A DNA stretch of 33,940 nt from Oxalobacter sp. (GTDB lineage: Bacteria; Pseudomonadota; Gammaproteobacteria; Burkholderiales; Burkholderiaceae_D), in the NCBI GenBank assembly GCA_017524145.1, contig JAFWUI010000054.1:1-33940 (forward strand), read 5' to 3'. The notes beneath the pieces were generated by a model. That model was given only the letters and a program-made list of their open reading frames with translations, was not told the DNA's origin and did no database searches. The translations under genes and the position numbers were made by a program. Below, one piece after another: positions 1 through 33,940 of this stretch (the stretch's first letter is position 1; each line of letters starts with the position of its first letter).

Positions 1-2361
1 CCCGATCGCCATGACTTCGCCGACGGATTTCATCTGGGTGGTCAGGTGTGGGTCGGCCTGCGGGAATTTCTCGAAGGTGAAGCGCGGCACCTTGGTGACG
101 ACGTAGTCGATGGTGGGTTCGAAGGAGACCGGGGTCGCACCGCCGGTGATCTCGTTCTTCAGCTCGTCAAGCGTGTAGCCGACAGCCAGCTTCGCTGCCA
201 CTTTCGCGATCGGGAAGCCCGTCGCCTTGGAGGCCAGCGCCGAGGAACGGGAAACACGCGGGTTCATCTCGATGACGATCATGCGCCCATCCCGGGGATT
301 GATTGCGAACTGCACATTGGAACCACCGGTATCGACACCGATTTCGCGCAGGATGGCGATGGAGGCATTGCGCATCAGCTGGTATTCTTTATCGGTGAGG
401 GTTTGTGCTGGTGCCACGGTGATGGAGTCGCCGGTGTGGATGCCCATCGGGTCCAGGTTCTCGATGGAACAGATGATGATGCAGTTGTCCGCACGGTCGC
501 GCACCACTTCCATCTCGAATTCCTTCCAGCCGATGAGGGATTCCTCGATCAGGAGTTCGCTGGTTGGGGAGGCCTCAAGCCCCCTGCGGCAGATGGTGTC
601 AAATTCTTCGGTGTTGTAGGCAATGCCGCCACCGGTCCCGCCCAGGGTGAAGGAGGGCCGGATGATGACCGGGAAACCGATGCGCCGCTGGACTTCCCAG
701 GCTTCTTCCAGGGAATGGGCAATCCCGGAACGGGCGGACTCAAGCCCGATACGGGTCATCGCATCCCGGAACTTCAGGCGGTCTTCCGCCTTGTCGATGG
801 CTTCAGGCGAGGCACCGATCAGCTCGACGCCGTATTTCTCGAGCACCCCGTTGCGGTACAGGTCCAGTGCACAGTTCAGTGCGGTCTGCCCGCCCATGGT
901 CGGCAGGATGGCGTCCGGCCGTTCCTTCGCGATGATCTTCTCGACGACCTGCCAGGTGATGGGCTCGATGTAGGTCACATCCGCCATGTTGGGGTCGGTC
1001 ATGATGGTCGCCGGGTTGCTGTTGATGAGGATGACACGGTACCCTTCCTCGCGCAGCGCCTTGCAGGCCTGGGCGCCGGAATAGTCGAATTCACATGCCT
1101 GGCCGATGATGATTGGACCGGCTCCGATGATGAGGATGCTTTTGATGTCTGTCCGTTTCGAGCTTTTTCTGGAAACTGTTTTTGCGGTTTCTTTTCCGGT
1201 TGGTTTCTGTTCCTTACCTTTGGCTTCAGCCATCAGGTCGATGAACTTATCGAAGAGATAGCCGACATCTTCTGGTCCTGGTGATGCTTCAGGATGCCCC
1301 TGGAAGCAGAATGCAGGTCTGTCTGTCCGGGCGAATCCCTGCAGGGAGCCATCAAACAGGGACTTATGTGTTACCCTGCAGTTTGACGGTAGGGAATCGA
1401 TGTCCACGGCAAAACCATGGTTCTGGGAAGTGATTAGCACCTTGCCGGTGTCCAGGTCCTGGACAGGATGGTTGGCACCATGGTGGCCGAATTTCATCTT
1501 CAGGGTCTTCGCTCCGGATGCCAATGCCATGATTTGGTGCCCCAGGCAGATGCCGAATGTCGGTATGCCTTTCTCAATCAGTTCCCGGGCTGCCTTGATG
1601 GCGTAGTCACATGGCTCTGGGTCGCCTGGTCCATTAGAGAGGAAAATCCCATCAGGGGACAGTTTCAGGACCTCTTCAACAGGGGTCTGCGCCGGCAGGA
1701 CGGTCACCTTGCAGCCCCGTTCGGTCAACATACGCAGGATGTTGCGTTTGATGCCGAAATCGAAGGCAACGACATGGTATTCCTGGGAGGCGGGCTTCTT
1801 GTAACCGGTCCCCAGTTCCCAGCAGGCTTCATCCCATTCATAGGGCTTGATGGAACTCACCGCCTTGGCAAGGTCCTGGCCGGCAAGGCTTGGGCAGCCT
1901 CTTGCCAGCATCAGTGCACGGTCCGCATCATCGCCGGTGACAATGGCACCACCCTGTGAGCCTTTCGTCCTCAGGATGCGGGTGAGCTTGCGGGTGTCGA
2001 TCCCGCAGATGGCGACGATGCCCTGTTCTTTCAGGTAGTCTGGCAAGGATTTTGTTGCCCGGAAATTGGATGGGACAGGTTGGACATCCCTGATGATGAA
2101 ACCTGCCACTTGAACCTTGGTGTTGCCTGATTCGATATCTTCTGGATTGACACCGACATTGCCGATATGGGGATAGGTCAGGGTAACAATCTGCCCGGTA
2201 TAACTGGGGTCTGTCAGTGTTTCCTGATACCCGGTCATGGATGTATTGAAAACGACCTCACCGGTGGTTTCTCCTGGAGCACCGATGGAATAGCCGCGGA
2301 ATATTGTGCCATCTGCAAGTGCCAGGACTGCCGGAATCTGTTGACCGAAAGGAAATTGCAA
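1..2361 (-). CDS. carAB: Fused carbamoyl-phosphate synthase: CarA (glutaminase) joined in frame to CarB (synthetase), 3' end outside window
   Basis: This is one uninterrupted minus-strand frame of 787 visible codons that leaves the window. It makes carbamoyl phosphate from glutamine, bicarbonate and ATP for arginine and pyrimidine synthesis. Residues 1-377 are a complete CarA: FGICLGHQ carries the nucleophile Cys272, and [11 protein letters not shown] carries His356 and Glu358, each offset by 3 from E. coli numbering. CarA normally ends just after the FIDLM segment. Here no stop occurs; a Lys/Thr/Ser-rich linker (about 378-401) leads straight into [20 protein letters not shown], the CarB N-terminus without its own start codon, and on through the first ATP-grasp domain to SVGEVMAIG. 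The start is TTG at 2361 with AAAGGAG at 2368-2374; I see no ATG or GTG upstream in that frame. Met377 has no ribosome site, so separate CarB initiation looks unlikely. Family identity is certain; the fusion is read directly. Confidence 0.95.
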
Positions 2362-2596
2362 GGTTTTCTCCTTTATGATTACACCAATTACACCATACGT
2401 ACTGTCCGCTCTGCCTTATCCTCTTCAGGTCAAGTCCTCTGGATTGGAAAATGGAAACGGTACAGGCATATCATGGTGACTGTTCAAAAATTATATTCCT
2501 ACAGATAGGGCTGGAAACAGGGTTTTCTGCAAAAAGTTCAGAGAGGTTTGCTATCCGTAGCCTGCTGTAATGGGTTCTCAACAAAGCATTGAAAAT

Positions 2597-2614
2597 CAAG
2601 CAAAAATCATGCCA
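2597..2614 (-). promoter_or_regulatory. Sigma-54 (RpoN) promoter upstream of carAB
   Basis: Read on the minus strand, the site is TGGCATG-ATTT-TTGCT. It has the invariant GG-N10-GC spacing of -24/-12 elements and differs from the TGGCACG-N4-TTGCW consensus at one core base. Transcription would begin near 2589, giving a leader of roughly 230 nt before the TTG start. The only downstream gene on this strand is the carAB fusion. A sigma-70-like TATAAT at 2490-2495 (minus) lacks a good -35 box and could be a second, weaker start. Confidence 0.7.
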
Positions 2615-2710
2615 ATATGAAAGCCGTGCACGGATACGCAAATATCCTTTGGTTTCAGAAGTTTAGGCTTTTTGGAAGGGAGGAAAGCTTATCTGTGAAG
2701 GTCATTTTTC

Positions 2711-2727
2711 TGCACCAAAACGGTGCG
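2711..2727. promoter_or_regulatory. NtrC-type enhancer dyad
   Basis: TGCACCAAAACGGTGCG is a GCACC-N5-GGTGC dyad, which matches the known NtrC (NRI) binding consensus. It lies about 130 bp upstream of the start point predicted from the sigma-54 element, a usual distance for NtrC enhancers. A second palindrome, CCGTGCACGG at 2624-2633, sits just upstream of the -24 element and may be a further site. Protein binding is inferred. Confidence 0.55.
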
Positions 2728-2865
2728 TTTTCATGCTGTGCACTGGAATAGAGCGTTTTTTGTGGGTTCAGGACGGGGCTGTCCAGATGTCCGTGCAAGA
2801 TTGTTGCCTTCATAAACGGTACCCCAAACCGGTAGGCTTGTCAGGCATCTTTTAAGGGGGAACTG

Positions 2866-4227
2866 TCAACGCCGTGTGATATAGACCAGTTTGATGTCCT
2901 CGATTTTTGTCCGGGCGATGAGCCAGTTCTTCAGTCTTTCGCGGTCAGTGTTGGTGAACCGCAGTACGGGTGAGAGGCCGACAACGCCCAGGACATAGCT
3001 GCTGGCTTCATCGGAGCTGGTTTTGTTCTCGGTTGTACTTGAAAGGCTGATGCTCTTGACGGCAGGGAAAAGGATCTTGATTTCTTTGCTGATTTCCTGT
3101 CCCAGGGTCTCGTATTGTGTGTAGGATGCCAGCCTGCTTTCAAGGTTGTGGATTTCTGCGGACTGTTTCAGGAGCAGTTCATTGTTCTCTTTCTGGACGG
3201 AACCATCCTTGCTGCGCGCTTTCTTTGCCAGGAGGACACTGTCTGCCTGGGTGCCTTGGATGATATGCAGTTCGTAGCTGTCCAGGTTGTAGTAAGGCAT
3301 TTTCTCACGGGCCTTGTTGGTGGCTTCTTCGGTGATTTCCTTGCCGACAGCAACGATGTTCAGCGTGTTTTTCTCGGTATTCAGGTTCTGGGAAATGACT
3401 TCTGTGCCTTGGAATGCCAGTTCTTTTTTGACGAATTTCGTGACATTGCTGTTCAGGATGCTTTTCTGGATGATGTCGTAGGTGAGGTAAGAGGCTGGCA
3501 GCAGGGTCAGGATGACAATCACGATGATGGAGCGGTGCAGTTTCACCTCGGTGGTATTGTCTTCCAGTGTCTTACGCTTGAACCGCAGCATCCTGACACC
3601 GATGAATGTCGCCAGGCAGATGAATACCATATTGATGAAATAGAGATAGAAAGCACCGAGGAAATAGGAAATGTTCCCCATGGCGATGCCATAGCCGGCG
3701 GTGCAGAGTGGTGGCATCAATGCTGTGGCGATGGCAGCACCTGCGATGATGTTGCCCTTGTCTTTTGTGGCCAGTGCCAGGATGCCGGCAGCACCCCCTC
3801 CCAATGCAATCAGGATGTCATAAAGGGTCGGTGAGGTATAGGCAAGCAGTTCTGAGCCTGCATCGGTCAGCGGGGTGATGAGGAAATACAGCGTTGCCGT
3901 CAGGATGCTCATCACGATGGAAATCAGATGGTTCTTGATGGAGCGTTTGAGTAGGTCCAGGTCGTTGATGCCGATGGCGAGCCCCATGCCAAGGATCGGC
4001 CCCACCATCGGTGAAATCAGCATGGCGCCGATAATGGCAGTCTGGGAGTTGATGTTCAATCCAAGGGAAGCAATGAAGATGGCGAAAACCAGCACCCAAA
4101 GGCTGACCCCACGGAAAACAGCGTTTTTGCTGATCTGTTCAACGGTTTCCTGTTCGCGCTGTTTGTCAGGAAGGGCATTGAAATAGCCTTTTATCACTGA
4201 CAATGGGCTTCTGATCTGTTTAGCCAT
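2866..4227 (-). CDS. DUF389 family integral membrane protein
   Basis: The 453-residue protein has a short cytoplasmic-looking N-terminus and then a block of hydrophobic helices. This block includes the DUF389 hallmarks SQTAIIGAMLISPMVGPILG and AGAAIATALMPPLCTAGYG, and the last helix is ILTLLPASYLTYDII. After it comes a soluble C-terminal half rich in Lys and Glu, with a coiled-coil-like stretch around the ENNELLLKQSAEIHNLESRL segment. The biochemical role of the family is unknown. I chose the ATG at 4227; an upstream in-frame TTG at 4257 would add ten residues but has no ribosome site. The gene follows the terminator of the upstream lipoprotein gene, so it is probably its own transcription unit. 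Family assignment rests on recalled motif pattern. Confidence 0.85.
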   Translation of the reverse strand: MAKQIRSPLSVIKGYFNALPDKQREQETVEQISKNAVFRGVSLWVLVFAIFIASLGLNINSQTAIIGAMLISPMVGPILGMGLAIGINDLDLLKRSIKNHLISIVMSILTATLYFLITPLTDAGSELLAYTSPTLYDILIALGGGAAGILALATKDKGNIIAGAAIATALMPPLCTAGYGIAMGNISYFLGAFYLYFINMVFICLATFIGVRMLRFKRKTLEDNTTEVKLHRSIIVIVILTLLPASYLTYDIIQKSILNSNVTKFVKKELAFQGTEVISQNLNTEKNTLNIVAVGKEITEEATNKAREKMPYYNLDSYELHIIQGTQADSVLLAKKARSKDGSVQKENNELLLKQSAEIHNLESRLASYTQYETLGQEISKEIKILFPAVKSISLSSTTENKTSSDEASSYVLGVVGLSPVLRFTNTDRERLKNWLIARTKIEDIKLVYITRR

Positions 4228-4321
4228 AATCGGTTCTGTGGATAAAGCGCTTCTCAACCGATAATCTTAAGCGATTCTTTCACAGGTTGTCGACTGGTAA
4301 AAAACGGGACGTACCCTGAAT

Positions 4322-4352
4322 GAAAAAGTCCTGCCATAAATACGGCAGGACT
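4322..4352 (-). terminator. Rho-independent terminator after the lipoprotein gene
   Basis: AGTCCTGCC (4327-4335) pairs perfectly with GGCAGGACT (4344-4352) around an 8-nt loop. On the minus strand the stem is followed directly by a TTTTT run. It lies about 30 nt beyond the stop of the lipoprotein gene. Confidence 0.9.
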
Positions 4353-4380
4353 CATCTATTGCTTAGAAACAGGGGGCAGG

Positions 4381-4965
4381 TTATTTCTTGGCAACCTTGG
4401 ACATCAGGAGAGCTTGGGTTTCCTTGTCGTCCATATCGAGGACTTTCCAGCCGTCTTCCGATTTGATCAGGAATAATGGCATAAGTTCTTCGACAGAACC
4501 GGCTTTTTTATTGGCTTGGTCTTTGGTTGCCTTGATGCCAATGGTTGCCTGGCATAAGGTCCCTGTTTTGACTTCTTCTTCCTTGATAGGTACAGGTGCA
4601 TCCCCTTTTATGGTTTCAAAGTAAACGACTTTCGTGACAACCGGTTCCCCCATTGCCGTCAACATGCCTTTAGCCTGGCTGTCGGTGATCCGTTTGGCTG
4701 CCTCAGCAGGGAAAGCCGCTTTGTTTTTTTCTGGGACATACATGAACTTGACGGCAGCAGCGCCATCTGCCTTATCGACCAGTTTTAGATATTCAAGTGA
4801 AACATCTTCTGGTTTGGTAATGCCGGTTGCAGGAGCAGGGGTGGCGGCAGATGCTGAAGCGGTGGCTGAGGCAGCAGGTTTTGCTGGTTCAGTTTTTTTG
4901 CCGCAGCCTGCAACGACAGAACCCATTGCAAGGGCAATTGCAGTACTGATCAATAAACGTTTCAT
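4381..4965 (-). CDS. Predicted lipoprotein of unknown function
   Basis: The 194-residue precursor begins MKRLLISTAIALAMGSVVAGC, a signal sequence ending in a lipobox with Cys21 as the lipidation site. A low-complexity Ala/Pro/Thr/Ser tether follows (about 25-48). The remaining globular part, beginning with the TKPEDVSLEYLKLVDKADG segment, resembles NTF2-like DUF4878-type lipoproteins in pattern (a short helical start, then the closing FLIKSEDGWKVLDM strand pair). That resemblance is an inference. The start is supported by AGAGGAG six nt upstream of the ATG. The gene stands alone, with its own terminator, divergent from the tail-anchored protein gene. The function is not recognisable; a periplasmic membrane-attached location is well supported. 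Confidence 0.85.
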   Translation of the reverse strand: MKRLLISTAIALAMGSVVAGCGKKTEPAKPAASATASASAATPAPATGITKPEDVSLEYLKLVDKADGAAAVKFMYVPEKNKAAFPAEAAKRITDSQAKGMLTAMGEPVVTKVVYFETIKGDAPVPIKEEEVKTGTLCQATIGIKATKDQANKKAGSVEELMPLFLIKSEDGWKVLDMDDKETQALLMSKVAKK

Positions 4966-5161
4966 CTGGTTCTCCTCTCTGTTTGCTGATAGATACTTAC
5001 AGGGCAGCTAGCCGTAAACTGCAGATATTCTACCTGAGTCCTGCAATGCTTTAAAAACTGAAAGCCCATCTTGCCTATACCCAGAAGGATTTGTTATCGT
5101 GTTAACAAAACAGGATGTTGTTTATCGGATTCAATTTTATTGGTGAAAGGGGGCAGAAACC

Positions 5162-5884
5162 ATGTCAGCAAGTGATGGAAACAAGGGTTCTCTGGAAACT
5201 GATGCAGGAATTTCTTCTGAATCCATGGATGTGTTTGGACAGCCTGCGATGCCTGCTGTATGGGCGACTATCGATGAAGGGGAGACTTGGGTCTGGGACG
5301 ATTATTTCCTGGTGCTCCAGGAATATCCTGAAACAGTCGCTGTCCATTCTGCAAGGGAAGCTGGTGAGCCTGTACCCAGACAAAGCATGCTTTTCCCTAA
5401 TGTGCTGTCGGTGTTTTACCGGTACGACAAGAGCCTTTATGGCCCTTCGGGGAAACCCGTCTGCCTTTTCATGCTTGAAGTCCCTGATGTTGATTCGAGG
5501 GACAAATATATGGGGGCGAAGTCAGCTGATGCTTTCCTTTCATCGTTAGGCAAGGATGGCCTGAGGCCTGATTACCGCCAGGTATGGGCTGATGGGCGTG
5601 ATGATTCCAGGATTTACGAGGGGTCATTTGAACAGAACAGTGTCCGGAGTTTTTTCTTCAAGGAATTCAAGACCATTTTCAAGGCCAAGGGCGTACCCCG
5701 CTTTCAAGGTGCATTGAAAGATGCCCTGATAGGACAGGAAAATGAAAAGGGAGGGAAAGAATACCGTCCTGAACGGCTGTCTTCTGGTGATGATGACGGG
5801 GAACCTAAAAAGAAGAGTTCCAAATGGTTCTATATTGCTATCGTCATCCTCGTCATCATCGGTTTTGTCCTGGTGACCAAATAA
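5162..5884 (+). CDS. Tail-anchored membrane protein, unknown function
   Basis: The 240-residue protein has no N-terminal signal. It has one hydrophobic helix at the extreme C-terminus (about 222-238, WFYIAIVILVIIGFVLV) preceded by a basic PKKKSSK stretch, so it looks like a cytoplasmic domain anchored by its tail. The body (about 20-190) is mixed alpha/beta with many aromatic residues and matches no family I recognise. An acidic, probably disordered linker (about 188-214) joins body and anchor. A purine-rich GAAAGGGGG precedes the ATG at 5162. A decayed copy of the 3' end of this gene lies about 2.1 kb downstream (7893-7970), so a paralogue once existed or the end was duplicated when the AT-rich segment arrived. 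Confidence 0.8.
   Translation: MSASDGNKGSLETDAGISSESMDVFGQPAMPAVWATIDEGETWVWDDYFLVLQEYPETVAVHSAREAGEPVPRQSMLFPNVLSVFYRYDKSLYGPSGKPVCLFMLEVPDVDSRDKYMGAKSADAFLSSLGKDGLRPDYRQVWADGRDDSRIYEGSFEQNSVRSFFFKEFKTIFKAKGVPRFQGALKDALIGQENEKGGKEYRPERLSSGDDDGEPKKKSSKWFYIAIVILVIIGFVLVTK
5871..5883 (+). repeat. Direct repeat, left copy
   Basis: TGGTGACCAAATA forms the last codons of the tail-anchored protein gene. The same 13 bases recur at 7955-7967. The two copies bracket the AT-rich segment and sit in a longer imperfect similarity. Confidence 0.8.
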
Positions 5885-6220
5885 TTGCAGTAGGAAAACA
5901 CCCCAAAAAATATTAAGAACAGGATTTTTACAAGCAGTCCTTTTCTGCTTGAAAATTCAAAAAGAGTCCTCTGTCTTCTATACAACCACCATTGTAAAGA
6001 CCTCTTCAGTCTGTATTTTCTCCTTTATTTTCTGGAGGAAAGATTGAGAACTACATTTTATCGGTTACTATAGTTATTTCATAGAATCTTTCAGGAATCG
6101 CATAGAAAATTTTTTAGTGACAGATGCAATAATCATATCGTCAGATATCAAAATCCAACTGGTTAAATTTTGAAAAATTGACATCTGGTTGCGATATTTT
6201 ATCGGTTGTTCGAATATTCC
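5885..6220. other. AT-rich intergenic stretch
   Basis: No gene is visible here. A 7-bp inverted repeat, CAAGCAG at 5931-5937 with CTGCTTG at 5945-5951, could end transcription of the preceding gene but lacks a T-run. Composition changes from mixed to clearly AT-rich across this stretch. Confidence 0.5.
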
Positions 6221-7120
6221 TTAATCTAGTTTTAGAGAAGGTATGTCTTCTCTATTAAAGGTAACTCCCAGTCTTTTTTCAATTTCGTCTGAACATTCTC
6301 CTGTTGTAACATCTATGTATGAAACGGAACTACAAGTAACAGTTACTAAATTTGATTTATTAAATCCAGAAACTGTAATTATATACATCTTTTCATTATT
6401 AAGGATTAAATCATATTCAATCATTCTGTATTCATAATTTTTTCCATTTTTAGTTATGAAGTCAGAACTAACTTTTGTTGATTTTTTAATATCTTCTTTT
6501 GATCTGTTTCTTTGAAATTTACCAAATTCATTGTTATCATTTCAAGATTTTCTATTACTATATACATGCTCTATAAACTTATTTTTCAGTCTTTTATTTT
6601 CATCTAGAAGATATGAACTTCCAAGTAAATTGAAATTATTTTCATTAATATTGCCGCTTGATGGAATTATTGAAAATTGTGTTTTTATTGGAACTTCGGT
6701 TTTATTGTTGTGCTTTGATTCTTTTGAGTTGTTGTTTATGGTAATATTATCGTTTTTTGTATTTTCATTTATCTTTAATGAATAAATGGAATTGATTGTT
6801 AAAAATAGGAAAATAGGGCTTAATATCAGGCTTATTGTGAAATCCCATTTTTTAAATCTTGTAATGATTGTACCCCATATAATGCCAAGAATTGTACTTA
6901 AAATTAAAAAAATAAAAGGACTATACCAATGAAGTCTGATGCCAATAAAAATCAAAGCAACTATTATGCCTAGAAACAAAACCAATTCCATTATTGTGTG
7001 GAACGGTTTTCTCATTCCAAGGATATCGTGTTCCTTGTGAAGAATATAAGTAAATATAGAATAACAAGATATAAATATTGAAAAATATATATACAGACGA
7101 TACGGGATTGAAAATAACAT
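6221..7120 (-). pseudogene. Membrane protein gene interrupted by an in-frame TGA
   Basis: A 192-codon frame (7120 to 6542) ends in TGA. The identical frame then stays open for a further 106 codons to 6221 without a new ribosome site near the junction. Read together this is one gene of about 299 residues with one nonsense codon. The N-terminal part has four hydrophobic helices (roughly 9-27, 42-62, 66-85, 93-110). The remainder is a polar Asn/Lys/Ser-rich domain containing SDFITKNGKNYEYR and the SYIDVTTGECSDEI segment. The distal part alone could start at the ATG at 6424 (67 residues), but its upstream frame reads like protein too. Codon use is very AT-rich, unlike the flanking genes, which suggests transfer. 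The family is unknown. A sequencing error or genuine stop readthrough are alternatives. Confidence 0.6.
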
Positions 7121-7174
7121 AAGTCTTTTAAAATATATAAATGTTATCTAGTTAAAATGATACAATATAATTTT

Positions 7175-7489
7175 TTACCAACATTCATTATTTTGTCCTA
7201 TTATGTCATCATCAATTTCTTCCCAACGTGAATCTCTATTACTTTTCATAAGGAAGACTTCTCTGTTGTCATCAGTTCTAATGACATCGGATTTCATTAA
7301 AGAAATTTCTTTCGTCTTAAATCGTTTATCATAACGACACGACATTCCAGTTTTCTTTTGTCCTTTCATGCAATTTTTGTATAAGACATCAACTTTTTTT
7401 GAAGAGCTCCCTTTCAAAATACAATGAGGGGTAGAAAAACAGACGCCGCTTGATAGCATCAAAATCATTCCGATAAGCGTTTTTTTCAT
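7175..7489 (-). CDS. Small secreted Cys-containing protein, unknown function
   Basis: The 104-residue precursor has a clear signal peptide (MKKTLIGMILMLSSGVCFS). The mature part is basic and polar with four cysteines (in HCILKG, KNCMKG, SCRYDK and the C-terminal NECW), consistent with disulfide bonds in the periplasm. AGAGGT precedes the ATG with suitable spacing. It follows the interrupted membrane-protein gene on the same strand within the AT-rich segment and shares its codon bias. I do not recognise the family; it could be a small exported effector or cell-envelope protein. Confidence 0.7.
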   Translation of the reverse strand: MKKTLIGMILMLSSGVCFSTPHCILKGSSSKKVDVLYKNCMKGQKKTGMSCRYDKRFKTKEISLMKSDVIRTDDNREVFLMKSNRDSRWEEIDDDIIGQNNECW

Positions 7490-7892
7490 AAGATACCTCT
7501 ATAGAATGTTAAGAACAATGGTTGTCAAGTTATTTTTTCTGTTGAATTTTTCCATTCTGGAATACATATTTGACAGTAAATGAAGATATCTATCCTTTGA
7601 AAGTTCCTCTACCCGAGAACTTTTAACCATTAAGATTATTCCTGAATTTCACAAATTCCCCTGTATTTCCTGTACAGATTATTATTCAGTCAATGTAAAC
7701 TGTGTTTATGATTGAGGTTTCTGTTATTCTTACCACCACGGCCGACGAGAACTATTGAAATCAAATCAACCATCAACAGTTTCTTCATAGGAATCTTCTT
7801 TCTATAGTCTATCGACTGTCTAAAAAATATGCAAGGGGAGGGGTATTGTCAATCTTTTCCCTTGATAAATTGCTAAACTAAAAGGAAAATCG
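7490..7892. other. AT-rich stretch with at most a vestigial small frame
   Basis: No supported gene. A 32-codon minus frame at 7788-7690 begins MKKLLMVDLISIVLVG, which looks like the start of a signal peptide, but it ends quickly and lacks a convincing ribosome site. It may be the broken start of another small exported protein. Confidence 0.4.
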
Positions 7893-7970
7893 CAGACAAG
7901 AAAATGAAAAAGTAGGTTCAGATTATCGCCACTCTTGTCATCGTTGACTTTGTTTGGTGACCAAATAGCA
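7893..7970 (+). pseudogene. Decayed copy of the 3' end of the tail-anchored protein gene
   Basis: GACAAGAAAATGAAAAAG here resembles GACAGGAAAATGAAAAGG of the tail-anchored gene (about 5733-5750). The following bases up to TGGTGACCAAATA at 7955-7967 resemble 5834-5883, with substitutions and small gaps, so an internal part is missing. Read in frame it contains a stop. This marks the right edge of the AT-rich segment. The relationship is by eye, not by a computed alignment. Confidence 0.55.
7955..7967 (+). repeat. Direct repeat, right copy
   Basis: TGGTGACCAAATA is an exact copy of 5871-5883. A GCAG...GGAAA tail follows in both places with a short gap. Confidence 0.8.
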
Positions 7971-7989
7971 GGAAACTGCCATCTGGCAA

Positions 7990-8187
7990 TCAGATGGTGA
8001 ACTGCGCATAGCGTTTCCGTTGGGATGCGATGAAAGACTTGCTTCGGCGGAGTTTGAGTTTCTTGACCTTGGTGCGTACCTGGTCAACAGACCGTCTGAG
8101 GGTTTTGGTGATTTCTTCCATGGGAGTATCTGGGTAGAGGCGCTTAAGAAGATCGATTTCTTCTTCTGTCCACAGCTGTTTTCCCAT
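7990..8187 (-). CDS. Small SANT/Myb-like helix-turn-helix protein
   Basis: The 65-residue protein opens with a WTEEEIDLLKRLYPDTPMEEI motif block (about 6-26) and continues with a second amphipathic helix segment and a basic VKKLKLRRSK tail. This is the three-helix pattern of SANT/Myb-like or GcrA-like DNA-binding domains. I chose the ATG at 8187 because GGAG lies five nt upstream; a longer version from 8223 adds twelve unlikely residues. It stands between the AT-rich segment and the phosphopantetheinyl transferase gene, about 175 bp downstream of the latter. The target is unknown. Confidence 0.65.
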   Translation of the reverse strand: MGKQLWTEEEIDLLKRLYPDTPMEEITKTLRRSVDQVRTKVKKLKLRRSKSFIASQRKRYAQFTI

Positions 8188-8361
8188 AAACACTCCATAC
8201 CAGGTTGAACAATAAAATGGCATTGCATTCTATCAGGAACAACTGAAGACGGCTCGATACCTAGCAGGAATCTGTTGAAAAATTTTCTGTTCTGCAACAT
8301 TTTCTGCATCATTCCCAAGACAAGGAGGGGATTGTCTATGCAGGAATGCCATTTGGAAAAC

Positions 8362-9120
8362 TTAGCGCCTGAAGATATCAAATGCATTATCCAGGTTATA
8401 GGATGACGTCTGTGTCAGGGTGAATTCAACCGCCGGGTCAGCCTGGCAGACTGTAATCAGCAGGTCTGTTCCGGGACGCAGTGTCTGCCATTGAAAACGG
8501 CTGTCTGTCAGGCAGTCTGTCTGCCAGAAACGGTCATCATGGATACCGCCATATTTGCTGGAAAGCAGTTTGTAGCAGGCTTCTTTGCGTGTCCAGAGTT
8601 CATAGTATCCGCGGTGCCATTCATTGGCAGGTTGGGATGACAGCCATTTGTTTTCATGGCGGTTGAATGCGGTTTCGGCGGGTGTCGCGATTTCCCTTCC
8701 AGTATCCACTATCTCGATGTCCAGTCCTATCAGGCGGGAGCGGCTGATGGCACAGACAGCATAGTCATAACGGTATGCAAGGCTGTAATGAAGCGGTCCA
8801 GTCAGCGGTGGCATAGCACGTAGCTGGGGCGTGTTGCTGCGGCGTTCAATCAAGGCCAGTTCATCGATTGGCCGCTCCAACAGTTTGGAAACAGCATATT
8901 TTGCCAGCAGCCTGCCAACCACAAACTGGATACGGCGCTGTTTCCGGCTGAGTTCACTGTAACGGATGACAGAGCTTTCGTGCAGGATGCCAACGATGTC
9001 TTCCGGCATCAGGACAGGCAGTTTCCTGATATCGAGCAGCCATAGGGAACAGTCAGGCAGGAGGTCCTGTTTCTGGACGATGGTATCGAGTACCGCAGGT
9101 GAGAAAGGTGTATCAGGCAT
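8362..9120 (-). CDS. 4'-phosphopantetheinyl transferase, Sfp/AcpT type
   Basis: The enzyme transfers 4'-phosphopantetheine from coenzyme A to a serine of carrier proteins. The 252-residue protein has the two-lobed Sfp layout. Family motifs are visible: GLDIEIVDTGR (Asp134 and Glu136, Mg ligands) and WTRKEACYK (Glu180, catalytic), preceded by the substrate-binding HYSLAYRYD segment (about 111-119). Length suits the Sfp/Gsp class rather than the short AcpS class. The ATG at 9120 is chosen; an in-frame TTG at 9135 would add five residues. Neither start has a strong ribosome site. No polyketide or non-ribosomal peptide gene is nearby, so the carrier-protein partner is unknown. Confidence 0.9.
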   Translation of the reverse strand: MPDTPFSPAVLDTIVQKQDLLPDCSLWLLDIRKLPVLMPEDIVGILHESSVIRYSELSRKQRRIQFVVGRLLAKYAVSKLLERPIDELALIERRSNTPQLRAMPPLTGPLHYSLAYRYDYAVCAISRSRLIGLDIEIVDTGREIATPAETAFNRHENKWLSSQPANEWHRGYYELWTRKEACYKLLSSKYGGIHDDRFWQTDCLTDSRFQWQTLRPGTDLLITVCQADPAVEFTLTQTSSYNLDNAFDIFRR

Positions 9121-9270
9121 ACTGCACGGATTCAATCAGGTTGAGATGGATTGGAAGCTCCTATTTTAATGGAAGACTGCATCCATCAGGGCATGGATTG
9201 CCGGGAATACCATCTTTCATGGTGTTGGGCTATGATGATTGGAAGCATTCTTGGCAGGAAAGGAAGCAGC

Positions 9271-9858
9271 ATGAAAATCCGTATCCCATCGGCGATGGCA
9301 GTTTATGCCCTGTTATTGGTGTCTGCTGTGCCTGTTGCCTATGCAACAGCAGATGATGTGCCTTTGCCTGTAAATGCGGTGTCTTCCCAGCAGCCGTTTA
9401 TCCAGACTTTGCAGAAGGCGGAAGCAGGGGATGCCAAGGCACAGTACGATATGGCACGTTTTTACCAGACAGGCAGTGGTGTAACACAAGATGCTGCCAA
9501 AGCCATACAGTGGCTGACTAAAGCTGCTGAACAGGGATTGGTCGAGGCAGAGACATCATTGGGCAGTGCCTATGATGTGGGAATGGGAGTGCCATTGAGT
9601 AACCGGAAGGCTGTTTATTGGTGGCAGAAAGCAGCCAGGCATGGAAGTGATTATGCATTGAGGTGCTTGGGGTATGCCTATATCGAGGGACGGGGTGTTG
9701 CCCAGAGCAATCTGTATGCTTATGTCATCTGGAAACAGTTGCCACCTGATGATGCTGAGGCAATGGCGGTATTGCAGGCACTCCGCAAGAACCTGTCTGC
9801 AGAGGAAATTGCCAGAGGTGACCAGATGACGCTGGATGGCGTGTTCAAGGGGGAATAA
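9271..9858 (+). CDS. Exported Sel1-repeat protein
   Basis: The 195-residue precursor has a signal peptide (MKIRIPSAMAVYALLLVSAVPVAYA; written in parts, MKIRIPSAMA then a hydrophobic core ending AYA). It carries about three Sel1-like repeats, seen as AKAQYDMARFYQTGSGV, AETSLGSAYDVGMGV and ALRCLGYAYIEGRGV, each followed by an Ala/Trp helix. Such repeats form helical scaffolds that bind proteins, often in the periplasm. AGGAA lies just before the ATG at 9271; a longer upstream frame exists but contains no signal-like sequence. It is divergent from the phosphopantetheinyl transferase gene and convergent with the transporter gene. The partner is unknown. Confidence 0.85.
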   Translation: MKIRIPSAMAVYALLLVSAVPVAYATADDVPLPVNAVSSQQPFIQTLQKAEAGDAKAQYDMARFYQTGSGVTQDAAKAIQWLTKAAEQGLVEAETSLGSAYDVGMGVPLSNRKAVYWWQKAARHGSDYALRCLGYAYIEGRGVAQSNLYAYVIWKQLPPDDAEAMAVLQALRKNLSAEEIARGDQMTLDGVFKGE

Positions 9859-9891
9859 CAGGGATGCTGATGTCCAGAAGGAGCTGCTGGG

Positions 9892-11409
9892 TCAGCTGAA
9901 GACCAGGCCGCTGCCGAACCAGCAGAAGGTGGCGATGGTCACAATGGCAATCAGGTTGAGCCAGAAACCTGCCCGGATCATTTCTCCGATACGGATATGC
10001 CCTGTACTGAATACAATGGCATTCGGCGGTGTTGCAACTGGCATCATGAAAGCAGCTGATGCCCCGAAAGTGGTGGCAAGCAGCAGGATTTCTGCCGGGA
10101 TTCCAATAGGGGCCGCCGCAACGGACAGCAACGGGATCATGGTCGCTGCAAGTGCTGTATTGGAAGTGATTTCTGTTGCGAAAACGACCAGTGCCGTAAT
10201 CCCGAGGATGACGATGAATCCGGGCATACCCGCCAATGATGCTGCCTGTGCACTCAATAGGCCATCACAGCCGGTTTTGGAAATGGCGGCTGCCATTGAA
10301 AGACCGCCCCCGAACAGCAACAGCAACCCTAACGGCAGCTGGCGGCATTGTTCCCAAGTCAGTGTCCGCTGGTTGAGTTTGAGGTTCAGCGGCATCAGGA
10401 AAAGCAGCAATCCTCCAAAAATTGCAATGGATGCATCTGAAATGCCGGTAAAAGGTTTTGTACCATCTGACAGGGCAATCATCTTGATGTAAGGACTGGT
10501 GATCCAGAGGAGGACAGTGAACAGGAAAATACCCAGCACCAGCTTCTCACCACGGGACATGGCGCCCATTTTCTTGATTTCATTGTTGATCCATACACGG
10601 CCACCTGGAATTTCATCAATCTGGTCACGGAAGAGGACTTGGTTCAACAGCAGCCATGCGAGTGGCAGCAGGGTCAACATCAATGGCAGGCCCAGTTTCA
10701 TCCAGTCCATCACGGAGACTTCAATGTTATAGGTATGTTCCATGAAGCGGACAAAGATACCATTGGGTGGGGATCCAAGTACGGTACCCATGCCACCGAT
10801 ACTGGCACCATAGGCAACACAAAGCAGCATACAGATGGAGAAATTGTGTTCCTTACGGTTGGAACGCATCCCGCCATGGCATTCAGTATGGAACAGGCGC
10901 AGGACGGCTGAGACAATCGGTACCATCATTGCAGCGGTTGCGGTATTGGAAACCCACATTGCCAGCAGGGCGGTTGCAATCATCATCCCGGCACTGATCT
11001 GCTTGGGTTTGGTTCCCATGATGCGGATGGTGTACAGTGCCAGACGGCGGTCAAGGTTCCATCGTTGGATGCCTGCAGCCAGCAGGAAGCCACCCAGGAA
11101 CAGGAAAATGGTACTGCTGCCATAAGGGATGCAGGTATCTTTCAGGGACGCGATACCCAGTACCGGGAACAGGGCAACAGGAATGATGGCGGTGGCGGCG
11201 ATGGGTATGGCTTCTGTGAACCAATAGATGCCCATCAGTACGACAACCGCAAGACAGGCTTTTGCTGCATGGCTGAATGGCTGGGGTTCACCAAGCGCAT
11301 TGGTGTAGGTATCCGGCAGCATGAAATAGACGGCTATCGCAACGATTGGACCGATGATTAAAGCAGAATACCTGAGGTTACGGAAAAACCGCCCGATCCT
11401 GCCGGACAT
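9892..11409 (-). CDS. DASS (SLC13-type) anion:sodium symporter
   Basis: The protein of 505 residues is predicted to import di- or tricarboxylates with sodium across the inner membrane. It shows the inverted-repeat architecture of the DASS family with two Ser-Asn-Thr motifs, WVSNTATAAMM and ITSNTALAATM, which bind sodium and substrate. Their companion loops are GTVLGSPPNGIF and MPVATPPNAIVF. The ATG at 11409 has GAGG ten nt upstream. A GTG at 11433 with GGGAG is an equally plausible start adding eight residues. Substrate cannot be told from the sequence; succinate, malate, citrate or oxalate-related dicarboxylates fit the family. It is convergent with the Sel1 gene and divergent from exbB. Confidence 0.9.
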   Translation of the reverse strand: MSGRIGRFFRNLRYSALIIGPIVAIAVYFMLPDTYTNALGEPQPFSHAAKACLAVVVLMGIYWFTEAIPIAATAIIPVALFPVLGIASLKDTCIPYGSSTIFLFLGGFLLAAGIQRWNLDRRLALYTIRIMGTKPKQISAGMMIATALLAMWVSNTATAAMMVPIVSAVLRLFHTECHGGMRSNRKEHNFSICMLLCVAYGASIGGMGTVLGSPPNGIFVRFMEHTYNIEVSVMDWMKLGLPLMLTLLPLAWLLLNQVLFRDQIDEIPGGRVWINNEIKKMGAMSRGEKLVLGIFLFTVLLWITSPYIKMIALSDGTKPFTGISDASIAIFGGLLLFLMPLNLKLNQRTLTWEQCRQLPLGLLLLFGGGLSMAAAISKTGCDGLLSAQAASLAGMPGFIVILGITALVVFATEITSNTALAATMIPLLSVAAAPIGIPAEILLLATTFGASAAFMMPVATPPNAIVFSTGHIRIGEMIRAGFWLNLIAIVTIATFCWFGSGLVFS

Positions 11410-11679
11410 CGGATTGAAGCCTCTCCGTATCACAAAAATTCTCCCTGCTTGGTTTGACTGTTGCTGTTTTCGGTGTATCCAGCAGTCCAGATCCGCATTG
11501 GAACACCAATGGGTCATTATACGACACTCATGGAGTTAAATGGCACTGCAACTTGTCGGAAACCTATCGGTTTTCAGGGAAAGGGAAATCTGGAAATCAG
11601 GAATGTTCCCGGGCCTTTTTACCGTTTTTTCTGGAAAGGACTGGCTTCTGCCATGACTGGATAGGCGGTGCTGATGCCG

Positions 11680-11708
11680 TTGCCTGATGAGGCGGGTGAT
11701 AATATCAT
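11680..11708 (+). promoter_or_regulatory. Candidate promoter of exbB-exbD-tonB with an overlapping palindrome
   Basis: TTGCCT (11680-11685), a 17-bp spacer and TATCAT (11703-11708) form a reasonable sigma-70 pair about 50 bp before exbB. The imperfect palindrome TGATAATATCAT overlaps the -10 element and contains a GATAAT hexamer, so Fur control is possible but unproven. Confidence 0.35.
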
Positions 11709-11759
11709 GGCTGTGTCTGTATTTGGCTGGACTGTCTTGATGGAAATGGAAAAGAGAGC

Positions 11760-12185
11760 ATGAACTGGTTGGTGGAGCTGATTGATTACGGGGTGGTAGG
11801 CATCCTGCTCATCCTTTCTATTGTGGTTGTCGCTCTGTCGATAGAGCGTTTCCTCTTTTTCAAAGGCGTGGCGATGGAAGCCTATGCTTCCCGGAACAAG
11901 CTGGAGTATGACCTGTCCAAGCACCTGCATATCATCGGTACGATTGCCGGTAATGTCCCTTATGTCGGGTTGCTTGGCACGGTGTTGGGCATCATGGTCA
12001 CTTTTTACCAGATTGGGATGACCGGCTCAATGGATTCCCGGACGGTCATGGTCGGGCTGGCATTGGCACTGAAAGCCACTGCCATCGGATTGGCTATCGC
12101 CATTGTTGCAGTGATGCTCTACAACATGCTTGTCCGCCGAGCAAAGAACATTCTCCTGTTATGGGATGCTGCCCATGAAGAATAG
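11760..12185 (+). CDS. exbB: ExbB-like proton channel subunit
   Basis: The 141-residue inner-membrane protein belongs to the MotA/TolQ/ExbB family, which couples the proton gradient to TonB. Helix 1 spans about 8-34. Helices 2 and 3 lie around YVGLLGTVLGIMVTFYQIG and in the ALALKATAIGLAIAIVAVML region, with the family's conserved small residues and Thr. This is the short form of ExbB, lacking the long N-terminal extension of E. coli ExbB. It opens a three-gene operon: its end overlaps the exbD start by about ten bases. Confidence 0.9.
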   Translation: MNWLVELIDYGVVGILLILSIVVVALSIERFLFFKGVAMEAYASRNKLEYDLSKHLHIIGTIAGNVPYVGLLGTVLGIMVTFYQIGMTGSMDSRTVMVGLALALKATAIGLAIAIVAVMLYNMLVRRAKNILLLWDAAHEE

Positions 12186-12576
12186 TTTCGATGGGAAGGA
12201 GGGGTTGACCGAAATCAATATGGTGCCGCTTATCGATGTCATGCTGGTGCTGGTGGTCATCCTGTTGATGACAGCGACTTTTGTGGTGCCCAATATGACT
12301 CCTGAGGGCATCCACGTCAGCCTGCCGCAGGCACAGGGCGCCCAAGCGGTTGCGGACTCTCCTGTCCAGGTTGAGCTGGATGCCCAAGGCAGGCTGTCTG
12401 TTGATGGGCAGCCAGTGGCGGCTTCCAACCTGCCGGTGGTGTTGACGGATATTCCCCGGGAACGGTCGGTGTTGATTGCTGCTGACAGGGCAGTGCAGCT
12501 GCAGGCATTTGTTGCTGTCATGGATACCCTCCGGCAGCAGGGTTTCACACGGATAAGTGTGCGGACACAGCGATGA
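12175..12576 (+). CDS. exbD: ExbD-like energy-transducing protein
   Basis: The 133-residue protein has one transmembrane helix (about 17-38) that carries the essential aspartate, Asp21, in NMVPLIDVMLVLVV. A periplasmic domain with the usual ExbD strand-helix pattern follows, ending VMDTLRQQGFTRISVRT. The start is ambiguous: ATG at 12175 gives the typical short cytoplasmic tail, while ATG at 12166 adds three residues. Both lie inside the end of exbB, so translation is probably coupled. The stop overlaps the tonB start by four bases. Confidence 0.9.
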   Translation: MKNSFDGKEGLTEINMVPLIDVMLVLVVILLMTATFVVPNMTPEGIHVSLPQAQGAQAVADSPVQVELDAQGRLSVDGQPVAASNLPVVLTDIPRERSVLIAADRAVQLQAFVAVMDTLRQQGFTRISVRTQR

Positions 12577-13322
12577 ACCGCCTTGCCAGAGGACTGCTGT
12601 TTTCCGTGATTGCCCATATGGTTGTAGTTGGGGCTGTCTGCCTGTTGGCAGGGGCGGGGCAGCCTGAGGACAATCTGGTGGAGGTGGACCTCTCAGCTGT
12701 CGGCTTCCATGATGGCAAAGGTGGTGGCGGTGGGATGGAAGGGAACGGTTCCAATGGCCATGCCCCTGTCCCAGCCATGGCAGGGCAACCAGATTCCAAG
12801 GATGTTGCCACTTCATCTATGGGGCAGTCTGTTTCCAGTCAGGTTTCTTCTGACGGAAAGCATCCTGACATCATCCAGCCGGCATCAACCTTGCCAGGCA
12901 GACCTATACAGGGGACTGTCGATGGTCCAGCCGCAGGACGTGGTATTGGCAGCGGGCTTGGTGCCGGGACGGGCTCGGGTATCGGTTCAGGCAGTGGTAC
13001 TGGCGATGGATCAGGTTCAGGTACAGGTGGAGGCGGGAGTGTCAGCCATTATGTTGCTGCCAATTACAGTTATATCCTTGCCCATATCCAGCGGCAGGTT
13101 GTCTATCCAGCTCAGGCAAGGATGATGGGGATTTCAGGAAAGGCCGTTTATTCATTTGTCATCCGGCAGGATGGGCATATTGACAACCTTTCATTGATCA
13201 GCAGTGCGGGACTTGATTCATTGGATGCTGCCGGGTTGAGGGCTATCCGGAAAGCCAGCCCGTTCCCGGCTCCTCCCGCACCTGCCCGTATCAAGGTGCC
13301 GATAGTCTTCTCATTGCATTGA
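12573..13322 (+). CDS. tonB: TonB protein with Gly/Ser-rich linker
   Basis: The 249-residue energy transducer links ExbB-ExbD to outer-membrane receptors. The N-terminal helix (about 8-28) has the SVIAH pattern with Ser11 and His15, matching the Ser/His pair of TonB helices. The C-terminal TonB domain (about 160-249) begins at NYSYILAHIQRQVVYPAQAR and ends in a SPFPAPP segment. The periplasmic span between them is not the usual Pro-rich Pro-Glu/Pro-Lys region. It is rich in Gly and Ser, most extremely at 122-156, and only scattered prolines occur. ATGA overlap with exbD indicates coupled translation. No receptor gene is adjacent, so this may be a general rather than dedicated system. Confidence 0.9.
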   Translation: MNRLARGLLFSVIAHMVVVGAVCLLAGAGQPEDNLVEVDLSAVGFHDGKGGGGGMEGNGSNGHAPVPAMAGQPDSKDVATSSMGQSVSSQVSSDGKHPDIIQPASTLPGRPIQGTVDGPAAGRGIGSGLGAGTGSGIGSGSGTGDGSGSGTGGGGSVSHYVAANYSYILAHIQRQVVYPAQARMMGISGKAVYSFVIRQDGHIDNLSLISSAGLDSLDAAGLRAIRKASPFPAPPAPARIKVPIVFSLH

Positions 13323-13370
13323 AACGGTTGACCTGCTGCAGGCAGCACACAGGCGCGGCAGGCGAGGATA

Positions 13371-13688
13371 TCAGCAACGGGGAATCCGGTTGTCATCCAA
13401 GTCATCTTCAGCATACCACCAGGCATGCTGCGAAACGGTTGCCCAACTGCCGCCATGGCGGTAGATGAACCGGATGCCGTGGCGCCGGCAGAAATTCACA
13501 AATTCAAGGCGCTCCATGCTGCCCAGCAACCAGAGCAGCCCTCCCTGTGAACGTTTGTCGTAATACCGGAGCCCTGCTGCCTTGATCAGTTCAACGACAT
13601 CGACCTTGGATTCCCGTGCAGCCTTGCGTGCCGTTTCCAGCTTGAGTTGGGTGAAAGCGCGGATATCCGGTTTTCCTTTCCGTTTCAT
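13371..13688 (-). CDS. Small unknown protein
   Basis: The 105-residue basic protein has a helical start (FTQLKLETARKAARESKVD) and a compact domain with KSQGG-like DKRSQGGLLWLLG, an RRHGIRFIYRHGG segment and a closing WWY. In pattern the second half resembles a module often found at the C-terminus of bacterial helicase or ATPase proteins (a hydrophobic Leu-Trp strand, a helix, a GI-F strand, a Gly-Gly turn and a terminal Trp-Trp). That similarity is by memory. The gene is convergent with tonB and lies just downstream of the phosphoesterase gene start region on the same strand order. Ribosome site is weak. Confidence 0.65.
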   Translation of the reverse strand: MKRKGKPDIRAFTQLKLETARKAARESKVDVVELIKAAGLRYYDKRSQGGLLWLLGSMERLEFVNFCRRHGIRFIYRHGGSWATVSQHAWWYAEDDLDDNRIPRC

Positions 13689-13764
13689 GGTTTCATCACC
13701 AGCAAATGAAAATGCCTGTCCCCTATTCTACCGGAGGGGGACTGTTTGTGAAGGTGTGTCTGTC

Positions 13765-14898
13765 CTAAGGTGCGGCCGGATGCAGGACCAGTTCAGTGAT
13801 TTCAGAAGGTTTGCCTAAACGGATCAGGAAGCCGTTCCATAGCCCTGCTCCATTGCTGACATATAGCTTCATGCCGTCCACATCATACAGGCCTGAGACA
13901 TAGCCACCATTGACCATCTGATTCAGCCAATGGATGCCGAGTACATGCCCGCCATGGGTATGTCCTGAGAGCTGCAGGTCCACACCAGCTGCGGCATTGG
14001 CGTCCGCCCCTTTCGGCTGGTGCGCCATCAGGATGACCGGGACACCTTCGGGCTTGCCGGCCAGGGCTTTCTGGATGTCTGGTTCGGCCAACCCGAATCG
14101 GGCGGCAGTCCGGTCAGTAGTGCCTGCCAGTATAATCTGGCTGCCTTTGTCGTTCAGGACCAGGTGTTCATTTTTCAGGATGCGCAGCCCCAAACCCTCA
14201 AAATAGCGCATCCATGCGAGGTAATTGGAATAGTATTCATGGTTGCCGGTAACGACATAAACGCCAAGACGTGCCTTCAGGTCTTTATAGGGGGCGACAT
14301 CATCCACCCGGTTCTTGGTGAGTCCATCAACCAAATCGCCGGTGACAACCATCAGGTCAGGGTTCAGGGCATTGGCCTTGTCCACTACGGCGCGCATCCA
14401 TTCAGCGTCCATCAGGCGGCAGGCATGCAGGTCGGTCAGCTGGACAACCCGGAAGCCGTCCAGTTCCTTCGGCAGATGGCGTACATTGACATGTACCTGC
14501 TTGACATCGGGTACCCGGATGCCTTGCCACGTGCCGATTGCTGACAGGATGATGGCAAGGACACCCAGTCCGATATTCCATTGCCAGCCCAATTGCGGTT
14601 TCTGGGGGAAAAAGCCGGTTTTGCCGGCAATCCAAAGGAAAATGGAAGCAATATCTTTAAGGATCAGGAAACAGAGCAGCAGGATGAAGGCACCTGTTGC
14701 CCAGCCTGCCACGATGATGACGCCTCTAGGCACTTCTGGGGATGCCCAGCCACCGAAGAGGTTGGTGATCAGCCCCCACTGCGAAATCAGCAGGATGACC
14801 AGTGCAATGGCGATTTTCCAGGCACGGCTGAAAGGCAGTGCCGGAACAAAACGCCAGATGACAATAGCGGCAAACAGGGCAGGAAAGATCAGGAACAT
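13765..14898 (-). CDS. Membrane-anchored metallophosphoesterase (YaeI/YkuE-like)
   Basis: The 377-residue protein has about four N-terminal hydrophobic helices (4-18, 27-46, 60-80, 108-124) and then a calcineurin-like domain. All five metal-site motifs are present: TDLHA (Asp156, His158), GDLVDG (Asp188), GNHEY (Asn219, His220), AHQP (His293) and GHTHGG (His313, His315). Relatives cleave phosphodiester or pyrophosphate bonds of membrane-associated substrates, but the true substrate is uncertain. The ATG has AGG seven nt upstream. A GATAAT-repeat site lies some 40 bp upstream. Confidence 0.9.
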   Translation of the reverse strand: MFLIFPALFAAIVIWRFVPALPFSRAWKIAIALVILLISQWGLITNLFGGWASPEVPRGVIIVAGWATGAFILLLCFLILKDIASIFLWIAGKTGFFPQKPQLGWQWNIGLGVLAIILSAIGTWQGIRVPDVKQVHVNVRHLPKELDGFRVVQLTDLHACRLMDAEWMRAVVDKANALNPDLMVVTGDLVDGLTKNRVDDVAPYKDLKARLGVYVVTGNHEYYSNYLAWMRYFEGLGLRILKNEHLVLNDKGSQIILAGTTDRTAARFGLAEPDIQKALAGKPEGVPVILMAHQPKGADANAAAGVDLQLSGHTHGGHVLGIHWLNQMVNGGYVSGLYDVDGMKLYVSNGAGLWNGFLIRLGKPSEITELVLHPAAP

Positions 14899-14934
14899 CC
14901 CCAGACCTTTTTGAGGTTCAGCAGAAACAAGTCA

Positions 14935-14953
14935 GATAATGATAATGGATAAA
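14935..14953. promoter_or_regulatory. GATAAT-repeat, possible Fur box
   Basis: GATAATGATAATGGATAAA contains two tandem GATAAT hexamers and a degenerate third, the arrangement seen in Fur sites. It lies between the cupin gene end and the metallophosphoesterase start. Binding is speculative; chance occurrence in an AT-rich gap is possible. Confidence 0.3.
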
Positions 14954-14984
14954 AGGGGGTGGAATAAGCCTCTGTCACAGAATT

Positions 14985-15506
14985 TTACGGTTTTGGGTTT
15001 GTTGCCTGCCCCAGATATTCAGCATCAGAGACTTTTTCAAACCATTCAACGTTCTGGCCGGCTGCATCATAGCCGGTGATGGCGATATGGGTCATCGCGC
15101 TGTCGGGTGAAGCTCCGTGCCAATGTCTGACGCCGGCTGGGCACTGTACGACATCGCCTGGATTCAGTTCAACGGTTTTGCCGCCTTCATAGCCGGTCAA
15201 GCCTTTCCCTGCCGTAACAATCAATGTCTGTCCGGCGGGATGGAGATGCCATGCGGTACGGGCACCTGGCTGGAAGGTGACGGAGGCCCCAGAGGCTTGG
15301 AGGTCAGTGGTCTTATTGAACAGCATATCGACTTTCACTTCACCGGTGAACCATGCATCAGGACCAGCAAAAGAGCCCAGGGAATGGGCGGGAAGTACCG
15401 TCTGGATGCTGTTGCCGGGATGCGCCGTCATATCTATGGTGTTGCCTGCCTGTGCGGCACCTGCCATTGCGATAGGGAGCAATGATGTAATCAAAAGTTT
15501 TTTCAT
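14985..15506 (-). CDS. Exported cupin-domain protein
   Basis: The 173-residue precursor has a signal peptide ([20 protein letters not shown]). A single cupin barrel follows: motif 1 is [20 protein letters not shown] with His87, His89 and Gln93 as likely metal ligands, and motif 2 is [17 protein letters not shown] with His128 or His130. Exported cupins of this type are often annotated as quercetin-dioxygenase-like or carboxymuconolactone-decarboxylase-associated proteins, but no reaction can be assigned. Its ATG overlaps the stop of the O-acetyltransferase gene in an ATGA arrangement, so the two are translationally coupled. Confidence 0.88.
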
Positions 15507-16102
15507 CTGGATTCCTTGTTGTCTTGTTTTACATTGATTGTTTTGATGATTCGGGCAGGAACACCGCCGACCACTGTATTTGGCGGGACATCTTTTGTAA
15601 CGACAGCACCCGCAGCGATGATTGCCCCATCACCGATTGTGGTGTTTCCAACAATAGACACATTTGCACCAATCCAGACATTCCTGCCAATGACGATTGG
15701 TGCTGGATGGATGTCGCCACGGCGTGCTGGATCCGCATCATGGTTCAGGGATGCCATCACGCAGTTGTGTCCAATCAGGGTTCCATCTCCGATAGTGATG
15801 CCTCCCTGGTCCTGGAAACGGCAGCCGGAGTTGATGAATACCCTTTTGCCGATGGTCAGGTTCTTGCCACAGTCAGTGGTGAAAGGAGGGAACAGCATGA
15901 AATCATCTGGAACTGGCCGTCCCGTGATTTTCGCCATGATTCCACGGATTTCTTCCGGCATATGGTATTTGGTATTCAGTTCTACCGTCAGTTTCATGGC
16001 TTCCTGAGCAAAGGTGTGGAAAGTCCTGCTGAGTTCAGAACCTGTTTCCACAAGGGGCCGCGCAGCCATCAGTCTGCGGAATTCGTCAACAGATAACGTC
16101 AT
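15503..16102 (-). CDS. Maltose/galactoside-type O-acetyltransferase (LacA/Maa family)
   Basis: The 199-residue protein is a left-handed beta-helix acetyltransferase that moves acetyl from acetyl-CoA to a sugar or similar hydroxyl. The N-terminal helical Mac domain (about 5-60) is followed by hexapeptide repeats. Catalytic His121 sits in [10 protein letters not shown], and the C-terminal coils read [16 protein letters not shown] then [23 protein letters not shown] precedes the ATG at a usable distance. It sits between the hydrolase gene (83 bp upstream) and the cupin gene (4-bp overlap), which suggests one transcript. Confidence 0.92.
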
Positions 16103-16185
16103 TTTTAGACCTTATTGGAATAAACATCAGAAATATGAGTGGATTTGTCTAAAAGCCTATCTACTATCTATACACAACGCAGTCC

Positions 16186-17145
16186 TCATTTCAGGTACTG
16201 GTCGAAGAAAGAGACAAGCTTTGCAACAACCTGGGAGGTGTACTGTGGGACATCATAGAGATCCACATGGCTTGCCCCTTCAATCACAAACAGTTCTTTT
16301 GGTTCGTTTGCCAGCTGATAGGCTTTTTCGCTGAAGTAACGGGTATCTGCCTTGCTGCCGACAATCAACAGGACAGGACGTGGCGAAACTTTGCCAATGT
16401 AGGCGAAAGCATCCCAAGTTAGCATTTTGTCAAGACTGGTGACCAGGAACTTGTTGACTGAGGTTGGATAGCCGCAGCGTGAAGTACGGTAATATTCACT
16501 GGCTTCTTGGGTGATGACCGCCATATCTGGCCGGATTTCATCTGGTTCCGGCAGGTACTTTAAATAAGCAGGTGGTTCCCCCCTTGCTTCACGGGTACGT
16601 TGCTGCGCACAGGTTTCTAGGTTTTTCTGGAACCATGCTGAATCATAGAGTCCAGGAAAACCTTTCCGGGCACTTTGTCCGACATTCCATGCACTGATGC
16701 CGGCGACTGCTTTGATGCGGTATTCAGACTGGATGGCACTCAACGAATATCCGCCGCCTGCACAGACACCTGTTGCCCCGATGGCATTTTCATTGACATA
16801 AGGCAAAGAAACCAGATAATCGACAGCTGACCGGATATCCTCTACACGTGATGCCGGATCTTCTTGGTAACGTGGGAATCCTCCGCTTTCTCCCTGATAG
16901 GAAGCATCAAAACAGACTGCAATATAACCAGCACGGGCCATGTTCCAGGCATACAGGGAAGAACATTGTTCTTTGACGCCTCCGCCTGGATGGGTCACTA
17001 CAATAGCTGGGTATTTCTTCTTTGCATCAAAATTGTCAGGCAGGAACAATAATCCAGCCATATCAATATCAAGCTTCTTGAAGGAAATCTTCTTGCCTTC
17101 CTGATAGTGGGTGTCATATCTGAATTGGATGGGCTGTGTTGTCAT
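16186..17145 (-). CDS. Alpha/beta hydrolase, dienelactone-hydrolase-like (YcjY-type)
   Basis: The 319-residue cytoplasmic protein has the oxyanion region THPGGG (about 51-56). Its nucleophile elbow, ATGVCAGGGYS, has cysteine (Cys128) where most hydrolases have serine, as in dienelactone hydrolases. The acid is likely in VGSKADTRYF and the histidine in GASHVDLYD. The substrate is unknown. I chose the ATG at 17145, preceded by GGAAGGA; an upstream in-frame ATG at 17253 would add 36 residues and run into the shared regulatory region. The gene is divergent from the LysR regulator, its likely controller. Confidence 0.88.
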   Translation of the reverse strand: MTTQPIQFRYDTHYQEGKKISFKKLDIDMAGLLFLPDNFDAKKKYPAIVVTHPGGGVKEQCSSLYAWNMARAGYIAVCFDASYQGESGGFPRYQEDPASRVEDIRSAVDYLVSLPYVNENAIGATGVCAGGGYSLSAIQSEYRIKAVAGISAWNVGQSARKGFPGLYDSAWFQKNLETCAQQRTREARGEPPAYLKYLPEPDEIRPDMAVITQEASEYYRTSRCGYPTSVNKFLVTSLDKMLTWDAFAYIGKVSPRPVLLIVGSKADTRYFSEKAYQLANEPKELFVIEGASHVDLYDVPQYTSQVVAKLVSFFDQYLK

Positions 17146-17250
17146 TATGAGATTCCTTCCCAGTATTTTAGAAGTCAGGTTTCCGGATTCCATCACCTTG
17201 CTGTTGCAGTCAATGATTCCGTATGATGAGTGGCAGTTTAACGACAACAC

Positions 17251-17284
17251 CATGAAATGTCTAATGCCAATAATTCATTTCATG
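17251..17284. promoter_or_regulatory. Perfect 9-bp inverted repeat in the LysR divergent region
   Basis: CATGAAATG (17251-17259) and CATTTCATG (17276-17284) are exact inverted copies separated by 16 bp. The position between the hydrolase gene and the divergent lysR-type gene suggests a regulator site or a DNA structure. Confidence 0.55.
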
Positions 17285-17285
17285 T

Positions 17286-17302
17286 TATGCTTCAGAGGCA
17301 TA
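17286..17302. promoter_or_regulatory. Candidate LysR box
   Basis: TATGC-N7-GCATA is a perfect dyad that contains the T-N11-A core typical of LysR-type binding sites (T at 17288, A at 17300). It lies about 35 bp before the LysR start, a normal place for autoregulation and divergent activation. Confidence 0.5.
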
Positions 17303-17335
17303 GTCTAAAAAGACAATCAGACAGGAGGCGCCATT

Positions 17336-18226
17336 TTGGAAATCCGGGTTTTGCGCTATTTCTTGGAGTCAGCCCGTACCGGCAGCATCACCCGTGCCGC
17401 TGAACGTTTGCATGTCACGCAGCCGACGCTGTCACGTCAGCTGAAAGGGCTTGAGGAAGAACTGGGGAAAAAACTGTTTGTACGTGGCAGTACCAGTATC
17501 CGTCTGACCAATGAAGGGCGTCTTCTGAAAGAGCGTGCAGAGGATATCCTCAGCATGGTGGACAGGACTGCTGCTGAATTCAAGGTGCTTGATGATTTTG
17601 CCGGTGGCGACCTGCATATCGGCTGTGCAGAATCGCAGGGTATCCGCCATCTTGCCCGTGCAGTGCATCATTTACAGCAGCGGTATCCACGTATCCGGCT
17701 GCATCTGCATAGCGGCAATGCGGAGAATGTGTCTGAGCGGCTTGACCGTGGGCTTTTGGAATTTGCTGTCATTGTCCGTGATGTGGATGCTTCCCGTTAC
17801 AACAGCCTGGAGATTCCCCATCATGATGCTTGGGGGCTCATTCTGCGTCAGGATGACCCGATGGCGGCCAAAGATGCCATCCGTCTGGAAGACCTGATGG
17901 ATATCCCTCTGATCTGCAGCCGCCAGAGTATGGAATCGGAATATCCAAAATGGTTTGGTGACAGCATGGATAAGCTCAATATCGTGGCAACCTATAATCT
18001 CCTGTTCAATGCAGCTGTCATGGTGCGTGAAGGGCTTGGCTGTGCGTTGGGATTCGACCATCTGGTGGATACTGGCCCTGAAAGCGGGCTGTGCTTCCGC
18101 CCGCTTGAACCGGCATTGCTGACACCGATGCATCTGATATGGCGTAAACATCAGACTTTCACGCCTGTCGGGCAGTTGCTGCTGGATGAGATGCATCATC
18201 AGTTCAAGACAGGTCAGGGACAATGA
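17336..18226 (+). CDS. LysR-family transcriptional regulator
   Basis: The 296-residue protein has an N-terminal winged helix-turn-helix (about 1-60), including SITRAAERLHVTQPTLSRQL and a KKLFVRGSTSIRLTNEG wing. An effector-binding domain follows (about 90-290). The TTG start at 17336 is supported by GGAGG seven nt upstream. It is divergent from the hydrolase / acetyltransferase / cupin group with dyad sites between, so it probably controls that group and itself. Its stop overlaps the start of the FtsK-like gene by four bases (ATGA), an unusual partner for a LysR gene. Confidence 0.93.
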   Translation: MEIRVLRYFLESARTGSITRAAERLHVTQPTLSRQLKGLEEELGKKLFVRGSTSIRLTNEGRLLKERAEDILSMVDRTAAEFKVLDDFAGGDLHIGCAESQGIRHLARAVHHLQQRYPRIRLHLHSGNAENVSERLDRGLLEFAVIVRDVDASRYNSLEIPHHDAWGLILRQDDPMAAKDAIRLEDLMDIPLICSRQSMESEYPKWFGDSMDKLNIVATYNLLFNAAVMVREGLGCALGFDHLVDTGPESGLCFRPLEPALLTPMHLIWRKHQTFTPVGQLLLDEMHHQFKTGQGQ

Positions 18227-19440
18227 GTGGTTTCATGGTAGACAGGATGGATGGGAATGATGTGATTGGGGTGCTGCCTTTATCCTTGCTGGACCGGAAG
18301 GAACCTTTACAGAAGGTTTCACAAAATGTCCTGGATGATGCCTGCCATCAGATTGAGGCGGTATTGTCAGGGCTGGGTATTCCAGCACGGTTGGTATCGG
18401 CGGTTCTTGGCCCGGTGTTGGCATGGTATGAGATTGAACTGGCGGAAGGTGTGGAGCCGGTCAAGGTCACCATCCATGCCAGGGATTTTGCCAAGGCGCT
18501 GCCGATGATGTCTTTCCGGGTGGTTGAGGATGTAGCAGGTCCAAACCGGTTGGGTTTTGAAGTGCCAAATACCGTCCGGGAAAGGATTTTCCTGTCAGAT
18601 GTCCTGACGGCCGGGATTTTCACAGGCAAGGAATCTGTACTGCCGGTTGCTTTGGGCAAAACGGTTTCAGGCAGTCCAGTCGTCGCGGATCTGGCAGGGA
18701 TGCCGCATCTGTTGATTGGCAGTGATTCCAGTGCAGAGAATGTCGGGTTTCTCCATGCAGTGATCCTGTCACTGCTTTGTAAGCAGGCATCTGTTCAGAT
18801 GCGTCTGCTGTTGGTGGATGTCAAGAACCAGGTTTTTTCCGTCTATCAGGGTATCCCCCATCTTCTGGTGCCAGTCATTACAGGAGTACGGAAGGGGCTT
18901 CAGGCCTTGGATTGGGCAATCCAGGAAATGGAACGGCGGCTCCTGCTTTTTGAAAGGTCAGGTGTCACGGATTTTGCCGGATATCAGCAATCTGTTTCCG
19001 ATGGAAAGATAACCGGTCAGGATATCCCCCGTATTGTGATTGTCATCAATGGATATCCTGACCTGTCTTCCAATGGCAGGGAAGTTGAATTGCTGATAGC
19101 GCGTCTTGCACTGAGGGGGCATATTGCCGGGATTCATCTGGTGTTGGCGACTGCACAGGTCTCATTCGATACGGTCACTGACCTGATCAAGCTGAATGTA
19201 CCAACCCGGGTTTCTTTCAAGGTGAGGAGCATGACGGATTCCAGAAGGATGGTCGGACAGAATGGTGCAGAAGCTTTGCTTGGACAGGGGGATATGCTTT
19301 ATCTGTCCAGCGGGTCTGAAACCGTTCAGCGCATCCATGGTGTTTCGGTGTCTGATGAAGAGGTGGCCCGTGTCACGGCTTACTTCTGCCAGCAGAGCAG
19401 ACCAGATGGCAGCTGTAGGGCGATTGGTGGGGATGGCTGA
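18223..19440 (+). CDS. FtsK/SpoIIIE-like protein with degenerate ATPase motifs
   Basis: The 405-residue protein aligns by eye to the alpha and beta motor domains of FtsK DNA translocases, including PVLAWYEIELAEGV (66-79), SPVVADLAGMPHLL (151-164), VYQGIPHLLVPVIT (207-220) and GAEALLGQGDMLYL (348-361). There is no N-terminal membrane domain and no clear gamma domain. The catalytic sites have changed. Walker A, normally GTTGSGKS, reads GSDSSAEN at 166-173, losing the lysine. The Walker B end, normally IDELADL, reads INGYPDL at 275-281, losing both acidic residues. The ATQRPS motif reads ATAQVS. No stop or frameshift interrupts the frame, so it looks maintained as a non-hydrolysing paralogue. 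AGGG lies before the ATG, which overlaps the LysR stop. Confidence 0.85.
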   Translation: MSGFMVDRMDGNDVIGVLPLSLLDRKEPLQKVSQNVLDDACHQIEAVLSGLGIPARLVSAVLGPVLAWYEIELAEGVEPVKVTIHARDFAKALPMMSFRVVEDVAGPNRLGFEVPNTVRERIFLSDVLTAGIFTGKESVLPVALGKTVSGSPVVADLAGMPHLLIGSDSSAENVGFLHAVILSLLCKQASVQMRLLLVDVKNQVFSVYQGIPHLLVPVITGVRKGLQALDWAIQEMERRLLLFERSGVTDFAGYQQSVSDGKITGQDIPRIVIVINGYPDLSSNGREVELLIARLALRGHIAGIHLVLATAQVSFDTVTDLIKLNVPTRVSFKVRSMTDSRRMVGQNGAEALLGQGDMLYLSSGSETVQRIHGVSVSDEEVARVTAYFCQQSRPDGSCRAIGGDG

Positions 19441-19477
19441 TTTATAATGCCGGTATGTTTCAAGGAAGGAGCTTCAG

Positions 19478-19807
19478 ATGGCAGTCAATCTTGCGGAAAA
19501 GTTCGGTATCAAGGTCAAGGTGAAATATACCGAAGAGGACAAGGAATCCCTTGACCGGAAACTGCATGACCTGTTCGGGGAAGACAATGCGAATTTCCGG
19601 AAGTACCTGGATGAACATGGATACAATCTTTTTTCAGCAGATTACCGGGTGTTTGACCGCCATTTCAATGATTTCATCAATCAGGTGCCTGAGCTGGTGT
19701 CCTATATCCATGACTTCAAGCTGTTCGACGACATTCTGGTACAGATCAAGGATCTGCTGCCACCTGTGAAGCCAGAAGAAATCGAGGCGTTCGACAACCG
19801 CCAATGA
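19478..19807 (+). CDS. Unknown 109-residue helical protein
   Basis: The small, charged, mostly helical protein has many acidic and aromatic residues (for example VFDRHFNDFI and SYIHDFKLFDDIL) and no signal or membrane segment. AAGGAAGGAG precedes the ATG, a strong ribosome site. It begins 37 bp after the FtsK-like gene on the same strand and probably shares its transcript, so a functional link to that protein is possible but not shown. I recognise no family. Confidence 0.75.
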   Translation: MAVNLAEKFGIKVKVKYTEEDKESLDRKLHDLFGEDNANFRKYLDEHGYNLFSADYRVFDRHFNDFINQVPELVSYIHDFKLFDDILVQIKDLLPPVKPEEIEAFDNRQ

Positions 19808-19870
19808 GCGTCCCCCGGTGGGACTGCCTGTCATTGGCGGCCTTTCTGTCCAAGGAAACAGCCTAGGGCG

Positions 19871-19904
19871 CAGACCCCAGACCCCAGACCCCAGACCCCA
19901 GACC
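19871..19904. repeat. Tandem heptanucleotide repeat, unit CAGACCC
   Basis: Four exact CAGACCC units and a six-base fifth copy lie between the convergent ends of the 109-residue protein gene and the YggL-like gene. Seven-base units can expand and contract by slippage. No reading frame crosses the array, so it would not switch a protein directly. Confidence 0.9.
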
Positions 19905-19920
19905 GAAGGATGCCTGGGAT

Positions 19921-20382
19921 TCAGACGGCAAGGGTTTTCAAGACAAGGCTTTCCTGATTGATGTCATCATAGCGCCATGCATCGCAGACCTTGACATCAA
20001 TGGAATCGACTTTCGGGTGTTCTTTCAGTGCCTTGATGCAGTCAAGGAGCTTGTCTTCATCGGCCGGGCTGCGGGTTTCGTATTCAACAATCGCTTCGAT
20101 GGTCTGGATGTTCTTGTCGAAGCTTGCTGATCCACAGCTGACATAGCAGCTGTATTTCTCAACGTGCGGAATAAGCCAGCCGAACAGCAGGTCAACATAT
20201 TCAGGTTTTTCTGTATTCTCGACCCAGATGCTGTCCTGTACATCTTCGATGGTCAGGGGAGCATTCAGGTTGATGACAATTTCTGCGCAGATCTGCTGAT
20301 AAGGGCCATAATGCCCTTTTTTCAGCTGGCGCTTGTTCATGCGTTTGAGTTCGTTTTTATTGGGGATACCGAAACGGTCCAT
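19921..20382 (-). CDS. YggL-like (DUF469) protein
   Basis: The 153-residue cytoplasmic protein starts with a basic segment containing MNKRQLKKGHYGPYQQ. A compact alpha/beta domain follows (ICAEIVINLNAPLTIEDV, then FGWLIPHVEKYSCYVSCG and a C-terminal VKVCDAWRYDD), a pattern like the YggL family. Length is somewhat above E. coli YggL because of the C-terminal tail. E. coli YggL has been linked to 50S ribosome association; extending that role here is inference. AGAGG stands before the ATG with good spacing. Confidence 0.65.
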   Translation of the reverse strand: MDRFGIPNKNELKRMNKRQLKKGHYGPYQQICAEIVINLNAPLTIEDVQDSIWVENTEKPEYVDLLFGWLIPHVEKYSCYVSCGSASFDKNIQTIEAIVEYETRSPADEDKLLDCIKALKEHPKVDSIDVKVCDAWRYDDINQESLVLKTLAV

Positions 20383-20480
20383 GATAATCCTCTGATTGGT
20401 TATGGTTGATCTTGGTGGACAGGCAAAACGGCTGGTCAGTGTTCATGCCATTCCTGCAAAGGCCCCACAAACTTCAGCTG

Positions 20481-21434
20481 TCATTTGCGTTTGTTTTTGC
20501 CTTCCAGCACGCTTTCCTTGCATTCAAACAGGATTTCCACATGGGCGACTGGATGGGGCCCTGGAATATTGCGGGTTGTGCTTGAAAGGACAAAATTGGA
20601 ACCGGTACTGTAAGCAGCTTTCAGGACTTGGTAAGGGGTGACAGTACCATCCTTGAAAAGGTCTTCCGGTACAAGGTCAGGGCGTTTGCCTCCAATCATC
20701 GCTGTCCCGATAGGGTTTGTGCCGATGAGTTCCCCCTCAAAACAGGCAATCAGCATATGGCGGCAGGCAGTGACACCGGTGACACCGAACAGGTTCTTGC
20801 CACAGACAGGGCAATGCCAGTGGGGTGTCTTGGTATAGATCCAGTTTGTTGCGACAATCTGTTTCTTGCTGCCATCCTCAAACTGGAGTTCCTCTTCCGC
20901 AGGTTTTTCTGGTTTCTGTCCGGATTGTGTTTCACCAGCCAGAGGGGTGCGCCAAGCGATGGCGTAACGGTCCACCAGGTTGGCACTGTGTTTCTCATGG
21001 GTGTTCTGGACACGGTCATCTTCAGACCAGGTGACCCTGGGCAAGGGCAGGATGCCAGATACATAGAGGACAATCTGCTCAACGATGGAATAGGTCGTTG
21101 CCATCTCTGCTTCCATATCCTCGATTTCGAAATCTGTTGGCAGTGCGGTTGTCCAGTGGCCGCCGTGCTGCATTTTGGCCAGTTCAATCTTGCGGGTCAG
21201 GATATATTCCAACAGCCTGAGATGCTCCAGCATCTTCTGGATGGTCATTGTGCTGAGGTTGTCACCATAATGGTTGTTCCAGTCCAAGAGGAATGTGCGC
21301 AGGTCGGAGACGATGAAAGAATGGGACTGAAGGATATCCCAGTTGCTGTGCCATTCACAGAGCATACTGACCACATGGTGCATCGAGGCATTGGCAGCAT
21401 TCTCGAGGTTTGGGTTGGTGTCAGTGTTTTCCAT
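20481..21434 (-). CDS. Unknown protein with a Cys/His zinc-site motif
   Basis: The 317-residue soluble protein has a helical N-terminal half (about 14-130). The C-terminal half contains HWHCPVCGKNLFGVTG followed by ACRHML. Cys208, Cys211, Cys224 and His226 give a CxxC-N12-CxH pattern that probably binds zinc. An acidic Pro/Glu-rich linker (about 168-190) separates the halves. GAAGGA precedes the ATG. It is 33 bp downstream of the HAD phosphatase gene on the same strand and may be co-transcribed. I recognise no family and cannot say whether it binds nucleic acid. Confidence 0.75.
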   Translation of the reverse strand: MENTDTNPNLENAANASMHHVVSMLCEWHSNWDILQSHSFIVSDLRTFLLDWNNHYGDNLSTMTIQKMLEHLRLLEYILTRKIELAKMQHGGHWTTALPTDFEIEDMEAEMATTYSIVEQIVLYVSGILPLPRVTWSEDDRVQNTHEKHSANLVDRYAIAWRTPLAGETQSGQKPEKPAEEELQFEDGSKKQIVATNWIYTKTPHWHCPVCGKNLFGVTGVTACRHMLIACFEGELIGTNPIGTAMIGGKRPDLVPEDLFKDGTVTPYQVLKAAYSTGSNFVLSSTTRNIPGPHPVAHVEILFECKESVLEGKNKRK

Positions 21435-21467
21435 TTTCCTTCTCTACCGGCTGTTGTAGGAACAGCC

Positions 21468-21953
21468 CTATAAGATACCCCGTTCACGGAGTTCTGCCAT
21501 GACCTGTGTCAGGTTTTTGCAAAGGATTCCGATTCCTCCTCTCGAACGCCATTCAGCGATGTTCCTGGGACTGTCATCAATCAGGATGTCATCCGGTCCT
21601 GTGCAGTAATGCTGTTTATGGGAAGTCAGTACCACTGTATTGATGACAATGGTGTCTGACAGCATCCGTCTGATCCAGGCAATCTTGTCATCCCGTACAG
21701 TCGGCATATTGCGTTTGGGTTTCGGCATTGCGGTCAGGATTTCACACCGGCTGCCATATTTCCCATAAAGGCTGTCGAACAGTTCCTTGGCACCTGCCAT
21801 TATGTCAAGTGTATTGAAGTAATGGGGAATCTTGTTCAATGCTGTCCATAAGACATCACTGTTGGGATCGGTGACACCGCTGATGGCTTTGGCTCGTGGC
21901 CAGAAATCCACCAATACCCCATCCATATCTAAGAAAATCTTGCCTTGATGCAT
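21468..21953 (-). CDS. 5'(3')-deoxyribonucleotidase-like HAD phosphatase
   Basis: The 161-residue protein shows HAD motifs of the NT5C type. FLDMDGVLVDFW carries the nucleophile Asp9 and general acid Asp11. A threonine/lysine motif lies in ILTAMPKPKR, and the acidic pair is in DILIDDSPRN. The family removes phosphate from deoxyribonucleoside monophosphates in the cytoplasm, but bacterial members vary in substrate. It is divergent from the deaminase gene and followed by the zinc-site protein gene. The specific substrate is not established from the sequence. Confidence 0.8.
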   Translation of the reverse strand: MHQGKIFLDMDGVLVDFWPRAKAISGVTDPNSDVLWTALNKIPHYFNTLDIMAGAKELFDSLYGKYGSRCEILTAMPKPKRNMPTVRDDKIAWIRRMLSDTIVINTVVLTSHKQHYCTGPDDILIDDSPRNIAEWRSRGGIGILCKNLTQVMAELRERGIL

Positions 21954-22110
21954 AAATGTGTCTCTGGTTTTTTTGATGGATATCAGTATAGCTTATGCGG
22001 GAGGATGCTATGTGGATTCCAAGAAAGGTAAGGGTATGGAAATGCCAGCCTGCCTGTTAGAATGTCCTTATCAGAAGTGAGGAACGGTTATTGCATTGTC
22101 GGGAGAGGCT

Positions 22111-22665
22111 ATGGTTTTTGCAGGGATTGTGGCAAATGAACCGGTTGACGCTGCCAAGGTTGCCAAGGCAGAAAAGATTATCTTGGGGTTGCAGGCTCGG
22201 TTGCCAGCCTATACCGCCAAAGGGGCAGGGCCTTTTGTAGCGGCTGTTTATGACCGTCAAGGGAATCTGGTGGCTGAGGCGGCCAATTCAGTCGTGAATG
22301 GACGATGCAGCCATAACCATGCGGAAATGAATGCCATCCATCTGGCAGAGGAGAAACTGGGCACTTATGATCTGAGTCCCTATCATCTGCATCTGTATGT
22401 CACTGCGGAACCTTGTGTGATGTGCATGGGGGGCATCATGTGGTCGGGTATCGAGGCAGTGTATTACGGAGTCCCTTCCAAACGGGTGGAAGAGATTACT
22501 GGATTCGATGAAGGCTATAAACCAGATTGGCAGCAGGCTTTCCGTGAACGGGGCATTACAGTGTATGGCAATATCGCTTCTGAGGCGGGGGAAAAGGTGC
22601 TGCAACGGTATATGGATGAAGGCAGGACTGTCTATAAGCCTGAACGGAGCCAGTCAATATTGTAA
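22111..22665 (+). CDS. Zinc-dependent nucleoside/guanine deaminase family protein
   Basis: The 184-residue cytidine-deaminase-fold enzyme has the zinc site HAE (His70, Glu72) in SHNHAEMNAIHLAE and PCxxC (Cys102, Cys105) in TAEPCVMCMGGIMWSG. The extended C-terminus and the GFDEGYKPDW segment resemble guanine deaminase or nucleoside deaminases more than TadA. I chose the ATG at 22111 with GGAGAGG just before it; a TTG at 22096 would add five residues. It likely acts in purine salvage in the cytoplasm. A CI-like repressor gene follows 22 bp later on the same strand. Confidence 0.88.
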   Translation: MVFAGIVANEPVDAAKVAKAEKIILGLQARLPAYTAKGAGPFVAAVYDRQGNLVAEAANSVVNGRCSHNHAEMNAIHLAEEKLGTYDLSPYHLHLYVTAEPCVMCMGGIMWSGIEAVYYGVPSKRVEEITGFDEGYKPDWQQAFRERGITVYGNIASEAGEKVLQRYMDEGRTVYKPERSQSIL

Positions 22666-22687
22666 TGGCTTGTTTGCAAAGGAAGGC

Positions 22688-23533
22688 ATGGATATGGAAA
22701 ACAGCGTACAACAGGCAGAAACAGCAGGGGGGGCTGATGCAGGAACGGCCCAGGTAGAAGCGGCACCTGCATTGATGGCAGAAACAAAGGCTGGTACTAC
22801 AGTTCCCCAAAAAACAGCGGCAGCAGAAGAAGACAGGCGTTCTGCCAATGATATGACGTTGCTGGCTGTCCGTTTGAGGACCGCCATGGCGAAAATAGGG
22901 ATGACCCAAGCGCAGCTTGCCCGTGCTTGTGGTGTGAAACCCCCGAGTGTCAGCGGTTGGCTCAACAGTAAGGCGAAATATCTGAAGGGTAAGAACCTGT
23001 TGGCTGCTGCCAAGGCATTGAATGTTTCGCAGGATTGGCTGGCGACCGGGGAAGGTGCCATGCTGCCTTATGACGATGACCTGGTTTTGATTCCGAATCT
23101 GCCTTCCAATGAGTTTGTCGAGGTTTCCATCCTGAATACACGCCAATCTGTGCTGGATGACCGTTTCGAAGAACATCTGTATGAAGAAAAGATGGCTTTC
23201 CGTAAGACCGATCTGATACGGATGAAGGTTTCTTCCCGGACTGCCCGTGTCCTGGCTGTGCCTGACAGCAGTATGGTGCCGACATTGTCACCGGGCGGTT
23301 TTGTGCTAATCAATACGGAAGATACCCAGCCACAGGATACAAAAGTATATGCGTTTTTTTATGATGGACAGTGGTTCCTACGCCGCTTGGTCTGGGATTT
23401 CAGTCATGTTGCAGGAGAGCGTGTCTGGGTGATGCGTTGCGATAATCCTGACCGGTTGCATTATCCTGACCGGCGTTTGCCTCCAGATGCCGCCATTTTG
23501 GGGCGGGTGGTCTGGTATGCCGGGATGCTTTGA
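22688..23533 (+). CDS. CI/LexA-like repressor with XRE and S24 domains
   Basis: The 281-residue protein has an Ala/Thr/Glu-rich N-terminal extension (about 1-52), then an XRE helix-turn-helix (about 58-120, including TQAQLARACGVKPPSVSGWL), then an S24-type domain (about 185-281). The S24 motif normally reading GDSM-EPTL-GD is PDSSMVPTLSPGG. Ser195 is present, but the lysine of the usual VKRL motif is arginine in WFLRRLVW (Arg232). This suggests binding and dimerisation without self-cleavage. ATG at 22688 follows AAGGAAGG. It resembles prophage repressors, yet no phage structural genes are near; it may be a domesticated regulator. Confidence 0.88.
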   Translation: MDMENSVQQAETAGGADAGTAQVEAAPALMAETKAGTTVPQKTAAAEEDRRSANDMTLLAVRLRTAMAKIGMTQAQLARACGVKPPSVSGWLNSKAKYLKGKNLLAAAKALNVSQDWLATGEGAMLPYDDDLVLIPNLPSNEFVEVSILNTRQSVLDDRFEEHLYEEKMAFRKTDLIRMKVSSRTARVLAVPDSSMVPTLSPGGFVLINTEDTQPQDTKVYAFFYDGQWFLRRLVWDFSHVAGERVWVMRCDNPDRLHYPDRRLPPDAAILGRVVWYAGML

Positions 23534-23589
23534 ATAAATAAGCTGTTTCCCATGCATTCAGGTTGTTCTGATAGAAGAAAGGGGCCTTT

Positions 23590-24399
23590 ATGGCAGGAAC
23601 AGTCAGGCAGTATGTGGTCAATGCGTTCACGGATACGCTTTTCTGCGGCAATCCTGCAGCAGTCTGTATCACAGGACAATGGCTGCCGGATGACCTGATG
23701 CAGGCAGTCGCCATTGAGAACCGTCTTTCAGAAACCGCCTATGCAGTGAAGGAAGGTGATAAATACCACCTGCGCTGGTTTACGCCAGGTGGCGAAATCG
23801 ACCTGTGTGGCCATGCAACGCTTGCCACTGCTTTTGTCATCCATACATTCATCGAGCCGGGTATCACTTCCATCACTTTTGCCACTTTGAGCGGGGACCT
23901 GACGGTGACCTGTGGAACCGGGCGTTTTGAGATGGTTTTCCCGGCATATCCATTGGAGAAGGTGGCGGTGACGCCTGCCATGGTGATGGCGCTGGGTGCC
24001 GAGCCTGACGAGGCTTATCAGGCGAGGGACATGCTGTGTGTGTTCCGGAATCCTGATACGGTGCGTTCACTTCAGCCGGATATGGCTTTGGTCAAGCAGA
24101 TGGAGGGGTTGCTGGTGCATGTGACGGCGCCGGGGGATGCTCAGTTTGACTGCATTTCACGCAGTTTTGCCCCCAGACTGGAGATTGCAGAGGATCCTGT
24201 CTGTGGTTCAGGACATTGCCATATCTTTCCCTATTGGTCAGGACGGTTGCAAAAAACCACTTTGGTTGGGTATCAGGCATCCCGCAGAGGTGGTATGGTC
24301 TATGGCCGTTTTGACCAGGCGCAGGGACGTGTTTTCCTGTCTGGTCTGGCGGTGTTGTTTTCGGTTGCTGATTTGCATCTAGGCCAGAAGGCTGTTTAA
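23590..24399 (+). CDS. PhzF-family isomerase/epimerase
   Basis: The 269-residue protein has the two-lobed diaminopimelate-epimerase-like fold of PhzF proteins. The conserved N-terminal motif is NAFTDTLFCGNPAAV, the catalytic glutamate is Glu48 in NRLSETAYAV, and the second-half motifs are FTPGGEIDLCGHATLA and EDPVCGSGHC. Members isomerise small acidic metabolites; the substrate here is unknown and no phenazine genes are present. GAAAGGGG precedes the ATG. It follows the repressor gene by 56 bp on the same strand. Confidence 0.92.
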   Translation: MAGTVRQYVVNAFTDTLFCGNPAAVCITGQWLPDDLMQAVAIENRLSETAYAVKEGDKYHLRWFTPGGEIDLCGHATLATAFVIHTFIEPGITSITFATLSGDLTVTCGTGRFEMVFPAYPLEKVAVTPAMVMALGAEPDEAYQARDMLCVFRNPDTVRSLQPDMALVKQMEGLLVHVTAPGDAQFDCISRSFAPRLEIAEDPVCGSGHCHIFPYWSGRLQKTTLVGYQASRRGGMVYGRFDQAQGRVFLSGLAVLFSVADLHLGQKAV

Positions 24400-24526
24400 T
24401 CAATTTCATTTTCTTCAAGGGCAGTTGCTTTCGGAAAGGTGGTCTGGCAGATATTTTTAACTGGTTCTGCTGTTATTGGCATCAAATAAACCCTAAGGTT
24501 TAAATAATGGTAAAAATAGTCCATAA

Positions 24527-24555
24527 TTATCAAAAAGATGTTTTTTCTAGATAAT
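24527..24555 (+). promoter_or_regulatory. Candidate promoter overlapped by an inverted repeat
   Basis: TTATCA (24527-24532), a 17-bp spacer and GATAAT (24550-24555) form a plausible sigma-70 pair just before the small XRE gene. ATTATC (24526-24531) and GATAAT (24550-24555) are inverted copies covering both elements, which would suit autorepression by the downstream regulator. Confidence 0.35.
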
Positions 24556-24584
24556 GGCAATAATTTATGAAATGGAGGGTTGAT

Positions 24585-24959
24585 ATGCTGACTGCGTTGG
24601 GTAAATTCCTGAAAAAACTCCGTGTTGACCGTAATGAGGTATTGAAAGACATGTCTGCCCGCCTCGGTGTCACAGCTTCTTTTCTGTCTGCTGTTGAAAA
24701 TGGCAAAAAAAGGATGCCTTCTGAATGGAACAGCAAGCTCTGTACAGCTTATGGACTGGATGCAGATTCCCGAAAACTGTTGACAGCAGCGATTGCGGAG
24801 ACGGAATCCAGTATTGACCTTGACCTGACTGACCTGAATCCTGCCAACCGTGAGCTGGCGGTCTTTTTTGCAAGGCGTTTCTCTGTGCTTGATAACGAGC
24901 AGGTCAAGGCTATTCAGAAAATCCTTAGAAAAGATGAAAAGAACCGTGGTGAAGGGTGA
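24585..24959 (+). CDS. Small XRE-family regulator
   Basis: The 124-residue protein has an N-terminal helix-turn-helix (about 5-55, with MSARLGVTASFLSAVENGKK as recognition region). A helical C-terminal part with an AVFFARRFSVLDNEQV segment may mediate dimerisation. GGAGG six to seven nt upstream fixes the ATG at 24585 over one six codons earlier. The layout is like antitoxin or phage-type regulators, but no toxin gene is adjacent. An inverted repeat over its promoter suggests autoregulation. Confidence 0.85.
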   Translation: MLTALGKFLKKLRVDRNEVLKDMSARLGVTASFLSAVENGKKRMPSEWNSKLCTAYGLDADSRKLLTAAIAETESSIDLDLTDLNPANRELAVFFARRFSVLDNEQVKAIQKILRKDEKNRGEG

Positions 24960-24988
24960 TTCCCTGAATAGGCCATATTCTTGAAAAA

Positions 24989-25216
24989 ATGCCGATGCTG
25001 ATTGCAGGTGTTGCATTGGCAGTGGCGTCATTGGGCGGGCTGTACAGCCTTTATCATTTGGATATCCGGCCAATTCTGGGAATTGGCTGCAGGATTGCTG
25101 CCGGTATTGCCGTTGTTGCAGTGCCTCTGTATCCGAGGACAGTTCAAGGTGTATCTGGATTCCCCTGTCAGGGGATCCGTCGTAGGCATGTTTCCCATGG
25201 CAGACAGTGGCTGTAA
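24989..25216 (+). CDS. Doubtful small membrane protein
   Basis: A 75-codon frame whose first two thirds look like two short hydrophobic helices (around LIAGVALAVASLGGLY and CRIAAGIAVVAVPLY). The last twenty residues are atypical, and no ribosome site precedes the ATG. It could be a real small membrane protein or the remnant of a longer one. A perfect hairpin at 25069-25087 lies inside it. Confidence 0.25.
   Translation: MPMLIAGVALAVASLGGLYSLYHLDIRPILGIGCRIAAGIAVVAVPLYPRTVQGVSGFPCQGIRRRHVSHGRQWL
25069..25087. repeat. Perfect 8-bp hairpin
   Basis: GCCAATTC and GAATTGGC pair exactly around a three-base TGG loop. No T-run follows on either strand, so it is not an ordinary terminator. Confidence 0.5.
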
Positions 25217-25275
25217 GGTGTTGATTGTTGCGGTTTTTGTTGTTTCATCATGATTTATTACCGTCATCGCTGTCA

Positions 25276-25304
25276 TTGCTTCCCATTTGACCTTAAACTA
25301 TGAC
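25276..25304 (+). promoter_or_regulatory. Candidate promoter before the 182-residue protein gene
   Basis: TTGCTT (25276-25281), a 17-bp spacer and TATGAC (25299-25304) form a moderate sigma-70 match. If used, the ATG at 25300 would lie inside the promoter, favouring the ATG at 25330 as start. Confidence 0.3.
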
Positions 25305-25329
25305 TTTTGCTGTTGAACAAGTGCCTACT

Positions 25330-25878
25330 ATGGAAAATCCAAACCAGACAGAGACTGTGACCCGTGAAGCGCAGGAAATCAACAAACTGCTGACGCAGAA
25401 GCTCAATACCAGCAAGGCGGGTTCTGATGAAGAATTCAAGGCATTGCTGCATGCGGTTACGGTTCCGATGATGACATTGACAGCCAAGATGTCAGGAGAG
25501 TCCGAAGCCTTTGTACAGAAGGTCTGCGATGAGGTCTTCAAAGCAATTACTGGCAAGGAACCTCAACGTGATGATGCAGGCAGGATCCAAAGTGCCCGTT
25601 CCGGTCAGCCGATGGATGCAACAGCCCTGTTTGAATCAACCATGACAGACCCTGATATGATCAAGGGGGCTGAGACAGCGAATTATGCATTGGCAGCGGC
25701 AATGCAGCAGATGGCAGATACCCATTGGGGAAGGCCGGTTATCCGGGCGAGGATTATGGTTATGGTGATTGTTGGTTTGCTGAACCGTATTGCAGTGGAA
25801 GCCAATCATCCTCTTGACCATTTCGATACGGTCCGTGATGCGATGCAGAATATCCAGAGCAATATGGGATGGAAATGA
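25330..25878 (+). CDS. Unknown soluble helical protein
   Basis: The 182-residue, mostly helical protein has no signal peptide. The N-terminal half is polar and charged (REAQEINKLLTQKL, SDEEFKALLHAV). The C-terminal half is more hydrophobic (NYALAAAMQQMADTHWG and the RARIMVMVIVGLLNRIA helix), perhaps a buried helix or one membrane-associated helix. An in-frame ATG at 25300 would add ten residues; neither start has a clear ribosome site, and the promoter-like sequence favours the shorter form. I recognise no family. It stands alone between two regulators or small genes. Confidence 0.7.
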   Translation: MENPNQTETVTREAQEINKLLTQKLNTSKAGSDEEFKALLHAVTVPMMTLTAKMSGESEAFVQKVCDEVFKAITGKEPQRDDAGRIQSARSGQPMDATALFESTMTDPDMIKGAETANYALAAAMQQMADTHWGRPVIRARIMVMVIVGLLNRIAVEANHPLDHFDTVRDAMQNIQSNMGWK

Positions 25879-26037
25879 TTCCTATTGGCTGGTTCTTTCT
25901 CAAGAGGGGTGTTTTCTGAGAGGTTTAAATTTCTTGGCAAGTATACTATTGCTGGCTGAATCAGGTATGATATCTAGCTTGGATATGGTTGCCGTTTGGT
26001 TTGAGTGATGGCCCAGTAGTAGAAGGAAAAGGCATCG

Positions 26038-26271
26038 ATGAAATTTGAAGATGATATTGAAGTGCTCCTTGAGCAGGATACTGTGAGTGACGATCAGTTG
26101 GAACAGTTCTGTAAGGAGTTGCAGGAAGTCCTGGCTTCTGACGAGGAGTTCGGTCAGTTGCTGCTCAAGTCGATTTCTGACGTTCCTTTCCTGGATAGTG
26201 ATTTTGTGGATGAGGGTGCCCAGATGGCATTGTTGCTGGCGGCAGAGAATCCTTCAGGTATCCTGCATTGA
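26038..26271 (+). CDS. Small acidic protein, unknown function
   Basis: The 77-residue, strongly acidic protein is predicted helical throughout (FEDDIEVLLEQD, LEQFCKELQEVLASDEEFG). It has no signal or membrane segment. AAGGAAAAGG precedes the ATG, and a strong terminator closes the gene about 35 bp after the stop, so it is a self-contained transcription unit. The size and charge would suit an antitoxin, a DNA mimic or a chaperone-like partner, but nothing in the sequence decides between these. Confidence 0.75.
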   Translation: MKFEDDIEVLLEQDTVSDDQLEQFCKELQEVLASDEEFGQLLLKSISDVPFLDSDFVDEGAQMALLLAAENPSGILH

Positions 26272-26304
26272 AACAGGGTATTTTGTTGTTAGGTTGGTTT
26301 AGAT

Positions 26305-26332
26305 GGCACGGATTCCGTGCCGTTTTTCTTTT
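26305..26332 (+). terminator. Rho-independent terminator
   Basis: GGCACGG (26305-26311) and CCGTGCC (26315-26321) form a perfect 7-bp GC-rich stem with a three-base loop, followed by GTTTTTCTTTT. It ends the transcript of the small acidic protein. Confidence 0.92.
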
Positions 26333-26367
26333 AGCAGGCTGGTTCAGGGAAGGATCTGCTGCAGGTT

Positions 26368-26556
26368 TCAAGGAGGTGGATTGTTGTTTCCGGTTGTTGT
26401 CCTGCGTTTTTTTGGGGTGGTGCCCAAAACACTGCCTAGGAAGATGATGCCAATGAGGAAAAGCCAGAACATCGCTGCATAGAAATGGCAGACCAGCAAT
26501 ACCATCAGCAGGATGCCAAGGACAATCTGGACAGGAATTGTGATGATCCGGTGCAT
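26368..26556 (-). CDS. Small two-helix membrane protein
   Basis: The 62-residue protein has two hydrophobic helices (about 5-22 and 26-43, IPVQIVLGILLMVLLVC and MFWLFLIGIIFLGSVLG) and a basic, polar tail (TTPKKRRTTTGN). AAAGG precedes the ATG at 26556 by eight nt. It begins about ten bases after the stop of the histone-deacetylase-family gene and is probably translated from the same transcript. No family is recognised. Longer upstream versions of the frame lie inside the deacetylase gene and are not credible. Confidence 0.65.
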   Translation of the reverse strand: MHRIITIPVQIVLGILLMVLLVCHFYAAMFWLFLIGIIFLGSVLGTTPKKRRTTTGNNNPPP

Positions 26557-26566
26557 AAGAGAGCCT

Positions 26567-27508
26567 TTATTTACCCCATAATGCACGGACATGGGCTGCA
26601 GTACCTGAGGCCAACCCTTCCAGGCCATAGCCACCTTCAAGCACAGAAACAATCCTGCCATCACAGCATTCATCTGCGATTTTCATGATTTCCTTGGTAA
26701 CCCAGTAAAAATCATCATCTGTGAACTGAAATCCCCCAAGCATGTCCTTGTAATGGGAATCGAAGCCTGCGGAGATGAAAATCAGGTCAGGGTTGAACCG
26801 TTTGACGGCAGGCAGGATTTCATATTGCATTGCATTACGGAATTTCTTGGAGTCTGCCCCACGTGACATCGGCACATTTACAATATTATGGTCAATTCCG
26901 GTTTCGTATTTTGCCCCGGTCCCTGGATAGAATGGTGACTGGTGGGTGGAGCAGTACAGCATTTCAGGACGATGGTAGAAAGCATCCTGTGTCCCATTAC
27001 CGTGATGGACGTCAAAGTCGATGGTGGCGACTTTCTTGATGTCGTTCGGATATTTATAGACAGCCCATGCGGCCCCGATGGCTGCATGATTGAAGACACA
27101 GAAGCCCATTGCACGGTCAGGTTCTGCATGATGCCCGCAGGGACGGGTTGCGCAGAAGATATTGTCAGCCTTACCTTTCATGACCATATCGACGCCCATG
27201 CAGGCAGCACCCACACAGCTCATCACACAGTCCCAGGTACCAGACATCATAATGGTATCCCCGCCATCAAGGGGAACCCTGCCAAAGGTTTTTTTCAGTG
27301 ATTCAATCCGGTGCACATATTCCGGGGTATGTACCAGCAGCAGCTGTTCACGGGTTCCAAGAGGGGCATGTTTCCAGACAAGGTCTTCAAATTCTGGAGT
27401 GACAAGGGCATCACGGACAGCAATCAGGCGTTCAGGGCATTCTGGATGGTCATAGCCTGGTTCATGCCCAAGGCAGGCATCAGATGTAAGGATGACAGTG
27501 TTTCTCAT
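26567..27508 (-). CDS. Histone-deacetylase-family zinc amidohydrolase
   Basis: The 313-residue enzyme of the arginase/deacetylase fold removes acetyl or related acyl groups from amines. Active-site motifs are intact: RPCGHHAEPDRAMGFCVFNH (His126, His127), TIDFDVHHGNGTQD (Asp166, His168) and ISAGFDSH (Asp250) give the catalytic histidines and the Asp-His-Asp zinc set. The C-terminal SVLEGGYGLEGLA is also typical. Bacterial members act on acetylpolyamines, acetoin-related or protein substrates; the substrate here is unknown. The ATG at 27508 matches the family start; a longer open frame upstream is not supported. No strong ribosome site is seen. Confidence 0.93.
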   Translation of the reverse strand: MRNTVILTSDACLGHEPGYDHPECPERLIAVRDALVTPEFEDLVWKHAPLGTREQLLLVHTPEYVHRIESLKKTFGRVPLDGGDTIMMSGTWDCVMSCVGAACMGVDMVMKGKADNIFCATRPCGHHAEPDRAMGFCVFNHAAIGAAWAVYKYPNDIKKVATIDFDVHHGNGTQDAFYHRPEMLYCSTHQSPFYPGTGAKYETGIDHNIVNVPMSRGADSKKFRNAMQYEILPAVKRFNPDLIFISAGFDSHYKDMLGGFQFTDDDFYWVTKEIMKIADECCDGRIVSVLEGGYGLEGLASGTAAHVRALWGK

Positions 27509-27751
27509 GATATTGCAGATGCTGTTTCCAAAGAGGGGACAGCTTGGGTCAAAAATGTTCTGCCTATTATAAATGCCTATTGGTGATACTGTGTGGTTTG
27601 GACGGGTTGGTGCTTGTATAGAGGTGCTGTCTTCAGCATTTTCCAATAGCCTGACCACTGGTGGTAGAATCAGCGGAAGTCTATTGATCCAAGCGGAAGA
27701 TACTTTTGAAAACAGCGTCGTACCGTTGCTGTCCAAGAAAAAGGAAGTTCG

Positions 27752-29311
27752 ATGGCCATGGAAGAAACCTATGAAGATTGGTTGAGGAAAGTCGCCTCTG
27801 ATGGGAAAGAGCTGAGGAATGTTCCCCCTGCATTCATGACGGAGGAAATCTGTCATGCTGCGGTGAAGAACTGGGGGATTGCATTGCAGTTTGCCCCGGA
27901 TTCTGTGAAAAGTCCTGAAGTCTGCCGTACAGCAGTGGAGCATTGGAGTGTTGCCCTGCAGTATGTCCCGGAGGCGTTGAGGACCCCCGAACTCTGTATG
28001 TATGCTGTGCAGCATGATGGATGGACACTGACTTATGTCCCAGAGCGGCTGAGGTCAGCGGAAATCTGCCGTGTTGCCATGGCGCATGACCCGAATGCCT
28101 TCACCGAAGTTCCTGAAGCGTTGAAGACGTTGGATGTCTGCTTGGCTGCTGTCCAAAATGCAGGATCGATGCTCCGGTTTGTCCCGGTAATGCTGAGGAC
28201 ACCGGAAATCTGCCTTGCGGCGGTTGAGAATGATGGCTTTGCCTTGGAGTATGTCCCTGATGAACTGAAGACCGCAGAGGTCTTCAAGGCGGCGGTGAAG
28301 AGTGCTGCACCGATATTCAGGCGTCTGCCTGATGCTGAGAAGACGGCTGATATCTGCCTTTCTGCGGTCAGCAAGGATGGATTGCTGCTCCAGAATGTCC
28401 CTGAATCCAGCAAAACAGAAGAAATCTGTCTGGCGGCTGTCCAGAATAAGTGTGCAGCGTTGCGCTTTGTCCCGGATATTTTCAAGACGACTGAAGTCTG
28501 TATTGCCGCCATCCAGGACAATGTTTCCCTGCTGAAATATGTCCCTGAATCCTTATGGACCCAGGAATTGTGTTTGGCGGCATTGCAGAAACGGGGGTTC
28601 ACCCTGAAACATGTGCCTGTTGCTTTGCGGACTGGGGAAGTTTGCCTGGAGGGTGTCCGGCAGAACGGCCGTATGCTGAAAGAAGTGCCTGAATCTGTGC
28701 TGACCCATGAAATCTGTCTGGAAGCGGTCCGTCAGTACAGCTGGGCTTTGCGCCATATCCCGCAGAAGTACAGGACGCATGAGGTTGCCATTGCGGCGGT
28801 TGAGCATAACGGGATGGTCTTGAAGGATATTCCGGAATCCCTGCGTTCACCTGAAATCTGTATGGCGGCTGTCTCAAAGAGTGCCTGGGCGATGATTGAT
28901 GTGCCTGAATCCCTCAGGACACCTGAAATCTATGCAGCTGCAGTGGAGAATGACGGTTCTGTCCTGGAGTACATCCCGGAAGCCTGCAAGACCCTTGAAC
29001 TCTGCCTATCTGCTGTGACCAGCAATGGCAGGGCACTGCGTTATGTGCCTGATGCCCTGAAAACACCTGAGGTCTGCCTTGCCGCAGTCAAACAGAACCG
29101 GAAAGGGATGCGTTATGTCCCAGATGCCCTGAAGACGCCGGAGCTCTGCCTTGAGGCTGTCCAGAGCAATGGCATTGCCTTGAAGTATGTTCCAGAAGCA
29201 TTGAAGACCCATGACCTGTGTATGACCGCGGTCCAGAATTCAGGCTATGCCCTGAAGTTTGTGCCTGAACGCCTGAAAACAGCAGAGCTGCTGGCAGTGG
29301 TCGGCGTTTGA
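27752..29311 (+). CDS. DUF4116 tandem-repeat protein
   Basis: The 519-residue protein is almost wholly made of a 24-residue repeat with the core YVPEALKTPELCLAAVQNNG (composite of the copies). After a 22-residue leader come twenty full copies (23-502) and a partial one, with no signal or membrane helix. Each copy has a VP turn, a Thr, a Cys-containing helix and an Ala-Val, as in DUF4116 repeats. The repeats should stack as a solenoid for protein binding. AAGGAAG precedes the ATG. Copies are diverged at the DNA level, so expansion is old. It is divergent from the deacetylase gene; the ligand is unknown. Confidence 0.9.
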   Translation: MAMEETYEDWLRKVASDGKELRNVPPAFMTEEICHAAVKNWGIALQFAPDSVKSPEVCRTAVEHWSVALQYVPEALRTPELCMYAVQHDGWTLTYVPERLRSAEICRVAMAHDPNAFTEVPEALKTLDVCLAAVQNAGSMLRFVPVMLRTPEICLAAVENDGFALEYVPDELKTAEVFKAAVKSAAPIFRRLPDAEKTADICLSAVSKDGLLLQNVPESSKTEEICLAAVQNKCAALRFVPDIFKTTEVCIAAIQDNVSLLKYVPESLWTQELCLAALQKRGFTLKHVPVALRTGEVCLEGVRQNGRMLKEVPESVLTHEICLEAVRQYSWALRHIPQKYRTHEVAIAAVEHNGMVLKDIPESLRSPEICMAAVSKSAWAMIDVPESLRTPEIYAAAVENDGSVLEYIPEACKTLELCLSAVTSNGRALRYVPDALKTPEVCLAAVKQNRKGMRYVPDALKTPELCLEAVQSNGIALKYVPEALKTHDLCMTAVQNSGYALKFVPERLKTAELLAVVGV

Positions 29312-29353
29312 GGGACACAGGAGGTTCCCATTACCGTCTCTACGAGGAAAATC

Positions 29354-30178
29354 ATGAAAAAGACAATGATTGCATCTGCTGTTGCATTGTGTATTGCTGT
29401 TCCTGCAGTACCGGTCCATGCAGGGCTGTTCGACAGTTTCTTCGGCTGGGTCCAGAATACCTTTGCTTCTTTCAAACAGAAACGCAACAAGCAGAAACAG
29501 CAGACACGTGGTACAGCCGTCAGTAATAGTGAGTTGAGGGACATTTCGAACCAGATTATGCCTGCCAATTATGGTTCCTATAACCGTAGCAATGAATGCT
29601 GGGGCAAAGGCAGAAGCTGTATGGCTGTCAATTTTGCAAACCGGATTAGATTCCGCGATGGCACGCTTTATTACCTGCTGACTTCTGATGAGAATGCAAT
29701 GGTTTACGATATGTATGCCCTTAAGAAAGAAAATGGCAGATATCGGGTTGTATCAAAAGAACGGTATACGGGTATGGGGGTCAGCGGTGATGGTATGTTT
29801 GTCCAGCTTGGCAGGAATGTTTATGGTTGGAATATCATGACAGGCGACAAGGGTGGTTCCACCTTATATGAGGACTTTTATGCAGTGATGGATGGCAAAA
29901 TCAGGCATGTTGCCAGTATCCAGGACTTTTTACGGTCCAAGCCTTCCAATAATGCTTCCGTCCTGACGGGGGATATCCAGGTCAGTAAAGGCAGTGGGCA
30001 ACTGTATCCTCTGGAAGTCAAGGTCACCGGCCTTACAAATGCCCAGATTGCCTGCAACAGCTGTGAACCAAAAGGAGGTGTCAGGATGACGCCAAAATTC
30101 TATCGCTTTGACTTCAATACCCAGACAGGCCGGTATCAGATGCCGGTGGATTATCCGATGAAAGGGCAGCGTTTTTGA
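29354..30178 (+). CDS. Exported protein of unknown function
   Basis: The 274-residue precursor has a signal peptide cut after PVHA (about residue 23). A short amphipathic segment (GLFDSFFGWVQNTFASF) follows, then a basic Lys/Gln stretch and a beta-rich domain with paired cysteines (NECWGKGRSCMAV near 80-92 and IACNSCEPKGG near 226-236). It is probably periplasmic. CGAGGAAAA precedes the ATG, 42 bp after the DUF4116 gene, so the two may share a transcript. The next gene also encodes a small exported protein. I recognise no family. Confidence 0.78.
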   Translation: MKKTMIASAVALCIAVPAVPVHAGLFDSFFGWVQNTFASFKQKRNKQKQQTRGTAVSNSELRDISNQIMPANYGSYNRSNECWGKGRSCMAVNFANRIRFRDGTLYYLLTSDENAMVYDMYALKKENGRYRVVSKERYTGMGVSGDGMFVQLGRNVYGWNIMTGDKGGSTLYEDFYAVMDGKIRHVASIQDFLRSKPSNNASVLTGDIQVSKGSGQLYPLEVKVTGLTNAQIACNSCEPKGGVRMTPKFYRFDFNTQTGRYQMPVDYPMKGQRF

Positions 30179-30214
30179 ATGGTCTTGCCAACTTGTCAGG
30201 TTATAGTGGGGTGG

Positions 30215-30583
30215 ATGAAAAGGCTGTTGATGGTGCCTGTCCTTGTTGGATTGTCATCGGCTGCTGCTGCATCAGATGCTGGATGGCGTTACTGCTATGC
30301 GACCAGCAGGCACAATATCCGTGTAGCATGTCCTGAAGCGGGTTCAGGTCAATGTACCTATGAGGTTTGGAATAAACCCAAGTCTGTTGGGCAGGGAAAA
30401 GCAGATCTGGCAATCCAGGGAGGTAAGCATATTTTGGCTGCGAATGGCAATTCCCTTTACCGCTTTACCACAGGCAATGTCGTGATTGAACTGTTTGATG
30501 CGCTTCGGGATAACCATCATGACAGCTTGGATGTCTATATCAATGGCCGACGGAAAAGTCATTACCGTCTGATTGCAAAATGA
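30215..30583 (+). CDS. Small exported protein of unknown function
   Basis: The 122-residue precursor has a signal peptide (MKRLLMVPVLVGLSSAAAAS). A compact domain follows with three cysteines (WRYCYATS, VACPEAG, QCTYEVW) and a beta-rich end (VVIELFDALRD, LDVYINGRRKSHYRLI). I chose the ATG at 30215; the frame opens twelve codons earlier but only there does a signal sequence begin, and GGGGTGG stands before it. It lies 36 bp after the previous exported-protein gene, probably as one operon. The function is unknown. Confidence 0.75.
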   Translation: MKRLLMVPVLVGLSSAAAASDAGWRYCYATSRHNIRVACPEAGSGQCTYEVWNKPKSVGQGKADLAIQGGKHILAANGNSLYRFTTGNVVIELFDALRDNHHDSLDVYINGRRKSHYRLIAK

Positions 30584-30587
30584 TCGG

Positions 30588-30683
30588 TCAGTTTTTCTTT
30601 CCTTTGCAGGTGAAGATGTCTCGGTAGATTCCTTTGCTGTTGTAATTGCGCTTCCGTTGTCCTTTAAGGCTTTTCTCCAGCAA
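30588..30683 (-). pseudogene. Possible 3' remnant of a gene
   Basis: A 31-codon minus frame reads KGQRKRNYNSKGIYRDIFTC near its end, which looks like a real protein C-terminus. It is stopped upstream by a TAA and has no ribosome site. It may be the tail of a gene whose body has been lost beside rpsU. This is only a reading impression. Confidence 0.2.
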
Positions 30684-30738
30684 AAAAGACTGTTAAAATC
30701 CTAATCTTTCGTAATTTGGCTTTAACCGTAATACATTC

Positions 30739-30951
30739 ATGACCACTATCCGTCTTAAAGAAAATGAACCATTCGAAGTGGCAATGCGCCGCTTCAAACG
30801 TGCTATTGAGAAAACCGGTCTGCTGACCGAACTGCGTGCCCGTGAATTCTACGAAAAACCGACCGCAGAACGTAAGAGAAAACTGGCTGCAGCTATCAAG
30901 CGCCACTATAAGCGTATCCGTAGCCAGCAGTTGCCTAAGAAGATGTATTGA
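30739..30951 (+). CDS. rpsU: 30S ribosomal protein bS21
   Basis: The 70-residue, very basic protein matches bS21 over its full length ([20 protein letters not shown], then [20 protein letters not shown]). It binds the small subunit near the mRNA exit and helps initiation. No Shine-Dalgarno sequence is visible before the ATG. A TAAAAT at 30694-30699 is a possible -10 box without a good -35. It opens the macromolecular synthesis cluster rpsU-yqeY-dnaG-rpoD, and a terminator-like hairpin follows it. Confidence 0.97.
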
Positions 30952-31005
30952 TTGCCTGATGGTCTGTTGACCACAGGACATAGGGTTTGACAACCAGAAT
31001 GAATT

Positions 31006-31049
31006 CCCGCTTCGGTTCAGCCGGAGTGGGTTTTGTTGTTTGTTTTTTT
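31006..31049 (+). terminator. Terminator/attenuator between rpsU and yqeY
   Basis: CCCGCTTCGG (31006-31015) pairs with CCGGAGTGGG (31021-31030), with two G-U wobbles, around a five-base loop. A T-rich tract follows to 31049. In other bacteria a partial terminator here keeps rpsU output above dnaG and rpoD; the same is likely but not shown. Confidence 0.75.
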
Positions 31050-31076
31050 ACTGATAATGTCCTTTAGGAGAGCGGG

Positions 31077-31517
31077 ATGAGCCTGAAAGAACAGATTACT
31101 GCTGATATGAAAGCAGCGATGCGTGCCAAGGAAATGAAACGTCTGGGAACAATCCGGATGTTGACTGCTGCCATGAAGCAGAAAGAGGTCGATGAACGCA
31201 TCGAGCTGGATGATGCGCAGATTCTTGCCATCATTGAGAAAATGATCAAGCAGCGTAGGGATTCCATTGCCCAGTTCACTGCAGGCAACCGCCCTGACCT
31301 GGTAGAAAGTGAACAGGCTGAAATTGATGTATTGTCTGTCTATATGCCTGAACAGTTGTCGGAGGCAGAAATCGCTGCTGAAGTTGCCGAAGCAGTCAAA
31401 GGTGCAGCCGGTCCTAAAGATATGGGCAAGGTCATGGGGGCCTTGAAGGGGAAATTGGCTGGCCGTGCCGATATGGGCGTCGTGTCCAAGCTGGTTAAAC
31501 AGGCTTTGATGGGCTGA
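31077..31517 (+). CDS. yqeY: GatB/YqeY domain protein
   Basis: The 146-residue helical cytoplasmic protein has the YqeY layout: MSLKEQITADMKAAMRAKE, then KQRRDSIAQFTAGNRPDLVE, and a C-terminal GPKDMGKVMGALKGKLAGRADM segment. The same domain is the tRNA-binding tail of GatB, so a role in tRNA metabolism has been proposed for the family. TAGGAGAG precedes the ATG. Its place between rpsU and dnaG is common in proteobacteria. An imperfect hairpin lies after its stop (31526-31548) but has no T-run. Confidence 0.95.
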   Translation: MSLKEQITADMKAAMRAKEMKRLGTIRMLTAAMKQKEVDERIELDDAQILAIIEKMIKQRRDSIAQFTAGNRPDLVESEQAEIDVLSVYMPEQLSEAEIAAEVAEAVKGAAGPKDMGKVMGALKGKLAGRADMGVVSKLVKQALMG

Positions 31518-31616
31518 TGCCATATAGGCGGGTCAGGATGATCCGCCTGAAAAAACCTTCCGTCATCTATTCCAGTTGTTGACTGCTGTCTGCAGCTTTT
31601 CTGTTGGGGCGCTGTT

Positions 31617-33500
31617 GTGATTCCACAGTCTTTCATTCAAGACCTGCTGACCCGGGTTGATATCCTTGAGGTAGTAGGTAGCCGCATCCAGCTTAAGAAA
31701 GCAGGTGCCAATTATTGGGCCTGCTGTCCTTTCCATAATGAAAAAACCCCCAGTTTCTCGGTGAGCCCGGTCAAACAGTTCTATCACTGTTTTGGGTGTG
31801 GGCGGACAGGGTCTGCCATTTCTTTCCTGATGGATTACAGTGGCCTGACTTATCCTGAAGCGATTGAAGAATTGGCCCGTTCAGTCGGTGTAACAGTACC
31901 GCATGAAGGGGGGCGGATTTCAAAAGAAGAACGGGAAAAGAAACAGGCAGAGGCATTGGCACTGACGGAAGTGATGGAACGGGCAGACCGTTTTTACCGG
32001 AAATCACTCCGGGGTTCCCCAGATGCCATCAATTACCTGAAAAGACGGGGGCTTACAGGTGAAGTTGCAGCCCGTTTTGGGTTGGGATACGCTCCAGATG
32101 CATGGACACCGTTGCAGCAGTGTTTTGAACAATACAATGCTGAAGAACTGGTGGAATCTGGGCTGGTGATTGAGCGTGGCAGTGATGAAGGCAATGTCAG
32201 GGACAGACGTTATGACCGTTTCCGTGGACGGATTATGTTCCCAATCCGCAATGAGCGTGGGCAGGTCATTGCTTTCGGCGGTAGGGTACTGGATAAAAGT
32301 GAACCGAAATACCTGAATTCCCCTGAAACCCCTTTATTCAGTAAAGGCAGTGAGCTTTATGGGCTTTTTGAAGCGCGTATGGCAATCCGTGAAGCGAAAT
32401 ATGTTTTGGTGGTTGAAGGGTATATGGATGTCGTCGCTTTGTCGCAGCTGGGTTTTCCGCAGACTGTGGCAACTTTGGGGACTGCGTGTACCGAGATGCA
32501 TGTACGTAAGCTGTTCCGTCATACTGACAAGATTATCTTTTCTTTTGATGGGGATGCTGCTGGACGTAATGCAGCCAAACGGGCTATGGCATCGTCACTG
32601 GGGCAGGTCAATGATGAAAGGCAGGTATTGTTCCTGTTCCTGCCGCCGGAACATGATCCTGACAGTTTTATCCGTGAAAAAGGAAGGGAAGCCTTTGAGC
32701 AGATGGTGGAAAATGCCGAGCCTTTGTCACAATTCCTGATGGGGGAGATCATCAGCGATGCGGATATGGGGACTATGGAAGGCTGCGCACAGGCATTGAA
32801 CCGTGCGAAGACATGGTGCAGCGCGATGAAACCTTCAGCTTTGCGCCTGCAGGTGGTCCGGAAACTGGTTGAGATGACGGGGATGCCAGAGGGTGATGTC
32901 CTGCCATGGTTGGGTATCGCCAGACGTGCGCAGGACAATGGTTATAAAGGTAGAGGATCTGGCCGCCATCATGAGACGGGATGGCAGGCAGGGCGCTTCC
33001 CCGCGAGGAGGGAACGGTCTGCTGTGACCGCCCTTGACCGTCAGGTATTGAGAATGCTGATCCGTTACCCTGTACTGCTGTCGACACTGTCAGATGAAGA
33101 CTGTCAGGCAATTGTTGCTGCTGCATCTGATGGTGGCAGACTGTTCAGGATGGTCCAGGAACAGATTGGATTGTTAGGAACAGACAGCCTTCATCAGGTG
33201 CAGTACGGTGTACTGGTTGAAGCCTTGCGTGCCTCGGGATTGGATGTCGAATCATTGGTGCAGGAAACTGCCGATGACAGTTTCAATGAGGAGATGGCAA
33301 GGGCTCAGTTGCGTGGTGCCGTCCGTCAGATGCGGATGCATCAGTTGGCTGCTGAAATAGACAGTTTGGCAAAGACCATTGCAATAGATTTGGATGCAAG
33401 GGAAAGATACCGTGCATTGAATAGGCAGTTGATGGAACTGCAGCAGACAGAAAAGCAAGATAATGAAAAACTGTGGCAACGGCAGGATAAGATGGCTTGA
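31617..33500 (+). CDS. dnaG: DNA primase
   Basis: The 627-residue enzyme makes RNA primers at the replication fork. The N-terminal CHC2 zinc site is complete: CPFHNEKTPSFSV (Cys37, His40) and FYHCFGCG (Cys58, Cys61). The catalytic core has the TOPRIM motifs VLVVEGYMDVVAL (near 263-275) and FSFDGDAAGRNA (near 308-319). After a basic linker, the C-terminal helicase-binding region (about 480-620) is more variable, as expected. The start is GTG at 31617 and gives a normal N-terminus (MIPQSFIQDLLTRVDIL). GGGG upstream is a weak ribosome site. It is followed 154 bp later by the rpoD start. Confidence 0.97.
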   Translation: MIPQSFIQDLLTRVDILEVVGSRIQLKKAGANYWACCPFHNEKTPSFSVSPVKQFYHCFGCGRTGSAISFLMDYSGLTYPEAIEELARSVGVTVPHEGGRISKEEREKKQAEALALTEVMERADRFYRKSLRGSPDAINYLKRRGLTGEVAARFGLGYAPDAWTPLQQCFEQYNAEELVESGLVIERGSDEGNVRDRRYDRFRGRIMFPIRNERGQVIAFGGRVLDKSEPKYLNSPETPLFSKGSELYGLFEARMAIREAKYVLVVEGYMDVVALSQLGFPQTVATLGTACTEMHVRKLFRHTDKIIFSFDGDAAGRNAAKRAMASSLGQVNDERQVLFLFLPPEHDPDSFIREKGREAFEQMVENAEPLSQFLMGEIISDADMGTMEGCAQALNRAKTWCSAMKPSALRLQVVRKLVEMTGMPEGDVLPWLGIARRAQDNGYKGRGSGRHHETGWQAGRFPARRERSAVTALDRQVLRMLIRYPVLLSTLSDEDCQAIVAAASDGGRLFRMVQEQIGLLGTDSLHQVQYGVLVEALRASGLDVESLVQETADDSFNEEMARAQLRGAVRQMRMHQLAAEIDSLAKTIAIDLDARERYRALNRQLMELQQTEKQDNEKLWQRQDKMA

Positions 33501-33525
33501 CGGTTTACATGGATTTCTGTATTAG
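33497..33525 (+). promoter_or_regulatory. Candidate internal promoter for rpoD
   Basis: TTGACG (33497-33502), a 17-bp spacer and TATTAG (33520-33525) straddle the end of dnaG about 130 bp before rpoD. A perfect TATAAT also occurs at 33533-33538 but lacks a spaced -35. Extra promoters before rpoD are common in this cluster. Confidence 0.45.
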
Positions 33526-33605
33526 GATGCAGTATAATAAATAATTTTTATAATGCCCGACTTTCTGGTTGTATGGGGGAGAGGGGGGCTTTTCCTGTTT
33601 GGATG

Positions 33606-33625
33606 GATGCAGATTATGCTGCATC
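33606..33625. promoter_or_regulatory. Hairpin in the rpoD leader
   Basis: GATGCAG and CTGCATC form a perfect 7-bp stem with a six-base loop about 30 bp before the rpoD ATG. Only three T residues follow, so it is more likely a leader structure than a terminator. Confidence 0.4.
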
Positions 33626-33654
33626 TTTCATGACTGACGGACGATAAGGACGAC

Positions 33655-33940
33655 ATGAAAAAATCAGACCAGAATCCTGCGAGTGAGAACAGTGTTGTGG
33701 ATGCGCCTGTTAAGAAACAGAGGCGCCGTAAAGCAGCCGCCCTGGCTGCTGAAGTTGCTGATATCAAGGCAAAGGCTCCAGAAGCTGTCGTTGAGCCTGT
33801 CGCCCCAACTGAAGTGAAAGCCAAGAAATCCAGCAAAAGACGTAAGGCGGCTGGTACAGAAAAGGCAGAAACTGCTCCAGTTGAAGCTGTAGCAATGCTC
33901 CCGGAAAAGGCAGCTGCTGAAGTAGCAGTTGCGAAAGAAA
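33655..33940 (+). CDS. rpoD: RNA polymerase primary sigma factor, N-terminal part
   Basis: The first 95 codons run off the window. The start MKKSDQNPASENSVVDAP is preceded by AAGGA five nt upstream. The visible part is low-complexity and rich in Lys, Ala and Glu (QRRRKAAALAAEV, KAKKSSKRRKAA), like the long N-terminal extensions of RpoD in Burkholderiales. No conserved sigma region is yet visible. The identification therefore rests mainly on position after rpsU-yqeY-dnaG. The extension carries no known enzymatic role. Confidence 0.75.
   Translation, partial: MKKSDQNPASENSVVDAPVKKQRRRKAAALAAEVADIKAKAPEAVVEPVAPTEVKAKKSSKRRKAAGTEKAETAPVEAVAMLPEKAAAEVAVAKE

Follow-up and report, generated by a model that had tools for sequence, protein, structure and literature searches.

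CPS of bacteria is known as a heterodimer of a glutaminase, CarA, and a synthetase, CarB (E. coli, PDB 1BXR). The formation of CPS1 and CAD involved joining the two in one chain, and laboratory work on E. coli carAB has reproduced that step. A stretch of Oxalobacter DNA in which both moieties lie in one reading frame raises the question whether a bacterium has made this fusion by itself. The event would be young enough for comparison with the unfused sister copy, with the original site and with the intergenic region that relatives keep from before the fusion. It would be a natural experiment on how fusion affects ammonia channelling and the balance of subunits, and on the decay of a glutaminase whose task a second copy has taken over.

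The stretch analysed, hereafter the window, spans all 33,940 bp of contig C39 from the draft MAG G000, an assembly of 1.81 Mb in 55 contigs that is 87% complete with an estimated contamination of 0.19%. It was compared with the other genomes of the genus. TIGR03254 (oxalyl-CoA decarboxylase) scored above cut-off in 12 of the 13 genomes of the genus, the thirteenth having a fragment below cut-off, and in one of 14 control genomes; together with relatives from Massilia, Herbaspirillum and Duganella, this makes Oxalobacter the most likely genus.

The fused frame and its junction

According to the ORF list, the minus strand from 2361 to 1 encodes 787 codons, with a TTG start and without a stop up to the contig edge. 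The preliminary description had claimed a single frame from a TTG start through CarA and a linker into CarB; since no stop occurs in 2361..1 this is borne out, and one uninterrupted frame for the small and large moieties is confirmed. TTG is also the start codon of E. coli carA (PMC6245113). A Shine-Dalgarno-like AAGGAG at 2373..2368 precedes the start with a spacing of 6 nt. The features used below, including comparisons with a second carAB copy on contig C8 and with assembly G010 of another species, are:

1..2361, minus strand: fused carA-carB frame, 787 codons, open at the contig end
1222..2361, minus strand: CarA (glutaminase) moiety, residues 1-380; E. coli CarA 5-376; TIGR01368
1546..1548, minus strand: codon of Cys272, equivalent to E. 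coli Cys269; intact in the window, Gly in the C8 copy
1288..1296, minus strand: codons of His356, Pro357 and Glu358, equivalent to E. coli His353 to Glu355; in the C8 copy His is kept and Thr replaces Glu
1159..1221, minus strand: linker, residues 381-401 (21 aa); codon 389 is GGA at the place of the C8 TGA stop
1..1158, minus strand: N-terminal part of CarB (synthetase), residues 402-787; E. coli CarB 3-388; checked ATP-grasp residues intact
2368..2373, minus strand: Shine-Dalgarno-like AAGGAG before the TTG start
2362..2539, minus strand: upstream stretch in which similarity between the window and C8 or G010:C39 persists, giving the 5' limit of the duplicated segment; probably includes a putative promoter
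2866..4257, minus strand: DUF389 membrane-protein gene adjoining the duplicate (PF04087 above cut-off, TIGR00341 and TIGR00271 below); marker of the derived site
1..141, unstranded: same sequence as the first bases of contig C8, resembling a k = 141 overlap at a fork in the assembly, with the two paralogues merging there

Alignment to solved structures placed residues 11-379 on E. coli CarA 5-376 and residues 402-787 on E. coli CarB 3-388, while against human CPS1 the best stretch is continuous from residue 196 to 787. The frame obtained 479 bits with NCBIfam TIGR01368 (CarA; cut-off 307) and 775 bits with NF003671 (CarB), which is also above cut-off; its 710 bits with TIGR01369 (CarB) fall short of the 1,027 set as cut-off for full-length proteins, a result of the truncation at the contig edge. 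In a 40-row alignment of bacterial carAB, made by reading through the intergenic stop and showing a mean column identity of 71%, the triad C272, H356 and E358 is invariant in all rows, including the window. In the first ATP-grasp (carboxyphosphate) domain all 13 checked E. coli positions, which we chose and take to have metal and ATP roles, are intact in both the window and the C8 copy, among them R129, R169, E215, H243, Q285, E299, N301 and R303. Since the contig ends inside CarB, ahead of the oligomerisation, second ATP-grasp and allosteric domains, and PF02787, the next CarB domain, has no match in its own 87%-complete assembly, full length is inferred from the E. coli alignment, by which a chain of about 1,470 aa is expected.

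The linker was described earlier as having about 24 residues; its existence holds, its size is 21. Between residues 378 and 453 no in-frame ATG, GTG or TTG occurs, and CarB therefore lacks a usual start of its own. Compared with C8, the TGA stop has become GGA at codon 389, part of the carA-carB intergenic stretch is absent, and the carB start ATG-CCA reads AGC-TCG. As several changes are needed for the open junction, a single sequencing error does not explain it. The two genes are separated by a stop in C8 and at 10 of 10 other testable Oxalobacter loci, a test that covered loci with both genes and left G010 and G002 outside the count. The gap measures 65 nt in C8 and 6-108 nt in nine of those ten loci; at the remaining junction, that of G005, a stop followed soon after by an ATG was seen by eye in the printed sequence, so that it is not among the nine measured gaps.

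Two carAB sites in the genome

Contig C8 of the same genome carries carA and carB as two genes, the latter with an ATG. Its CarA (L038:1230-2444) is an unfused open frame beside an unfused CarB, and inside neither gene is there a stop or frameshift in the part seen. Protein identity to the window copy is 83% for CarA and 93% for CarB. Upstream of C8 carA lie genes for a tryptophanyl-tRNA synthetase, an M50-type peptidase, a Sua5-type protein and an HtpX-type protease (names by eye). This context aligns beside carA in G004, G003, G009, G005, G011, G001, G012, G007, G006 and G002, the contig of the last ending in carA, and also with G010:C39 as a 15-kb block; G008 aligns with C8 only within carAB, on a 9.5-kb contig.

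The context of the window, on the other hand, aligned at a carAB locus only with G010:C40 among the 13 genomes of the genus. With the C8 context in G010:C39 and the window context in G010:C40, two sites therefore exist in both G000 and G010. The G010 contigs at both sites break inside carA; there G010:C40 and G010:C39 (L041/L040) start with exactly 127 common bases, as at a k = 127 fork, and the G010 bin gave no match to the window protein better than the two carA pieces. Each of the other 11 genomes of the genus has one PF00988 match (in G002 a fragment). In G004 the window gene order from 2866 to 20919 is present without carAB, with a gap at 5.9-8.4 kb, and past the DUF389 gene follow tRNA-Cys, tRNA-Gly, pgsA and uvrC (the last two named by eye).

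By this synteny C8 is taken to be the ancestral carAB site. The simplest account of the window copy is a duplication into a derived site before G000 and G010 diverged, because the window order occurs without carAB in G004 and the window context is found at carAB only in G010. Possibly the duplicate is older and was lost in G004, since gene conversion, considered below, could make the copies look like young sisters. The earlier claim of a fusion in this bacterium thus stands for the frame itself, but the same genome also holds an unfused carA-carB at the ancestral site, with a broken glutaminase. The suggested use as a lineage marker has to be narrowed: at present the fusion is known from one species only, and its sister G010 shares just the second site.

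A tRNA-Cys/tRNA-Gly cluster beside pgsA, L179:1-643 (G000:C43) and L171:15333-15818 (G004:C20), lies next to the expected place of the carAB duplicate. About 500 bp of it are 96% identical between G000 and G004, against 75% for the neighbouring 3.4 kb, and G000 has an extra tRNA-Gly; the cluster may be an integration hotspot. Elsewhere in the family carA duplication recurs, with two or three PF00988 matches in each of G580, G601, G632, G640, G642 and G667.

Selection, exchange and rival explanations

Changes along the two lineages were polarised by G004, which leaves out 30 ambiguous sites in CarA and 17 in CarB and yields counts that are blurred by gene conversion. For CarA they amount to 32 synonymous and 10 nonsynonymous in the window lineage against 43 and 66 in the C8 lineage, for CarB to 37 and 5 against 19 and 20. 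Of the columns invariant in 15 relatives, the window copy changes 4/188 in CarA and 3/288 in CarB, C8 27/188 and 15/288; the glutaminase half holds 21 of the 27 C8 CarA changes. A CarA+CarB protein tree joins window and C8 as sisters (100/100) with end branches of 0.0021 and 0.17, respectively. Judged by these patterns, the fused copy is under strong purifying selection and the C8 copy is relaxed. That CarB stays so conserved while lacking a start codon is best understood if it is translated as the continuation of CarA, although most of the purifying selection measured could predate the fusion step.

When compared with E. coli, C8 CarA has replaced Cys269 by Gly, Glu355 by Thr, His312-Gly313 by Gln-Asp and Gly359 by Ala, while His353 is kept. 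Cys269 and His353 are described as essential for glutamine hydrolysis (PMC6245113). C8 is probably decaying or changing function. It may also be a plain pseudogene; in simulations 148 random substitutions left C8 free of stops in only 1.8-4.1% of cases, and 86 in 8.8-15.8%. CPS I, the ammonia-dependent form activated by N-acetylglutamate, is recognised among other things by loss of the catalytic Cys of the glutaminase, a loss found in C8 (C269G, plus E355T), which we do not class as CPS I.

Identity between the window and C8 copies, taken in 60-base windows, ranges from 65% to 100%. Over the 680 codons whose first two bases agree, the longest unbroken run of agreement at the third base spans 48 codons, a length reached in 9 of 10,000 shuffles, but the contig edge is one such run, guaranteed by the assembly fork. 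After exclusion of the last 48 codons, the maximum falls to 38 (seen in 80 of 10,000 shuffles), and the seven runs of at least 20 codons were matched in 0 of 10,000. Over the first 417 bases the G010 copies pair with each other (90/93), although by their flanks one belongs with C8 and the other with the window. These mosaics suggest that tracts were exchanged between the copies by gene conversion; uneven constraint along the gene could add to the pattern.

Our preferred reading, which we hold with high though not full confidence, is that a duplicated carAB fused into a working glutamine-dependent single-chain CPS while the C8 copy decays or changes function. The duplicate would have lost its carA stop, an intergenic stretch and the carB start codon, so that one mRNA with one start would give a single chain of glutaminase, 21-residue tether and synthetase. 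Cys-His-Glu in the CarA moiety would release ammonia to be channelled to the synthetase, the tether bridging the distance that a 20-residue linker covers in human CPS1. Selection to work would act on the fused copy, and the ancestral two-gene copy would be losing its glutaminase residues.

The open frame could instead come from a chimeric contig or from two strains in one bin, as this is a draft MAG with mosaic identity between the copies and with both contigs starting at a common 141-base stretch inside carB. C39 and C8 indeed begin at the same carB base and are identical there for exactly 141 bases, as at a k = 141 fork. However, this is the only identical run of at least 141 between the copies; the next longest is 116, and so there is no bridge for a k = 141 chimera between contig edge and junction, and a chimera via a shared repeat is not supported. 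Against an artefact also speak the linker, which is set apart from C8 and G004 by a deletion as well as substitutions rather than by one base, the low contamination estimate, and the same pair of sites in G010, the assembly of another species. We regard it as very improbable. Slightly less so is a persistence of two subunits, with ribosomes starting inside the frame, at ATG377 or a rare codon, to make some or most of the CarB as a separate protein. The in-frame ATG377, in the tail of CarA, lies 25 codons ahead of the CarB homology and could in principle start a CarB extended by 25 residues. No Shine-Dalgarno sequence was seen before it, and at the same position all 10 other full Oxalobacter CarA rows likewise have Met, as part of CarA; moreover, with nothing to stop it, translation of CarA would run on into the fusion all the same.

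The least probable of the rivals is that the window holds an accidental fusion in a redundant, dying duplicate and that the C8 operon provides the working CPS. C8 does occupy the ancestral site with separate, apparently uninterrupted genes and an ATG for CarB, but the selection contrast points the other way and its CarA lacks two members, Cys269 and Glu355, of the glutamine-hydrolysing triad. A division of labour, with a fused glutamine-using CPS in the window and in C8 a two-subunit CPS living on ammonia, with a dead glutaminase and intact synthetase residues, is unlikely but deserves more weight than any of these. If true, it would be a small and recent parallel of the split between animal CPS II and CPS I. 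For E. coli CPS ammonia is reported to work only at very high, likely unphysiological levels (PMC6245113), which argues against an easy ammonia role for C8. Synteny, selection and the loss of both stop and start codons support a bacterial CarA-CarB fusion.

Rarity and known counterparts

A CarA ORF was found at 153 loci, some genomes being counted more than once, and CarB too at 151; both in one frame occurred only in three overlapping pieces of the window. All 80 named GTDB loci among them are unfused, these being the best 80 of 593 matches, which lean to close relatives and to operons with both genes in one frame. Searching bacterial proteomes with the junction had been proposed as a check. 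In a class sample of 369 genomes (312 with a match at E 1e-60), a stop occurs in each of the 82 other matches listed that span the junction from query residue 60 or earlier. The longest other CarA frame was 623 aa in a phylum sample of 150 genomes (139 with PF00988), and in a family sample of 145 genomes (143 with a match) the longest among the matches listed was 606 aa. The GTDB, class, phylum and family samples overlap, and other phyla are barely touched by them. Long frames of 1,505, 1,751 and 1,825 aa (G044, G019 and G053) were rejected as fusions, with CarA and CarB in separate ORFs; the same was true of all nine long-frame genomes inspected for frames of 1,286-1,609 aa in the class sample.

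Among the titles and abstract beginnings listed in a literature search, none named a natural bacterial carA-carB fusion. An engineered E. coli CarA-CarB fusion, made by intergenic deletion, is reported as active and 10-fold activated (Guy, Rotgeri and Evans 1997, via PMC5348867), and E. coli CPS has been studied as a pre-fusion complex (PMC4009401). Because that engineered fusion is reported to be active and eukaryotes have fused CPS, the window fusion is a rare natural bacterial variant of a known fusion, of a kind we do not claim to be unheard of.

Relative to the E. coli heterodimer, the window keeps the same moieties, the triad, the checked CarB residues and a TTG start, but would form one chain, with stop, intergenic stretch and carB start lost and the CarB C-terminus beyond the contig. 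It resembles the engineered fusion in being in frame with loss of the intergenic region; that one was made in the laboratory, whereas the window fusion is natural, apparently reached by the same path, and lies in a duplicate. Vertebrate CPS1, a single chain (PDB 5DOT), has the same order, and in the human enzyme a mobile linker of 20 residues and about 50 A joins the moieties (PMC4655335), compared with 21 residues here. Human CPS1, however, has Ser for the Cys, whereas the window keeps Cys-His-Glu, and the window sequence is that of a bacterial carAB and not of a eukaryotic gene. CAD and fungal CPS II are likewise glutamine-dependent fusions of glutaminase and synthetase, but are fused to ATCase and DHOase (PMC6022934); in this genome ornithine carbamoyltransferase, and a weaker match fitting aspartate carbamoyltransferase, are genes of their own elsewhere. 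The first relatives among the matches listed, which may omit near kin of the window, are from Massilia and Herbaspirillum; Duganella comes lower in the order, at 79%. Import from a eukaryote was rejected, given that the relatives are bacterial carAB and that window and C8 are sisters with full support.

Fusion may have raised activity, equalised dosage or eased assembly. The preliminary description had proposed that it may fix a 1:1 ratio and the channel geometry.

Three further genes of the window deserve mention. At 27752-29311 (plus strand) a protein with 11 matched DUF4116 stretches is encoded. The start of its gene is overlapped on the opposite strand by the frame of a histone-deacetylase-family protein (26567-28015, minus strand), whose true start is probably further in. 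At 18223-19440 (plus strand) lies the gene for a short FtsK/SpoIIIE-family protein of 405 aa.
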